Source of the DNA: Luteimonas terricola
Lineage (GTDB): Bacteria; Pseudomonadota; Gammaproteobacteria; Xanthomonadales; Xanthomonadaceae
NCBI RefSeq assembly: GCF_004352845.1
Contig: NZ_SJRX01000009.1
Span: 1-64,000 of the forward strand
Length of the DNA stretch: 64,000 nucleotides
Direction: 5' to 3'
Shown here: positions 1 to 64,000 of the stretch, in pieces
How the letters are laid out: every line of letters starts with the position of its first letter
Numbering within the stretch: position 1 is the stretch's first letter
The notes under the pieces: model-generated
Told to the model about the DNA's origin: nothing
The model's input: the letters and a program-made list of their open reading frames with translations, nothing else
Database searches by the model: none
Position numbers and translations under genes: made by a program

Positions 1-385
1 GGGCGTCGACGCCGCCTTCGAGCACGAGGACGCCGTGATCACCCAGCGCGCGCCCAGCGACTTCCAGCTGCAGCAGATGACCGACATCCTGCGCGCCCGC
101 CTGGCGGCGCGGAAGATCGACACCCGCTGCCTGGAGTTCGGCGACGTCGAGAGCAACGTCGCCGGCGCGCGGCAGAAGGTCACCGTCAAGCAGGGCATCG
201 AGCGCGAGCTGGCGAAGAAGATCGGCACCGAGATCAAGGCCTCGAAGCTCAAGGTCGATTCGCAGATCAACGGCGACAAGCTGCGCGTCACCGCCAAGAA
301 GCGCGACGACCTGCAGGCGGTGATGGCCCTGCTGCGGAGCAAGGAGTTCGAGCTGCCGCTGCAGTTCGACAATTTCCGCGACTGA
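1..385 (+). CDS. yajQ: YajQ-family cyclic di-GMP-binding protein (5' partial)
   Basis: The reading frame is open from base 2 and runs off the window start. The 127 visible residues match the central and C-terminal parts of YajQ (full length about 160 residues): an N-terminal stretch GVDAAFEHED, the ITQRAPSDFQLQQM segment, a Lys-rich VTVKQGIERELAKKI stretch, and the family ending ELPLQFDNFRD. Members of this family bind nucleotides, and some Xanthomonas members bind c-di-GMP and act as effectors of virulence transcription (family knowledge). The true start lies upstream. The stop overlaps the next start (TGATG), so translation is probably coupled to the DUF1415 gene. Confidence 0.93.
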   Translation, partial: GVDAAFEHEDAVITQRAPSDFQLQQMTDILRARLAARKIDTRCLEFGDVESNVAGARQKVTVKQGIERELAKKIGTEIKASKLKVDSQINGDKLRVTAKKRDDLQAVMALLRSKEFELPLQFDNFRD

Positions 386-921
386 TGGACCCGCTTGCCG
401 ACACCCGCCGCTGGCTGGAACGCGCCGTCATCGGCCTGAACCTGTGCCCCTTCGCCAAGGCCGTGGTCGCCAAGGGCCAGGTGCGCATGGTGCTGAGCGA
501 GGCCCGCGACGAGACGGCGCTGCTGGAACAGCTGGGCGAGGAGTTGCTGCGCCTGCGCGACACGCCCGCCGCCGACATCGACACCACGCTGATCGTGCAT
601 CCGCAGGTGCTGGGCGACTTCCTCGACTACAACGACTTCCTGGAATCCGCCGATGCCCTGGTCGGGGAGCTCGAGCTCGAGGGCGTGCTCCAGGTCGCAA
701 GCTTCCATCCGCAGTACCAGTTCGCCGACAGCCACCCGGACGACATCGCCAACAGCACCAACCGCTCGCCGTGGCCGACCCTGCACCTGCTGCGCGAGGA
801 CAGCGTCAGCCGCGCGGTCGAGGCGTTCCCGGATCCCGACAGCATCGTCGAGCGCAATATCGCGACGCTGGAGAATCTGGGGCATGCGGGGTGGCGGGAG
901 CTTTTGCGGGACGATTCTTAG
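385..921 (+). CDS. DUF1415 family protein
   Basis: This 178-residue protein matches DUF1415, a conserved proteobacterial family of unknown function. Visible features are an early RAVIGLNLCPFAK segment with a conserved Cys, a TTLIVHPQVL strand and an acidic, aromatic centre (FHPQYQFADSHPDD). It has no signal peptide or membrane segment, so it is probably cytosolic. The ATG overlaps the yajQ stop in a TGATG, implying coupled translation. The family is normal in length here. I cannot assign a reaction. Confidence 0.88.
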   Translation: MDPLADTRRWLERAVIGLNLCPFAKAVVAKGQVRMVLSEARDETALLEQLGEELLRLRDTPAADIDTTLIVHPQVLGDFLDYNDFLESADALVGELELEGVLQVASFHPQYQFADSHPDDIANSTNRSPWPTLHLLREDSVSRAVEAFPDPDSIVERNIATLENLGHAGWRELLRDDS

Positions 922-1140
922 GCGCCGACGCCAGCCACGGCCGTGGTTACGGGCTTCGGGAGGGAGCGTGCCCCTGCGCGGTGGGTATGGACCGGCGATT
1001 TCGGCTTCGGGTCGATCACATCGTCGCCAGTCCCTGACTGCAGCCGCGGCTCGGCTGACCGCGTGACCGGTACCAACCCCGGGGAAGCGGTTTCGACGAG
1101 GTGTCTGCTTCTTTCGTTACGCCTCGCTGTGACCTGGAGG
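922..1140. other. Intergenic stretch without a recognisable gene
   Basis: This is the first part of a 518-bp gene-free interval between the DUF1415 gene and the convergent rsuA. I see no ribosome-binding site followed by a credible reading frame and no strong hairpin. The remainder of the interval is occupied by two structured repeats and a dispersed repeat, listed separately. Confidence 0.6.
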
Positions 1141-1249
1141 GCCCCGCCGTGGCCGGGAGGCCTTCGCGGCTCATGTCCCCCGGCATCCGCCTGGCGGCGG
1201 ATGCCTCCTCCTTTACTTCCCCGCGAAGGCCTCCCGGCCACGACGGGGC
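1141..1249 (+). repeat. Nested-hairpin element E1
   Basis: Two 29-nt arms (1141-1169 and 1221-1249) are complementary with one mismatch that would be a G-U pair in RNA. Inside is a perfect 10-bp hairpin (1182-1191 with 1196-1205, loop TGGC). The unpaired linkers are CTCATGTCCCCC on the left and TCCTCCTTTACTTCC on the right. The linkers recur almost exactly, in inverted orientation, in element E2 while the stems do not. This suggests a conserved folded element rather than a simple duplication. No function is known to me; a REP-like mobile element or a structured RNA are both possible. Confidence 0.8.
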
Positions 1250-1467
1250 TCGGCGTTGCTGCGGGTTCGCGGGATACCGGCTTTGCTCTTGGGCCACCGC
1301 GTAGTGCCGCGCACCGGGTGCCAAGGCCCTTGAGAGCGAAGTCAAGGAGGAGGCGCTGGCCGCAGGCCAGCGCCGGGGGACATGAGCACTCAAGGGCCTT
1401 GGCATCCGGCGCCCGAGAGCATCAATGGCGCGCCTCTCCTCAGTTGGGAGAAGAGCCCAAAAAAAGC
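1241..1467 (+). repeat. Dispersed repeat R1, copy 1 (interrupted by E2)
   Basis: This stretch matches, in the opposite orientation, the region 10066-10203. Shared landmarks in order are GGGGCTCGGCGTTG, GGCTTTGCTC, GGGCCACCGCGTA, CGCCCGAGAGCATCAATGGC, GCGCGCCTC, CAGTTGGGAGAAGA and a run of seven A. Copy 1 contains the 86-bp palindromic element E2 (1319-1404) where copy 2 has only a few bases. The right end runs into the 3' end of rsuA, so the last codons of that gene belong to the repeat. Its nature (REP-like or remnant of a mobile element) is undetermined. Confidence 0.75.
1319..1404 (-). repeat. Nested-hairpin element E2
   Basis: Outer arms of 16 nt (1319-1334 and 1389-1404) are perfectly complementary. 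An inner perfect 10-bp hairpin uses 1352-1361 and 1365-1374 with a 3-nt loop. Read on the minus strand the linkers are CTCATGTCCCCC (identical to E1) and TCCTCCTTGACTTC (one change from E1). Both stems share no sequence with the E1 stems. E2 sits inside repeat R1, 70 bp from E1 and inverted relative to it. Confidence 0.8.
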
Positions 1468-2153
1468 CCGTCGCGCTCCGCCGCCTCGAGCATCCGCCAC
1501 TGTCCTTCCGGCAGCGCGCCCAGGGACAGCCCACCGACCGCGCTGCGATGCAGCGCCACGACATGGTTCCCCACTGCCGCGAACATCCGCCGCACCTGGT
1601 GGTAGCGGCCTTCATGCAGCGTCAGCCGCGCCTGCGTCGACGACACCATCTCCAGCTCCGCGGGCAGCAGCGGCGTCTTCTCGGATTCCAGCATCAGCGT
1701 CCCGCTGGCGAAGGTCGCGGCCTCGTCGCCCCGCAGCGGCTCGGCCAGCGTCGCCTCGTACACCTTCGGCAGCTTCGACTTCGGCGAAATGATCCGGTGC
1801 AGCAGTTGCCCGTCGTCGGTCATCAGCAGCAGCCCGCTGGTCTCGCGGTCCAGCCGCCCCACCGTCGACAGCGTCGGCGAGCGGAGCGCGAAGCGCGGCG
1901 GCAGCAGCTCGTACACCAGGCGGCCGCGGTCCTTCGTCGAACACGTATAGCCCGCGGGCTTGTGCAGCATCAGCAGCAGCCCCGGCGGCGGGTCCAGCGG
2001 CTCGCCGTCCACGCGTACGTCGTCCCACCCCGGCTGGTCGTCCGCGTAGAGCACCTCGCCCGCGGCGTCGGTGACGCGGCCCTCGCGGAACATCATCGCG
2101 ACCTGCTTTCGGCTGCCGAAGCCGAGGTTGGCCAGCGTCTTGACCAGCTTCAT
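1440..2153 (-). CDS. rsuA: 16S rRNA pseudouridine(516) synthase RsuA
   Basis: This 237-residue protein has an N-terminal S4-like RNA-binding region (residues 1-55) and a RluB/RsuA-type catalytic domain. The signature GRLDRETSGLLL carries the catalytic Asp at residue 102. RsuA converts U516 of 16S rRNA to pseudouridine in the assembling 30S subunit. I chose the ATG giving MKLVKTLANLG, which overlaps the stop of the upstream methyltransferase by 4 nt. The final residues GSSPN are encoded inside dispersed repeat R1, so the C-terminus appears to have been extended by repeat sequence. RluB/RluE-like paralogues are an alternative, but the length and S4 start favour RsuA. Confidence 0.9.
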   Translation of the reverse strand: MKLVKTLANLGFGSRKQVAMMFREGRVTDAAGEVLYADDQPGWDDVRVDGEPLDPPPGLLLMLHKPAGYTCSTKDRGRLVYELLPPRFALRSPTLSTVGRLDRETSGLLLMTDDGQLLHRIISPKSKLPKVYEATLAEPLRGDEAATFASGTLMLESEKTPLLPAELEMVSSTQARLTLHEGRYHQVRRMFAAVGNHVVALHRSAVGGLSLGALPEGQWRMLEAAERDGLFLGSSPN

Positions 2154-3217
2154 CGCCGCGCCCGCGCCTGCGTCGGCCGGCCGGCTGCGGCCTTGACCGC
2201 CTCCACCACCTTGAAGCCGCCTTCCTGCGCCACCAGCCGCGTCTCGCCGAAGCCGGCGCCCAGCGCCTGCTCGTAGGGCAGGTGGCGATTGGCGACCAGC
2301 CACAGCCGGCCGCCGGGCCGCAGCGCCTGCGCGGCGGCGGCGATGAAGGCACGGCCGATGTCGGGGCGTTCGCGGCCGTTGGGCGAGTGGAACGGCGGAT
2401 TGGTGACCACCACGTCGTAAGCGCCCGGAACTCCCGCGACCACGTCGTGCCAGTGGAAGCCGAGCGCCACGCGCGGTGCGAAACCGGCCAGGTTGTGCCG
2501 GGCCATCGCCAGCGCGCGGGCATCGGCTTCGAACGCATCCAGCGCGCCGATGCCGGGGCTGCGTTCGAGCAGCTCGGCGGCGAGGTAGCCGTAGCCGGCG
2601 CCGAGGTCGGCGGCGCGACCGCTGAGGTCCGCCGGAAGATGGCGCGCCAGGAGTGCCGACGCCGCGTCGATGCGATCCCATGCGAACACGCCCGGGCGGC
2701 TGAGGAAGCGGCCACCCGCCACCGGCCGCGGCGCGTCGAGTCCGCGCCACTGCGCCGCCAGCGCGGGGTCGCTGCCGGGCTGGCCGGCACGCGCCCAGAA
2801 CACGCGGCACTTGTGCTTGCTGCGGCTGCTCACCGGGCCGGCGATGCGCGCGAAGTCGGCCTCGGCGGACTTCGCGCCGGCATCGTTGGCAACGCTTGCA
2901 ATCACCAAGGCGCCCGGTGCCGCGCGCGCCAGGGCCTCGGCGAACAGCGCCCGTGCCTCGTCCCGCTGCCGCGGCGGCAGGAGCAGCACCAGCGGCCGCT
3001 GCCCGGTCGTGGCCTCGGCAACGGTGAAGCCGTTCTGCCGCAGGCCGTCGGCATCGGGCCTGAACGCGGTCTCGCAGACCAGCCCGGGCCAGTCCTGCAT
3101 TGCCAGCGCCGCACCGGCCCGGGCGTGCATGAACAGCGCGCCGGACGCACGCGCCAGGGTGCCGTCGGCGAAGGGAAGCAGCAGCGCGTCGAGGGCGGGA
3201 TCGCCTTGGCTGGACAT
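2150..3217 (-). CDS. rsmC: RsmC-like class I SAM-dependent rRNA methyltransferase
   Basis: The start giving MSSQGDPALD yields 355 residues; an upstream ATG would add 19 unlikely residues. The C-terminal half is a Rossmann methyltransferase with the SAM loop ADLGAGYGYLA and the NPPF motif typical of enzymes that methylate exocyclic amino groups of guanine. The N-terminal half is a degenerate methyltransferase-like fold, as in RsmC (16S m2G1207) and RlmG. Overlap with rsuA by 4 nt makes this a two-gene 16S rRNA modification operon. RlmG-type activity cannot be excluded from sequence alone. Confidence 0.8.
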   Translation of the reverse strand: MSSQGDPALDALLLPFADGTLARASGALFMHARAGAALAMQDWPGLVCETAFRPDADGLRQNGFTVAEATTGQRPLVLLLPPRQRDEARALFAEALARAAPGALVIASVANDAGAKSAEADFARIAGPVSSRSKHKCRVFWARAGQPGSDPALAAQWRGLDAPRPVAGGRFLSRPGVFAWDRIDAASALLARHLPADLSGRAADLGAGYGYLAAELLERSPGIGALDAFEADARALAMARHNLAGFAPRVALGFHWHDVVAGVPGAYDVVVTNPPFHSPNGRERPDIGRAFIAAAAQALRPGGRLWLVANRHLPYEQALGAGFGETRLVAQEGGFKVVEAVKAAAGRPTQARARR

Positions 3218-3357
3218 CGGGGACTCGGGATCATCGAAAGAGGCCGCGATTGTAGTGCGGCAGCCCTCGCGCACGCCGCGCGCACGCGTGCTTCATCGGA
3301 CGCGAATGCCGGTTTTGCCAGCATCGACGGCAACCCAGGCAAGCATAAGGAAACGCC

Positions 3358-3618
3358 ATGCGCGCACTTTTCGTCGGTGGCCCCGTCGACAACAGCGAAC
3401 TCGACATCGATGCCGACACCCCTCCCAAGCACTATCCGCCCGACACCGGCAGCGGGCAGTCCCGCTACCGCCTGCACCAGATCGGCCGCAAGGACGGGGA
3501 GATCGTCTACGCCGTGTACGGCGCGCCCGACAGCGCCGACGAGGAGGTGATCGCGATCGCCGGGGAGCGCGACTATGCGCGGCGCTTCGGGGCCGAGCCG
3601 GGGCCGGCCGAAGCCTGA
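3358..3618 (+). CDS. Conserved hypothetical protein, 86 residues
   Basis: This is a short acidic protein starting MRALFVGGPVDNSE. It has no signal peptide, membrane segment or metal motif, and I do not recognise its family. An AAGGAA ribosome-binding site lies 7 nt before the ATG. The gene sits alone between the divergent rsmC and the convergent ybbP, with a codon bias like its neighbours, so it looks like a real gene. Confidence 0.72.
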   Translation: MRALFVGGPVDNSELDIDADTPPKHYPPDTGSGQSRYRLHQIGRKDGEIVYAVYGAPDSADEEVIAIAGERDYARRFGAEPGPAEA

Positions 3619-3631
3619 GCACCCCGCACGA

Positions 3632-6160
3632 TCAGCCCTGCAGTTCGCGCAGGGTCACGGCCGGCGGGGCGTCGAGCACGCGCCGCGTGGCCCACAGGCC
3701 CGCGACCAGCGCCGCGGCCATGCCGGCCAGGCCACCCAGGGCCGCCATCGCGATGTCCGGCTCCCAGGGCAGGTCGAACACCTGCGTGGCCACCACGCCC
3801 GCCAGCACCGAGGCCGCGACGGACGCCACCAGGCCTGAAAGCAGGCCGATCGCCGCGAACTCCGAGGCCTGCGCCAAACGCAGCTGTCGCCGACTGGCGC
3901 CGAGCACGCGCATCACCCCGCCCTCGAGCAGGCGCTCGTCCTGGCTGGCGCTGATCGCCGCGAGCAGCACGAGCAGGCCGGCGGCAAGCGCGAACCAGAA
4001 CACCACTTCGACCACGGTCGAGACCTGGTCGGCGGTACTGCGCACCTGCTCCAGCACGGCATCGATGTCGATCACCGACACGTTCGGATAGCGCTCCACC
4101 AGCGCGCGCGTGAACGCGGTATCGCCCTGCGGCACGCTGACGGCGGTGATCCAGCTCGCCGGATAGGCATCCAGCGCGCCCGGCGAGAACAGCACGAAGA
4201 AGTTCGGCCGGAAGCTTTCCCAGTCGACCTCGCGCAGGCTGGTGACCCGGCCCTCGATGCGGCGCCCGGCGATGTCGAAGGCCACGCGGTCGTCCACGGC
4301 CCAGCCCAGCGATTCGGCGAAGCCGGTTTCGACCGACAGCTCCACGCCTTCGCCGCCCTCCGGCCCCCAGAACGCGCCGGCGGTGACCCGGTTGTCATCG
4401 CGCAGGGCGTCGGCGGTCGACAGGTTGAACTCGCGGTCGGCACGCCGCTGCGCACGTCGCGCCTCCTCGTCGCCACCTTCGTCCGCATAGTCGGCGCCGC
4501 TCACCACCTGTCCGTTGTGCGTGGCCAGGCGCCCGCGGACCATCGGGTACAGCACCGGCTCCGCCAGTCCCTGCGCGGCCGCGACCTCGGCGACGCCGGC
4601 GATCTGGTCCTGCTGCACGTTGACGATGAAGCGGTTGGGCGCCTCCGCGGCCAGCGCCAGCTGCCAGCGCGCGACCAGGTCGGTGCGCACGAAGGTCAGC
4701 AGCAGCAGCGCCATCAAACCCAGGCCCAGCGCCGACACCTGGGCGATGCTGGTGCCGGCGCGGCGGCTGACGTTGGCCAGGCCGTAGCGCGCGCTCCCGC
4801 GCAGGCGCGTGCGCAGCCGGCGCACGGCCAGGATCATCAGCCAGGCCAGCAGTGCGAGCACGCCCAGCGTGGCCGCGATGCCGACCAGCATCGCCATCGC
4901 GAGCGTCGCCGACCCCGCCTGCCACCACAGCAGCGCGCCGATGCCGGCGACGCCGGCGGCAAGCACCAGCAGCGCCGCCGGCTCGGTGGGATCGAGGTCG
5001 CGGCGCAGCACGCTCAGCGCCGGCACCCGACGCAGCGCCAGCACCGGCGGCGCGGCGAAGGCCAGCAGCACCACCATGCCCACGCCATAGCCGCCCAGCG
5101 CCGGCATCACGCCCGCCGGCGGGATCGCGATGCCGAGCATGCCCGACAGCCAGTCGCCGATCGCCCACTGCAAGCCCCAGGCGATGGCCACGCCCACGGT
5201 GCAGGCCAGCAACCCGAGCATCAGCAGTTCGCCGATGTGGATGCCGGCCAGCGTCGCCTGGCTGGCGCCGAGGCAGCGCATCACCGCCGCGCCCTGCAGG
5301 TGGCGCGCGCTGTGCCGGCGCGCGGCCATCGCTACCGCGACCGCGGCCAGCACCACCGACACCAGGGCGGCGAGGCCGAGGAAGCGGCCGGCGCGGTCGA
5401 GCGCGGAGCGCACCTCCGGCCGCGCATCGGCCGCGGTTTCCAGGCGCTGCCCGCGCGCGAGGTTGTCGCGCGCGATGGCGGTGAAGCGCTCCACGGCGCC
5501 GGCGTCGTCGCCCGCGACCACCAGCCGGTAGCGGATGCGGCTGCCCTCCTGCACCAGGCCGGTGGCGGCGAGGTCGTCGGGATGGATGAAGGCCTTCGGC
5601 GCGACGTTGAAGTAATCCAGGGCGGCGTCGGGTTCCTGCACCACCAGCGCTTCGAGCCGGAGCTCGAGCTCGCCGATGCCGACGCTGTCCCCGATGCGGG
5701 CGCCCAGCGTGTCGGCGCCTCCGCGACTCATCCACAGCGTGCCCGGCGCGGGGACGCCGGCGGCCGCGCGCTCGACGCCGTCCGCTCCGGTGACGCGGTA
5801 TTCGCCGCGCAGCGGGAAGCCCTCGCCGATCGCGCGCAGCTCACCCAGCTTCAGCTGGGCCTCGGCGCCGCGGCCGACGCGCACCATCGTGTCGAGTTCG
5901 ACCGTGTCGGCGATGCGCAAACCCGCGGCTTCCGCCGCTTCGCGCGCCGGGCCCTCGATCGGCGCATCGGAGCGCAGCACCGCGTCGCCGCCGAGCAGGC
6001 GGTTGGCCTCGATCGCAAGCGCACGCGCGGCGCGGTCGGTGACGAAACCGACCGCGGTCACCGCCACCACCGCCAGCACCAGCGCCGCCAGCAGGATGCG
6101 GACGTCGCCCGACGCCAGGTCGCGCTTCAGCTGGCGCCAGGCGAGCCCGGCGATCCTCAC
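3632..6160 (-). CDS. ybbP: YbbP-type ABC transporter permease (FtsX family)
   Basis: This 842-residue membrane protein begins with a cytosolic N-terminus and a membrane segment near residues 22-42. A large periplasmic domain follows, then a cluster of helices around 260-500, a second periplasmic domain, and three C-terminal helices (about 715-830). This is the duplicated FtsX/MacB layout. YbbP works with ATPase YbbA; the exported substrate is not established, and links to lipid or lysophospholipid handling are suggested by association with tesA. Its start overlaps the ybbA stop by 4 nt, so the two are one operon. Confidence 0.87.
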   Translation of the reverse strand: MRIAGLAWRQLKRDLASGDVRILLAALVLAVVAVTAVGFVTDRAARALAIEANRLLGGDAVLRSDAPIEGPAREAAEAAGLRIADTVELDTMVRVGRGAEAQLKLGELRAIGEGFPLRGEYRVTGADGVERAAAGVPAPGTLWMSRGGADTLGARIGDSVGIGELELRLEALVVQEPDAALDYFNVAPKAFIHPDDLAATGLVQEGSRIRYRLVVAGDDAGAVERFTAIARDNLARGQRLETAADARPEVRSALDRAGRFLGLAALVSVVLAAVAVAMAARRHSARHLQGAAVMRCLGASQATLAGIHIGELLMLGLLACTVGVAIAWGLQWAIGDWLSGMLGIAIPPAGVMPALGGYGVGMVVLLAFAAPPVLALRRVPALSVLRRDLDPTEPAALLVLAAGVAGIGALLWWQAGSATLAMAMLVGIAATLGVLALLAWLMILAVRRLRTRLRGSARYGLANVSRRAGTSIAQVSALGLGLMALLLLTFVRTDLVARWQLALAAEAPNRFIVNVQQDQIAGVAEVAAAQGLAEPVLYPMVRGRLATHNGQVVSGADYADEGGDEEARRAQRRADREFNLSTADALRDDNRVTAGAFWGPEGGEGVELSVETGFAESLGWAVDDRVAFDIAGRRIEGRVTSLREVDWESFRPNFFVLFSPGALDAYPASWITAVSVPQGDTAFTRALVERYPNVSVIDIDAVLEQVRSTADQVSTVVEVVFWFALAAGLLVLLAAISASQDERLLEGGVMRVLGASRRQLRLAQASEFAAIGLLSGLVASVAASVLAGVVATQVFDLPWEPDIAMAALGGLAGMAAALVAGLWATRRVLDAPPAVTLRELQG

Positions 6161-6873
6161 GCCGCCGACCCGCTGTCGGCCACCAGCCGACCGCCCTCGA
6201 TGCGCAGCGTGCGCCGGCAGCGCTCGGCCAGGTGTTCGTCGTGGGTCACCAGCACCAGGGTGGTGCCGGCGTCCTGGTTGAGCGCGAACAGCAGTTCGAT
6301 GATCGCCTGGCCGGTGGTGGTATCCAGGTTCCCCGTGGGTTCGTCGGCGAACATCAGCGACGGCCCGGTGACGAAGGCGCGCGCAACCGCCACGCGCTGC
6401 TGCTCGCCGCCCGACAGCTGGCGCGGATAGTGCCCGAGGCGTTCGCCCAGGCCGACGCGGCCCAGGATCGCGCGCGCAGGCGCTTCCGCGTCGGCGTCGC
6501 CGCGCAGCTCCAGCGGCAGCATCACGTTCTCGAGCGCCGTCAGCGAAGGCAGCAGCTGGAAGTTCTGGAACACGAAACCGACCTTCTCGGCGCGCACCCG
6601 GGCGCGTCCGTCCTCGTCGAGCGTCGACAGCGGCGCGCCATCGATCGCCACCGTGCCGGAGCTCGGCGTGTCCAGGCCCGCCAGCAGCGACAGCAGCGTG
6701 CTCTTGCCCGAGCCCGAGGGCCCGACCACCGCCACGCTCTCCCCGCGCCGGATGCTGAAGCCGACGCCATCAAGGATCACCAGCTCGCCGCCGGGGAGCT
6801 GCACGCGCTTGCCGAGCTCGCTGGCGGCGAGCGCCGGCGCGGCGGTGGCGGGGGTTCGGGAAGAGTCAGCCAT
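6157..6873 (-). CDS. ybbA: YbbA-type ABC transporter ATP-binding protein
   Basis: The ATPase of the YbbA/LolD subfamily carries Walker A GPSGSGKST, signature LSGGEQQR, Walker B LMFADEPTGN and an H-loop VTHDEH. I chose the ATG giving MADSSRTPAT (238 residues) because AAGGA lies 5 nt before it. An ATG 12 nt upstream (MKDTMADSS) lacks a ribosome-binding site, and the longer open frame upstream is not supported. The gene overlaps ybbP by 4 nt and is divergent from tesA 83 bp away, the classical tesA-ybbA-ybbP arrangement. Confidence 0.9.
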   Translation of the reverse strand: MADSSRTPATAAPALAASELGKRVQLPGGELVILDGVGFSIRRGESVAVVGPSGSGKSTLLSLLAGLDTPSSGTVAIDGAPLSTLDEDGRARVRAEKVGFVFQNFQLLPSLTALENVMLPLELRGDADAEAPARAILGRVGLGERLGHYPRQLSGGEQQRVAVARAFVTGPSLMFADEPTGNLDTTTGQAIIELLFALNQDAGTTLVLVTHDEHLAERCRRTLRIEGGRLVADSGSAA

Positions 6874-6956
6874 GGTGTCCTTCATCGGGGCATGATGTCC
6901 GCATCGCCGTCGCGGTGTAACCGGGCAGCACAACGGACAGGAGCGGGAGTCGCTGG

Positions 6957-7625
6957 ATGAAGACAGGATATTGGGCGCCGCGGCGCTGGCTGCAATGTGC
7001 CATGGGTTTGTGCGTCCTGCTGCTGGCAACCGCGGCGCAGGCGCAAACCACGGCCGCTGCGCCGGACACCGACGCCCCGCGCACCGTGCTGGTGATGGGC
7101 GACTCGCTGTCGGCGGCCTACGGCCTGCGCGCCGACCAGGGCTGGGTGGCGCTGCTGGCCGGCAGGATCGCCGCCGAACACCCGGGCTGGCAGGTGGTCA
7201 ACGCCAGCATCAGCGGCGAAACCAGCGCCGGCGGCTCGGCGCGCGTGGTCGGCGAAGTGCTGCGGCACCACCCCGACGTGGTGGTGATCGCGCTGGGCGC
7301 CAACGATGCCCTGCGCGGGCTGCCGCTGGCCGAGCTGAAATACAACCTTGCACGCATGATCGGGGCGTCCAGGCACGTTGGCGCGCAGGTGCTCCTGGTG
7401 GGCATGCGCATGCCGCCCAACCTGGGGGCCGAGTACACGCGCGCTTTCGAACGCACCTACCGCGACCTCGCCAGCTTCTTCGACATCGAGCTGCTGCCGT
7501 TCCTGCTCGAACCGGTCGCGGCGGACAGGGGCCACTTCCTGGACGACAACCTGCATCCGACCGCCGAAGCGCAACCGGCCATCAGCGACCACGTCGGGCA
7601 AGCGCTGGCACCGTTGCTGCGCTGA
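6957..7625 (+). CDS. tesA: Arylesterase / acyl-CoA thioesterase I (SGNH hydrolase)
   Basis: This 222-residue protein has a Sec signal peptide with cleavage near residue 28-30 (TAAQAQ), so the enzyme is periplasmic. Block I is VMGDSLSAAYG with nucleophile Ser50; block III is GANDALRG; block V is DDNLHPTAEAQ with the catalytic Asp and His. TesA hydrolyses thioesters, aryl esters and lysophospholipids. It is divergently transcribed from ybbA, as in many proteobacteria. Confidence 0.92.
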   Translation: MKTGYWAPRRWLQCAMGLCVLLLATAAQAQTTAAAPDTDAPRTVLVMGDSLSAAYGLRADQGWVALLAGRIAAEHPGWQVVNASISGETSAGGSARVVGEVLRHHPDVVVIALGANDALRGLPLAELKYNLARMIGASRHVGAQVLLVGMRMPPNLGAEYTRAFERTYRDLASFFDIELLPFLLEPVAADRGHFLDDNLHPTAEAQPAISDHVGQALAPLLR

Positions 7626-7803
7626 AGAACGCGGCAGGCGTCAGCGCGTTTCGCCGGCGAGCAGCGCCAGGGATCGATCGCCGTGCCCTCCCACCAGCGC
7701 TTCTCGGGGCGTGGCTGAACGCAGCATGCAATGCATCCGGCCCGCGATTGCCGCGACACCACCACGGGCGCAGACTCGGGTTCCCGACTGCAGGAGGTGC
7801 GCC

Positions 7804-8367
7804 ATGCCCCGCCCACGCCACATCCAGGCCCTTGTGATCGGCACCCTGCTTGCATTCGCGCTGGCAGGCCCCGCGATCGCTGCCGACGTCACCGACGCGG
7901 ACTATCCCCGCAGCCTGGAGCAGGACGGCCCGGTGGCCGTGTCCTGGGCCGACCCGTCCGGGTTCACCGAGATCCGCCACAGCCGCAATCGCTTCGAGGC
8001 GCGGCGCGGCGACTGGGTCCGCGACATCGCCAGGCACCTGGCCAGGCGCGCCGGCGACGTGCTCGGGCCCGGTGAGCGGCTCGAGGTCGAGATTACCGAC
8101 ATCAAGCGCGCCGGCGATTTCGAGCCGGGCGCCGGCCGCGGCGACCACGTGCGCGTCGTCCGCGACATCTATCCGCCGCGGATCCATCTCAGCTACTCCC
8201 GCCATGACGCCGCGGGCAACGTGGTCGACGGCGGCGAGCGCGAACTCACCGACCTCGGCTTCCTGCAAAGGGGGGTCGGCATGGTGTCGATGAGCGACCC
8301 GCTGCGCCATGAAAAGCGCCTGATCGACGACTGGGTGCGTCGCGACCTTGCCGGCCCGGGGCGCTGA
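7804..8367 (+). CDS. DUF3016 family secreted protein
   Basis: The chosen ATG follows a strong AGGAGG site and gives 187 residues. A signal peptide (hydrophobic stretch ALVIGTLLAFALAGPAIA) precedes a mature domain with VSWADPSGFTEI, typical of DUF3016. The family is periplasmic and of unknown function. A 178-bp gap separates it from tesA, so it probably has its own promoter. It may be co-transcribed with the DUF4031 gene that starts 8 bp after its stop. Confidence 0.85.
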   Translation: MPRPRHIQALVIGTLLAFALAGPAIAADVTDADYPRSLEQDGPVAVSWADPSGFTEIRHSRNRFEARRGDWVRDIARHLARRAGDVLGPGERLEVEITDIKRAGDFEPGAGRGDHVRVVRDIYPPRIHLSYSRHDAAGNVVDGGERELTDLGFLQRGVGMVSMSDPLRHEKRLIDDWVRRDLAGPGR

Positions 8368-8374
8368 CCGCGCG

Positions 8375-8659
8375 ATGACGGTCTACGTGGACGACGCGGT
8401 CACCCTGTGGCGTGGCCGCCGCTGGGCACACCTGATGGCCGACACCCTGGACGAACTGCACGCCTTCGCCTCCGCGCTGGGCATGCCGCGCCATGCCTTC
8501 CAGGACAGGACCAGCGGGGCGCATTACGACGTCACCGCCGAACTGCGCGAGCGCGCGATCGAGCTCGGTGCGGTGCCGATTTCGCGCCACCGGGACCGCG
8601 AACAGATGCGCGCGGTGATCGCCAATGCCCGCCGCCAGGGCCGCCGGCACGCACAGTAG
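8375..8659 (+). CDS. DUF4031 family protein
   Basis: This 94-residue protein starts [17 protein letters not shown] and carries the family features [17 protein letters not shown] and a basic C-terminus (RQGRRHAQ). DUF4031 proteins are small, cytosolic and uncharacterised. It begins 8 bp after the DUF3016 stop and is followed closely by msrB, suggesting a three-gene transcript. The start was chosen at the conserved MTVYVDD; an in-frame ATG 27 nt upstream overlaps the previous gene. Confidence 0.88.
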
Positions 8660-8696
8660 GGCGATAATGGGCGTCCCCGCCGCGTTGGAGCCCTGC

Positions 8697-9164
8697 ATGG
8701 CCGCCTTCGACCTCTCCCCGCCCGATGACGCGCAGCGTCGCGCGCTTGCCGAAGCGCTCGACGACGACGCCCGTCGCGTGCTGCTCGCGCACGGCACCGA
8801 AGCACCGTTCTGTGGCGTGTTCCTCGACAACGGACGCAAGGGCACCTACACCTGCGGCTTCTGCGGCCTGCCCTTGTTCCGCTCCAGCGCCAAGTTCGAC
8901 TCCGGCACCGGCTGGCCGAGCTTCTTCCAGCCCCTCGATCCGGCGCACATCCGCCTGGTGCGGGACCTCGGCCACGGCATGGTGCGCGTCGAAGAGGTCT
9001 GCGCGCGCTGCGGCGGCCACCTCGGCCACGTGTTCCCGGACGGCCCGCCGCCCACCGGCGATCGCCACTGCCTGAACTCGGTCGCGCTCGGCTTCGTTCC
9101 CGAGGGCGATCCGCTGCCCGACCTCCTGGGCCGGGGAGCACCGGAAGGCCAGCCCCTGGGCTGA
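8697..9164 (+). CDS. msrB: Peptide-methionine (R)-S-oxide reductase MsrB
   Basis: This 155-residue MsrB reduces methionine-R-sulfoxide in proteins. The zinc site is formed by CGFC and [12 protein letters not shown], and the catalytic Cys lies in GDRHCLNS. The strand SGTGWPSF is conserved. The start [10 protein letters not shown] follows a TTGGAG site; an ATG 30 nt upstream is possible. No signal peptide is seen, so the enzyme is cytosolic, and there is no MsrA fusion. Confidence 0.93.
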
Positions 9165-9255
9165 GGCTGCAGCACCCGGCGCAGCCACGTATGCTTTTGC
9201 GCCGCGCGCATGCGCCGGCGCCCGCCTCCGAGGCGAACACCACGATGGAATCCAC

Positions 9256-9498
9256 ATGACGCAGACCCCTCCCGACCGCCTCAGCAACAACCCCCGCAGC
9301 CCGCACTACGACGAGGCGCTCCTCGGCCGCGGCATCGGCATCGTCTTCAACGGCGAGGAGCGCACCAACGTCGAGGAGTACTGCGTGAGCGAAGGCTGGA
9401 TCCGGGTCGCCGCCGGCCGCGCCCTGGACCGTCGCGGCAACCCGATGACGATGAAGGTCAACGGCCGCGTCGAACCCTATTTCCGCGACGGCGAATAG
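9256..9498 (+). CDS. DUF3297 family protein
   Basis: This 80-residue protein has the family core LSNNPRSPHYDEALLGRG, IGIVFNGEERTNVEEYC and NPMTMKVNGRVEPYF. DUF3297 proteins are sometimes labelled glutathione peroxidase in databases without basis. The function is unknown and the protein is probably cytosolic. It stands alone between msrB and the BON-domain gene. Confidence 0.9.
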   Translation: MTQTPPDRLSNNPRSPHYDEALLGRGIGIVFNGEERTNVEEYCVSEGWIRVAAGRALDRRGNPMTMKVNGRVEPYFRDGE

Positions 9499-9648
9499 GC
9501 CGCAGCGGGGCGCGCCAGTGTTCGCGTGCCGGCGCGAACCGGCGATGAAGACGGTGCGGTTCACGTGCCGTTGTCGACGCTCACGTCGCGTGGATCGGCG
9601 GGCGGGGAAACTCGCAGGCTCCAGAAGACAAGAACGGAGCCTTCCCCC

Positions 9649-9999
9649 ATGAACAAGCGCATTCAGCACGGCACCTTCACGGCGACGGCGTTGGCCCTCC
9701 TGCTGGCCGGCGGCACCGCCCTGGCCACTGACGATCCGAAGACGGAGCGCTCGGACAGCGCGGACTCGCAGCAGCCCATGGGCGACACCTGGATCACCAC
9801 CAAGGTGAAGTCCAGCCTGCTCGCCGACCCGGACGTCGCCGGCCTGCAGATCGACGTCGAGACCCTGAACGGCGTGGTGACCCTGAGCGGCGATGTCGCA
9901 AGCCAGGCGCAGATCGACGAAGCGCTCCGCATCGCCACGGAGATCGAGGGTGTCACCGACGTCGACACCACCGGCCTGCGCGTCGATTCGACGGAGTAA
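9649..9999 (+). CDS. BON-domain periplasmic protein (OsmY-like)
   Basis: This 116-residue protein has a signal peptide (ALALLLAGGTALA) and one BON domain from about residue 45: WITTKVKSSLLADPDV, LNGVVTLSGDV and VTDVDTTGLRV. BON proteins such as OsmY and Kbp bind membranes or cell-envelope components and are often stress-induced. The ATG follows a GGAG site. A strong intrinsic terminator lies 40 bp downstream, so it is probably monocistronic. Confidence 0.9.
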   Translation: MNKRIQHGTFTATALALLLAGGTALATDDPKTERSDSADSQQPMGDTWITTKVKSSLLADPDVAGLQIDVETLNGVVTLSGDVASQAQIDEALRIATEIEGVTDVDTTGLRVDSTE

Positions 10000-10039
10000 G
10001 GACGCCGCGCGCGCGCCCGTGCGCGCCCTGGCCAGCGAA

Positions 10040-10072
10040 GACACCGGCGATGATCCGCCGGTGTCTTTTTTT
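10040..10072 (+). terminator. Intrinsic terminator after the BON-domain gene
   Basis: A perfect 10-bp stem (10040-10049 with 10056-10065), a 6-nt loop and seven T follow the BON-domain gene. Repeat R1 copy 2 begins at the T-tract. Confidence 0.92.
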
Positions 10073-10203
10073 GGTTCTTCTCCCAACTGAGGGGAGGCGC
10101 GCCATTGATGCTCTCGGGCGCCGGGCGCCAAGCAGTACGCGGTGGCCCAGGAGCAAAGCCCGGACGGGCTCGCGCATCTGCAACCAACGCCGAGCCCCGC
10201 CCT
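10066..10203 (-). repeat. Dispersed repeat R1, copy 2
   Basis: This is the inverted counterpart of 1241-1467 but without element E2 inside. It starts at the T-tract of the preceding terminator and carries CTCCCAACTGAGG, GGCGCGCCATTGATGC, ACGCGGTGGCCCAGGAGC and GCCGAGCCCCGCC. The region 10000-10369 holds no gene: it contains the terminator, this repeat, CGGAT repeats and the aceE terminator. Confidence 0.75.
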
Positions 10204-10224
10204 GGTCCGCTCACCCGCGATACC

Positions 10225-10328
10225 GCGGCAAAAGTGCCTTGGCCGAATCCGCGTCATCCGCGCAAATCCGTGGCTGAAAAGCTTTTGCCTTATCCGCGCT
10301 TATCCGCGTAAATCCGTGGCAAAAAGCT
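10225..10328. repeat. CGGAT intergenic repeat R2, copy a
   Basis: Two tandem units ending AAATCCGTGGC, each preceded by ATCCGCG-type blocks, belong to a repeat family seen at five places in this window, always outside genes. It lies directly before the aceE terminator (3' side of aceE). Confidence 0.8.
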
Positions 10329-10359
10329 CTTCCGGCGGAGGGTAGCCCCCCGCCGGAAG
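10321..10359 (-). terminator. Intrinsic terminator of aceE
   Basis: On the minus strand a 10-bp stem (10350-10359 with 10329-10338) with an 11-nt loop is followed by AGC and five T. It lies just after the aceE stop. Confidence 0.85.
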
Positions 10360-10369
10360 TCCCGTCGAC

Positions 10370-13063
<2,694 letters not shown>

Positions 13064-13243
13064 GCTTTGCTCCGCAACGGCGCACCGGCCGTTTCAGTCG
13101 TGGGTCGTGGGTCGTAGACCCGTTGATTCTACCAGCGCCCGCCCCTCCGTTTGCCTCGCACCACCGCTTCAACGATGATCCTGCAGCCGGGCGGGAACCA
13201 TCCGATCCGCCGCACCGAACGCCAAAGGGGACCCGCGCCGTAC

Positions 13244-15043
13244 ATGACCTCCGCTTCGCCCCAGGTCAGCCCGCGCTGGCGCGTGCCACTGCTCGCAGCG
13301 GCCGTGCTCGCGATCGTGGTGGCGCCGTTCCTGCTGCTGCGCGCCTCCGAAGAGCGCCTGCGCAACGCGGAGGCGCTGGTCGCGCACTCCCTCCAGGTCG
13401 TAGCCAACCTGCATGCGGCAAGCGCCGTGGTGCGCAACATCGAGGCCGCGTCGCTGGCCAGGGCGCTCGGCGCCGAGACCGCGCTGCTCGATGAACGGCT
13501 CCGGTCCAGCCACGACCTGGTCGGGCCGCTCCTGGACAAGATCCAGGACCTGAGCCGCGACTCGCCGGCGCAGCAGGTCCGCCTGGGCATCCTGCGCCAG
13601 AGCATCAGCCAGCGCATCGAACAGCTCGACCGGCTGATACTCGAGGGCGGCGAACTCGACCGCGGCGAGCTGCAGCGGCTGGTCGAGAACTTCCCCGTGC
13701 AGGCCCCGATCACGGAGATGGTCGAAGCCGAGCACAGCCTGCTCGTCCAGCGCAGCACCGACGCCACGCGCGTGCGGCGGCAGGCGGACTGGCTGTCGGG
13801 CGGCACGATGGCAGCCCAGGTCCTGCTGCTGGTCGTCCTGGCCTGGCTGGCCACGCGCGACGCCGACCGGCGCGCGCGGGCCGAGGCCGCCTCGCAGCGC
13901 GCCAACCTGCGCGCGGCCGCGGTGCTGGACACCGTGCGCGAGCCGATCGTGCTGCTCGACAAACAGCTGCGCATCGTGATGTACAACGTGGCGTTCGGCG
14001 AACTGTTCGGCCTTGAGGACGATGCCCGCGGCCGGCCGCTGTCCGGGATCGGCGAGGGCGCCTGGGACGACGTCGAGACCCTGCGCCGCCTGCGCGACGT
14101 CGGCGGCCGCGGCCGCGAACTCTGGGACTACGAGCTGCGCCAGCGCACCGCCGACGGCATCGAGCGGGTGATGCTGGTCAACGCGCGCCTGATGGAGCTG
14201 CCCGACAACGATGACCACGTCGCCCTGGTCACCGCCAGCGACGTCAGCCTGCAGAAGGCCAGCGAAGAACACATCCGCGACCTCAATCGCCAGCTCGAAG
14301 GCAAGGTCGAGCAGGTCTCCGACGTCAACCGCGAGCTCGAGGCGTTCAGCTATTCGGTCTCGCACGACCTGCGCGCGCCGCTGCGCCACATCGCCGGCTT
14401 CGCCGACAAGCTCCGCCGCCACCTCGGCGACGGCATCGACGACAAGGGCCAGCACTACATCGAGGTCATCGGCGGCTCGGCCAAGCGCATGTCGGAGCTG
14501 ATCGATGACCTGCTGGTGTACTCGCGCCTGGGTCGCAGCGCGCTGCGCCTGCAAGCGGTGGACATGCAGTCGCTGGTCGAGGAGACCCGCGCGATGCTCG
14601 ACGCCAATGCGGCCACCGAGATGCCCGGGCACCATGTCGACTGGCGCATCGGTTCGATGCCGGTGCTGGTCGCCGACGAGAACATGCTGCGCCAGGTCTG
14701 GGGCAACCTGCTGGGCAACGCGGTCAAGTACAGCGCGCACAGCGAGCCGGCGGTGGTCACCGTCCAGTACCGCGTGGCAGACAGCGGCGAGCACGTGTTC
14801 ACGGTGTCCGACAACGGCGCGGGCTTCGACATGGCCTATTCCGGCAAGCTGTTCGGCGTGTTCCAGCGCCTGCACGCACCGAGCGAGTTCAGCGGCACCG
14901 GCATCGGCCTGGCCAGCGTCAAGCGCGTCGTGACGCGGCACAATGGCCGCATCTGGGCCGAATCCGAGCCCGGCAAGGGCGCCACCTTCCACTTCACACT
15001 CCCAGCCAGCCTGGACCTGGGGATACGGAGCCACAACGCATGA
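13244..15043 (+). CDS. CHASE3/PAS hybrid-type sensor histidine kinase
   Basis: The start MTSASPQVSP gives 599 residues. Two membrane segments (about residues 14-33 and 187-206) bracket a roughly 150-residue helical sensor region like CHASE3. A PAS-like region follows (about 230-330), then a coiled coil and HisKA. The phospho-acceptor is His374 in SVSHDLRAPLRHI; the ATPase domain shows GNLLGNAVKYS, DNGAGFD and GTGIGLA. The layout resembles cyanobacterial and xanthomonad kinases paired with Rcp1-type regulators. Its stop overlaps the next start by 4 nt. The signal is unknown. Confidence 0.9.
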   Translation: MTSASPQVSPRWRVPLLAAAVLAIVVAPFLLLRASEERLRNAEALVAHSLQVVANLHAASAVVRNIEAASLARALGAETALLDERLRSSHDLVGPLLDKIQDLSRDSPAQQVRLGILRQSISQRIEQLDRLILEGGELDRGELQRLVENFPVQAPITEMVEAEHSLLVQRSTDATRVRRQADWLSGGTMAAQVLLLVVLAWLATRDADRRARAEAASQRANLRAAAVLDTVREPIVLLDKQLRIVMYNVAFGELFGLEDDARGRPLSGIGEGAWDDVETLRRLRDVGGRGRELWDYELRQRTADGIERVMLVNARLMELPDNDDHVALVTASDVSLQKASEEHIRDLNRQLEGKVEQVSDVNRELEAFSYSVSHDLRAPLRHIAGFADKLRRHLGDGIDDKGQHYIEVIGGSAKRMSELIDDLLVYSRLGRSALRLQAVDMQSLVEETRAMLDANAATEMPGHHVDWRIGSMPVLVADENMLRQVWGNLLGNAVKYSAHSEPAVVTVQYRVADSGEHVFTVSDNGAGFDMAYSGKLFGVFQRLHAPSEFSGTGIGLASVKRVVTRHNGRIWAESEPGKGATFHFTLPASLDLGIRSHNA

Positions 15044-15480
15044 CCGCCATCCGCACGATCCTGCTCGCCGAGGACAGCCCGCACGACGCCGAGATGGCGA
15101 TCGACGCGCTGCGCGACGCGAACCTCGCCAACCCGATCGTCCACGTCGAGGACGGGGTCGAGACGCTGGACTACCTGCTCCGCCGCGGCCGGTTCGCCGA
15201 TCGCCCCGAAGGCGACCCCGCAGTGCTGCTGCTGGACATCAAGATGCCGCGCATGGACGGCCTGGAAGTGCTCACCCACCTGCGCGAGCACGAACACCTC
15301 AAGCGCCTGCCGGTGGTGATCCTGTCGTCATCGCGGGAAGAGAACGACCTCGCCCGCAGCTGGGACTTGGGCGTCAACGCCTACGTGGTGAAGCCGGTGG
15401 ACGTTGACCAGTTCTTCGAGGCCGTGCGCACGCTCGGCAAGTTCTGGGCCGTGCTCAACGAAGGCCCGGGAGAGGACTGA
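15040..15480 (+). CDS. Rcp1-type single-domain response regulator
   Basis: This 146-residue receiver domain has acidic residues ED in LLAEDSPHD, phospho-acceptor Asp66 in LLLDIKMPRMDG, Ser/Thr in ILSSSREEND and Lys in VVKPVD. It carries the insertion (RRGRFADRPEG) typical of Rcp1/CheY-like partners of phytochrome-type kinases. There is no output domain. It overlaps the kinase gene by 4 nt and is its likely partner. Confidence 0.93.
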   Translation: MTAIRTILLAEDSPHDAEMAIDALRDANLANPIVHVEDGVETLDYLLRRGRFADRPEGDPAVLLLDIKMPRMDGLEVLTHLREHEHLKRLPVVILSSSREENDLARSWDLGVNAYVVKPVDVDQFFEAVRTLGKFWAVLNEGPGED

Positions 15481-15484
15481 GGGC

Positions 15485-15841
15485 GTGGCGATCAGGGTGC
15501 TGATCGTCGACGACTCGCGCGACGACGCCGAGCTCACCGAGTTCGCGCTGCGCGAGGCGGGGCTGGCCGTGGAGTGCCGCAGCCTCTGCCATGAAGATGC
15601 CCTGTCCGCCGCGCTGGACGGCTTCGAGCCGCAGCTGGTCGTATGCGACCTCAACCTGCCCGGCTGGTCCGGGGCCGAGGCCATGGCGGCGGTGCGACAG
15701 CGGGTGCCGTCGGCGTGCTTCGTGTTCCTTACCGGTGCCCTGCACGGCAACGAACAGCTGCCTGCCGCCGACGCCGTGATGCTGAAGGATGACCTTGCGC
15801 GCCTGGTCGAGCTGGCGCGCCCGCTCGTTTCCGCCGGCTGA
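15485..15841 (+). CDS. Single-domain response regulator (GTG start)
   Basis: A GTG start 4 nt after the preceding stop, with GGAG/GAGG nearby, gives 118 residues (VAIRVLIVDDSRDD). The receiver has the DD pair, phospho-acceptor Asp55 in VVCDLNLPGW, Thr in FLTGA and Lys in MLKDD. No output domain is present. A kinase followed by two lone receivers suggests a phosphorelay or a signal sink. Confidence 0.87.
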   Translation: MAIRVLIVDDSRDDAELTEFALREAGLAVECRSLCHEDALSAALDGFEPQLVVCDLNLPGWSGAEAMAAVRQRVPSACFVFLTGALHGNEQLPAADAVMLKDDLARLVELARPLVSAG

Positions 15842-15864
15842 CGCCCGGGCCGGCGGCTGCGGGA

Positions 15865-18201
<2,337 letters not shown>

Positions 18202-18265
18202 GGTGGGGCTGCGGTCCGGGCGGGCTTTCCATTCTAGCCCCCAAGCAGGAGGCGGCCCCCGATGC

Positions 18266-18282
18266 CATAACCCCCGGTTATG
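18266..18282. promoter_or_regulatory. LysR-type operator site 1 (dgcN side)
   Basis: CATAACCCCCGGTTATG is a perfect palindrome with 7-bp arms and fits the T-N11-A LysR box. It ends 96 bp before the dgcN ATG. Related 17-mers lie at 28341-28357 and 30218-30234 upstream of functionally linked genes. The regulator is probably the LysR protein encoded at 32147-33040 (inference). Confidence 0.7.
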
Positions 18283-18378
18283 CGCGGCGGGCATCTTTTC
18301 AATGGCGGGGCGTCGGCGCAGGACAGAAGATGGAGTTCCCCCCCCTGCCCACCCGGGCCGCACAGGACGCAACAGGTC

Positions 18379-19422
18379 ATGTCCACCGCCAACTCCGCCG
18401 CCGCAGACGCCTCGCACTGGTCGCCGCCGTTCCTGCTGTACCTGGGCAACGCGGCGGACGACCTCGCCGCCAAGACCGCGCGCGGGCTGGTGCAGTTCCG
18501 GCCGGAATGGTGCGTGGGCCAGTTCCGCGGGCCGGAGTGCAGGACCAGCGTCCACGTGCCGGACATGGACTTCGCCCAGGCCCGCGCCGCCGGCGCCAAC
18601 ACCATGATCGTCGGCGTGGCCAATGCCGGCGGGCGGCTGGGGCCGGACTCGGTCGCGGACATCATCGCGGCGCTGGATGCCGGCATGAACGTCGCGTCCG
18701 GCCTGCACGAGCGGCTGCTCTCGCACCCGACGATCGTCGAGGCCGCGCGCCGCAACGGTCGCCACCTGTTCGACGCCCGCACCCCGCCGGCCACGCCGGT
18801 CGGCAACGGCGCGAAGCGCGCCGGGCGCCGGCTGCTGACCGTCGGCACCGACTGTTCCACCGGCAAGATGTACACCACGCTGGCGCTTGAAACCGAGATG
18901 CGCGGGCGCGGGCTCGCCGCGGATTTCCGCGCCACCGGCCAGACCGGCATCTTCGTGGCCGGGCGCGGGATCCCGATCGACGCGGTGGTGGCCGACTTCA
19001 TTTCAGGCGGCATCGAATGGCTGTCGCCCGAGCGCCACGATGGCGGCTGGGACCTGATCGAAGGCCAGGGGTCGCTGTTCCATCCCTCGTACGCCGGCGT
19101 GTCGCTGGGCCTGCTGCATGGCGCCCAGCCCGACGCCCTGGTGCTGTGCCACGAGCCCGGCCGCCCGCACATGCGCGGCCTCCGGCATTACCCGCTGCCT
19201 GGTCTCGTCGCCACGCTGGAAACCAACCTTGCCGCCGCGCGACTGACCAGCCCCGGGGTGGTCGCGGTCGGCCTGGCGCTCAACACCTCGAAGCTCGACC
19301 CGGCCGGCGCCGTGCGCGCCTGCCGCGAGGCCGAGGACCTGCTCGGGCTGCCCGCGCAGGACCCGATGCGCGATGGCGTGGCGCGGATCGTCAACCGGCT
19401 GCTGGAGTCCGTGCCGTGCTGA
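18379..19422 (+). CDS. dgcN: DUF1611 family N-acetyltransferase DgcN
   Basis: This 347-residue protein belongs to DUF1611. It has a Rossmann-like N-terminal domain and a P-loop-like C-terminal domain with TVGTDCSTGKMYT. In Pseudoalteromonas DgcN is described as an N-acetyltransferase acting on D-glutamate as the first step of D-Glu catabolism; that function is transferred by family and context. The downstream dgcA overlaps by 7 nt, as expected for this pair. The start was chosen at the ATG with an upstream AGG. A LysR box lies 96 bp upstream. Confidence 0.88.
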   Translation: MSTANSAAADASHWSPPFLLYLGNAADDLAAKTARGLVQFRPEWCVGQFRGPECRTSVHVPDMDFAQARAAGANTMIVGVANAGGRLGPDSVADIIAALDAGMNVASGLHERLLSHPTIVEAARRNGRHLFDARTPPATPVGNGAKRAGRRLLTVGTDCSTGKMYTTLALETEMRGRGLAADFRATGQTGIFVAGRGIPIDAVVADFISGGIEWLSPERHDGGWDLIEGQGSLFHPSYAGVSLGLLHGAQPDALVLCHEPGRPHMRGLRHYPLPGLVATLETNLAAARLTSPGVVAVGLALNTSKLDPAGAVRACREAEDLLGLPAQDPMRDGVARIVNRLLESVPC

Positions 19423-20426
19423 ACCTGGCCCACGCCAGCCATCCACTGGCCACGCCGTTCCGCATTTCGCGCGGCGTGCGCACCTCGACCGAAGTGGTGG
19501 TGGCGACGATCCGCCGCGGTGGCTTCACCGGCCGCGGGGAAGCGCTGCCCTACGCCCGCTATGGCGAGAGCGTGGCCTCGGTGATCGAAGGGGCTTCACT
19601 GCTCTCGCCGGCGATCGCCGGCGGACTGGACCGCCGCGGACTGTGCGAGCTGCTGTCGCCGGGCGCGGCGCGCAATGCGCTCGACTGCGCGCTGTGGGAC
19701 CTGGAGTCGCGGCAGCAGGGCACGCCGGTCTCGGCGCTGCTGGGCCAGCCCGGCGCGCTGCCGCCGCTGGCCAGCGCGCAGACCGTCAGCCTCGACACGC
19801 CCGAGCGCATGGCCGAGGCGGCGCGCGCGCTCGCCCGCCTCGAACTGGTGAAGATCAAGGTCGACGCCTCCGACCCGGCCGCGCAGATCCGCGCCGTGCG
19901 CGGCGCGCTGCCCGGCGCCCGCCTGATCGTCGATCCCAACGAGAGCTGGACGCTCGAACTGCTGGAGTCGCTGCAGCCGGTGCTCGCGGAAGCCCGTATC
20001 GACCTGGTCGAACAGCCGCTGCCGGCCGGCGGGGACGACGCCCTGTCCGGCTTCTCCTCGGTGGCGCGCCTGTGCGCCGACGAGTCCTGCCACACCGCCA
20101 GCGACCTGCCGCGCCTGCGCGGGCGCTACCAGGTGGTCAACATCAAGCTCGACAAGACCGGCGGCCTCACCGGCGCGCTGGAGCTGCTGGACGCGGCGCG
20201 CGCGCAGGGCTTCGGAATCATGGTCGGCTGCATGATCAGCTCCTCGCTGGCGATTGCGCCGGCGTGGCACATCGCGCGCCACGCCGAGTTCGTCGACCTC
20301 GACGGACCGCTGTGGCTGAAGGACGACCACGCCGGCGGCGCGGTCATGCGCGACGGCCTGCTGCAGCCACCGGCCCCGGAGCTGTGGGGCGGCGGTGCGC
20401 GCGTCGAGGACGCGCAGCCGGCATGA
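19416..20426 (+). CDS. dgcA: N-acetyl-D-glutamate racemase DgcA (enolase superfamily)
   Basis: A GTG start (VLNLAHASHP) gives 336 residues of the dipeptide-epimerase branch of the enolase superfamily. Catalytic and metal residues are visible: Lys in LVKIKVD, Asp in DPNESW, Glu in EQPLP, Asp in ADESC and Lys in NIKLDKTGG. Next to dgcN the likely substrate is N-acetyl-D-Glu, racemised to the L-form. An L-Ala-D/L-Glu epimerase acting on muropeptides is the main alternative and would also fit the locus. It overlaps dgcN by 7 nt and the next gene by 4 nt. Confidence 0.87.
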   Translation: MLNLAHASHPLATPFRISRGVRTSTEVVVATIRRGGFTGRGEALPYARYGESVASVIEGASLLSPAIAGGLDRRGLCELLSPGAARNALDCALWDLESRQQGTPVSALLGQPGALPPLASAQTVSLDTPERMAEAARALARLELVKIKVDASDPAAQIRAVRGALPGARLIVDPNESWTLELLESLQPVLAEARIDLVEQPLPAGGDDALSGFSSVARLCADESCHTASDLPRLRGRYQVVNIKLDKTGGLTGALELLDAARAQGFGIMVGCMISSSLAIAPAWHIARHAEFVDLDGPLWLKDDHAGGAVMRDGLLQPPAPELWGGGARVEDAQPA

Positions 20427-22105
20427 GGGCTGGCCGCGACTGCCGCACCGGCCCGCGCGTGCGGGAACGTCGCCGGCCCCTGCGCATGCTCGCGGTCGCA
20501 ATGGCGGGTGGCCTGCCCGGCCTGCTGCTGCTCGCCGGCTGCGCCGGCCCGCCGCGGGACCAGGCACCTGCGGCCGAAGCCGACACCCTGATCCACGGCG
20601 GGCTGCTGTTCGACGGCGGCCACGGAGCCGGCCGGATCGCCGACGTCGCGATCCGCGGCGACCGCGTCCTCGAAGTGGGCCCCGGCCTGCGCCAGCGCTA
20701 TCGCGCGGCGCGGGAAATCGACGCCACCGGGCAGGTGGTGTCGCCGGGCTTCATCGATCCGCACACGCATCCCGACACCTACCTGCGTTCGCAGGACCCG
20801 GCGGCGCGACGCCTGCTGCCGTGGCTGCACCAGGGCGTGACCACGATCTTCATCGGCATCGACGGCGGTGGCACGCCGGACGTCGCGGCCGAGCGCACCA
20901 CGCTCGAATCCGCGGGTACCGGCACCAACGTCGCCGCCTATGTCGGCCTGGGCCCGGTGCGGCGGCGCGTGCTGGGGCACGACGCGCGCGCGCCCGAGGC
21001 GGCGGAACTGGCGCGCATGCGCGGCCTGGTCGCGGACGCGATGTGCGAGGGCGCCTTCGGCCTGTCGGCGGGGCTGTTCTATGCGCCGCAGAGCTTTGCC
21101 TCCACCGACGAGGTGGTCGCGCTCGCGCGCGAGGCGGCCCTCCGCGGCGGCGTCTACGACACCCACCAGCGTGACGAATCGAGCTATTCGCTGGGTTTGA
21201 TGGGCTCGATCGAGGAAGTGCTCGAGATCGGCCGGCGCGCAGGACTCCCGGTGCACATCGCCCACATCAAGGCGCTGGGCGCGGACGTCCACGGCAGCGC
21301 CGGCGAGGTGGTCGCGCGCATCGAGCGCGCCCATGCCGAAGGCCAGCGCGTGACCGCCGACCAGTATCCCTGGCTGGCCTCCTCCACCAGCCTCGGCGCG
21401 GCGTTGCTGCCGCGCTGGGCGGTGGACGGCGGGCGTCCGGCGCTGTTCGAACGGCTGGACGATCCCGCCACCGCCGCCCGCATCCGCGACGGCATCCGCG
21501 ACAACCTCCAGCGCCGCGGCGGCGCCGACGCGATCCTGATGACCGGCACCGGCTGGCCGTGGAGCGCGCGCACGCTGCAGCGCTTCGCCGACGAGGCCGG
21601 GATCGACCCGGTCGAGGCCGCGTTGCGCATCATCCGCGAGGGCGGCACCGGGCGCACCGGCTCGGCGCAGCGGATCGCGTCGTTCAACATGCATCCCGAC
21701 GATGTCCGGCTGTTCATGCGCCAGCCCTGGGTGCTGACCGCGTCCGACGGCGGCGACGGCCACCCGCGCCAGCACGCGACCTTCCCCGAGAAGTACGCGC
21801 GCTTCGTCGCCGGCGAGGGCGTGATCGACCTGGCCGCCTTCATCCACCGCTCCACCGGGCTGACCGCGACCACCTTCGGCATCGAGGATCGCGGCTTCCT
21901 GCGCGCCGGACAGTTCGCCGACGTGCTGGTGTTCGACCCGGAAGCCTATGCGCCGAAGGCCGATTACGTGCGGCCCGCGGTGCTGTCGGAGGGCGTCGTG
22001 CACCTGTTCGTCAACGGCGTGGCCATGATCGACGAGGGTCGAGTGGCACATGCCCTGCCGGGACGGGTGCTCCAGCATCGTCCGCCACCGGGCACCTGCC
22101 CTTGA
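20423..22105 (+). CDS. N-acyl-D-amino-acid deacylase lipoprotein (amidohydrolase)
   Basis: This 560-residue protein has an N-terminal lipoprotein signal (LLLLAGC, Cys40; an internal ATG at 20486 would shorten the signal). The amidohydrolase domain has DPHTHPD (HxH), HIAHIKALG and SDGGDGHPRQHATFP, characteristic of the D-aminoacylase/N-acyl-D-glutamate deacylase family. It should release D-amino acids from N-acyl-D-amino acids or from D-containing peptides, here at the cell envelope. It overlaps dgcA by 4 nt, so it is part of the dgc operon. Confidence 0.88.
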   Translation: MRAGRDCRTGPRVRERRRPLRMLAVAMAGGLPGLLLLAGCAGPPRDQAPAAEADTLIHGGLLFDGGHGAGRIADVAIRGDRVLEVGPGLRQRYRAAREIDATGQVVSPGFIDPHTHPDTYLRSQDPAARRLLPWLHQGVTTIFIGIDGGGTPDVAAERTTLESAGTGTNVAAYVGLGPVRRRVLGHDARAPEAAELARMRGLVADAMCEGAFGLSAGLFYAPQSFASTDEVVALAREAALRGGVYDTHQRDESSYSLGLMGSIEEVLEIGRRAGLPVHIAHIKALGADVHGSAGEVVARIERAHAEGQRVTADQYPWLASSTSLGAALLPRWAVDGGRPALFERLDDPATAARIRDGIRDNLQRRGGADAILMTGTGWPWSARTLQRFADEAGIDPVEAALRIIREGGTGRTGSAQRIASFNMHPDDVRLFMRQPWVLTASDGGDGHPRQHATFPEKYARFVAGEGVIDLAAFIHRSTGLTATTFGIEDRGFLRAGQFADVLVFDPEAYAPKADYVRPAVLSEGVVHLFVNGVAMIDEGRVAHALPGRVLQHRPPPGTCP

Positions 22106-22151
22106 GTGCCGCCTGCGAACTGCGGGCGGCGCGACGCCGATAAGGAACGCC

Positions 22152-23351
22152 ATGCTGCAGCTCGACGCCGTCCAGACCCTCGCCCTCGCCGGCATCGCCC
22201 TGTTCCTGGGCTATGCGCTGTGCCGCACGATCCCCGTGCTCGGCCGCTACAACCTGCCGCCGCCGGTGATCGGCGGGCTGGTGTTCGCGATCGGCGCGTG
22301 GATCGCGCACGAGCGCGATGTGACGCTGTTCGTGCTCGACACCGGCCTGCAGGGCCCGCTGATGATCGCGTTCTTCACCACCATCGGCGTCAACGCCAGC
22401 CTGCGCCTGCTGAAGATCAGCGGCAAGCAGGTGGTCGTCTTCCTTGGCCTGGCGACGCTGTTCGCGGTGGCGCAGAACCTGCTCGGCGTGGCGGTCGCAG
22501 CCGGCTTCGACCTGCACCCGCTGTTCGGCGTGCTGGCCGGCTCCACCACGCTCACCGGCGGCCCCGCCACCGGGCTGGCGTTCGCACCGCTGTTCGAGGC
22601 GGCAGGCGTGGAAGGCGCCGAATCGATCGCGGTGGCCTCCGCCATGTCGGGCATCGTGCTCGGCGGGCTGATCGGCGGACCGGTGATCACGGTGCTGATC
22701 CGCCGCTTCCGCCTGGTGTCCACCCGGCCGGAGGACCACGCTGCGCCCGACGACACCGCCACCGCCGCCGCACCGGCGCCAACCGAGGCCCAGCGGGAGT
22801 ACGGCGCGCTGAAGAGCATCGTGGTGATCCTGGTGGCCATGTGGCTGGGCAGCTGGGTCAGCGACCTGATCTCGGCGACCGGCATCACCCTGCCGGCCTA
22901 CGTCGGCGCGATGCTGGTCGGCGCGCTGATCCGCAACATCGACGACGCCACCGGCTGGATCGGCATGTCGGTGCCGACCACCGACCTCATCGGCAACGTC
23001 TGCCTGGCGCTGTTCCTGTCGGTGGCGCTGATGAACCTCAAGCTGTGGGAGCTGGCCGGGCTGGCGCTGCCGCTGATGGTGAACCTCGGGCTGCAGGTGG
23101 CGATGGTGGTGGCGTTCTGCCTGGTGGTGTTCCGGATGATGGGCCGCGACTACGACGCCGCGGTGATGAGCGGCGGCTTCATCGGCTTCATGCTCGGCAC
23201 CACCGCGAATGCAATGGCGGTGATGCGCACCCTGGTCGAGCGCTACGGCGCCGCGCCGCGCGCGTTCCTGGTCGCGCCGCTGGTGGGTGCGTTCTTCATC
23301 GACTTCAGCAATGCGCTGGTCATCACCGGGTTCCTCAACTTCTTCAGTTGA
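22152..23351 (+). CDS. gltS: Sodium/glutamate symporter GltS
   Basis: This 399-residue protein has about ten to twelve membrane helices and the GltS signatures GSTTLTGGPATG and GFMLGTTANAMA in two inverted repeats. GltS imports glutamate with Na+ and accepts D-glutamate poorly to moderately in some bacteria. An AAGGAA site precedes the ATG. It lies 46 bp after the deacylase gene and closes the dgc operon, matching uptake of released glutamate. Its stop overlaps the convergent hydrolase gene by 8 nt. Confidence 0.92.
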   Translation: MLQLDAVQTLALAGIALFLGYALCRTIPVLGRYNLPPPVIGGLVFAIGAWIAHERDVTLFVLDTGLQGPLMIAFFTTIGVNASLRLLKISGKQVVVFLGLATLFAVAQNLLGVAVAAGFDLHPLFGVLAGSTTLTGGPATGLAFAPLFEAAGVEGAESIAVASAMSGIVLGGLIGGPVITVLIRRFRLVSTRPEDHAAPDDTATAAAPAPTEAQREYGALKSIVVILVAMWLGSWVSDLISATGITLPAYVGAMLVGALIRNIDDATGWIGMSVPTTDLIGNVCLALFLSVALMNLKLWELAGLALPLMVNLGLQVAMVVAFCLVVFRMMGRDYDAAVMSGGFIGFMLGTTANAMAVMRTLVERYGAAPRAFLVAPLVGAFFIDFSNALVITGFLNFFS

Positions 23352-25152
23352 CCGGCACGTCATACAGCGGCCCGGGTTCAGCACCGGAGCGGAAGCTGTA
23401 GTGCCACCACTCCATCGGGTAGTTGCCGAAGCCCCCGGCCTGCATGGCGTCGCGCAGGAGATGCCGGTTGGCGCGCTGCGCGGCGCTGACGTCCGGGGAG
23501 TCGGTGTTGGCGCGGGGTCCGAAGAAGTCGAACGTCGTTCCCATGTCCAGGGGTTCGCAGGCGGCGCCACCCGCGTCGCACTGCAGCAGGGTGAGGTCGA
23601 TGGTATGGCCACGGCTGTGGCCGGACACCTGCGCGATGTAGCCGTCGAGCAGCTGCGGCTTGTCCAGGTCCGGATAATGCGTCGCCTTGGTGGCCTGGTC
23701 GTCCGCGTCGTTCACCCAGCGCATGAAATGCGCGACCGCCCGCACCGGGCGGTAACAGTCGAAGACGTGCAGGCGCATGTGCCTGGCGCGCAGCGACGCC
23801 TCCACCCGCGCCAGCGCCCCGGCGGCCCCGCGCTTCAGCCAGCAGCGCGGCGCGAGGTAGCCGTCCACCGGCGCGCCGACGAAGTTGTCGCTGGTGGCGT
23901 AGGCGATGGCCTGCGACATGTCCGGCACCAGACTGCGGATGTCGACCATGCCCGCCTGTTGCATCGTCGCCGCATCCGACACGGCGGGCGCGTCTGCCGC
24001 CAGCGCGGCACCGTCGATGAAGTGTTCGTACAGGGCCCGGTTGACCTCGTCCCGGATGCCGGTGTCGCGGGTGCCGTTGGTCATCACCACGAAACCGTAC
24101 TTCGCCTCCGCGTCGAAGAACATGGAGCTGTACAGGCCATAGGCCGATCCGGTGTGCCCGGTCAGCACCACTCCGGGCACCAGCGCCCGCTCGGTCCGGA
24201 TGGCCAGGCCGTACCCGGCCGTTCCGTCGATGTCGACGGTCGGCTCCTGCATCGTCGCCGCATGCTCCGCGCCGAGGATGCGCACGCCGTTCCACGCGCC
24301 CTGGTTCATGTGCATCAACATGTACTTCGCCAGGTCGGGCGCGGAGATCTTGAGGCCGCCGGTGGGCGAGAACACCGGCGCGTCGTAGCCGATGACATGG
24401 CCGTGAAGCCGCTCGCCCAGCGGCGCGTACGCCGCGTCCGAGCGCACGAAGCCCTCGCCCTCGCGCCAGCGGTAGATGCGGGCGATCCGGTCCGCGTCCA
24501 GCGCGTCCACCAGGTGGCCGCCGTACAACCCGAGCGGCTCGAGCACGTGGCGCTTCACGTAGGCGTCGAAGCGTTCGCCGGACGCGCGCTCCACGATCGC
24601 CCCCACCATGTTGTAGGCAAGGTTGGAGTACTCGTAGCGCTCGCCGGGCGCGCGGTCGGCGTAGCTGTCCTGCCACTGCCCGCCCGCGTCGGGATTGATG
24701 AAATCAAGACTGCCGTACTTCGGGCCGTCGGTGATCGACGAGGTGTGGTTCAGCAGCATCCGGAGCGTGATCGGCCGCTCCGGGAAGGCCGGGTTGCGCA
24801 CCGGGAAGCCGATCAGATCGCCGGCCTCGTCGTCCAGTGACAGCCGCCCCTGCTCGGCCAGCTGCAGCACCGAGACGGCGGCGAACGACTTGGAGATGGA
24901 CGCGATGCGGAACACATCCTCCTCTTCCAGCGGAATCTTCCGCTCCAGGTCCTTCCAGCCCAGGCTGCTGCGATGGACGACGGCGTTGTCCCTCACCACC
25001 GCCACCGCCAGGCCCACCGTCCCGTGCTCCTCCATCAGGGCGCGCAGCTGGTCTTCGATGCCCTCGGCGGCCGTGGACGCTTGCCAGGCGCAGGCCAGCA
25101 GCAGGCCCATGCCCAGCGACAGCAGGCGGTCCATCCTTGTGCGCTTCTTCAT
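23344..25152 (-). CDS. Serine beta-lactamase-like hydrolase fused to VanX-type D,D-dipeptidase
   Basis: This 602-residue protein has a signal peptide (cleavage near STAAE, residue 29). The N-terminal domain (about 32-390) is a class C beta-lactamase/DD-peptidase fold: SISK with Ser85 and Lys88, YSN at 175-177 and LTGHTG. The C-terminal domain (about 410-602) is peptidase family M15D: DCYRPVRA, zinc motif SGHSRGHTIDL and EWWHYS with the catalytic Glu. VanX cleaves D-Ala-D-Ala. Both halves keep their catalytic residues, so both may act on D-Ala-containing peptides in the periplasm. It starts 30 bp after the TonB receptor and is likely in the same operon. Confidence 0.88.
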   Translation of the reverse strand: MKKRTRMDRLLSLGMGLLLACAWQASTAAEGIEDQLRALMEEHGTVGLAVAVVRDNAVVHRSSLGWKDLERKIPLEEEDVFRIASISKSFAAVSVLQLAEQGRLSLDDEAGDLIGFPVRNPAFPERPITLRMLLNHTSSITDGPKYGSLDFINPDAGGQWQDSYADRAPGERYEYSNLAYNMVGAIVERASGERFDAYVKRHVLEPLGLYGGHLVDALDADRIARIYRWREGEGFVRSDAAYAPLGERLHGHVIGYDAPVFSPTGGLKISAPDLAKYMLMHMNQGAWNGVRILGAEHAATMQEPTVDIDGTAGYGLAIRTERALVPGVVLTGHTGSAYGLYSSMFFDAEAKYGFVVMTNGTRDTGIRDEVNRALYEHFIDGAALAADAPAVSDAATMQQAGMVDIRSLVPDMSQAIAYATSDNFVGAPVDGYLAPRCWLKRGAAGALARVEASLRARHMRLHVFDCYRPVRAVAHFMRWVNDADDQATKATHYPDLDKPQLLDGYIAQVSGHSRGHTIDLTLLQCDAGGAACEPLDMGTTFDFFGPRANTDSPDVSAAQRANRHLLRDAMQAGGFGNYPMEWWHYSFRSGAEPGPLYDVPVN

Positions 25153-25182
25153 GGTTCCTCCGGCAGGTGGTGCGGCAGTGTC

Positions 25183-28100
25183 TCAGTCGAAGGACTTGGT
25201 GACCGTCAGATAGTAGCCACGGCCCAGCGCGTTGTGCAGCGACGAAAAGCCCAGCGCGGTCGGCATCAGCGGCGGCTGGCGGTCGCCGATGTTGCGGACG
25301 GTCAGGCGGACGCGCAGGCCGTCGAGGAAGCCGTCTGTGCCGCTGAAGCGGCGTTCGGCCCAGACGTTGGTCGTCGTCCAGCTCGGCACCGGATAGTAGT
25401 TGCCGAGGTTGGACACCGCGCCGGTCGATTCGAACCCGTCGATGTGGTTGACGAAGGTGCCCAGGCCCCACCCGTCCTTGCGCCAGGTGCCGCTGAAGGT
25501 CGCGCGCCACTGCGGCTTGCCGTTCACGCCCAGCAGGTTGCCGGCGTTGCGGATGTCGAAGTTGTCGTCGATGAGTCCGGCTTCCTGCGCCGCGATGATG
25601 CGCATCTCGTCATCGGTGGAATCCTGTGTCATCTGGATCAGGCGCGTCGCATTGAGGCTGGCGCTGAACGTGCCGGCGGTGTCGGTGGCCATGCGCCAGT
25701 CGACGCCGAAATCGATGCCGCGCGTGGTCCTGGGCAGGCGGTTGATGTACAGGTCGTCGACGTAGTCGACCCGGCCCACCGGATCGAGTCCGGTTCCTTC
25801 GAACAGTGCGATCCGCTCTTCGTCCGGCTCCAGGCGCACCACGGCGGGGTTGAACGAGCCCTCCATGCGCAACAGATAGTCCAGGGCCAGGTGCGTGGCC
25901 TCGCCGAGTATGCCGATCACGTCTTCCTGCTGGATCTCGAAGTAATCGGTGGTGAAGGTCATGCGGGTGGATTCAGGCAGGAAGCGCGGCTGGAACACGA
26001 AGCCTGCCGACCAGGTTTCCGCGGTCTCCGGCTGCAGGTCCCGGTTGCCGCTGCGGATCGCCATCGTGCTGTAGCTGCGGCCACAGCGATGCACGCCATC
26101 GATGGTGCCCTTGCGGATGTCGGCCTCGCACACGTAGTAGTCGGTGCGGGTGTTGCTGACCGTGGTGCCCTCGGAATACATCTGCAGGATGTTGGGCGCG
26201 AGGAAGCTCTGCGACCAGTTGGCGCGGAACATCATGCCGTCGACGATGTCCCAGGCCAGCGAGACCTTCGGCTTGGCGACGCCGCCGAAGTCCGAGTAGT
26301 GCTCGTAGCGCCCGGCGACCTGCAGGTCCAGCGCGCGCACCAGCGGGATCGCGAACTCGGCGTACAGCGAACCCACTTCGCGGTCCCCGGAGTTGTCGCC
26401 GGACGGGCTGGCGCCAAGCACGTCGCTGGTGATGGCTCCGGTCATCGGATTGGTATAGGTGAGCGTGCCGTCGAAACTCGGATCACGGTCGTCGTTCAGG
26501 GTTTCGCGACGCCACTCACCGCCGAACGCGACGCCCACGTGGCCGGCCGGCACCTGGAACAGGTCCTCGCGGATGAAGCGGGTGTCCAGCTGGAACAGGG
26601 TCGCCTTGCTGTCGCGCACCACCGGCACGGTGAAGTGGTCGATCGCCGCCTGGTTCCGTGCCGGGTCCGCGGGCGCGCCCCAGTCGTCGCGGTTTCCGCC
26701 CAGGAACGGGTTGTATGCGTCCGGCGTGCTCCACGACAGCGCCTCGGAGAACAGCGTGTTGCTGATCGAACCGTACTGGGTATCGGTGGTGGTCGCGGAG
26801 GAGTACAGCAGCGCACCCTCCCAGTCGAAGCCACCGACCATGCCGCGCACGCCGGTGAGGAAACGGTATGACTCGTCGTCCACGGTGTACGGGCGCGAGG
26901 TGTCCGTCGGCCGGTAGCTGGCCAGGCGGACGTCCAGACCCTCTTCCGGGGCGTCAATGCCCGCCAGGCGGTTCGGGTTGAGCGAGCCATCCGGGAGGTA
27001 CATCGCGCCGAACGGGTTGTAGTAGTTGTCCTTCGACACCAGGATCGACGCCGCGCCCAGCGGCGCGGCCTGCTCGCGCATGCCGTGGTAGCGCGCCTTG
27101 TAGAAGGCCAGCTCGCCGAAGGCGACGAAGTTGTCGTCCAGGTCGTGCTCGAGCGTCCCGAACGCATTCATGCGGTCCAGCTCGCCCATGATCAGGCGCT
27201 GGTGGTTGGGGCTGAAGCGAAGCGGGCGGTCGCTGGCGGTACTCTGCGCGCCGGAGTTGATGCAGACCCCGTCATCGAGCGCGGCCGTGCAGCCGTGGTG
27301 TCCGACCGGATCGATGTGGAACTGGCCGCTGCCGTTGGTGATCAACGCCCCTCCGGGGCCGCGCACCGCCGCGTTGCCGACGGTCTGGAACGCGCCCCAG
27401 GCCGAGCTGGAGATGCGGTCGTCGAACGCGGTCACGCCCTCGAACTCGGTCCCCTCCATCAGCGGGCGGCGGTCCATGTTGGCGGTGTAGTCGCGCGCGT
27501 CCGCCGGCAGGTCGGTGCGGTGCGTCCAGCCGCCGACCAGCGTGGCGCGCGTGCGGCCGTCGTTGAACCACTGGCCCCACTTGAAGTTGATATTGCCCTG
27601 GCGCAGGTCGACGTCCTCGGAACCGCCGTACTGGGCCTGCACCTGGAAGCCCTGGTAGTGCGTGTCCAGGATCACGTTGACCACGCCGGCCACGGCATCC
27701 GAGCCGTACAGTGCGGACGCGCCGCCGAGCAGGGTCTCGATGCGCCGGGTACCGAACAGCGGGATCGCGTTCATGTTGGCGGTCTGCCGTGGCACCAGCG
27801 ATTCGGTCTGCGTGCCCGGGTGCGGCACCATGCGGCGCCCGTTCACCATCAGCAGCGTGTTGCCGGTGCCGAGGTTGCGCAGGTTGATCGATCCGACGTC
27901 GCCGCGCGCCGCGTTGAGGTTGGACGCGGTGTCGGTGTTGCTGAACATCATGTCGCCGACCTGCGGGATCGCCTGCAGCAGCTCGTCGCCGGAGATCGCG
28001 CCGGTCGCCTCGATCTTCTCCTCGTCCATCACCACCACCGGCGAAGGACCCTCGGTCCGGGAGCTCGCAAGCCGGCTGCCCACGACCACCACGGCGTCCA

Positions 28101-28233
28101 GGTCCTTGGCCGTGGCCTCGGCCTGCGGCTGCGCCGGTTCGACGCCGTCCTGCTGCTGCGCGAACGCCGTGCTATGGAGCATCGATGCAAGGATGACGCT
28201 GAGCAGCGTCGGTTTGATCAGGCGATGGTGCAT
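25183..28233 (-). CDS. TonB-dependent outer-membrane receptor
   Basis: This 1016-residue protein has a signal peptide (MLHSTAFAQQQ) and a plug domain (about 45-180) with VVVVGSR, NLRNLGTGNTLLMVNGRRM and GGASALYGSDAVAGVVNVI. A 22-strand barrel follows and ends with aromatic-rich strands (GRGYYLTVTKSFD). It lacks a CarO-type N-terminal extension. The substrate is not predictable from sequence; context suggests a glutamate-rich or muropeptide ligand. A GGAGG-like site precedes the ATG. A LysR box and promoter lie upstream, and the D,D-dipeptidase gene follows after 30 bp. Confidence 0.92.
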   Translation of the reverse strand: MHHRLIKPTLLSVILASMLHSTAFAQQQDGVEPAQPQAEATAKDLDAVVVVGSRLASSRTEGPSPVVVMDEEKIEATGAISGDELLQAIPQVGDMMFSNTDTASNLNAARGDVGSINLRNLGTGNTLLMVNGRRMVPHPGTQTESLVPRQTANMNAIPLFGTRRIETLLGGASALYGSDAVAGVVNVILDTHYQGFQVQAQYGGSEDVDLRQGNINFKWGQWFNDGRTRATLVGGWTHRTDLPADARDYTANMDRRPLMEGTEFEGVTAFDDRISSSAWGAFQTVGNAAVRGPGGALITNGSGQFHIDPVGHHGCTAALDDGVCINSGAQSTASDRPLRFSPNHQRLIMGELDRMNAFGTLEHDLDDNFVAFGELAFYKARYHGMREQAAPLGAASILVSKDNYYNPFGAMYLPDGSLNPNRLAGIDAPEEGLDVRLASYRPTDTSRPYTVDDESYRFLTGVRGMVGGFDWEGALLYSSATTTDTQYGSISNTLFSEALSWSTPDAYNPFLGGNRDDWGAPADPARNQAAIDHFTVPVVRDSKATLFQLDTRFIREDLFQVPAGHVGVAFGGEWRRETLNDDRDPSFDGTLTYTNPMTGAITSDVLGASPSGDNSGDREVGSLYAEFAIPLVRALDLQVAGRYEHYSDFGGVAKPKVSLAWDIVDGMMFRANWSQSFLAPNILQMYSEGTTVSNTRTDYYVCEADIRKGTIDGVHRCGRSYSTMAIRSGNRDLQPETAETWSAGFVFQPRFLPESTRMTFTTDYFEIQQEDVIGILGEATHLALDYLLRMEGSFNPAVVRLEPDEERIALFEGTGLDPVGRVDYVDDLYINRLPRTTRGIDFGVDWRMATDTAGTFSASLNATRLIQMTQDSTDDEMRIIAAQEAGLIDDNFDIRNAGNLLGVNGKPQWRATFSGTWRKDGWGLGTFVNHIDGFESTGAVSNLGNYYPVPSWTTTNVWAERRFSGTDGFLDGLRVRLTVRNIGDRQPPLMPTALGFSSLHNALGRGYYLTVTKSFD

Positions 28234-28291
28234 GTGGTGACTCCCCTCCGAAGGTACGGATCCGCGCGCGGTCGCACGCTCCCCTGGCCCG

Positions 28292-28357
28292 ACTCTAGCG
28301 ACGCTGCGATCCTGCCAAGCCTCGTTTTTTGATCCCGTTCCATAGCGGCAGGTTATG
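28292..28357 (-). promoter_or_regulatory. TonB-receptor promoter with LysR-type operator site 2
   Basis: On the minus strand TTGGCA (28313-28318) and TAGAGT (28292-28297) are spaced 15 bp apart and could be -35 and -10. The 17-mer CATAGCGGCAGGTTATG (28341-28357) is a near-palindrome with the T-N11-A core. Its centre would lie near -64, the usual activator site for LysR proteins. The site begins 107 bp before the receptor start. Confidence 0.55.
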
Positions 28358-28364
28358 CCCGCGC

Positions 28365-30113
28365 CTACTGCGCGACGGCCTCGGCGCCGGGACGCCGCGG
28401 ATCGGCCGCGCCCTGCACGCGCTGCGCTTCCAGCAGCAGCGTCTGCGTGCTGCCGATGGTCTGGCCCTGCTCCGGCTGGTGGCCCCGTTCGCGCAGGATG
28501 CGCAGCGTGTCGGGGCTGAACCCGCGTTCGATGTCGAGTTCGCCTCGGGTGGTGACCTGCTGGTGGATGCGCGGGAACGCGGTGGCCTCGGCGATGTTCA
28601 TTCCGAAGTCGACGACGTTGACGATCATCTGCACGATCGTGCCGGGAATGGTGTTGCCGCCCGGGCTGCCGGTCACCAGCCAGGGCCTGCCGTCGCGCAG
28701 CAGCATGGTCGGCGCCATGCTCGATACCGGCCGGCTGCCCGGCCGCAGCGCGTTCGCCGGCGGCGCGCGGCCGTCGCGCGCGGCTTCGAGCTGGGCCTGC
28801 AGCGAAAAGTTGCCGATCAGGTTGCCGAGCAGGAAGCCGGTGCCTTCGATCATCACTCCGGAGCCGAAGTCCGCGCCGATGGTGTAGGTGGTGCTGACCG
28901 CGTTGCCGTCGCCGTCCACCGCCGAGAAGTGGGTGGTCTCCGGGCCCTCCTGCGCCCAGATGTCGCCGGCCTCCACGTCGGCGGCCGGAGTCGCGCGCTC
29001 CATCGTGATCGCGGCCGCCCGCGACGCGCCGTAGGCCTTCGACACAAAGCCTTCCAGCGGCACGCGCGCCGCGGCCGGATCGTTGGCGTGGGCCCGGCGG
29101 TCGCGCCAGGCGCGCTTGGTCGCCTCGGCCAGCAGGTGCAGCGCATCGGCGGAGCCCGCGCCCATCGCGGCGAGGTCGAACTGCTCCAGGATGTTGAGCG
29201 TCATCGCGATGCCCGGCCCGCCGCCGCTGGACGGCGGCATGGTCAGCAGTTCATGCCCGCGGTAGCTGCCGCGCAGCGGCTCGCGTTCGATGGCGCGATA
29301 GGCGGCGAGGTCCAGCTTGCGCAGCAGCCCGCCGTGGGCGCGCATGCCGGCGTCCAGGCGCTCGGCGATTTCGCCGCGATAGAAGGCATCGGCCCCGTGC
29401 TCGGCGATCTGGCGCAGGGACCAGGCGAGGTCGGCCTGCACCAGGCGCTCGCCCGCGCGCAGCGCGGAGCCGTCCGGATGCAGGAAGACCCCCGCGCCCG
29501 CGGCACTGCGCGCGAGCCGCTCCCGGCCCCAGTCCAGCGCGAAGGCCTCGTCGCGGCTGAGCACCATGCCGTCCCCGGCCAGCCGGATCGCCGGCTGCAG
29601 CAGCTGCTTCCATGGCAGCCGCCCGTACTTTCCGTGCGCCAGCGCCAGCCCCGCCACCGTGCCCGGCACGCCGGCGGCACGGATGCCCGCCGAGTGGCCC
29701 TGGAGGTTGCCGTCCTCGCCCACGTAGGCATCGAGCGTGGCCAGCGCGGGCGCCATCGAACGGAAGTCGATCGCGACGGCGCGGTCTTCGTCCGCGAGGT
29801 GGATCAACATGTAGCCGTCGCCGCCGATGTTGCCGGCGCGCGGCAGGGTCACGGCCATCGCGAAGGCCATGGCCACGCTGGCATCGACTGCATTGCCGCC
29901 ATCGCGCAGCACCTGGGCGCCGATCCGGCTGGCATGCCCGCTCTGGCTGACCACCATGCCGGCGTCGGCCTCGAGCGGCTTGTGGATCTGCTCGTAGTTG
30001 AGCAGCTGCCGCACCTGCGCCGGAGCGGGCACCGGCGCAGCCACCGACGAGGTGGTCGCGGCCAGGAAGAGGCACAGCAGTGCGCTGCGGATCGGGGCGG
30101 ATGGCCTGCGCAT
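28365..30113 (-). CDS. ggt: Gamma-glutamyltransferase 1 (periplasmic)
   Basis: This 582-residue protein has a Sec signal peptide (about 26 residues, SSVAA). The autoprocessing site is the Thr of PETTHFSAVD, which would become the N-terminal nucleophile of the small subunit. The PSSGGGPGIAM and GSPGGNTIPGT glycine loops and RPVSSMAPT are conserved. GGT hydrolyses or transfers gamma-glutamyl groups from glutathione and gamma-glutamyl peptides; some homologues degrade poly-gamma-glutamate. It is divergent from ggt2 around a shared LysR box 104 bp from its start. Confidence 0.94.
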   Translation of the reverse strand: MRRPSAPIRSALLCLFLAATTSSVAAPVPAPAQVRQLLNYEQIHKPLEADAGMVVSQSGHASRIGAQVLRDGGNAVDASVAMAFAMAVTLPRAGNIGGDGYMLIHLADEDRAVAIDFRSMAPALATLDAYVGEDGNLQGHSAGIRAAGVPGTVAGLALAHGKYGRLPWKQLLQPAIRLAGDGMVLSRDEAFALDWGRERLARSAAGAGVFLHPDGSALRAGERLVQADLAWSLRQIAEHGADAFYRGEIAERLDAGMRAHGGLLRKLDLAAYRAIEREPLRGSYRGHELLTMPPSSGGGPGIAMTLNILEQFDLAAMGAGSADALHLLAEATKRAWRDRRAHANDPAAARVPLEGFVSKAYGASRAAAITMERATPAADVEAGDIWAQEGPETTHFSAVDGDGNAVSTTYTIGADFGSGVMIEGTGFLLGNLIGNFSLQAQLEAARDGRAPPANALRPGSRPVSSMAPTMLLRDGRPWLVTGSPGGNTIPGTIVQMIVNVVDFGMNIAEATAFPRIHQQVTTRGELDIERGFSPDTLRILRERGHQPEQGQTIGSTQTLLLEAQRVQGAADPRRPGAEAVAQ

Positions 30114-30217
30114 GGTTAGGGTCCTTCAGTCGCGTCCGCTCCGACACTGCCGCAGGCGATCCCGGCTGTCGCCCAGCTTTCCTGCGGTCCGGTATGCACC
30201 CGGGCTATGGATCGTCC

Positions 30218-30234
30218 ATAACCTGGCGCTATCG
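30218..30234. promoter_or_regulatory. LysR-type operator site 3 between the two ggt genes
   Basis: CATAACCTGGCGCTATC has one exact arm of site 1 (CATAACC) and a second arm (CGCTATC) matching the complement of the left arm of site 2 in six of seven bases. The T-N11-A spacing is kept. It is 104 bp from the ggt1 start and 106 bp from the ggt2 start, so it could serve both. A possible -10 (GATAGT, 30275-30280) for ggt2 places the box centre near -61. Confidence 0.6.
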
Positions 30235-30340
30235 GAGACCCCGGCAAAGCGAGGGGCGGGCGATGTCCGTCCGCGATAGTCTCGGGGCCTCGATCCGCTC
30301 TGGCGACGCACGCGCCGGCGGCCCCGCAGGAATCCCGCCC

Positions 30341-32083
30341 ATGGTCACGTTCATGCTGCACGCATTCCTCGCGACGTCGCGCCACGCGCTGCTCGTTGCC
30401 GCCCTCCTGGGCCTGGTGGCCTGCGGCACCGGTGCCCGCGTCGCCACGCCGGTGCAGCAGCCCGCCGATATCGCGGAGGCGCGCACTGCGGGCCTTGTCA
30501 GCAGCGCGCATCCGCTCGCCACCGAGGCCGGCCTGGAGGTGCTGCGCCGCGGCGGCAGCGCGATCGACGCCGCGGTCGCGGTGCAGGCAACGCTGGGGCT
30601 GGTCGAGCCGCAGAGTTCGGGCCTGCTGGGCGGGGCGATCGTGCTGCATTACGACGCGAAGTCCGGCCGCGTCGACAGCTACATCGGCCGCGAGCACGCG
30701 CCCGCCGGCGCCGGCCCCGACATGTTCACCGACGCGGACGGGGGCGCGCTGCCACGTGCCGAGGCCATGCTCGGTGGCCGCGCCACCGGCATCCCCGGCG
30801 CGCTGCACGCACTCGAACTCGCGCATGCCGCGCACGGCGCGCTGGACTGGGCCGCCCTGTTCGAACCCGTCGCGCTGCGCGCCGAGCAGGGATTCGCGCT
30901 GAGTCCACGGCTGCACCGCCACATCGCGGGCCGCTTCCCGCAGGCATCCGCGCCCGACGTCGTGGCATTGTTCGCCGGCCCGGACGGCGCGCCGCTGGGC
31001 GTCGGCGACACCTTCCGCAATCCGGCCTATGCCAGCAGCCTGCGCATGATCGCCACGCGCGGCGCCGACGCCCTGCGCACGGGTCCGCTGGCCGACGCCC
31101 TGGCCGCCCGCGTGGCGGACCCGCCCCACGGGGCGCACATGTCCGCGACCGACCTCCGCAACGGCGGCGCTGAACGCACCGACGCGCTCTGCCGGCCGCT
31201 GCGGGCCTGGCTGGTCTGCTCGGCTCCGCCACCGGCCAGCGGCGTCGGCCTGCTGCAGCTGATGCTGCTGCTCGACGGCACCGACATCGCGCAGCGCGGC
31301 CCCGATGATCCACGGGCCTGGCTGCTGCTGGCCGAGGCCAGCCGCCTGATGTACGCCGACCGCGACCACTACGTGGGCGATCCGCGTTTCGCGCAGGTGC
31401 CCGTGGACGGCCTGCTCGAACCGCGCTACATCGCAGGACGCCGCGCGCTGATCGGCGCACGCGCCGCGCCCGAAGCACCCGCACCCGGCCGCCCGCCCGG
31501 GGCGCGCACGCGCGATGCCGATGCCACCGACGAGCCGGCCGGCACCAGCCACTTCGTGGTGGTCGACGCCGCCGGCAACGCCGTGTCGATGACCACCACC
31601 ATCGAATCCTATTTCGGCTCCGGGCGCGTGGTCGGCGGCATGCTGCTGAACAACCAGCTCACCGATTTTTCCTGGGGCCCGGGCGCGGCGGCCGCCAACG
31701 CGATCGCGCCGGGCAAGCGCCCACGCTCGTCGATGTCGCCGGTGATCGTGCTCGACCGCGACGGCGGCTTCGTCGGCGCCATCGGCTCGCCGGGCGGCAA
31801 CGCGATCCCCGCCTACATCGCCAAGGCCCTGGTCGGCTGGCTGTACTGGGACCTGCCGCTGCAGCAGGCGGTCGACCTGCCCAACCTGGTCGCGCGCGGC
31901 GGGCGGTTCAACGGCGAAGCCGACGCCTTTGCGCCTGCGCTGCGTGCCGCGCTGTCCGACCTCGGCGTCGATATCGTCGCGGGCGCCGGCGAGGATTCGG
32001 GCCTGCATGGCGTGGCCCGGGCCGACGGCGTGCTGCAGGGCGCCGCCGATCCGCGGCGCGAGGGCGTGGCCGCACAACCTTAG
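30341..32083 (+). CDS. Gamma-glutamyltransferase 2 family lipoprotein
   Basis: This 580-residue protein has a lipoprotein signal ending LVACG (Cys28), so it is probably membrane-anchored, unlike ggt1. The GGT nucleophile region is GTSHFVVVDAAGNAVSM with the catalytic Thr, and the loops SSMSPVIVL and GSPGGNAIPAYI are present. It is divergent enough from ggt1 to suggest a different substrate. The ATG follows AGGAA. The LysR gene follows 63 bp downstream on the same strand, so the enzyme and regulator may be co-transcribed. Confidence 0.88.
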   Translation: MVTFMLHAFLATSRHALLVAALLGLVACGTGARVATPVQQPADIAEARTAGLVSSAHPLATEAGLEVLRRGGSAIDAAVAVQATLGLVEPQSSGLLGGAIVLHYDAKSGRVDSYIGREHAPAGAGPDMFTDADGGALPRAEAMLGGRATGIPGALHALELAHAAHGALDWAALFEPVALRAEQGFALSPRLHRHIAGRFPQASAPDVVALFAGPDGAPLGVGDTFRNPAYASSLRMIATRGADALRTGPLADALAARVADPPHGAHMSATDLRNGGAERTDALCRPLRAWLVCSAPPPASGVGLLQLMLLLDGTDIAQRGPDDPRAWLLLAEASRLMYADRDHYVGDPRFAQVPVDGLLEPRYIAGRRALIGARAAPEAPAPGRPPGARTRDADATDEPAGTSHFVVVDAAGNAVSMTTTIESYFGSGRVVGGMLLNNQLTDFSWGPGAAAANAIAPGKRPRSSMSPVIVLDRDGGFVGAIGSPGGNAIPAYIAKALVGWLYWDLPLQQAVDLPNLVARGGRFNGEADAFAPALRAALSDLGVDIVAGAGEDSGLHGVARADGVLQGAADPRREGVAAQP

Positions 32084-32146
32084 TCACGCGACACCCGGGC
32101 CGCGGGCGACGATCATGCCCGCTGCCACGCAGGAGTACCGGGCGAC

Positions 32147-33040
32147 ATGCGTTTCCGCCAGATCGAGGTCTTCCACGCCGTCTACACCACCGGCTCCATC
32201 AGCGCCGCCGCGCGCACGCTGCACGTGTCGCAGCCCTCGGTCAGCAAGGTGCTGCAGCACACCCAGCAGCAGTTGGGGCTGGAACTGTTCCGCCTGGTGC
32301 GCGGCCGCCTGGTCGCCACCGACGAGGCGCACGAGCTGTTCGTCGAAGTCTCCGAGGTCTTCAGCCGGCTGACCTCGCTGCAGAAGACGGTCGTCAACCT
32401 GCGCAGCCTGGCCGGCGGCCGCGTCCGGCTGGCGGTGGTGCCCTCGCTCGGGCTGCACATCGCACCGCTGGCGATCGCCCGCTTCCGAGCGCGGCACCCG
32501 GACATCACCTTCGACGTGCAGACGCTGCACCACGACGCGTTGTTCCAGGCGCTGTACGAGCGCAGCTGCGACATCGCCATCGCCTACGACCCGCCGACGC
32601 ACCCGCGGATGAAGCGCCGCGACATCGACACCGGCGAACTGATGCTGCTGTTCCGGACCGCCACCCTGCCCGGCGTCGGCGAGCAGGTGCCCCTGCAGGT
32701 TCTCGACGGGCAGAACCTGGTGGGGCTGACCACGGGCGGCCCGGTCGGCGAGCTGCTCAACCGCGAGCTGCAGCGCGAGGACATCACGGTGAACGAAGTG
32801 GTGTCGAACCAGACCTTCTACATCGCCGCCGAGCTGGCGCGCCACGGCGTGGGCATGGCGGTGGTGGACGAGTTCACCGCACGCGCGGCGGCCGGCCCCG
32901 CCACGTCGCACCGCCCGTTCTCGCCGCCGCTGCGCTTCAAGGTGCAATGCGTGCACCTGGAGGACCGCCCCCCGTCCGAAGCCGCGCGCCGCTTCCTGAC
33001 GGTGTTCGCAAAGACCCTGCGCGACACGCGCGCGGGCTGA
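32147..33040 (+). CDS. LysR family transcriptional regulator
   Basis: This 297-residue protein has an N-terminal winged HTH (about residues 1-60, TGSISAAARTLHVSQPSVSK) and a substrate-binding domain (about 90-290). Its position behind ggt2, and three T-N11-A palindromes before dgcN, the TonB receptor and the ggt pair, suggest that it controls the whole 18-33 kb locus. D-Glu-responsive LysR regulators of dgc genes (DgcR) are described in Pseudoalteromonas; equivalence here is inference. The ligand could be D-glutamate or a gamma-glutamyl compound. Confidence 0.9.
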   Translation: MRFRQIEVFHAVYTTGSISAAARTLHVSQPSVSKVLQHTQQQLGLELFRLVRGRLVATDEAHELFVEVSEVFSRLTSLQKTVVNLRSLAGGRVRLAVVPSLGLHIAPLAIARFRARHPDITFDVQTLHHDALFQALYERSCDIAIAYDPPTHPRMKRRDIDTGELMLLFRTATLPGVGEQVPLQVLDGQNLVGLTTGGPVGELLNRELQREDITVNEVVSNQTFYIAAELARHGVGMAVVDEFTARAAAGPATSHRPFSPPLRFKVQCVHLEDRPPSEAARRFLTVFAKTLRDTRAG

Positions 33041-33082
33041 ACGGGACGGTGCACCGACCGCGTGAGGGAGTGCGTTCCGGAC

Positions 33083-34186
33083 TCAGCGCTTGCCGTGCCT
33101 GTCATCCGGCCGCTTGTGCGCAGCGCGCGACGCCGGCTTCGCGCCCTGCTTGTCGGCGAGGCGGGAAGCGAGCCGGTCCGCGGCGGCGGCGACCTCGCCG
33201 CCCAGCTTCATGTAGTTGAGGAAGCGGCCCTCGTCGAGCTCGCCACGCGCGATCGCGGCGCGCACCGCGCAGCCGGGCTCGCGGCCGTGCGCGCAGTCGC
33301 GGAACCTGCACTGCGCCGCCAGGACCTCGACGTCGCCGAAGCCGCCGTCTGCGAGCTCCTCCTCGCCGGTGGGCTTGAGTTCGCGCATCCCCGGCGTGTC
33401 GATCAGGCAGGCACCGGACGGCAGCGGGATCAGCGCGCGATGGGTGGTGGTGTGGCGGCCGCGGGCGTCGTGCTCGCGCACCGCGGCGGTCTTCATCCTG
33501 TCGATGCCGAGCAGGGTGTTGGTCAGCGTGGACTTGCCGGCGCCGGAGCTGCCGACCAGCACGACCGTGTCGCCGGGATGCAGCCATGGCGCCAGCGCCT
33601 CGACCGCCGCGGCGTCCTTCGCGTTCACCGCCACCGCCGGCACCCCCAGCGCTTCGATGCCGGCCAGCGCGGCGTGCGCGGCGGCCGCGTCGGCACCGGG
33701 CAGGTCGGCCTTGGTCAGCACCACCACCGGCTGCGCGCCGCTGCCCTGCACCAGCAACAGGTAGCGCTCGATGCGGCGCAGGTTGAAATCACCGTCCAGC
33801 CCGCAGACCACGAAGGCCACGTCCACGTTGGCCGCGATCAGCTGCTGCCGGTAGTGCTCGCCGGCGGCACCGCGCTTGATCGCGCTGCGACGCGGCAGCA
33901 GGGCGACGATGCGCCTGCCGTCCTCGACCAGCACCCAGTCGCCGACCGCGGGCCGGTCCTCCGGCGCCACCGTACCCTTGCGATAGCCGGTCGGGCGCTG
34001 CCATTCGGGCAGCGACTCCACCGCGACGCCCTCGCCCGGGCCCGTGGCCACCACGTAGCCGGAGCGGTGCTGCTCGACCACGCGCGCAGGGTGCGCATCA
34101 GGATGCGCGGCCATCGCATCCCGCCAGCGCGGATCGATGTCGGCCCGCCAGCCGATCGCCTGCAGGTCGGCGGGCGGGGAGTTCAA
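33083..34186 (-). CDS. rsgA: Ribosome small subunit-dependent GTPase RsgA
   Basis: This 367-residue protein is a circularly permuted GTPase: an N-terminal OB-like domain, the G4 motif VLTKADLPG before G1 GSSGAGKSTLTN, then G3-like DTPGMRE. The C-terminal zinc domain has CRFRDCAHGREPGC. RsgA checks maturation of the 30S decoding centre and releases RbfA. The N-terminus carries a short extension (MNSPPADLQAIGW) common in xanthomonads. It stands alone, divergent from the M14 peptidase. Confidence 0.95.
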   Translation of the reverse strand: MNSPPADLQAIGWRADIDPRWRDAMAAHPDAHPARVVEQHRSGYVVATGPGEGVAVESLPEWQRPTGYRKGTVAPEDRPAVGDWVLVEDGRRIVALLPRRSAIKRGAAGEHYRQQLIAANVDVAFVVCGLDGDFNLRRIERYLLLVQGSGAQPVVVLTKADLPGADAAAAHAALAGIEALGVPAVAVNAKDAAAVEALAPWLHPGDTVVLVGSSGAGKSTLTNTLLGIDRMKTAAVREHDARGRHTTTHRALIPLPSGACLIDTPGMRELKPTGEEELADGGFGDVEVLAAQCRFRDCAHGREPGCAVRAAIARGELDEGRFLNYMKLGGEVAAAADRLASRLADKQGAKPASRAAHKRPDDRHGKR

Positions 34187-34303
34187 GCGTGGGCGCGACG
34201 GGGATCCATGGCCGCGATTCTAACCGCCGGCCGGCGGCATCGGCTTGGCAGGGTGCGGCCCGCCTGCGACCATCCGACCGCTCTGCGACTGCACGGATTC
34301 CGG

Positions 34304-35632
34304 ATGAACCACTCCATCGACCAGGGCCCGCACCGCCGCGGCCGTTCCGCCGCGTGCGCCTCCCGCTGGCTGCCGGTGGCGGTGACGCTGTTCCTGGCCG
34401 CCTGTGCGTCAACGCAGGTGCTGGATCCGGTGGCGACGGCGGCGGCCCCACCTGCTGTCGCAACTGCGCCCACGGAGGTGTCGCGCGTGGCGCCCCAGGT
34501 CCGGAAGACCTGGCGCTTCGACGGGGACGGCCTCCGCTTCGACAACCTGCTGCCGGCGGCGCGCCTGTCCGGCGTCGAGCGCCTGGGCGACGGCAGCTAC
34601 CGCGTCGACATCGCGCCGGAAACCCACCCCGTCAACCCCAGCGCCTGGTACGGCTTCCGCGTCCACGCCGAGGCGCCGCGCGCGCTGGAGCTGCGGTTCG
34701 CCTATCCGCACAACCACCGCCACCGCTACGTGCCCAAGCTCGGCACCGGGGGCGGCGAGTGGCGCGAGGCGGGCCCCGGCGAGTTCCAGGTCGACGCCGA
34801 AGGACGCGCCCGCCTGTGGCTGCAGCTGGACGCGGGCGAACTGCGCGTGTTCGCGCAGCCGCCGCTGCTGCCCGGGGATGTCGAAGCCTGGTCGGCGCGC
34901 GTCGTTGCGGGGATGGGGGTCGAGCCGCGCACCTTCGGCACCTCGGTCCAGGGCCGGCCGCTGCGGGCGTTCGAGTTCGGCGCCGGCGCGGACGCGCCGC
35001 TGCTGCTGGTGCTCGGAGGCCAGCATCCGCCCGAGAACACCGGCACCCAGGCGCTGATGGGCTTCGTCGAGGCGCTGGCCGCCGACACGCCGCAGGCGCG
35101 CGCGTTCCGCGACCGGGTGCGCGTGCTGGTGGTGCCGCTGCTGAACCCGGACGGCGTGGTCGAAGGCCACTGGCGCGGCAACGCCAACGGCGTCGACATC
35201 AACCGCGACTGGGGGCCGTTCGCGCAGCCGGAGACGCGCGCCCTGCGCGACCTGCTGGCCGCACGCGGCTTCGGCGCCGGGCGCGTGGCCTTCGCCATCG
35301 ACTTCCACTCCACCTTCCGCGACGTGTTCTACACGGTGACCGAAGATCCCTCGCACGTGCCGGGCGGCGTGCTGCACGCGTGGATGGCGGCGATGCAGGC
35401 CGGCTTCGACATCGAGGAGAAGCCTTCCGCCGCCCGCACCGCGGTGTTCAAGAACTGGGCGTTCTGCCGCCTCGGCGCGCCGGCGGTGACCTACGAGGTG
35501 GGCGATGCCACGCCCGCCGCGGCGCTGGACGAGGTCGCCCGCCACGCGGCGCGGAGCCTGATGGCCGTGCTGCTGGAGCCGCCGCGGCCCATGGCCGCCC
35601 CGGCATGCCCGCAGTTCGGGGAATTCCGCTAG
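34304..35632 (+). CDS. M14 family zinc carboxypeptidase lipoprotein
   Basis: This 442-residue protein has a lipoprotein signal (LFLAACAST, Cys34). An N-terminal beta-rich domain (FDNLLPAARLSGVERLGDG) precedes an M14 peptidase domain. Zinc ligands are His and Glu in GGQHPPEN and His in DFHSTF. NPDGVVEGHWRGN and DINRDW are substrate-site residues, and the catalytic Glu is in TYEVGD. The domain order resembles the cytosolic-carboxypeptidase-like (M14B/D) branch. The substrate is unknown; a cell-wall or dietary peptide is plausible. Confidence 0.88.
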   Translation: MNHSIDQGPHRRGRSAACASRWLPVAVTLFLAACASTQVLDPVATAAAPPAVATAPTEVSRVAPQVRKTWRFDGDGLRFDNLLPAARLSGVERLGDGSYRVDIAPETHPVNPSAWYGFRVHAEAPRALELRFAYPHNHRHRYVPKLGTGGGEWREAGPGEFQVDAEGRARLWLQLDAGELRVFAQPPLLPGDVEAWSARVVAGMGVEPRTFGTSVQGRPLRAFEFGAGADAPLLLVLGGQHPPENTGTQALMGFVEALAADTPQARAFRDRVRVLVVPLLNPDGVVEGHWRGNANGVDINRDWGPFAQPETRALRDLLAARGFGAGRVAFAIDFHSTFRDVFYTVTEDPSHVPGGVLHAWMAAMQAGFDIEEKPSAARTAVFKNWAFCRLGAPAVTYEVGDATPAAALDEVARHAARSLMAVLLEPPRPMAAPACPQFGEFR

Positions 35633-35664
35633 TCTCTGGCCTTCGCCCACGCCGATCCGCCCGC

Positions 35665-36936
35665 ATGTCCAAGCCCCCCGTCGCCACCCGGCAGCGCCTG
35701 TCCGAGGTGCGCTACGAGATCCGCGGCGAACTCGCGCGACGCGCCCGCGAACTCGAAGCCGCGGGGCATGCGCTGATCAAGCTCAACATCGGCAACCCGG
35801 GCGCCTTCGGCTTCCGCGCGCCGGAGCACATGCAGCGCGCGATCGCCGACCACATCCACGACACCGACCCCTACGCGCACCAGCAGGGCCTGCCGGCCGC
35901 GCGCGGGGCGGTGGCCGCGCACCACGCCGCGCGCGGCACGCCGGGCGTGTCCGCCGACGACGTCTTCATCGGCAACGGCGTCAGCGAACTGATCGACATC
36001 TCGCTGCGCGCCCTGCTCAACCCCGGCGACGAAGTGCTGCTGCCCTCGCCCGACTATCCGCTGTGGTCGGCGTCCACCATCCTCAACGACGGCCGGCCGG
36101 TGTACTACCGCTGCCACGCGACCGACGGCTTCCTGCCCGATCCCGACGAGATCGAGGCACTGGTGTCGCCGCGCACGCGCGCGATCGTGCTGATCAATCC
36201 CAACAACCCCACCGGCGCCAGCTATCCGCGCGCGCTGCTGGAGCGCATCGTCGCGATCGCCGCGCGCCACGGCCTGCTGCTGATGGCCGACGAGATCTAC
36301 GACGGCATCACCTACGACGAGGCGCGCTTCGAGCCGCTGGCGCCGCTGGCCGGCGACGGGCCCTGCCTGTCCTTCGGCGGCCTGAGCAAGGTGCACCGGG
36401 CCTGCGGCTGGCGCATCGGCTGGGCGGTGCTGTCGGGCAGCGCCGACGCGACGCGCGACTACCGCCACGCCATCGACCTGCTGGGCGCGCTGCGCCTGTG
36501 CGCCAACGTGCCGGGGCAGTTCGCGGTGCCGGCGGCGCTGTCGGGGCTGGACACCATCGGCCCGCTGGTCGCGCCGGGTGGACGCCTGCACGAGGCGCGG
36601 CGCGTGGTTGCCGAGGCCTGCGCCGCCAGCCCGCACCTGCGGCTGCAGGTGCCCGACGGCGCGCTGTACGCCTTCCCCGGCGTCGTCGGCGACGCGGCCC
36701 GCGGCTTCGACGACCATGCCTTCGCGCTGGAGCTGATGGAGCAGGAGCACGTGCTGGTGGTGCCGGGTTCGAGCTTCAACGTGCCCTACCGCAACCACTT
36801 CCGGGTCACCCTGCTGCCGGAGCCGGAGCAGCTGCGCGAAGTGTTCCGGCGCATCGATCGCGTGCTGGATCGACGCGCGGCGGCGGCTCGCCACCCCGCG
36901 CCGCAGACGGCGACGCCGGCGTCCGCGCCGGTCTGA
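35665..36936 (+). CDS. PLP-dependent aminotransferase (AlaA/AspC-like, class I)
   Basis: This 423-residue fold-type I aminotransferase has NPNNPTGASYP, the Asp/Tyr pair MADEIYDGITYD, the PLP Lys in GGLSKVHRACGWRIGW and the C-terminal Arg in NHFRVTLLPE. It most resembles AlaA-type alanine transaminases; the Val-His after the Lys differs from the usual Thr-Tyr. It lies 32 bp downstream of the M14 gene and 4 bp before the SGNH hydrolase, so it may be in one transcript with them. Confidence 0.88.
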   Translation: MSKPPVATRQRLSEVRYEIRGELARRARELEAAGHALIKLNIGNPGAFGFRAPEHMQRAIADHIHDTDPYAHQQGLPAARGAVAAHHAARGTPGVSADDVFIGNGVSELIDISLRALLNPGDEVLLPSPDYPLWSASTILNDGRPVYYRCHATDGFLPDPDEIEALVSPRTRAIVLINPNNPTGASYPRALLERIVAIAARHGLLLMADEIYDGITYDEARFEPLAPLAGDGPCLSFGGLSKVHRACGWRIGWAVLSGSADATRDYRHAIDLLGALRLCANVPGQFAVPAALSGLDTIGPLVAPGGRLHEARRVVAEACAASPHLRLQVPDGALYAFPGVVGDAARGFDDHAFALELMEQEHVLVVPGSSFNVPYRNHFRVTLLPEPEQLREVFRRIDRVLDRRAAAARHPAPQTATPASAPV

Positions 36937-36940
36937 ACGC

Positions 36941-37567
36941 ATGGGCCTGCGCTATCTCGCCCTGGGCGATTCCTACACCATCGGCGAAGCCGTCGCGGTC
37001 GAAGGCCGCTGGCCACACCGGCTGGCACAAGCCCTGCGCGCCGAAGGCATCGCACTCGATGATCCGCAGACGATCGCCACCACCGGCTGGAGCACCGACG
37101 AGCTCGACGCCGCGATCGATGCCGCCAACCCGCAGGGCCGCTTCGACTTCGCCAGCCTGCTGATCGGCGTCAACAACCAGTACCGCGGACGCAGCGCCGC
37201 GGAGTACGCGGGCGAATTCGCCGCCCTGCTCGAACGTGCCATCGGCTTCGCCGGCGGCCGCGCGGACCGCGTGCTGGTGCTGTCGATCCCCGACTGGAGC
37301 GTGACCCCGTTCGCCGCCGCCTCCGGACGCGACCTGGACGCGATCGCGCGCGAACTCGATGCATACAACGCCACCGCGCGCGAAGCCTGCAGCGCCCGCG
37401 GCGTCGCCTTCGTCGACATCACAGCCGTGAGCCGCGCGCGCGGCGCCGAGCCCGCCATGCTCGCCGAAGACGGCCTGCACCCCTCCGCCACCATGTACGC
37501 CGAGTGGACGCGCCTGGCCCTGCCGGTCGCGCGCCGCCTGCTGCAACCGCCCCGGACGACGCCATGA
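36941..37567 (+). CDS. SGNH/GDSL-type esterase
   Basis: This 208-residue cytosolic hydrolase has block I LALGDSYTIGE, block III LIGVNNQYRG and block V EDGLHPSATMY. The catalytic Ser, Asn, Asp and His are all present. No signal peptide is seen. The substrate is unknown. It starts 4 bp after the aminotransferase and overlaps the next methyltransferase by 4 nt. Confidence 0.87.
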   Translation: MGLRYLALGDSYTIGEAVAVEGRWPHRLAQALRAEGIALDDPQTIATTGWSTDELDAAIDAANPQGRFDFASLLIGVNNQYRGRSAAEYAGEFAALLERAIGFAGGRADRVLVLSIPDWSVTPFAAASGRDLDAIARELDAYNATAREACSARGVAFVDITAVSRARGAEPAMLAEDGLHPSATMYAEWTRLALPVARRLLQPPRTTP

Positions 37568-38265
37568 CCATCCGCTCCGCCGACGCTCCCTTTCCCCCGG
37601 GCGACGCGCGCGCGATCGCGCGGGCGTTCCTGCCCCGGCGCTTCTACGGCAACCGCTACGACTACTACTACACGCTGTCGAAGCTGCGCACCGACCCGCT
37701 GTATCCCGGCGTGCTCGAGGCGCTGCGCGGCACCACCGCACCGGTGCTCGACCTCGGCTGCGGGCTCGGCCTGCTGCTGCACGCGCTGCGCCGGGACGGA
37801 CAGGCCATGCCCTGGCACGGCGTGGACATCGACGCCGACAAGATCCGCCGCGGCCGCGAGATCGCCGCGCGCAGCGGCCATGCCGACGGCGCGTGCTTCG
37901 ACGTCGTCGACCTCGCCGCCGGCTGGCCGCCGCACGCCGGCAGCGTGGCGATCCTCGACGTATTGCAATACCTCGACGCGCAGGCGCAGGCCGCGCTGCT
38001 CGCCGATACCGCGGCCATGCTCACCCCGGGCTCCCGCCTGGTGATCCGCAGCGGACTGGGCGACGACTCGCGCCGCGGCCGCACCACGCGCATCACCGAC
38101 CGGCTGGCGCACCTGGCGGGCTGGATGCAGGAAGTGCCGAAGCGCTACCCGACGCGCGCAGAGCTGGAATCCACGCTCGGCGAGGCGGGGCTGGCGGTGG
38201 AATTCCGGCCGCTGTACGGGAACACGCCGTTCAACAACTGGCTGGTCGTGGGGCGCCGGGATTGA
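37564..38265 (+). CDS. Class I SAM-dependent methyltransferase
   Basis: This 233-residue protein has the SAM-binding motif VLDLGCGLGLLL, an acidic residue after beta-2 (GVDIDADK) and the motif ILDVLQYLD. The C-terminal part (TPFNNWLVVGRR) is typical of small-molecule or lipid-linked methyltransferases. The substrate cannot be assigned. It overlaps the SGNH hydrolase by 4 nt, so the two probably act together. Confidence 0.88.
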   Translation: MTIRSADAPFPPGDARAIARAFLPRRFYGNRYDYYYTLSKLRTDPLYPGVLEALRGTTAPVLDLGCGLGLLLHALRRDGQAMPWHGVDIDADKIRRGREIAARSGHADGACFDVVDLAAGWPPHAGSVAILDVLQYLDAQAQAALLADTAAMLTPGSRLVIRSGLGDDSRRGRTTRITDRLAHLAGWMQEVPKRYPTRAELESTLGEAGLAVEFRPLYGNTPFNNWLVVGRRD

Positions 38266-38295
38266 CTGCGGTTTCGCTTTGATCGGGGGAAAGCA

Positions 38296-38530
38296 TTTTT
38301 TGCCACGGATCTACGCGGAGGGGCGCGGATCTACACGGATAAGGCGGGAAGGGCAGAAAAAGCGAAAAGCTTCTTTGGCCACGGATTTGCGCGGATTACG
38401 CGGATCAGTGCGAGGCCAGCGCCAATACCGCGCCCTGTCGCAGCTTTTTTTTCAAATGGGATCTCGACAACAATCTTGCCTCGGCCAGATCCGCGTAATC
38501 CGCGCAAATCCGTGGCCAAAAAAGGCTCTT
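38296..38530. repeat. CGGAT intergenic repeat R2, copy b (inverted pair)
   Basis: Units reading TGCCACGGAT...ACGCGGAT on the left are mirrored by ATCCGCGTAATCC...AAATCCGTGGC on the right, giving a long imperfect inverted repeat with a unique centre. It fills the 300-bp convergent gap between the methyltransferase and the polysaccharide deacetylase; I see no gene there. Confidence 0.85.
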
Positions 38531-38565
38531 CTCCCATCAATCAGATTCGTGGCCAGGCGCCGCGT

Positions 38566-39345
38566 TCAATCTGTCGGGATCACTGCCCGGTAGCCGGCAC
38601 GCTTCAGCTCGGCAAGCACCGCGGCCACGATCTCCGCGCTGCGCCCGTGCGGTGCGCCCTCGTGCAGCAGGACGATGGCGCCCGGCTCCAGGTCGCGGGC
38701 GATGCGCGCAGCGACGCGCGCGGGATCGGCTTCGACGGCATCGTAGCCGCGCGCGCTCCAGGCCAGGCGCGACAGGCCGGCGTCGTGCAGGGGGGCGTGG
38801 ACGAAGGGGTTGGCGTGGCCGACGACGGCACGGAACCAGCGCGGCGCGGTGCCGGTGATGTTGGCCAGCGTGTGCTGGCAGTCGAGGATCTCACGCCGCA
38901 TCGCGCGCGGCCCCAGCGCCCAGAAGCGGGCCTGCGGGTGGGTGTGGCTGTGGTTGCCGATGCCGTGGCCGCGCGCGGCGATCTCGCGCACGAGCTCCGG
39001 CCGCGCTTCCGCGCGCGCGCCGACCAGGAAGAAGGTGGCGCCGGCGCCGTGGGCATCGAGCAGGTCGAGGATCACGCGGGTGTCGTCGGAGGGGCCGTCG
39101 TCGATGGTCAGCCAGACCTCGGGACGCGTGGCGACGAAGCGCCGGATGACGGGCCCGAACAGGCGCGAACCCGGGTGCAGCGTGCCCCAGACGAAGCCCA
39201 GATGCACCGCGACCAGCAGCCCCAGGCCCCAGTGCCAGCCCAGCCACCACCAGGCCAGGGCAACGCCGGCGTGCAGCAGCAGCGCGGCCCAGGCCCAGGC
39301 GTGGGGGCGGCGCGGAGTGATGTGGATTGCGGTGTCGGTGGGCAT
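38566..39345 (-). CDS. Polysaccharide deacetylase (CE4/NodB family)
   Basis: This 259-residue protein has two N-terminal membrane segments (about residues 15-53), then a NodB domain with TIDDGPSDDT (catalytic and metal Asp), the metal motif HSHTH, the arginine motif WFRAVVG and the C-terminal LLHEGAPHG. Such enzymes remove N-acetyl groups from cell-surface or peptidoglycan sugars. Its product probably faces the periplasm. The gene is isolated and convergent to the methyltransferase. Confidence 0.88.
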   Translation of the reverse strand: MPTDTAIHITPRRPHAWAWAALLLHAGVALAWWWLGWHWGLGLLVAVHLGFVWGTLHPGSRLFGPVIRRFVATRPEVWLTIDDGPSDDTRVILDLLDAHGAGATFFLVGARAEARPELVREIAARGHGIGNHSHTHPQARFWALGPRAMRREILDCQHTLANITGTAPRWFRAVVGHANPFVHAPLHDAGLSRLAWSARGYDAVEADPARVAARIARDLEPGAIVLLHEGAPHGRSAEIVAAVLAELKRAGYRAVIPTD

Positions 39346-39493
39346 CAGGGGAACGGTGGCATCGGGGTCGCCGCCGGGGCGGCTCCCGGGGATTGTCGAG
39401 TGGAAAGGCGCCCTGGATGATGCCAGTCAAGGCGAGATCCAGGCACGGGGAGTACCCTGTCGCGTCCCCACACTACACACCGCGGTGCCCGCC

Positions 39494-40417
39494 ATGACCC
39501 TTGCCCCCGACCTCCGCCAGCGCATCGAAGACCTGCTGCAGGCCAATCGCATCGTGCTGTTCATGAAGGGCGACCCGCGCGCGCCGCAGTGCGGCTTCTC
39601 GGCCAAGGCGGTGGCGGCGCTGTCCTCGCTCGAGCAGCCCTTCGCCCACGTCAACGTGCTGGCCGACGCCGACATCCGCGAGGGCATCAAGGCCTACGGC
39701 AACTGGCCCACCATCCCGCAGCTGTACATCGGCGGCGAGCTGGTCGGCGGCAGCGACATCATCGAGCAGATGGCGAACTCGGGCGAACTGCACGCCGCGG
39801 TCGGCCTGCCGCCGCCGGACCGCACGCCGCCGACGATCACCGTCACCCCGGTCGCGCACGCGACCCTGCGCAAGGCGATCGACGACGCCGGCGGCGACCT
39901 GGCGGTGAAGATCGACATCGACCCGCGCTTCCGCACCCGCCTGGCGCTGGCCACCCAGGACGCCAAGGCGATCTCCGTGGACTGCGACGGCATCACGGTG
40001 CAGGTGGAACTGGCCGCCGCGCGCCGCGCCGACGGCATCGTGATCGATTTCGCCGACGACGCCCGCGGCCGCGGCCTGGTGATCGAGAACCCGAACGCGC
40101 CGCCGCCGGTGCGCGCGCTGTCGCCGACCGATGTCCATGCCCGCGTTTCGGACGGCAGCCTGCGGCTGGTGGACGTGCGTCCGGCCGAGGAACGCGCGAG
40201 CGCCACCGCGCCGGTGCCGCACGCCACCCTCGACGACGGCCCGGGCGCGCTGGAAGGCCTGCCCAGGGACACGCCGCTGGCCTTCCTCTGCCACCACGGC
40301 ACCCGCAGCGCGCAGGCGGCCGAACACTTCCGCCAGCTCGGCTTCCGCGAGGTCTACAGCATCGAAGGCGGCATCGACGCCTGGGCCGACGTGGACGCGG
40401 AGATCCCGCGCTACTGA
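39494..40417 (+). CDS. Monothiol glutaredoxin fused to a Cys-poor A-type-carrier-like domain and a rhodanese
   Basis: This 307-residue protein has three parts. Residues 1-105 form a Grx4-type glutaredoxin with the CGFS active site (Cys33) and WPTIPQLYIGGELVGG. Residues 112-203 resemble the HesB/IscA fold (ITVTPVAHATLRKAI) but lack its conserved Cys triad. Residues 207-307 are a rhodanese with Cys266 in FLCHHGTR. The glutaredoxin binds a [2Fe-2S] cluster with glutathione, and the rhodanese could handle sulfane sulfur, so iron-sulfur cluster delivery is likely. The start MTLAPDLRQR was chosen for the canonical Grx N-terminus. Confidence 0.9.
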   Translation: MTLAPDLRQRIEDLLQANRIVLFMKGDPRAPQCGFSAKAVAALSSLEQPFAHVNVLADADIREGIKAYGNWPTIPQLYIGGELVGGSDIIEQMANSGELHAAVGLPPPDRTPPTITVTPVAHATLRKAIDDAGGDLAVKIDIDPRFRTRLALATQDAKAISVDCDGITVQVELAAARRADGIVIDFADDARGRGLVIENPNAPPPVRALSPTDVHARVSDGSLRLVDVRPAEERASATAPVPHATLDDGPGALEGLPRDTPLAFLCHHGTRSAQAAEHFRQLGFREVYSIEGGIDAWADVDAEIPRY

Positions 40418-40426
40418 GTGCCGGAA

Positions 40427-40454
40427 GGGGACGCGCGCCGGAAGCGCGCGCCCC
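40427..40454. terminator. GC-rich hairpin between convergent genes
   Basis: GGGG and seven alternating G/C bases pair with the complementary arm (40444-40454), with one bulged A and a 5-nt loop. There is no T-run, so it may block or weaken transcription from both sides rather than act as a standard intrinsic terminator. Confidence 0.45.
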
Positions 40455-40459
40455 CGCCT

Positions 40460-41011
40460 TCAGAAGCCGCCGCCGGCGTCCAGCCAGGCCTGTTCGTCGG
40501 CGCTGCTGGCCCGGCCCAGCGCGTGGTTCCGGTGCGGGAAGCGCCCGAAGCGCTCGATCACTTCCAGGTGCCGCACCGCGTAGCCGAGGTACGTCTCGCC
40601 GAGGTCGGCCATGAGCGCCACCGCGCGCTCCTGGTCCGCCATCACCTCGGAATGCTCGAAGGGCATGTAGCAGAACACGCGCAGCTCCGGATCCACCTCG
40701 CGGTCGAGGCCGGACTCCAGCATGCGCTCGGCGTAGTGGAGCGCCAGCGGATCGGTCGCATACGAGTGCGCGCTGCCGCGGAAGATGTTGCGCGGCACCT
40801 GGTCGAGCAGGATCTGCACGGCCAGCGCGCCGTCGGCATCGTCCACCCAGGCTTCGAGTTCGCGGCGCGCGGCGGCGAAGTGCGCGCCTTCCAGGAACTG
40901 CCGCACTTCTTCGTCGAACGCCGCCCCGCCGTTGAACCACTTCGGCGGGCCGGCCTCGCGCCAGAACGCCACGATCTCGCGCGCCGTCGGCAACCCGTGC
41001 ACGGCGCTCAT
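40460..41011 (-). CDS. DUF924 family protein
   Basis: This 183-residue alpha-helical protein has the family core IVAFWREAGPPKWF, LLDQVPRNIFRGSA, YMPFEHSE and GRFPHRNHALGR. DUF924 proteins are TPR-like cytosolic proteins of unknown function. Its start overlaps the AMP nucleosidase stop by 4 nt. Confidence 0.9.
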   Translation of the reverse strand: MSAVHGLPTAREIVAFWREAGPPKWFNGGAAFDEEVRQFLEGAHFAAARRELEAWVDDADGALAVQILLDQVPRNIFRGSAHSYATDPLALHYAERMLESGLDREVDPELRVFCYMPFEHSEVMADQERAVALMADLGETYLGYAVRHLEVIERFGRFPHRNHALGRASSADEQAWLDAGGGF

Positions 41012-41784
41012 TCGTCGAACCTCAGGTGGCGCACGGACTTGCCGTGGCGGCGGATCAGGCGCAGCGCCTCGATGCCGGTCTGGATGTGGTCCTCGACGAA
41101 GCGCGTGCTCACCTGCGCGTCGGACGCCTCGGTCTTCACCCCCTCGGGGATCATCGGCTGGTCGCTGACCAGCAGCAGCGCGCCGCAGGGAATGCGGTTG
41201 GCGAAGCCGGCCGCGAAGATGGTCGCGGTCTCCATGTCGATGGCCATGCAGCGCATGGTACGCAGGCGCTCCTTGAAGGCTTCGTCGTGCTCCCAGACGC
41301 GGCGGTTGGTGGTGTAGACGGTGCCGGTCCAGTAGTCCAGGCCCATGTCGCGGATCGAGGTCGAGACCGCGCGCTGCAGCGCGAACGCCGGCAGCGCCGG
41401 GACCTGCGGCGGCAGGTAGTCGTCGCTGGTGCCCTCGCCGCGGATGGCGGCGATCGGCAGCACCAGGTCGCCGAGCTGGTTCTTGCGCTTCAGGCCGCCG
41501 CACTTGCCCAGGAACAGCACCGCCCTGGGCGCGATCGCCGACAGCAGGTCCATCAGCGTGGCCGCGTTGGGGCTGCCCATGCCGAAGTTGATCATGGTGA
41601 TGCCGTCGGCGGTGGCGCTCGGCATCGGACGGTCGGCACCGACGATCGCAGCGCCCGTCAGGCGTGCGAAGTGGCCCAGGTAGCCGCCGAAGTTGGTCAG
41701 CAGGATGTGCTCTCCGAAGCCGTCGAGCGGCACGCCGGTGTAGCGCGGCAGCCAGTTCTCGACGATCTGTTCCTTTTCCTTCAT
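41008..41784 (-). CDS. amn: AMP nucleosidase (short form)
   Basis: This 258-residue nucleoside phosphorylase-fold protein has ITMINFGMGSPNAATL, LFLGKCGGLKRKNQLGD, the catalytic region AIDMETATIFAAG and LLLVSDQPMIPEG. It corresponds to the catalytic half of E. coli Amn (484 residues) without the N-terminal regulatory domain, a form common in many bacteria. It would split AMP to adenine and ribose 5-phosphate. It is cotranscribed with the DUF924 gene. Confidence 0.9.
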   Translation of the reverse strand: MKEKEQIVENWLPRYTGVPLDGFGEHILLTNFGGYLGHFARLTGAAIVGADRPMPSATADGITMINFGMGSPNAATLMDLLSAIAPRAVLFLGKCGGLKRKNQLGDLVLPIAAIRGEGTSDDYLPPQVPALPAFALQRAVSTSIRDMGLDYWTGTVYTTNRRVWEHDEAFKERLRTMRCMAIDMETATIFAAGFANRIPCGALLLVSDQPMIPEGVKTEASDAQVSTRFVEDHIQTGIEALRLIRRHGKSVRHLRFDE

Positions 41785-41902
41785 TGGTCCTCCTCGCTTT
41801 CCGGGGATTCTGGCATGGCGTGGTCGCAGCCCCAACCTTCTGCCCATTGCCTGCGGCCGCGCCGCCCGCTTAGGGTGTGCGACTGACTTCGGGGAGCGAC
41901 AC

Positions 41903-43317
<1,415 letters not shown>

Positions 43318-43321
<4 letters not shown>

Positions 43322-44619
43322 ACCGCGTGCAGGGGCTTGCGCTGGCTGCGATGCTGGCCGCCTCCGCCGGCGCCGCAGCCGAGGACCTCCTGATCCGCAA
43401 CGCCACCGTGCACACCGCCACCGAGCGCGGCACGCTGCAGGGCGCCGACGTGCTGGTGCGCAACGGGCGCATCATCGCGGTCGGCACCGGCCTCGACGCG
43501 GGCGGCGCAACGGTGGTCGAAGCCGATGGCAGGCCGGTCACGCCCACCCTGTTCGGCGGCATCACCGGCATCGGCATCGAGGAAGTGTCGGGAGAAAGCG
43601 CGACCACCGATGGTCGCCTGGCGCTGGGGGAAGGCGCACACGACATGACCGTGCGGCCGGAGTTCGACGTCACCCTGGCCTACAACCCCGACTCGCTGCT
43701 GCTGCCGGTCGCGCGTATCGAAGGCATCGGCTTCACCCTGCTGTCGGCGAGCACTGGCGCCGGCGGCTCGATCATCGGCGGCCAGGGCGCGACCATGCGC
43801 CTGGACGGCGGCGACCAGCCGACCGGCCCGAAGCTGCTGTTCATCGACCTCGGCAGCCGCGCCGCCAACCTCACCGGCGGCTCGCGCGCGGCGCAGTGGA
43901 TGCTGCTCGACCAGCTCGTCGATGAAGCACGCGGGCGCATCCCCGCCAGCGCGCATTCGGCGCTGCTGACCCCGGCCGGACGCACCACCCTGCAGCAGCA
44001 CCTCGACGGCAACCGCCCCCTGGTGGTGGCCGTGGACCGCGCGGCCGACATCCGCCAGCTGCTGCGCTGGTCGAAGAAGCACGACGTGCGGGTCGCGATC
44101 CGCGGCGGCGGCGAGGCCGCGCGCGTGGCGCGCGAACTGGCCGCGGCGCGGGTGCCGGTCTTCATCGATCCGCTCGACAACCTGCCCGCCAACTTCGACC
44201 GCATCCACGCCAGCCTGCGCAGCGCCGCGGTGCTGCGCGCGGCCGGCGTCGAGGTCGGCTTCACCCAGGCCGGCGACTCCTCGCACAACGCGCGCAAGCT
44301 GCGCCAGCTCGCCGGCAACGCCGTCGCCCACGGCCTGCCCTGGGAAGACGGCCTCGCCGGCCTGACCCGCGTGCCGGCGCGCAGCTTCGGCGTCGACGGC
44401 GAAATCGGCGCCATCGCGCCCGGCCTGCGCGCCGACCTGGTTCTGTGGGACGGCGACCCCCTCGACGTCGCCAGCCTCGCCAGCCAGGTGTGGTTCGACG
44501 GCCGCGCGATCGACATGCGCTCGCGCCAGACCGAACTGCGCGACCGCTACCTGCGCGCCGAACCCGACGCCGCGCGCGGCGAGCTGCCGCGGGCATATCC
44601 GGCCAGCGGCGGGCGCTGA
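43318..44619 (+). CDS. Amidohydrolase-like secreted protein lacking the HxH metal motif
   Basis: This 433-residue protein has a Sec signal peptide (MLAASAGAAAE). It has the amidohydrolase beta-sandwich (VLVRNGRIIAVGTGLD) and C-terminal GEIGAIAPGLRADLVLWDGDPLD. At the place of the metal-binding HxH it reads VTPTLFGGITGIG, and no other HxH is visible nearby. The TIM barrel is therefore probably not a normal binuclear hydrolase. It may be a non-catalytic partner of the upstream paralogue, with which it overlaps by 4 nt. Confidence 0.87.
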
Positions 44620-44707
44620 CCGCCACGCCGGCCTCCCGGGCCGCCGCGGACCAGGTCCCGCGGTGGCCTTGACCAGGGTCAACACGCCGCCGCCCACGAT
44701 GGCCAAT

Positions 44708-44733
44708 GATCTCCCCAGGCCCTTGGGGAGATC
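44708..44733 (+). promoter_or_regulatory. Hairpin covering the ribosome-binding site of the 56-residue membrane protein
   Basis: A perfect 10-bp stem (GATCTCCCCA with TGGGGAGATC, 6-nt loop) holds the GGGGAG ribosome-binding site in its right arm, 7 nt before the ATG. In mRNA this could hide the site, so translation may depend on unfolding. Confidence 0.5.
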
Positions 44734-44737
44734 CGCA

Positions 44738-44908
44738 ATGCATCCAGTCCTGGTTGAAATCCTTGCCCGCCCGGTGGGCTGGCTGCTGATCGGCGGCACG
44801 CTGATCATGATCGGCATCGGCTTCGGCGTGCCGCTGTTCATCCGCAGCCGCGAGCGCGCGGAGGCGGAGGAGGCCGGGCGCAGGGGCGAGACGCCGCGCC
44901 AGCGCTGA
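44738..44908 (+). CDS. Small single-pass membrane protein (possibly DUF3149)
   Basis: This 56-residue protein starts MHPVLVEILARPVGWLL. It has one hydrophobic segment (about residues 14-34) and a charged cytosolic tail (RSRERAEAEEAGRRG). The layout fits DUF3149-type small membrane proteins, but the match is by eye and weak. A GGGGAG site lies 7 nt upstream within a hairpin. An upstream ATG at 44663 has no such site and would not give a signal. Confidence 0.7.
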   Translation: MHPVLVEILARPVGWLLIGGTLIMIGIGFGVPLFIRSRERAEAEEAGRRGETPRQR

Positions 44909-45009
44909 GGCGCCTGGCCGCCCCGCACGCGGCGCGGCGCGTCGCAAACGTGACCCCGGGCACGCTCCGTGCGACGATCCCCGGGCCAGCACTGCCAAGG
45001 GAACACGCG

Positions 45010-45951
45010 ATGCGCATCGGTCTTGTCGTCGATTCCGCCTGCGACCTGCCTTGGGAGTTCTTCGAGCGCGAACGGGTCGAGATCCTGCCGATCACCGTGC
45101 GCATCGGCGACGCCGTCCAGGCCGACCACCGCGACGAGGCGCAGACCCTGGCCTTCCTCGAATCGCATATCGCCGAGCGCGGCGCCAGCGCCGAGACCAT
45201 TCCCTACACGCCAGAACAGATCCGCGACCTGTTCCTGGAGCGGCTGGTGGTCGATTACGACTACGTCTTCTGCATGACGATCACCGGATCGCGCAGCCCG
45301 ATCTTCGCCAACGCGCAGAAGGCGAGCTACATGATCCTCAACGACTACAAGCAGCCGCGCGCCGCGGCGGGCAACAACACCCCGTTCGCGCTGCGCGTGA
45401 TCGACACCCGGAACCTGTTCTGCGCGCAGGGCATCCTGCCGGTGGAAGCCGCGCGCATGCGCGCCGCGGGTGATGAGCCGCCGCGCATCCGCACGCGCCT
45501 GGAGGAGCTGGCCAGCCAGACGTACGGCTATCTGGTGCCGCGGGATCTGTACTACATCCGCAACCGCGCGCGCGCCAAGGGCGATCGCAGCGTCAGCCTG
45601 TTCAGCGCCGCGATCGGCACCGCGCTGGACATCAAGCCGGTGCTGCGCGGCTTCCGCGGCGAGACCGGCCCGGTGGCCAAGGTGAAGGGCTTCGAGCCGG
45701 CGGTGGAGAAGATGTTCGACTTCGCCGCGCGCCGCGTGCGTGCCGGCCTGCTGACTCCGACCGTCACCCTCTGCTACGGCGGCCGCCTCGACGAAATGCG
45801 CGACCTGCCGGGCTACACCCGCCTGCGCGATGCCTGCGCCGACCAGAACGTGGACGTGTTCGAAAGCGTGATGAGCACGACGGGCATGGTCAACGTCGGC
45901 CGTGGCGCGGTGGTGGTCGGCTTCGCGGCGGCCGACCACGCCTTCGATTGA
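45010..45951 (+). CDS. DegV family fatty-acid-binding protein
   Basis: This 313-residue protein begins RIGLVVDSACDLP, the DegV family start, and has ITGSRSPIFANAQKA and VIDTRNL. DegV/FakB proteins bind fatty acids, in FakAB systems presenting them for phosphorylation. The family in xanthomonads has no FakA neighbour here, so the function may differ. The gene is monocistronic. Confidence 0.87.
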   Translation: MRIGLVVDSACDLPWEFFERERVEILPITVRIGDAVQADHRDEAQTLAFLESHIAERGASAETIPYTPEQIRDLFLERLVVDYDYVFCMTITGSRSPIFANAQKASYMILNDYKQPRAAAGNNTPFALRVIDTRNLFCAQGILPVEAARMRAAGDEPPRIRTRLEELASQTYGYLVPRDLYYIRNRARAKGDRSVSLFSAAIGTALDIKPVLRGFRGETGPVAKVKGFEPAVEKMFDFAARRVRAGLLTPTVTLCYGGRLDEMRDLPGYTRLRDACADQNVDVFESVMSTTGMVNVGRGAVVVGFAAADHAFD

Positions 45952-46021
45952 GGCCGGTACAACATCGGGTTAACAGGGTCGGCGGCTAAGCTTGTCGCAA
46001 CAACACATTCCGGACGCCGCC

Positions 46022-46363
46022 ATGGCCACGCGCTATTTCATCGCCATCCCCGACCCCGACGCCGCACGCGGCGCGGGCGAGCTCGCCTTCACCGCGCACG
46101 GCGCCGAAGCCTTCGCGCGCGAGCTGCAGGAGGCGCTGCGCGACGACCACCTGTTCGAGCGCTGGCGTGCCACCCAGGACGAGCCCGACGAGGTCGACCC
46201 GCTGCTCGGCGCCACCGATCCCACGGCCAGCGTGGAGGGCACCCAGCGCGAGACCCGCGTCGAGCTGGTGGCCAACACCCGCCTGCGCGGCGACGTGTTC
46301 AAGCACCGCCTGCGCCTGCTTGCCGGCGGCGCCTGGGAACTGCGCGACGTCCGTGCCGGCTGA
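46022..46363 (+). CDS. Hypothetical protein, 113 residues
   Basis: I do not recognise this family. The protein starts MATRYFIAIPDPD, is acidic in its centre and has no signal peptide or membrane segment. It ends inside the start of the PP-loop ATPase gene (11-nt overlap), so the two are likely co-translated. Codon use resembles its neighbours. Confidence 0.72.
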   Translation: MATRYFIAIPDPDAARGAGELAFTAHGAEAFARELQEALRDDHLFERWRATQDEPDEVDPLLGATDPTASVEGTQRETRVELVANTRLRGDVFKHRLRLLAGGAWELRDVRAG

Positions 46364-47048
46364 GCCCGCGGCACGTCCGCGCGCGCTGCTGGCCTGGAGC
46401 GGCGGCAAGGACGCGGCCTGGGCGCTGCACGCGATGCGGCAACGTGGCGAGGTCGACGTCGTGGGCCTGCTGACGACGATCACCGAAGGCTTCGAACGGG
46501 CTTCGATGCAAGGCGTACACGTGGACGTGCTGCGCGCACAGGCCGCGGCCGCGGGTTTGCCACTGCTTGAATCGCGGATTCCCCAGGACTGCGACAACGC
46601 CCGCTACGAGGCGGCGTTTGCCGCGGCCCTGGATGACGCACAGGCGCGCTGGCCAGGCATCACCCATATCGCCTTCGGCGACCTGCTGCTGGCCGACATC
46701 CGCGCCTGGCGCGAGGCGCTGTGCGCGCGGCTGGGCTGGGCGCCGCTGTTCCCGCTGTTCGGCCGCGACACCGTGGAGCTGGCGCGCGAAATGATTGCCG
46801 GCGGGCTGCGCGCGACACTGTGCTGCGTCGACACGCAGCAGCTCGACGCCGCTTTCGCGGGGCGCGACTTCGACCAGGCCCTGCTCGATTCCCTTCCGGC
46901 CGCCGTGGACCCCTGCGGCGAACACGGCGAATTCCACACCTGCGTGGCGGACGGCCCGATGTTCGCAGTCCCTGTCCCACTGCAACGCGGCAATACGGAA
47001 CTCCGCGACGCACGCTTCGCCTACACGGACTTCCGGCTGGCGACCTGA
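46353..47048 (+). CDS. PP-loop ATPase of the diphthine-ammonia ligase (Dph6) family
   Basis: A GTG start overlapping the previous gene gives 231 residues (VPAEPAARPRALLAW). The PP-loop is LLAWSGGKDAAWAL, followed by GLLTTITEGFERASMQGV and the C-terminal CGEHGEFHT typical of the DUF71/Dph6 family. Bacterial members lack diphthamide, so their substrate is unknown; they adenylate a substrate for amidation or thiolation. The GTG start is tentative because no clear ribosome-binding site is visible. Confidence 0.84.
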   Translation: MPAEPAARPRALLAWSGGKDAAWALHAMRQRGEVDVVGLLTTITEGFERASMQGVHVDVLRAQAAAAGLPLLESRIPQDCDNARYEAAFAAALDDAQARWPGITHIAFGDLLLADIRAWREALCARLGWAPLFPLFGRDTVELAREMIAGGLRATLCCVDTQQLDAAFAGRDFDQALLDSLPAAVDPCGEHGEFHTCVADGPMFAVPVPLQRGNTELRDARFAYTDFRLAT

Positions 47049-47103
47049 TGCGGCGCCAGGAGGCATTGGCGCGTGTCGCAGTGCGGCACAGGAAAGGATC
47101 AGG

Positions 47104-47222
47104 GAAAAGCTTTGCCACGGATTACGCGGATCAAATCTGATCAAAGCAGATGAGGTGCGGAGCTTCGGTGCTCTATGTCCTATCTGCTTTTATCCGCGTG
47201 AATCCGTGGCAAAAAGCTCTTG
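47104..47222 (+). repeat. CGGAT intergenic repeat R2, copy c (left of direct pair)
   Basis: The unit AAGCTTTGCCACGGATTACG at its left end is mirrored by TATCCGCG and AATCCGTGGCAAAA on the right, with a partly conserved centre (CTTCGGTGCT). It is nearly identical and in the same orientation as 47776-47894, and the two flank the 144-residue membrane-protein gene. Confidence 0.87.
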
Positions 47223-47252
47223 CTCTTCCGCGGCGTTCGCAGCCGGACAGAC

Positions 47253-47687
47253 TCAACGCAGGATGTGGCGGGCGGACATGCGGCGCGCAAAGAGCCACAG
47301 GGCGATCGCGATCGCCACCAGCAACACGGGGAAGCCGAGGCTTGCGGCGCCACCGAGCGACCAGGCCGGCGTGACCGCGTAGCTGGCCAGGACCTGCAGC
47401 ACCAGGGCCACCAGTGCGACGAGGTAGACCGGCACGGCCCAGCGTCGCCGCAGCAGCAGGCCCAGTGAACCGATGACGCCGCCGATGGTCGCCACGCCGT
47501 AGAAGATGTACAGCCAGCCGGGCGCAGCCTCGTAGATCGCGCGCCGGTCGGCCGGCATGGCCTCCAGCGCCTCGGCCGGCATCGCCAGCTGCATGCCGAA
47601 GGCGGCCACCCCGACCAGGTTCCACAGCAGCGCCAGCACGCCGACCACCCACACGCTGGCCGGCACTTTCGTCGAACCTGCTTCCAT
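47253..47687 (-). CDS. Four-helix membrane protein of unknown function
   Basis: This 144-residue protein begins MEAGSTKVPASVWVVGVLALLWNLVG and has about four membrane segments (residues 10-32, 58-78, 85-105, 115-136) with a C-terminal RRMSARHILR. I do not recognise a named family; similar small membrane proteins occur as hypotheticals in many proteobacteria. A GGGGAG site precedes the ATG. Two direct repeats of about 119 bp bracket the gene. Confidence 0.82.
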   Translation of the reverse strand: MEAGSTKVPASVWVVGVLALLWNLVGVAAFGMQLAMPAEALEAMPADRRAIYEAAPGWLYIFYGVATIGGVIGSLGLLLRRRWAVPVYLVALVALVLQVLASYAVTPAWSLGGAASLGFPVLLVAIAIALWLFARRMSARHILR

Positions 47688-47775
47688 GACCCACTCCCCT
47701 GCATATGCATACGGACCCAGCCGAAGCTTGAACCGACGCGGAGCACCGGGCAAGTGTGGAAGGCCGGGCAGCAAG

Positions 47776-47894
47776 AGAAAAGCTTTGCCACGGATTACGC
47801 GGATCAAATCCAATCAAGCAGAAGAGGCGCGGTGCCTCGGTGCTTTACGTCCTATCTGCTTTTATCCGCGCAGATCCGTGGCAAAAGAGCTCTT
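47776..47894 (+). repeat. CGGAT intergenic repeat R2, copy d (right of direct pair)
   Basis: This is a near-identical direct copy of 47104-47222, 672 bp apart, lying between fghA and the membrane-protein gene. It has the same inverted ends and the conserved centre CTCGGTGCT. Confidence 0.87.
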
Positions 47895-47901
47895 CAGCTT
47901 T

Positions 47902-48735
47902 TCACCCGGCCCGCAGCGCCTTCGCATGGTGCGCGATGTGGTCTCCGATGAAGCTGGCGATGAAGTAGTAGCTGTGGTCGTAGCCGGACTGCATGCGCAG
48001 TTCCAGCGGGTGGCCCATGGCTTCGCAGGCGGCCTGGAGCAGGTGCGGCTTGAGCTGGCCGTCGAGGAACTCGTCGGCGTCGCCCTGGTCGACCAGGAGC
48101 GGGAGCTTTTCCTTCGCCGACTTCACCAGTTCGACGGCGTCGTGCTGCTTCCACGCTTCGCGGTCTTCGCCGAGGTAGGCGCCGAACGCCTTCTCGCCCC
48201 ACGGCACCTGCGACGGCGCCACGATCGGCGAGAACGCCGACACGCTGCGGTAGCGGCCGGGGTTCTTCAGCGCGATGGTCAGCGCGCCATGCCCGCCCAT
48301 CGAGTGGCCGCTGATCGCGCGCGCGTCGCTGGCGGACGGATCGGCCTCCACCCAGGCCGGCAGCTCGTCGGCGATGTAGTCGTACATGCGGTAGTGCTTC
48401 GCCCACGGATCCTGCGTGGCGTTGACGTAGAAGCCCGCACCCTTGCCGAGGTCGTAGCCCTCGGCGTCGGCCACGTCGTTGCCCCGCGGGCTGGTGTCGG
48501 GCGCGACGATGATGATGCCGTGCTCGGCGGCGTAGCGCTGCGCGCCGGCCTTGGTGATGAAGTTCTGCTCGTTGCAGGTCAGGCCCGAAAGCCAGTACAG
48601 CACCGGGCAGGGGCCGTCGGCGGCCTGCGGCGGAAAGTAGACGCCGACGGTCATGTCGCAGCCGAGGGTCTCGGAGCGGTGGCGGTAGACGTCCTGCCAG
48701 CCGCCGAAGCAGGCGCGATGTTCAATGCGTTCCAT
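47902..48735 (-). CDS. fghA: S-formylglutathione hydrolase
   Basis: This 277-residue esterase of the FghA/FrmB family has the nucleophile elbow [11 protein letters not shown] and the N-terminal [16 protein letters not shown] and [13 protein letters not shown] segments. It hydrolyses S-formylglutathione to formate and glutathione, the last step of glutathione-dependent formaldehyde oxidation. It lies 12 bp downstream of frmA in the frmR-frmA-fghA operon. Confidence 0.95.
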
Positions 48736-48747
48736 GACAACCTCGGA

Positions 48748-49908
<1,161 letters not shown>

Positions 49909-49922
49909 TCATGCGTGGCGGA

Positions 49923-50198
49923 TCACTTCAGGTAGGAGCGGATCAGCCCGGTCATTTCGGCGACGCGCGCCTGGCGATCGGCCGGATCGGCCGCGGGCTG
50001 GCCGAACTGCTCGCGCAGGTGCGACTCGAGCACCTCGCTCATGAGTCCGTTGACCGCGCCGCGGATGGCCGCGATCTGCTGCAGCACCGGGCCGCAGTCG
50101 GCACCGGCCTCGAGCGCGCGCTCCAGTCCTTCGCACTGGCCGCCGATGCGGCGGATGCGCGCCAGGACCTTGCGTTTCTCCTCGGGCGAATGGGGCAT
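49923..50198 (-). CDS. frmR: FrmR-type formaldehyde-sensing repressor (CsoR/RcnR family)
   Basis: This 91-residue protein starts MPHSPEEKRKVLARIRRIGGQ and has the conserved Cys of GADCGPVLQQIAAIRGAVN, where formaldehyde crosslinks to Pro2 in FrmR (family knowledge). Pro2 is present here. It precedes frmA by 65 bp in the same direction and is likely autoregulated through an operator just upstream. Metal-sensing CsoR/RcnR activity is the alternative, but the gene neighbours point to FrmR. Confidence 0.93.
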   Translation of the reverse strand: MPHSPEEKRKVLARIRRIGGQCEGLERALEAGADCGPVLQQIAAIRGAVNGLMSEVLESHLREQFGQPAADPADRQARVAEMTGLIRSYLK

Positions 50199-50216
50199 CC
50201 GGGCGGGCTCGGTGGA

Positions 50217-50233
50217 TAGTGGGGGGCAGTATA
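50217..50233 (-). promoter_or_regulatory. FrmR operator overlapping a -10 element
   Basis: TAGTGGGGGGCAGTA (50217-50231) has the G-tract flanked by inverted TA-GT/AGTA ends of RcnR/FrmR sites (TACT-G6-N-AGTA). On the minus strand TATACT (50228-50233) is a good -10. The operator overlaps it, fitting repression. It lies 19 bp before the frmR start. Confidence 0.7.
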
Positions 50234-50354
50234 GCATCGCGCCCTGGCAGCGCCTGGCTTCGGCCAATGCGCGCCGTCTTTCGAAGCCGTGAACCCGGTC
50301 GCCCCGGGGCGGCATGGATGCCCACGCCACCGGCGCGCTAGACTCCGCCGCAGC

Positions 50355-51236
50355 ATGCGCAACCCCTTGCCCCTGATGGCGTTCCTGCTCGCGGCGCTGC
50401 TGTGCGGCGCGGCTGTCGCACGGCAGCCGGACGCGCCTTCACCGGCCCCGACGGCCGCTGCCAAAGCCGCCGTGCCGCTCGATCATCTGCCTGCCCTGAA
50501 GGGCGACTACTTCCCGCTGGTTTCCCGGGCCAACGGCCGAACGCTCCACATCTATGTGCGCCTGCCCGAGGACTACGACACGTCGGGCGAGCGGACATAC
50601 CCGGTCGTCTACCTGCTCGATGGCGACAGCCTGTTCCCCCTCCTCGCGCCCACCCACCTGTTCCTCGGCTACGACGAGAAGCTGCCCGAGGCCATCATCG
50701 TCGGCATCGCCTACGGCGGATTCGACCCGTCGATCAACAAGCGCAGCGTCGACTTCACCGGGCTCGCCGCGGACACGCGCCCCGGCGAGGGCGGAGCGGA
50801 GCCGTTCCACCGCTTCCTGAGCGAGCAGCTCCTGCCCGAAGTCGAAGGCAGGTACCGCGCCGATGCCGCGCGGCGCGTCCTGGTCGGACAATCCCGCGCC
50901 GGCTATTTCGTGCTCTGGTCCGCGCTGCAGGCGCCGGACCTGTTCTGGGGGCGGATCGCGAGCAACCCCTCGTTCGACCCCGCGCGCGAACAGCTGTTCG
51001 CAACGCCAGGCGCCCACGCGCGCGACGACCTGCGGATGGCGATCGCCAGCGGCGCCCGCGACACCGCCGCGCGGATGCAGAACGCCGTGGAGTGGCGGAC
51101 GTTCTGGACAGGGCGGAGCGATGCGCCCTGGGAGGTCGAACAGATCGTGCTGCCCGAAGGCACGCACGCCGCCTCCATCGGCGAGGCCTACCGCCGCGCC
51201 ATGCTGTGGCTGTTCCGGGATCAGCCGCCCGCCTGA
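50355..51236 (+). CDS. Secreted alpha/beta hydrolase (esterase D/enterochelin esterase-like)
   Basis: This 293-residue protein has a signal peptide (AFLLAALLCGAAVARQ). The alpha/beta hydrolase domain has YPVVYLLDGDSLF, the nucleophile elbow VGQSRAGYF and a C-terminal His in EGTHAASI. The family includes ferric-siderophore esterases and acetylxylan-type esterases. The substrate is unknown. Its 3' end overlaps the convergent AhpD-like gene by 16 nt. Confidence 0.85.
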   Translation: MRNPLPLMAFLLAALLCGAAVARQPDAPSPAPTAAAKAAVPLDHLPALKGDYFPLVSRANGRTLHIYVRLPEDYDTSGERTYPVVYLLDGDSLFPLLAPTHLFLGYDEKLPEAIIVGIAYGGFDPSINKRSVDFTGLAADTRPGEGGAEPFHRFLSEQLLPEVEGRYRADAARRVLVGQSRAGYFVLWSALQAPDLFWGRIASNPSFDPAREQLFATPGAHARDDLRMAIASGARDTAARMQNAVEWRTFWTGRSDAPWEVEQIVLPEGTHAASIGEAYRRAMLWLFRDQPPA

Positions 51237-51580
51237 GGCTCCGGATCCTCCAGGGCATCGACCGCATCCATGACCCGGGCCGAGTACACCAGCGCCGCGC
51301 CCGCGTTCAGCGCGACCGCCACGCCAAGCGCTTCCGCAATCTCCTCGCGGCTGGCGCCGTGCTTCCGCGCGGCCTGGGCATGCACGGTGATGCAGCCGTC
51401 GCAGCGCGTGGTGACCGCGACCGCCAGCGCGATCAACTCCCGCGTCTTGGCATCCAGGTGGTTCGTTCGCGCCCCCGCACCGCCCAGCGTTGTATAACCA
51501 CGGACAGTGTCCGGCGAGAGCGTCCCGATCTCCGAGATGCGCTTCGTCAGGTCCTTGCGGTATTCGTTCCAGTCGAGCAT
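51221..51580 (-). CDS. AhpD/carboxymuconolactone decarboxylase-family protein
   Basis: This 119-residue protein has the AhpD core TRCDGCITVHAQAARKHGAS with the CxxC pair and His. Such proteins are small peroxidase-type disulfide reductases. The start MLDWNEYRKDL was chosen because the longer frame has no site. It is divergent from the FMN reductase, so both may answer to oxidative stress; this is inference. Confidence 0.88.
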   Translation of the reverse strand: MLDWNEYRKDLTKRISEIGTLSPDTVRGYTTLGGAGARTNHLDAKTRELIALAVAVTTRCDGCITVHAQAARKHGASREEIAEALGVAVALNAGAALVYSARVMDAVDALEDPEPQAGG

Positions 51581-51774
51581 GGCGCCGTCCTCCTCAGTGG
51601 GATCCGGGCGGTGCGGCCAGCCGAAACAAGGGCGCACGCCCTGGTCCTGTTTGCGCCCTGCCCGGGCCGGAGTCAAGGACGATCCAGGCCCACGACGACG
51701 GGCGCGATGCAGGCCGATGCGACACCACCCGGCACCGATCGGGCGACCTTTCCATCAACCACCAGGAGCAAGCC

Positions 51775-52347
51775 ATGAAAACCTACAACGTCGGCTACCT
51801 GATCGGCAGCCTCGCCAAGGAGTCGATCAACCGCAAGCTCGCCCAGGCGCTGTTCAAGCTGGCGCCGCCGCAGCTCAGCTTCAAGGAAATCCCGTTCGGC
51901 GACCTGCCCCTCTACACCTATGACTACGATGCCGACTACCCGGAGGCGGGCCGCAGCTTCAAGAAGGCCATCGAGGCCTCCGATGCGATCCTGATCGTGA
52001 CGCCCGAATACAACCGCTCCATCCCCGGCGGCCTGAAGAACGCCATCGACTGGGCCAGCCGCCCCTGGGGCACCAACTCCTTCGCGAATATCCCCTCGGG
52101 CGTGATCGGCACCTCGCCCGGCGCGATCGGCACCGCGGTGGGCCAGCAGCACCTGCGCAGCATCCTCGGCTTCCTCAACTCGCCGCAGATGAACTCGCCG
52201 GAGGCCTATATCCAGTTCAAGGACGGCATGCTCAACGATGCCGGCGAGATCGCGGACGCGGCCACCGCGAAATTCCTGGGCACCTACCTCGAGGAATTCC
52301 ACGGGTTCATCGCGCGCGTGCTGACGGTGCTGCCGCGCGGCGCCTGA
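51775..52347 (+). CDS. NADPH-dependent FMN reductase family protein
   Basis: This 190-residue flavodoxin-like protein has the phosphate loop IGSLAKESINRKLA, the flavin segment TPEYNRSIPGGLKNAIDWASRP and GTSPGAIGTAVGQQHLR. Homologues reduce quinones, azo dyes or chromate with NAD(P)H. A strong AGGAG site precedes the ATG. It is upstream of the HxlR operon on the same strand but separated by 158 bp with its own promoter. Confidence 0.9.
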   Translation: MKTYNVGYLIGSLAKESINRKLAQALFKLAPPQLSFKEIPFGDLPLYTYDYDADYPEAGRSFKKAIEASDAILIVTPEYNRSIPGGLKNAIDWASRPWGTNSFANIPSGVIGTSPGAIGTAVGQQHLRSILGFLNSPQMNSPEAYIQFKDGMLNDAGEIADAATAKFLGTYLEEFHGFIARVLTVLPRGA

Positions 52348-52446
52348 AGAACGGTACGGGCCTGGGCCGGCGGTCGGACCGTCGGCCGACTCACTTTCCC
52401 CGCCTGGGGCAAGGGAGGTCGCGGTCTTCGCGATGACTCGATGTAC

Positions 52447-52488
52447 TCGACAAAAGCCGAGGAACACCTATACTTCAATAATTGAAGT
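52447..52488 (+). promoter_or_regulatory. Promoter and palindromic operator of the HxlR operon
   Basis: TCGACA (52447-52452) and TATACT (52469-52474) are spaced 16 bp and form a good promoter. The palindrome ACTTCAAT-A-ATTGAAGT (52472-52488) overlaps the -10 and the expected transcription start. HxlR proteins bind such sites and often repress their own operon. Confidence 0.72.
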
Positions 52489-52505
52489 TATAAGGTGCCG
52501 GCAAG

Positions 52506-53009
52506 GTGAAAGTGAAGTCTTTCGCGGGAATGCGGTGCTCCATCGCGGGCGCGCTCGAGCTGATCGGGGATCGCTGGACGCTGCTGCTGATCCGCGACCT
52601 GTCGCTCGGACTCCGCCGCCATGACGAGTTGCGCGCGGGCACGGGCATTCCCACTGCCACGCTGGCCGCGCGCCTCAAGTACCTGACGCAGCACGGCATC
52701 GTCGAACAGTCGCGCTATCAGGAGCGGCCGCCACGGGTCGAATACCGGCTGACGGCCAAGGGCCGCGACCTGTGGAAGGTCAGCGTCGCACTGCGCGAAT
52801 GGGGCGATCGCTGGGATGCGAGCGGCTTTGGCGCGCCGACCGTGGAGACGATCGATCGCGAGACCGGGCGACCGCTGCGCCTGGCGCTGGTCGATCCCGA
52901 GACCGGCACGGCCGTGCCCACGAACCGCATCCAGCTTCGCCCCGGGCCCGGCGCAGACGACCGCGTCCGCCACCTTCTCGACAACCTCGCCACGGAAACA
53001 GCCCAATGA
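52506..53009 (+). CDS. HxlR family transcriptional regulator (GTG start)
   Basis: A GTG start gives 167 residues. The winged HTH (about 12-105) has CSIAGALELIGDRWTLLLIRDL, the family signature, and a C-terminal extension of about 55 residues with an ETGTAVP segment. HxlR regulators respond to quinones, aldehydes or other electrophiles. It overlaps the next gene by 4 nt and heads a five-gene operon with a palindrome at the promoter. Confidence 0.9.
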   Translation: MKVKSFAGMRCSIAGALELIGDRWTLLLIRDLSLGLRRHDELRAGTGIPTATLAARLKYLTQHGIVEQSRYQERPPRVEYRLTAKGRDLWKVSVALREWGDRWDASGFGAPTVETIDRETGRPLRLALVDPETGTAVPTNRIQLRPGPGADDRVRHLLDNLATETAQ

Positions 53010-53611
53010 CCCGATCGATCGAACTCTTCTACGATTTCCGCAGCCCGTACAGCTACCTCGCCTTCACCCAGCTACGCGAGATGGGCGTCGATCTCGTGCT
53101 CAGGCCGATGCAGGTGCTGAAGCTGATGGAGGCGGTCGGAAACGTACCGACCACGCTCACCTGTGCGGCCAAGGGACGCTATGCCCGCACCGATCTGGCG
53201 CGCTGGGCGCAGCGCTACGGCTTCGCTCTGAACCCGTCGGACATGCGCGCGAACGATGGAGACGCCTGTTCGCGCGCGGTGCTGGCCGCGGAGTCGCCGG
53301 CGGATGCCGCGACAGTCACGCAGGCGCTGTACAGCGCCTGCTGGAGTGAAGCCAAGGCACTGGCCACGAAGGACGACATTCTCGCCGTCATCGCCGCGGC
53401 CGCGACCGGGATCAATGTCGACGTCGACGCGATCGCCAGGCGGATCGACGCACCCGAAACGATCGCGCAGCTGGACGCCAACACCCGCGAAGCCGTCGAA
53501 CGCGGCGTGTTCGGTTCGCCGACCATGTTCGTCGGCGACGCGATGTTCTTCGGCAACGACCGTCTCGATTTCGTGCGCGAACATCTCGCGCAGCTGGAGC
53601 AAGCCGCATGA
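53006..53611 (+). CDS. DsbA-family 2-hydroxychromene-2-carboxylate isomerase-like protein
   Basis: This 201-residue protein is a thioredoxin-fold kappa-GST/HCCA isomerase: IELFYDFRSPYSYLAFTQL with Ser in place of the redox CxxC, and cis-Pro in VFGSPTMFVGDAMFFGNDRLDF. It probably uses glutathione to isomerise or conjugate aromatic intermediates. It overlaps its neighbours by 4 nt on each side. Confidence 0.88.
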   Translation: MTRSIELFYDFRSPYSYLAFTQLREMGVDLVLRPMQVLKLMEAVGNVPTTLTCAAKGRYARTDLARWAQRYGFALNPSDMRANDGDACSRAVLAAESPADAATVTQALYSACWSEAKALATKDDILAVIAAAATGINVDVDAIARRIDAPETIAQLDANTREAVERGVFGSPTMFVGDAMFFGNDRLDFVREHLAQLEQAA

Positions 53612-54309
53612 CCGGCAAGACCACCAAACCACTCGCCCTCGTGACCGGGGTCGGTCCCGGCACCGGCGCTGCCCTGGTGCGGCGCTTCGCCGAGGGCGGC
53701 TACCGCGTGGCGATGCTGGCGCGCGACGCCGATCGCCTCGCGGCGCTGGAGAGGGAGATCCCCGACACCGTCGCCGTGCCCTGCGACGTGACCGACGTGG
53801 CCGCGCTCGAGCAGGCGATCACCCGTATCGGCATGCCGAAGGTGGTCGTCCACAACGCCGTGGGCGGCGCGTTCGGCACCTTCATGGAGATCGAGGCGGA
53901 GACGCTGCAGAAGAACTTCGACATCAACGCGATGGCGCTGTTCAACCTCGCGCGGCTGACCGCCCCGGCGATGGTGGCAGCTGGCGAGGGCGCGCTGATC
54001 GTGACCGGCAACACCTCCGCCCAACGCGGCAGGGCGGGCTTTGCCGGGTTCGCGCCGACCAAGGCGGCGCAGCGGATCCTGGCGGAATCACTGGCCCGCG
54101 ACCTGGGGCCGAAGGGCGTGCACGTCGCCTATCTCGTCATCGACGCGGTGATCGACGTGCCCTGGCAGCGCGAGCGGCTGCCCGATGCGGCGGACGATTT
54201 CTTCATCTCGCCCGCCTCGATCGCAGGCGAGGTCTGGCACCTGGCGCATCAGCCGCGCGACGCCTGGTCGTTCCTCGCCGAGGTCCGACCCTTCCACGAG
54301 CCGTGGTGA
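53608..54309 (+). CDS. SDR-family protein with Tyr-to-Phe change in the active site
   Basis: This 233-residue Rossmann protein has TGVGPGTG (nucleotide-binding), NAG-like HNAVGG and catalytic-type Ser137 in GNTSAQRG. The YxxxK position reads FAPTK (Phe148, Lys152), so the proton-donating Tyr is absent. The protein may bind a nucleotide and substrate without normal dehydrogenase activity, or use another residue. It is third in the HxlR operon. Confidence 0.86.
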   Translation: MTGKTTKPLALVTGVGPGTGAALVRRFAEGGYRVAMLARDADRLAALEREIPDTVAVPCDVTDVAALEQAITRIGMPKVVVHNAVGGAFGTFMEIEAETLQKNFDINAMALFNLARLTAPAMVAAGEGALIVTGNTSAQRGRAGFAGFAPTKAAQRILAESLARDLGPKGVHVAYLVIDAVIDVPWQRERLPDAADDFFISPASIAGEVWHLAHQPRDAWSFLAEVRPFHEPW

Positions 54310-54773
54310 GCGCCGTGGATACGTGGGGAGACGGCGCGCTCAACGGCCTCGAGCAGCTTCGCGCCCTGATGGTGGCCGGCTCCAGACAGCCGCCGATGGG
54401 CGAAACGCTCGGCTTCACGCTGGTCGAAGTCGATCGCGGCCATGCGGTGTTCGAAGGCGCGCCCGACCGGACCGTCTACAACCCCCTCGGCTCGGTGCAC
54501 GGCGGTTACGCCGCGACACTGCTCGACAGCGCCTGCGGCATTGCCGTCCACAGCCAGCTCGACGCCGGGCGCGGACACACCACGCTCGAACTGAAGGTGT
54601 CGTACCTGCGCCCGCTCACCGACAGCAGCGGCACGGTGCGCGCAGCCGGCCGGGTCATCTCGATGGGGCGGCGCGTCGCGTTCGCCGAGGCAACGCTGCA
54701 TGACGGTGACGGCCGCTTGTGTGCGACGGCCACGTCGACGCTGCTGGTATTCGACATTGAACAACCCAAATGA
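54306..54773 (+). CDS. PaaI-family hot-dog thioesterase (GTG start)
   Basis: A GTG that overlaps the SDR stop in GTGA gives 155 residues; GTG codons at 54303 and 54315 are alternatives. The hot-dog domain has NPLGSVHGGYAATLLDSACGIAV (HGG motif with Asp/Ser) and ELKVSYLRPL. It should hydrolyse aryl- or acyl-CoA thioesters. Its position in the operon suggests that CoA thioesters appear in the pathway. Confidence 0.85.
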   Translation: MSAVDTWGDGALNGLEQLRALMVAGSRQPPMGETLGFTLVEVDRGHAVFEGAPDRTVYNPLGSVHGGYAATLLDSACGIAVHSQLDAGRGHTTLELKVSYLRPLTDSSGTVRAAGRVISMGRRVAFAEATLHDGDGRLCATATSTLLVFDIEQPK

Positions 54774-54783
54774 GGCAGCAGAG

Positions 54784-55911
54784 ATGGACAAGACGATGAG
54801 TGGACTGGAACTGCGATCGCTGGCGACGTCCGATGGACAGCTTCGCCTGAGCCTGGAGCCGGTCGTGCTGGATGAGCCCGGCCCGGATGAGCTGGTGGTG
54901 CGGGTCGAGGCCACCCCCATCAATCCGTCCGACCTCGGGCTCCTGCTCGGCCCCGCCGATGTATCGACCGTCAGGGCCGAAGGCACGCCGGATCGGCCGG
55001 TGCTGGTCGCCGACATTCCGCAGCAGCGCCTGGCGGCCATTCGCAGCCGGCTGGACCAGTCGCTGCCGGTCGGCAACGAGGGTGCGGGCACCGTCGTCAT
55101 GGCGGGCCGCAATGTGCAGCATTTCCTCGGGAAAAAGGTCGGGATGCTGGGCGGCGGGATGTACACGCAGCTGCGCAAACTGCGGGCCCAGGACTGCATC
55201 CTGTTGCCCGATGACGTGGATGTCGCCGACGGCGCGTCGATGTTCGTCAATCCGCTGACGTCGCTTGGCTTCACCGAGACGATGAAGGCCGAGGGGCACA
55301 GCGCCATCGTGCAGACCGCCGCGGCTTCGAACCTGGGCCAGATGCTCAACAGGATCTGCCTTGCTGACGGCATCGGGCTCGTCAATATCGTGCGCAGCAG
55401 CGCGCAGGCGGCGATCCTCCGCGCCATCGGCGCACGCCACATCGTCGACAGCACGGCGCCGGACTTCCAGGCCGAGCTGACGGAAGCGATCGCTGAAACG
55501 GGCGCCACCATCGGCTTCGACGCCATCGGTGGCGGCAAGCTGGCCGGGCAGATCCTGCAGGCGATGGAAACGGTCGCCAGCCGCGGGGGCACCATCTACA
55601 ACCGCTACGGCTCGGACACGCCCAAGCAGGTCTATATCTACGGCGCCCTGGACACCGGGCCGACCGTGATCGATCGGACGTTCGGCTTTGCCTGGAACGT
55701 CGGCGGATGGCTGCTTTTCCCGTTCATGCAGAAGGCGGGCCAGGAGGTCGCGGCGCGGATGCGGCAACGCGTCGTGGATGAGCTCGGGACGACCTTCGCC
55801 AGCCACTACACGAAGACCATCAGCCTCGCTGATGCGCTCCAGCCGGGGATCCTGGCTGCGTACGAGCGCAAGTCGACCGGCGAGAAGTATCTGATCAACC
55901 CGTCCCTGTAG
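54784..55911 (+). CDS. Zinc-less MDR alcohol dehydrogenase/quinone oxidoreductase-like protein
   Basis: This 375-residue medium-chain dehydrogenase has PINPSDLGLL, VGNEGAGTVV and a Rossmann part (AAASNLGQMLNRI, DAIGGGKLAGQ). The zinc-binding Cys cluster is missing, as in quinone oxidoreductases. The central insertion (SSAQAAILRAIGARHIVDS) is typical of this branch. An ATG at 54796 is an alternative start. It is the last gene of the HxlR operon, 10 bp after the thioesterase. Confidence 0.87.
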   Translation: MDKTMSGLELRSLATSDGQLRLSLEPVVLDEPGPDELVVRVEATPINPSDLGLLLGPADVSTVRAEGTPDRPVLVADIPQQRLAAIRSRLDQSLPVGNEGAGTVVMAGRNVQHFLGKKVGMLGGGMYTQLRKLRAQDCILLPDDVDVADGASMFVNPLTSLGFTETMKAEGHSAIVQTAAASNLGQMLNRICLADGIGLVNIVRSSAQAAILRAIGARHIVDSTAPDFQAELTEAIAETGATIGFDAIGGGKLAGQILQAMETVASRGGTIYNRYGSDTPKQVYIYGALDTGPTVIDRTFGFAWNVGGWLLFPFMQKAGQEVAARMRQRVVDELGTTFASHYTKTISLADALQPGILAAYERKSTGEKYLINPSL

Positions 55912-56265
55912 TCGGGGCTTGTTTTCCGCTTTCCTGCCAGCGCACGCAAGTCGTTCGGCGTACCTGCGTGCGTGTAGCTGCGGGCATCTGAAGCCTTCCA
56001 TAAGGCTTCCAGATGCCCAGTGCTGCCCGCTCTCCTGATGCCGGAACGCGGCCACCAGGCCGTCGAGCGCGAAGTGGCTATCGATGGACAGACGAACGCG
56101 GCGTATTCGAGCACCAGCGCACCGTTTTGTCGGTGTTATGATCAGCCCCCGCCCGGGTCTCGTTCGAGAACATGTCTGCCATCCTGCCGCCCTAGCAACT
56201 GACCAGCACTCGTCCGCGCAATCGGCGCGACGCACTCTTTGCTCAGTCACAGGCAGGACACTCCC
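55912..56265. other. Intergenic region with hairpin, no gene recognised
   Basis: The 354-bp gap between the oxidoreductase and the SulP gene has no frame with a ribosome-binding site. At 55982-56018 a near-perfect hairpin (GGGCATCTG and AAGCCTT arms, 4-nt loop, one bulge) stands without a T-run. It could terminate or attenuate transcription or be a solitary REP-like unit. Confidence 0.55.
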
Positions 56266-57747
56266 ATGGATTTTTCCACGCTGCGCCAGGAATGGCTCGG
56301 CAACGTGCGCGGCGATCTTCTCGCCGGCATCGTCGTTGCGCTGGCCCTGATTCCGGAAGCCATCGCGTTCTCCATCATCGCGGGCGTCGACCCGAAGGTC
56401 GGGCTGTACGCGTCGTTCTGCATCGCGGTGGTGATCGCCTTCACCGGGGGCCGGCCGGGCATGATCTCCGCCGCCACCGGTGCGATGGCGTTGCTGATGA
56501 TCGGCCTCGTCAAAGACCATGGCCTGCAATATCTCCTGGCAGCGACGCTGCTGACGGGCCTGCTCCAGATCATCGCCGGCATGTTCAAGCTCGGTGTGCT
56601 GATGCGCTTCGTATCGCGGTCGGTGATCACCGGCTTCGTCAACGCGCTCGCCATCCTGATCTTCATGGCCCAGCTGCCGGAACTGACCAACGTGCCGTGG
56701 ACCGTGTACGCCGTCACCGCGGCGGGGCTCGGCATCATCTACCTCTTCCCGCGCGTCACCAGGGCGGTGCCCTCGCCCCTGGTGGCGATCGTGGTGCTGA
56801 CCGTGGTTGCGGTCGTGCTGGGGCTCGATATCCGCAATGTCGGGGACATGGGTGAGCTGCCTGACAGCCTTCCGGTGTTCCTGTTCCCGGACGTGCCGCT
56901 GACGCTCGAGACGCTGCGCATCATCTTCCCGGTCGCCGCGACGCTGGCCGTGGTCGGCCTGCTCGAGTCGCTGCTGACGGCGCAGATCGTCGACAAGCTC
57001 ACCGACACGCCAAGCGACAAGAACCGCGAGTGCGTGGGCCAGGGCGTTGCCAACATCGCGTCCGGCCTGGTCGGTGGCATGGCCGGCTGCGCGATGATCG
57101 GCCAGTCGGTGATCAACGTGAAGTCGGGCGGCCGCGGCCGCCTGTCCGCGTTCTCGGCCGGCGTGTTCCTGCTGCTCATGGTGGTGTTCGCCGGGCCCTG
57201 GGTGGAGCTGATCCCGATGGGCGCACTCGTTGCGGTCATGATCATGGTGTCGATCGGCACGTTCAGCTGGTCCTCGATCCGGGACCTCCGGACGCATCCG
57301 CGGACTTCGAGCATCGTCATGGTCGCGACGGTACTGGTGACCGTCTTCACCCATGACCTGGCCAAGGGCGTCCTGACCGGCGTGCTGCTGTCCGCGCTGT
57401 TCTTCGCGCGCAAGGTCGGCCAGGTCCTGCACGTGGAGTCGGTGGTGACGGACGAGGGCCGCCAACGCCGCTATCGGGTGACCGGCCAGGTCTTCTTCGC
57501 ATCGGCGGACAGCTTCATCTCGCGCTTCGACTTCAAGGACGCGGTCGAGAAGGTGGTCATCGATGTCGGCAATGCGCACTTCTGGGACCTCAGCGCAGTG
57601 GGCGCCCTCGACGAGGTGGTCCTGAAGCTTCGCCGGGAAGGCACCGAAGTCGAGATCATCGGCATGAACGAGGCCAGCGCCACCCTGGTCTACACGCTGG
57701 GGGTGCACGACAAGCCCGATGCCGAACGCCTGATGGGCGGACACTGA
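56266..57747 (+). CDS. SulP family anion transporter with STAS domain
   Basis: This 493-residue membrane protein has about 12 helices, the SulP motif [12 protein letters not shown] and [25 protein letters not shown], and a C-terminal STAS domain (about 395-493, [22 protein letters not shown]). Substrates in the family include sulfate, bicarbonate, molybdate and organic acids; none can be assigned. The start [10 protein letters not shown] follows AGGA. The stress-protein gene follows 9 bp downstream. Confidence 0.93.
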
Positions 57748-57756
57748 GGAGTTGCC

Positions 57757-58641
57757 ATGAACATGACCAAGACACTGTTGCACGTCGGCGGCCGCGTGCT
57801 GGCCGCCATCGACGACTCGGTCTACACCGGGAGCGTTGCGTCGTACGCCGCCTGGTCCGCCCGGCGCCTGGACGCACCGCTCGAGTTCGTGCACGTACTC
57901 GACCGCCGCCGCGGCCAGCCCGGGGCGCCGGACCTGAGCGGCAACCTGGCACTCGACACCCGCGAACAGCTGCTTGCGGAGCTGGTGCAGCTGGACGAGC
58001 AGCGGGGCAAGCTGGCGCAGGAAGCCGGCAGGCTCCTGCTCCAGCAAGTCCAGGCCGCGGCGCAGGCAAGCCACGGTGTCGCCGCGGAAACGCGACTTCG
58101 CCACGGCTCACTGTCCGGGACGCTGGGCGAACTCGAACCCGATGTCCGCATGTTCGTGATCGGCAAGCGTGGCGAGCATGCCGACTTCGATACGGGTCAC
58201 CTGGGCAGCCAGCTCGAACGGGTGGTGCGTTCGGTGCGTCGCCCGCTGCTCGTCGCCCCACGCACCTTCAGGGAGCCCCGCCGCGTCATGGTCGCCTTCG
58301 ACGGCAGCGCCACCACACGCAAGGGCATCGAGATCGTGGCCGCCAGCCCGCTCTTCCGTGGCCTCGACGTCGTGGTCCTGATGGTTGGCGAAGCAGATGC
58401 CCAGCAGGCCTCGGCACTTCACTGGGCCGAGGAGACACTCCGCGAACATGGCCACCAGGTCGAATCGCGACAGCAAAGTGGCGCGGTGAACGAGACGATC
58501 AGTGCAGCGATCGATGAAGAACGTGTTGATGTGTTGGTGATGGGCGCCTACGGCCACTCCCGGATCCGCAACATGATCGTGGGCAGCACCACCACCTACG
58601 TGCTGCGCACCAGCCACGTGCCGGTTCTGCTGCTGCGCTGA
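57757..58641 (+). CDS. Universal stress protein family (two tandem Usp domains)
   Basis: This 294-residue protein has two Usp domains (about 10-160 and 165-294). The second has VMVAFDGSATTRKGIEI and the ATP-binding GAYGHSRIRNMIVGSTTTYVL. The first is degenerate (FVIGKRGEHAD). It follows the SulP gene by 9 bp; SulP-Usp pairs are recurrent and may link anion transport to stress control (inference). Confidence 0.92.
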   Translation: MNMTKTLLHVGGRVLAAIDDSVYTGSVASYAAWSARRLDAPLEFVHVLDRRRGQPGAPDLSGNLALDTREQLLAELVQLDEQRGKLAQEAGRLLLQQVQAAAQASHGVAAETRLRHGSLSGTLGELEPDVRMFVIGKRGEHADFDTGHLGSQLERVVRSVRRPLLVAPRTFREPRRVMVAFDGSATTRKGIEIVAASPLFRGLDVVVLMVGEADAQQASALHWAEETLREHGHQVESRQQSGAVNETISAAIDEERVDVLVMGAYGHSRIRNMIVGSTTTYVLRTSHVPVLLLR

Positions 58642-58673
58642 GAGACCCCTTCACTCGCCGCTGCCTGGCCGGT

Positions 58674-58736
58674 CCCGATTCGGATTACATGACCGGCCAG
58701 GTTCCTCCGATCGATGGCGGCATCGTCTACCGCTGA
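58674..58736 (+). pseudogene. C-terminal remnant of a short-chain dehydrogenase
   Basis: An open frame ending at 58734-58736 reads PDSDYMTGQVPPIDGGIVYR, the typical end of classical SDR enzymes (YMTGQ..xVDGG). Nothing upstream belongs to an SDR: the preceding DNA is the stress-protein gene. This is a 21-residue relic, probably left by a deletion or rearrangement. Confidence 0.7.
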
Positions 58737-58822
58737 GCGATTGGCTTCCCAAACCCCATGTCCGCAATCGAACACTGCGAATTTCTCGTGCTGGCGACAT
58801 ACTGCAGACAGGAGGGGAACAC

Positions 58823-59167
58823 ATGGCCACCGACCAGGACTTCATCGACTACGTCGCCGAACAGGCGGGGCTGGGCGAACGGCTGACGCGCAGGAAGATG
58901 TTCGGCGAGTACGCGGTCTATGTGGATGGAAAGGTCGTGGCCTTCGCCTGCGACAACAGCCTGTTCGTCAAACCGTCCGCGGCCACGACCCGGCTGGCAC
59001 CCGACCTGCCGCAGCGGCCACCGTATCCCGGCGCCAAGGATTACCCGGTTGCCGACGAACTGCTCGACGATACCGATGCGCTGCGCCGACTCATCCTCGA
59101 AACCGCTGCGCTGATGCCCGAGCCCAAGCCGAGGAAGCCGCGCAAGACCGGGAGGACACCTGCATGA
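58823..59167 (+). CDS. TfoX N-terminal-domain protein
   Basis: This 114-residue protein is a TfoX/Sxy N-terminal domain alone: RRKMFGEYAVYVDGKVVAFAC and LFVKPS, with a basic tail (KPRKPRKTGR). TfoX regulates competence in other bacteria, but stand-alone domains are uncharacterised. An AGGAGGGG site precedes the ATG. It overlaps the acetyltransferase gene by 4 nt. Confidence 0.88.
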   Translation: MATDQDFIDYVAEQAGLGERLTRRKMFGEYAVYVDGKVVAFACDNSLFVKPSAATTRLAPDLPQRPPYPGAKDYPVADELLDDTDALRRLILETAALMPEPKPRKPRKTGRTPA

Positions 59168-59805
59168 ACGGACCCGATCCAGGCAGCCGGCATCCGATGG
59201 ATGGATTCCCGCAGGTGTGCTTCATCAGGAACACCATCACCCATCCGAACATCGTCGTCGGCGAATACACCTACTACGACGATCCGGAAGAATCCGAAGG
59301 ATTCGAGCGCAACGTCCTCTACCACTTCCCCTTCATCGGCGACCGGCTGGTGATCGGGAAGTTCTGCGCGATCGCCCGTGGGGCGAAGTTCATCATGAAC
59401 GGCGCCAACCACAAGATGTCGGGCATCTCGACCTATCCGTTCCAGATCTTCGGCAACGGCTGGGAGAAGGTCATGCCCGAACCGGGCGACCTTCCGTACA
59501 AGGGCGATACCGTGATCGGCAACGACGTGTGGATCGGCTACGACGCGCTGGTCATGCCGGGCGTGAGGATCGGCAACGGCGCGATCGTTTCCGCCCGCTC
59601 GGTGGTCACCTCCGACGTCCCCGCCTACACCATCGCCGCCGGCAACCCCGCCAGGCCCGTCCGCCAGCGCTTTGCTCCGGACACGGTCGCGCGCCTGGAG
59701 TCACTGGGGTGGTGGGACTGGCCGGTGGAGACAATCACCCGGCATCTGGAGCTGATCGTGTCAGCGGACGTCGATGCCCTGGCAGCCGTCGCTCCAAAGG
59801 ATTGA
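59164..59805 (+). CDS. Vat/CatB-type xenobiotic O-acetyltransferase
   Basis: This 213-residue left-handed beta-helix acetyltransferase has the Vat-type N-terminus (PNIVVGEYTYYDDPEESEGFE), catalytic His83 in NGANHKMSG and hexapeptide repeats (TVIGNDVWIGYDALVMPGVRIGNGAIVSA). Vat enzymes acetylate streptogramin A and CatB enzymes chloramphenicol. Chromosomal homologues of this type often have unknown substrates, so resistance is possible, not shown. It overlaps the TfoX-domain gene by 4 nt. Confidence 0.88.
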   Translation: MNGPDPGSRHPMDGFPQVCFIRNTITHPNIVVGEYTYYDDPEESEGFERNVLYHFPFIGDRLVIGKFCAIARGAKFIMNGANHKMSGISTYPFQIFGNGWEKVMPEPGDLPYKGDTVIGNDVWIGYDALVMPGVRIGNGAIVSARSVVTSDVPAYTIAAGNPARPVRQRFAPDTVARLESLGWWDWPVETITRHLELIVSADVDALAAVAPKD

Positions 59806-59845
59806 CGGCCGTCACTGCTCTCCAGTGGACAACGCGCCGGTGTGC

Positions 59846-60478
59846 TCAGCCCTTCGCCGGCATCAGCGCATCGTCCATGGCCTTCGCACGCTTGTAGGCC
59901 TCGCGGCCGCGCAGGCGCTCGGCCCAGGCGGCGAACGCCGGGCGCTCGGGGATCGATCCGAACATCAGGCCGAAGTCGACCTGGCTGCCGACGTAGACAT
60001 CCGCGGCGCTGAAGCGCTCGCCCAACAGCCACGGCGAGGCGGACGTGGCCGCCACCTCCAGCGCGTCGATGGTCTGTTCGAAGCTGCCGTAGCCGACGAA
60101 GGCGGCCTTCTCCGGCGGCGGCAGCAGGCCCAGCGCATTGGCCGACACCGCGGCCTCGACCGGACCCGCGGCAAAGAACATCCAGCGCAGGTAGGGACCG
60201 CGCAGCGGATCGTCCACGGCCGGCGCCAGGCCGGCCTGCGGGAAGGCGTCGGCAAGGTAGGTGCAGATCGCCGCCGCCTCGGTCACCACCGCGCCGCGGT
60301 GCTGCAGCGCCGGCACCTTGCCCATCGGGTTGATGGCCAGATACTCCGGCGACTTCATGCTCCTGCCGTATTCCTGCACCACGGTGCGGTATTCGACGCC
60401 GAGCTCCTCGAGCATCCAGCGCACGATGCGGCCGCGCGACATGGGGTTGGTGTGGAAGACAGGTTCGCTTGTGGTCAT
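59846..60478 (-). CDS. Glutathione S-transferase family protein
   Basis: This 210-residue protein has an N-terminal thioredoxin-like domain (PVFHTNPMSRGRIVRWML, NPMGKVPALQHRG, TEAAAICTYLADAFP) and an all-helical C-terminal domain (SAADVYVGSQVDFG). The active-site Ser in NPMSRGR is present. It conjugates or reduces electrophiles with glutathione; the substrate is unknown. It is convergent with the acetyltransferase gene and 44 bp downstream of ppc. Confidence 0.91.
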   Translation of the reverse strand: MTTSEPVFHTNPMSRGRIVRWMLEELGVEYRTVVQEYGRSMKSPEYLAINPMGKVPALQHRGAVVTEAAAICTYLADAFPQAGLAPAVDDPLRGPYLRWMFFAAGPVEAAVSANALGLLPPPEKAAFVGYGSFEQTIDALEVAATSASPWLLGERFSAADVYVGSQVDFGLMFGSIPERPAFAAWAERLRGREAYKRAKAMDDALMPAKG

Positions 60479-60522
60479 GGTCGGCTCCTGGATGGAGGGG
60501 TCAGGTCGAGCACGTTACTCCG

Positions 60523-63312
60523 TCAGCCGGTGTTCTGGATCCCGGCCGCGATGCCGTTGACGGTCGCGAACAGCGCGCGCAGCACGTCGTCGTCCTCGCA
60601 CCCGCCCTCGCGCCAGCGGCGCAGCAGTTCCACCTGCAGCAGGCTGATCGGATCGACGTAGGGATTGCGCAGGCGGATCGACAGGCGCAGGCGGTAGTCA
60701 TCGGCCAGCAGCGCGTCCTGGCGCTTGATCGCGAGGATGGCGTCGCGGGTGCGCGCGAACTCGGCGGCGATGCCGGGGAAGAAGACGTCGTGCGCGTCAC
60801 CGGCCAGGCGCGAATAGCGCTCGAAGATGTCGAGGTCGGACTTGGCCAGCAGCATTTCCACGTCGTCGAGCATCGCGGCGAAGAAGGGCCAGTCGCGCGC
60901 CATCCCGGCCATCGCGTCGAGACCGTGGGCGGCGATACCGGACTCCAGCGCGTGGCCCACGCCGTACCAGCCGGTCAGGCCGGAGCGGTTCTGCGCCCAT
61001 GCGAACACCCACGGGATCGCGCGCAGGTTGGCGATGCCGCCGTCGCGGCGCCGCGAGGGGCGCGAGCCGATCTGCAGGCGCTCGATGACGTCGACCGGGG
61101 TGGCCGCGCGGAAGTAGGCGTCGAAGCCCGGATCCTCGTGCACCAGGGCGCGGTAGCAGGCGCGCGAATCGGTCGAAAGCCGGTCGGCAATGGCGCGCCA
61201 CGTGCGCGCGCGCGGCTCCTGCGGCCGCGGCCGCAGGCTGGCGCGCAGCACGGCGCCGGTCATCTGCTCGAGGTTGCGCAGGGCGAGTGCGCGGATCCCG
61301 TACTTTCGGTGGATCACCTCGCCCTGTTCGGTCACGCGCAGGCGGCCGTCGACGGTGCCGCGCGGCGCGGCGATGATCGCGCGCCCGGTCTTGCCGCCGC
61401 CGCGGCTGACCGAGCCGCCGCGGCCGTGGAAGAACACCAGCCGCACATCCGCGTCCCGCGCCAGCCGCATCAGGTCGACCTGCGCGCGCTGCAGCGCCCA
61501 GCGCGAGGCCAGCAGGCCGCTGTCCTTGGCGCTGTCGGAGTAGCCGAGCATCACCACCTGGCGGTCGCCGCGGGCGCGCACGTGGCGGCGGTATACCGGG
61601 TCGTCGAACAGCGCGCGCATCACCCCGGCCGCGGCCTCGAGATCGTCGACGGTCTCGAACAGCGGCGCCACGTCCAGTGGCACTTCGCTTTCGCCTTCGC
61701 CTTCGATGCAGCCCGCGATGCGCGCCAGCGCCAGCACCGCCAGCGCGTCGGCGGCGCTGCGGCTCATGCTGACGATATAGGGACCGAAGGCGTGGTGGCC
61801 GAAGCGTGCGCGCGCGGACTTCACGGTGCGGAACACGTCCAGCGCCTGCACCGCGGCTTCGGCATCGGGCACCGCCGGCACCGGCGTTTCGATCAGCGCG
61901 TGCAGCTGCGCGAGCCGCGCCTCGAGCGGCTGCCCGGCCCAGTCGCCATCTCCCTGCAGCGCCGCCAGCGCTGCATCGTGCGCAGCGGAATCCTGCCGCA
62001 GGTCGAGCGCGGCGAGATGGAAGCCGAAGCTGCGCGCCCGCCGCAGCAGCCGCAGCAGCGCGAAGCGGCCGGCGTGCTCGCCACGGTTGGCGGCGAGGCT
62101 GGCATCGATCAGCTCCAGGTCGGCGAGGAAGGCCTCGACGCCGGCATAGGCGCCGGTGCCTGCGGCGACATCCGCATCGCCACCCCTGCCTTCGGCGTGT
62201 GCATTGCCATTGGGGCCGTCGGCCCCGGCGGCGGCCAGGCGCGCGGACATGAGTTCCAGCAGCTGCCGGTATGGCATGTCGGCCTGGCGGGCGCGCAGCC
62301 GCCCCGCGACAACGGGCATCGCCTCCCGGTACTGCGCCAGGCGCTCCTCCACCGCGGTATCGATGTGGGCACGGTCCCGGGTCTGGGTCAGCACCTGGCC
62401 CAGCGCGCGCAGCTCATCGCGGTACTGCCCCAGCACCTGCGCGCGCTGCGCGGCGAGCGCCGCCTCGATGGTCGCCGCGCCGACCTTGGGATTGCCGTCC
62501 ATGTCGCCGCCCACCCAGGTGCCGAAGCGCAGCACGTTGGGCAGCGCGATGCGCCGCCCCCAGGCCGCCTCCACCGCGTCGGCGAAGACTTCATAGAACG
62601 CCGGCAGCACCCGGAACAGCACGCCCAGGTAGTGGCCGATGTGGTCGACCTCGTCGGTCACCGTCGGCTTCAGCATCGGCGCCTCGGAGGTCTGCCACGT
62701 CGTGGCCAGCGCCTGGCGCATGCGCGATTCGTCGCTCAAGCGCTCGTCGGGCGTGCGCGTGCGGTCGATGTCGGCGACCAGCCGCTCGACGATCACGCGC
62801 TCCTTGGCCAGCAGCGCACGGCGCACGGCCTCGGTGGGATGGGCGGTGAACACGGGTTCGACCCACAGTCCCGGCAGCAGCGCCTCCAGCTCTTCGAGCG
62901 TCACGCCATCGGCGTGCAGCGCGCCCAGCACCGCCTCCAGCCCACCGGGCTGCGGCCCTTCATCGCTACGCTGGTGGTCGCGCCGGCGGCGGATGCGGTG
63001 CACGCGTTCGGCGAGGTTGATCGCGCCGAACCACGCCGAAAACGCCCGCACCAGCGCATCGGCATTGTCCGGCGACACCTGCGCCAGCTCGCCGGCCAGC
63101 GCATCCACCGGTTCCCCGTTCTCGCGCCGAGCGATCGCCGCCCGCCGCACCGCCTCCACCTGCTCCAGCAGCGCCGGCGATACCTGCTCGGCCAGCATGT
63201 CGCCCACCATCGCCCCGAGCCTGCGCACGTCATCGCGCAGCAGCGCATCGGTCCCGGCAAATTCCAGCTGCTCCCGCAGCGGCGCGTCACGGCTATCGGA
63301 AGGAATGCTCAT
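60523..63312 (-). CDS. ppc: Phosphoenolpyruvate carboxylase
   Basis: This 929-residue protein has all PEPC signatures: VFTAHPTEAVRR with the catalytic His, GGDMDGNPKV, VMLGYSDSAKDSG, FFHGRGGSVSRGGG and the invariant C-terminal QNTG. It fixes bicarbonate onto PEP to make oxaloacetate, an anaplerotic step. Its length is slightly above that of E. coli (883), with an Ala/Gly-rich insertion near residue 360. It starts 32 bp before a block of CGGAT repeats. Confidence 0.97.
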   Translation of the reverse strand: MSIPSDSRDAPLREQLEFAGTDALLRDDVRRLGAMVGDMLAEQVSPALLEQVEAVRRAAIARRENGEPVDALAGELAQVSPDNADALVRAFSAWFGAINLAERVHRIRRRRDHQRSDEGPQPGGLEAVLGALHADGVTLEELEALLPGLWVEPVFTAHPTEAVRRALLAKERVIVERLVADIDRTRTPDERLSDESRMRQALATTWQTSEAPMLKPTVTDEVDHIGHYLGVLFRVLPAFYEVFADAVEAAWGRRIALPNVLRFGTWVGGDMDGNPKVGAATIEAALAAQRAQVLGQYRDELRALGQVLTQTRDRAHIDTAVEERLAQYREAMPVVAGRLRARQADMPYRQLLELMSARLAAAGADGPNGNAHAEGRGGDADVAAGTGAYAGVEAFLADLELIDASLAANRGEHAGRFALLRLLRRARSFGFHLAALDLRQDSAAHDAALAALQGDGDWAGQPLEARLAQLHALIETPVPAVPDAEAAVQALDVFRTVKSARARFGHHAFGPYIVSMSRSAADALAVLALARIAGCIEGEGESEVPLDVAPLFETVDDLEAAAGVMRALFDDPVYRRHVRARGDRQVVMLGYSDSAKDSGLLASRWALQRAQVDLMRLARDADVRLVFFHGRGGSVSRGGGKTGRAIIAAPRGTVDGRLRVTEQGEVIHRKYGIRALALRNLEQMTGAVLRASLRPRPQEPRARTWRAIADRLSTDSRACYRALVHEDPGFDAYFRAATPVDVIERLQIGSRPSRRRDGGIANLRAIPWVFAWAQNRSGLTGWYGVGHALESGIAAHGLDAMAGMARDWPFFAAMLDDVEMLLAKSDLDIFERYSRLAGDAHDVFFPGIAAEFARTRDAILAIKRQDALLADDYRLRLSIRLRNPYVDPISLLQVELLRRWREGGCEDDDVLRALFATVNGIAAGIQNTG

Positions 63313-63343
63313 GCCCGAAGGCTACACCGTGGTGTGTGGACAG

Positions 63344-63620
63344 ATCATTTTTTGCCACGGATTTGCGCGGATTCACACGGATAGAGCAGAAGAAGATGAG
63401 AAGCTCTTTTTGCCACGGATTTGCGCGGATTACGCGGATCTGACCGACGCAAGATTGTTGCCGAAAGCCCAACTGAAGGAAAAATCAGGTGCAGAGCATG
63501 GTGCTAGCGCTTGCCTCAGCAAGATCCGCGTAATCCGCGCAAATCCGTGGCAAAGAGCTTTTTCCTCTGCCTTTGCTCTATCCGTGTGAATCCGCGCAAA
63601 TCCGTGGCAAAAGCTCTTCC
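63344..63620. repeat. CGGAT intergenic repeat R2, copy e (large inverted pair)
   Basis: Units reading TGCCACGGATTTGCGCGGAT occur twice on the left (63351, 63411) and are mirrored twice on the right (63523-63555 and 63588-63612). About 78 bp of unique sequence sits in the centre. The whole 311-bp gap between ppc and gshA is this repeat; no gene is seen. Confidence 0.9.
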
Positions 63621-63623
63621 CGC

Positions 63624-64000
63624 TCAGTACGCAAACTCGCGAAAGACGCGATCGATGTCGCCGCCCCACTCGCCGTGGTACAGCGCGAGCTTGCGCTCGG
63701 CCGGGGTTTCGTTGGCCTGGGCGAACTCGATCAGCGGCGCGAGGAAGTGGCGCTCGTCCTGGTCCTGGTCGTTGCGGCGGTTGCGGCGGGCAAGGCCGGC
63801 GGCGGAGATCTCCAGCGCGCGCAGGGCGAGGTCGCGGACGGTGCCGCCGCGGAACGGCAGCTTGAACGCCTGCTTCGGCACGCCGTCGCGCAGCGCGTGG
63901 CGCTCGGCCAGGCTGAAGTCCTTCACCAGGTCCCAGGCGGCGTCCAGCGCGGCATCGTCGTACAGCAGGCCGACCCAGAACGCGGGCAGCGCGCAGATGC
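63624..64000 (-). CDS. gshA: Glutamate-cysteine ligase, plant/proteobacterial type (5' part outside the window)
   Basis: The frame is open to the window end and only the C-terminal 125 residues are visible. They read LPAFWVGLLYDDAALDAAWDLVKD, then PKQAFKLPFRGGTVRDLAL and NETPAERKLALYHGEW, matching the end of the plant-type glutamate-cysteine ligases common in xanthomonads. This enzyme makes gamma-glutamylcysteine, the first step of glutathione synthesis, and so supplies the frm and GST systems. An ATG inside the visible part is not the start. Confidence 0.82.
   Translation of the reverse strand, partial: ICALPAFWVGLLYDDAALDAAWDLVKDFSLAERHALRDGVPKQAFKLPFRGGTVRDLALRALEISAAGLARRNRRNDQDQDERHFLAPLIEFAQANETPAERKLALYHGEWGGDIDRVFREFAY

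Follow-up and report, generated by a model that had tools for sequence, protein, structure and literature searches.

The window analysed here, a 64,000-nucleotide stretch of Luteimonas terricola DNA, carries between 18.3 and 33.0 kb a single LysR-linked module for D-glutamate and gamma-glutamyl compounds. It consists of dgcN-dgcA-amidohydrolase-gltS, a fusion of a beta-lactamase-like (bla) and a VanX-like domain, a TonB-dependent receptor, two gamma-glutamyltransferases (GGTs) and lysR. Such a module had been proposed in a preliminary description of this DNA, and all genes named there were recovered by family profile searches. The description had also held that parts scattered over related genomes with unrelated boxes would speak against it; in the related genomes checked, gene set and boxes recur, which favours a module. 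The gene set forms one module, as follows from the boxes shared by its promoters, the density of these boxes, recurrence in relatives and the replacement of single genes by a DadA-like oxidase or an SDF-family symporter. Its purpose is most likely the scavenging of D-glutamate. The combination of known parts looks new, and so does the presence of an altered ggt1 in the same set. We found no description of the gene set in the titles and abstract openings of the literature retrieved; the founding DgcN paper, which may describe the LysR, lies outside this scope.

The LysR-type regulator (32147..33040, plus strand; PF03466, PF00126) is located 63 bp downstream of ggt2 and is probably co-transcribed with it. 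The box CATAACCNNNSGNTATS occurs at three genomic sites, all in the window and 105–116 bp upstream of dgcN, the receptor gene and both ggt genes. Box 1 (CATAACCCCCGGTTATG, 18266..18282, strand not assigned) lies upstream of dgcN and is a perfect 7-3-7 palindrome including T-N11-A. Box 2 (CATAACCTGCCGCTATG, 28341..28357, minus strand) is found 116 bp upstream of the receptor gene, and the centre of box 3 (CATAACCTGGCGCTATC, 30217..30233, plus strand) is 112 bp away from ggt1 and 116 bp from ggt2. The exact pattern derived from these boxes has no further site in the 3.04-Mb genome and the reversed pattern used as control gave no hit, confirming that the three related LysR boxes noticed earlier are real. 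They are putative binding sites of the LysR protein. When two mismatches were allowed, 39 hits were obtained genome-wide versus 53 in the control; since this is control level, further regulon sites elsewhere in the genome were discarded.

Across 34 other loci, module promoters hold boxes at roughly 600 times the density of coding DNA: with up to one mismatch allowed, 45 sites fall within 28,851 promoter bases and one within 389,273 coding bases. Of the 26 loci that carry this LysR gene, 24 have a box of this quality, compared with two of the eight that lack the gene (p = 5e-4). The palindromic T-N11-A box at promoters thus recurs together with the regulator, including a similar box upstream of dgcN in relatives, except in two Caulobacter clusters, where a search for LysR boxes found none. 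Among 297 genomes of the family, a LysR ortholog was detected in 16 and a ggt1 ortholog in 14, and in all 14 genomes with ggt1 the two orthologs are encoded on one contig at a distance of no more than 7 kb.

Variable forms of the gene set were found in Luteimonas, Pseudoxanthomonas, Stenotrophomonas and two Caulobacter MAGs, in which it forms a single co-directional cluster. Across the 26 other LysR loci, some of which are incomplete, we counted ggt1 24 times, ggt2 22, gltS 22 (an SDF-family symporter takes its place in two, the Caulobacter MAGs), the TonB receptor at most 22, the amidohydrolase 19, dgcN 13, dgcA 10, bla 9, an M14 gene 6 and vanX 4 times. Genes of D-serine-dehydratase type and GntP adjoin lysR in two Pseudoxanthomonas (L090 = L162, L139 = L161) and are located farther from it in the Stenotrophomonas loci L092 and L146.

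Two genes of the module are predicted to convert D-glutamate. DgcN (18379..19422, plus strand) belongs to the D-glutamate N-acetyltransferase family (NF041892, 501 vs 480 bits; PF07755, PF17396). Its longest ORF begins at ATG 18280 inside the LysR box, and ATG 18379 is the likelier start. DgcA (19416..20426, plus strand, assuming a GTG start at 19416) is an N-acetyl-D-glutamate racemase family member (NF042940, 430.9 vs a cut-off of 400 bits); assignment as an L-Ala-D/L-Glu epimerase was rejected at 309 vs 343 bits. The Na+/glutamate symporter GltS is encoded at 22152..23351 on the plus strand (TIGR00210, 341.6 vs 310.75 bits). Its residue 163 is Ala, whereas in E. coli and V. fischeri a Thr at this position aids uptake of D-Glu; Thr is present in several relatives, a comparison confined to the relatives.

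Loci without dgcN usually have a DadA-like oxidase next to lysR. Distinct genomes, with duplicate loci counted once (L064=L083, L066=L089, L070=L088, L071=L093, L087=L160, L090=L162, L139=L161), comprised 14 with dgcN and no oxidase at the locus, 11 with the oxidase and no dgcN and one with both (p = 1.6e-6), which corresponds to about three to four switches on the LysR tree and not to 26 independent cases. The locus L086, on a short contig, was left out although it carries the oxidase. Absence of dgcN in the 11 oxidase-only genomes is genome-wide for eight and refers to the examined stretch for L091, L092 and L146, while for the oxidase only the locus was considered; an oxidase homolog (35%) is encoded elsewhere in the window genome. 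A dgcN ortholog is missing from eight of the 16 LysR genomes. The list of genomes with dgcN, irrespective of LysR, has 13 entries. In L. granuli dgcN is located about 4 kb beyond the edge of the examined locus stretch, and dgcA is missing from three dgcN loci, L067, L068 and L093.

The GGT encoded by ggt1 (28365..30113, minus strand) is of the E. coli type, probably exported, and a clear member of the Pfam GGT family, scoring 505.8 vs 357.85 bits with TIGR00066. It retains the Ntn nucleophile Thr391 and the alpha-carboxylate binders Arg114, Ser462 and Ser463, features it shares with E. coli GGT and class IV cephalosporin acylases. Its alpha-amino site is lost: positions 411, 430 and 433 are occupied by G, L and N instead of N, Q and D, and the lid residue Tyr444 is replaced by Arg. 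According to passages of PMC8062742, these three positions bind the alpha-amino group, and the D433N variant of E. coli GGT has lost transpeptidation, keeps 82% of its hydrolysis and accepts a glutaryl substrate, a compound lacking the alpha-amino group. The same passages give Asn433 as the residue found in class IV cephalosporin acylases; N411G, Q430L, Y444R and the gene context set ggt1 apart from them and from E. coli GGT. G411 and N433 are present in all 21 module ggt1 sequences aligned (L160–L166 left out), and Q430 is retained in the Caulobacter ggt1.

Owing to the loss of the three residues that hold the alpha-amino group, we infer that ggt1 may cut N-blocked gamma-D-glutamyl bonds as they occur in muropeptides; lost amino recognition is in itself no proof of D-Glu or muropeptide use. 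More tentatively, ggt1 could found a GGT subfamily hydrolysing N-blocked gamma-D-glutamyl bonds (L-Ala-gamma-D-Glu|mDap), which together with the TonB receptor would allow periplasmic muropeptide catabolism bypassing cytoplasmic recycling in several lineages. Variant GGTs also occur outside loci with an ortholog of this LysR, and all five of these loci contain a TonB-receptor hit.

The second enzyme, ggt2 (30341..32083, plus strand), is a lipoprotein-type GGT with a canonical Bacillus-type donor site: nucleophile, carboxylate binders and amino binders (E/Q/D) are present and the lid loop is missing. It scores below the TIGR00066 cut-off (321.1 vs 357.85 bits) and far above that of PF01019 (435 vs 27 bits). 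A third GGT elsewhere in the genome has the canonical residue set. The amidohydrolase (20423..22105, plus strand; Amidohydro_3) is of the D-aminoacylase type. Its residues K283, Y315, D442 and R449 are invariant in seven orthologs and align with the alpha-carboxylate-binding residues of the family, whose roles are given in passages of PMC12017989. It shares family and these residues with D-aminoacylase (1m7j) and N-acyl-D-glutamate deacylase (3gip), and differs from both by an N-terminal lipobox (LLLLAGC). Its insertion region did not align at the Arg binding the side-chain carboxylate (Arg295 of BbDam), and no counterpart of this residue was assigned. On visual inspection, the two GGTs, the amidohydrolase and the fusion each show a signal peptide or a lipobox, suggesting export.

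The fusion gene (23344..25152, minus strand) encodes a probably exported protein with a serine beta-lactamase/DD-peptidase-type domain (SISK, YSN, HTG) and a VanX-like M15 domain (SGHSRGHTID, EWWH), corresponding to the Pfam domains Beta-lactamase and Peptidase_M15. Alignment to 1r44 placed SxHxxGxxxD, ExWH and the Arg of DxYRP in the M15 domain, motifs whose roles we take to be those in VanX. The previously claimed beta-lactamase-like/VanX fusion therefore stands as a fused gene with both Pfam domains and does not stand as VanX proper, the score of 162.5 being below the NCBIfam cut-off of 320 bits. The bla domain reaches 60.3 vs 415 bits with the class C beta-lactamase model, and a role as antibiotic-resistance enzyme was rejected. 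Fused genes are present in the window, L. colneyensis, L. padinae and L. arsenica (fused loci L082, L084 and L096); in L. granuli bla is followed by vanX as a reading frame of its own, and bla occurs without vanX in five other relatives checked. The D-Ala-D-Ala part assumed earlier is not core, as bla and vanX are found in nine and four of the 26 LysR loci. A PHROGs scan matched the fusion to two phage families via its bla part.

The TonB-dependent receptor (25183..28233, minus strand; PF00593, PF07715) has 1016 aa; solved structures matched weakly, mostly to the plug part, and none linked it to a known ligand. A possible accessory is the M14 (MpaA-like) protein at 34304..35632 on the plus strand, which stays below the NCBIfam MpaA cut-off (26.6 vs 157 bits). 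The M14 gene adjoins lysR in L069 and lies downstream of the TonB receptor in L093.

With moderate confidence we propose that the LysR-controlled regulon scavenges D-glutamate from gamma-glutamyl peptides, the likeliest source being the stem peptides of peptidoglycan (L-Ala-gamma-D-Glu-X). Peptides would pass the outer membrane via the TonB receptor, and their D-Ala ends would be trimmed by the bla/VanX-type enzymes where present. The gamma-D-Glu-X bond could then be cut by ggt1 even with L-Ala in place on the amino group, as the ggt1 pocket should no longer recognise a free alpha-amino group; ggt2 would act on those gamma-glutamyl residues whose amino group is free. The amidohydrolase may release D-Glu from its N-acyl or L-Ala group, and after import of Glu by GltS, D-Glu would be acetylated by DgcN and racemised by DgcA to enter the L-Glu pool. 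LysR, probably made together with ggt2, would bind the three boxes.

The main rival to muropeptides as substrate is poly-gamma-glutamate, and the altered donor site of ggt1 would fit either. Here the receptor would take up poly-gamma-D/L-glutamate oligomers, ggt2 trim their ends, ggt1 cut inside the chain, GltS import both isomers and DgcN-DgcA convert D-Glu. Lid-less GGTs such as ggt2 are the type degrading gamma-PGA in passages of PMC8062742, the ggt1 change is compatible since internal gamma-PGA residues are N-blocked, and release of D- and L-Glu suits GltS and DgcN-DgcA. However, PF05908, the one gamma-PGA hydrolase family searched, was found in none of 14 module genomes (the control search matched B. 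subtilis, one of 14 control genomes), and the bla/VanX-type and M14 neighbours, though not core, would have no role. Muropeptides agree better with an amidohydrolase for N-acyl-D-amino acids and with enzymes of the D-Ala-D-Ala type, and we regard a poly-gamma-glutamate regulon as rather unlikely.

We also judge it unlikely that the regulon serves diverse gamma-glutamyl or N-acyl-D-amino compounds of necromass, such as glutathione and D-amino-acid peptides, with D-Glu as one product among others. The D-serine-dehydratase-type and GntP genes near or farther from lysR in the Pseudoxanthomonas and Stenotrophomonas loci and the ordinary donor site of ggt2 agree with this, yet the models matched by DgcN and DgcA carry D-Glu in their names, and glutathione could be handled by the ordinary GGT elsewhere in the genome. 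We consider it very improbable that ggt1 acts as a class IV-type cephalosporin acylase, working with the bla-like enzyme on beta-lactam side chains in defence or resistance. This reading would draw on the class IV signature Asn433 (PMC8062742, in part) and the nearby beta-lactamase-family gene, but the limited occurrence and low beta-lactamase scores of bla argue against it, and GltS, DgcN-DgcA and the receptor would be left unexplained.

The DgcN-DgcA D-glutamate catabolic pathway was reportedly described by Yu and colleagues in ISME J in 2023. Both window proteins exceed the NCBIfam equivalog cut-offs for it; compared with the pathway as cited in passages of PMC12363236 and PMC10845958, the predicted regulon adds a TonB receptor, two GGTs, an amidohydrolase and GltS. 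The comparison covers the structural genes and not the regulator or its boxes. If muropeptides are indeed the substrate, a TonB-linked regulon and a GGT needing no free amino group would show how D-Glu can be extracted from intact cell-wall peptides outside the cytoplasm. G411/N433 would serve as a sequence signature for finding such GGTs, some orphan TonB receptors could be given a proposed function, and the enzymes would be candidates for biocatalysis.

Cell-wall D-Glu can serve as a source of nitrogen, but few enzymes are known to release it. In E. coli, muropeptides are recycled in the cytoplasm by an M14 amidase (MpaA) and a dipeptide epimerase (L-Ala-D/L-Glu epimerase). This recycling splits the gamma-D-Glu-mDap unit and yields L-Glu, as would the window route, which is predicted to be periplasmic and GGT-based, with D-Glu epimerised after N-acetylation. 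Xanthomonas-type CUT loci are TonB-linked systems for nutrient utilisation and likewise combine an outer-membrane receptor, exported hydrolases, an inner-membrane transporter, catabolic enzymes and a regulator in a single locus; their substrates are carbohydrates, that predicted for the window a D-amino-acid peptide.

All genes that the preliminary description had listed for the module were found at window 18.3–33.0 kb. dgcN, dgcA, the gene of a D-aminoacylase-type amidohydrolase with a lipobox and gltS follow in this order on the + strand; a bla/VanX-like fusion (a Beta-lactamase and a VanX-like Peptidase_M15 domain in one protein), a TonB receptor of 1016 aa and ggt1 are encoded on the − strand, and ggt2 and lysR close the stretch on the + strand. 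DgcN, DgcA and GltS passed curated equivalog cut-offs. Both domains of the fusion have intact motifs and score far under the named models. Signal peptides and lipoboxes were assigned by eye. Every gene family of the module is already known, and no description of the gene set was found in the literature searched, which lay mostly outside subscription papers and did not include the founding DgcN paper. Judged from its genes, the module would represent a locus for the TonB-linked use of bound D-glutamate, apparently new as a combination.

The least expected part of the locus is the variant gamma-glutamyltransferase (GGT) encoded by ggt1, whose closest named relatives are from Luteimonas species (86–92% identity). 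Aligned to E. coli GGT, ggt1 retains Arg114, Thr391, Ser462 and Ser463; positions 411, 430 and 433 are Gly, Leu and Asn, and lid Tyr444 is replaced by Arg. According to excerpts of PMC8062742, positions 411, 430 and 433 hold the residues that bind the alpha-amino group, Tyr444 is hydrogen-bonded to Asn411 as a gate, and the D433N exchange in the E. coli enzyme abolished transpeptidation, kept 82% of hydrolysis and introduced glutaryl-7-ACA activity. Grouping 105 GGT sequences by donor site gave 26 of the variant, 37 of E. coli and 26 of Bacillus type, and 16 others. G411 and N433 were present in all 21 ggt1 of this set derived from loci with the LysR ortholog and L430 in 19, the two Caulobacter ggt1 retaining Gln. 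Two changes on the GGT tree suffice for the variant group. ggt2 lacks the lid and has a canonical donor site, as has the third GGT encoded elsewhere in the genome. Among 79 loci from a ggt1 scan of GTDB genomes, a TonB receptor match was present in 21 of 23 with a variant GGT versus 4 of 56 others, although detection favours relatives since the queries were two receptors from this bacterial family.

The altered pocket leads to the prediction that ggt1 accepts amino-blocked substrates such as L-Ala-gamma-D-Glu-X. Its product, L-Ala-D-Glu or N-acyl-D-Glu, would be passed to the amidohydrolase, a relative of which uses N-acetyl-D-Glu (excerpts of PMC12017989); L-Ala-D-Glu as its substrate would be our extension. 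Receptor, exported enzymes, symporter and cytoplasmic pair would then form a linear route from a gamma-D-glutamyl peptide to L-Glu. As to the substrate of the module, we infer that most parts, the D-Ala-D-Ala-type enzymes and an M14 neighbour among them, are explained by muropeptides. Gamma-PGA also fits, accounting for ggt2, GltS and DgcN-DgcA and being compatible with ggt1, but PF05908, the sole type of gamma-PGA hydrolase searched, was found in 0 of 14 module genomes. An LD-carboxypeptidase family member in the window genome says little, because 6 of 14 control genomes have one as well.

Three predicted palindromic sites, putatively bound by the LysR regulator, are located before dgcN (18266–18282), before the TonB receptor gene (28341–28357) and between ggt1 and ggt2 (30217–30233). 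All match CATAACCNNNSGNTATS, a circular result as the pattern was built from these sites. The non-circular part is that no further exact match exists in the whole 3.04-Mb genome; the reversed-pattern control likewise gave zero exact matches. Allowing two mismatches yielded 39 matches genome-wide, including the three sites, versus 53 for the control. The distance from box centre to start codon is 105 bp for dgcN (ATG 18379), 116 bp for the receptor, 112 bp for ggt1 and 116 bp for ggt2. The longest ORF for dgcN (likelier extent 18379–19422) begins at ATG 18280 within the box, which may be masked if automatic annotation picks this start. Upstream of dgcN a malic enzyme/phosphotransacetylase ORF is found on the − strand (15865–18765); in several relatives the malic enzyme gene is divergent from dgcN or from an amidohydrolase-gltS unit, with the box-bearing intergenic region common to both.

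Sites of ATARCCNNNGGYTAT were counted in 34 loci from 33 other genomes. Module promoters (28,851 bases) contained 19, 26 and 11 sites with 0, 1 and 2 mismatches versus 1, 0 and 10 in coding DNA (389,273 bases), an enrichment of roughly 600-fold for sites with no more than one mismatch. Of the 26 loci that carry this LysR, 24 have boxes of that quality, the two Caulobacter clusters being the exceptions; of the 8 loci lacking it, 2 do (L072, L074), and their clusters include a different LysR gene (29% identical). Other LysR genes (32–35% identical) are also present in L075, which has a two-mismatch site, L105 and L122. The three related boxes proposed at the outset thus hold up: the exact pattern is unique to the module in its genome, and boxes recur at the module promoters of relatives.

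The suggested comparison with related genomes likewise recovered the gene set, with variable content. The LysR ortholog was found in 16 of 297 family genomes; 14 of these 16, and no others, also carry the ggt1 ortholog, with lysR and ggt1 less than 7 kb apart in 14 of 14. The remaining two (L067, L068) carry a minimal cluster, dgcN-gltS-lysR. A dgcN ortholog (identity of at least 68%) is present in 13 of the 297, 8 belonging to the 16; a distant second DgcN/DUF1611 group, 47–55% identical to the window protein, is commoner in the family. The GTDB scan found loci in Luteimonas, Pseudoxanthomonas, Stenotrophomonas and two Caulobacter MAGs, the latter with co-directional lysR-dgcN-dgcA-TonB receptor-amidohydrolase-symporter-ggt1-ggt2. 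Across 26 distinct LysR loci, the window excluded and two (L081, L086) ending before the gltS side, we counted ggt1 in 24, ggt2 in 22, gltS in 22 (an SDF symporter in 2), the receptor in at most 22 (one a 37% fragment), amidohydrolase in 19, dgcN in 13, a DadA-like FAD oxidase in 13, dgcA in 10, bla in 9, M14 in 6 and vanX in 4. The core therefore comprises lysR, ggt1, ggt2, gltS and the receptor, while the other enzymes vary. Gene order and strands differ among lineages and the receptor position is filled by two receptor types only 24–26% identical to each other, suggesting that selection holds the set together.

Two positions show replacements, which we read as revealing the function of the module. 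In the Caulobacter MAGs an SDF-family symporter closest to GltP/DctA occupies the GltS position, and at loci without dgcN the oxidase usually adjoins lysR. For three oxidases scored, D-amino-acid dehydrogenase was the closest model (310–325 bits, cut-off 383). Of the distinct genomes, 14 had dgcN alone, 11 the oxidase alone and 1 both, although the Fisher p of 1.6e-6 overstates independence, as only about 3–4 switches are placed on the LysR tree. Contrary to this reading, the dgcN loci L067, L068 and L093 lack dgcA, and the window genome encodes a 35% oxidase homolog outside the module.

Within the module loci compared, GltS has Thr at E. coli position 163 in L070/L088, L072, L074, L090, L091, L092, L139, L146 and L163–L166, and Ala in the window and all others. 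Excerpts of PMC12502697 describe Thr at this position as a substitution through which E. coli and V. fischeri strains auxotrophic for D-Glu gain D-Glu uptake. Genes for a D-serine-dehydratase-type enzyme and a GntP permease adjoin lysR in L090 (= L162) and L139 (= L161) and lie farther along in L092 and L146; these last two have a second D-aminoacylase-type gene, and L092 an RpiR-type regulator. The additional enzyme and permease genes suggest a larger D-amino-acid island. A MATCAP (PF08014) metallopeptidase gene, its family tested in L083 (5573–6817) and called by similarity in L082, L088, L091, L067 and L065, is absent from the window; it is flanked by rsgA and lysR in several relatives and lies near dgcN in L065.
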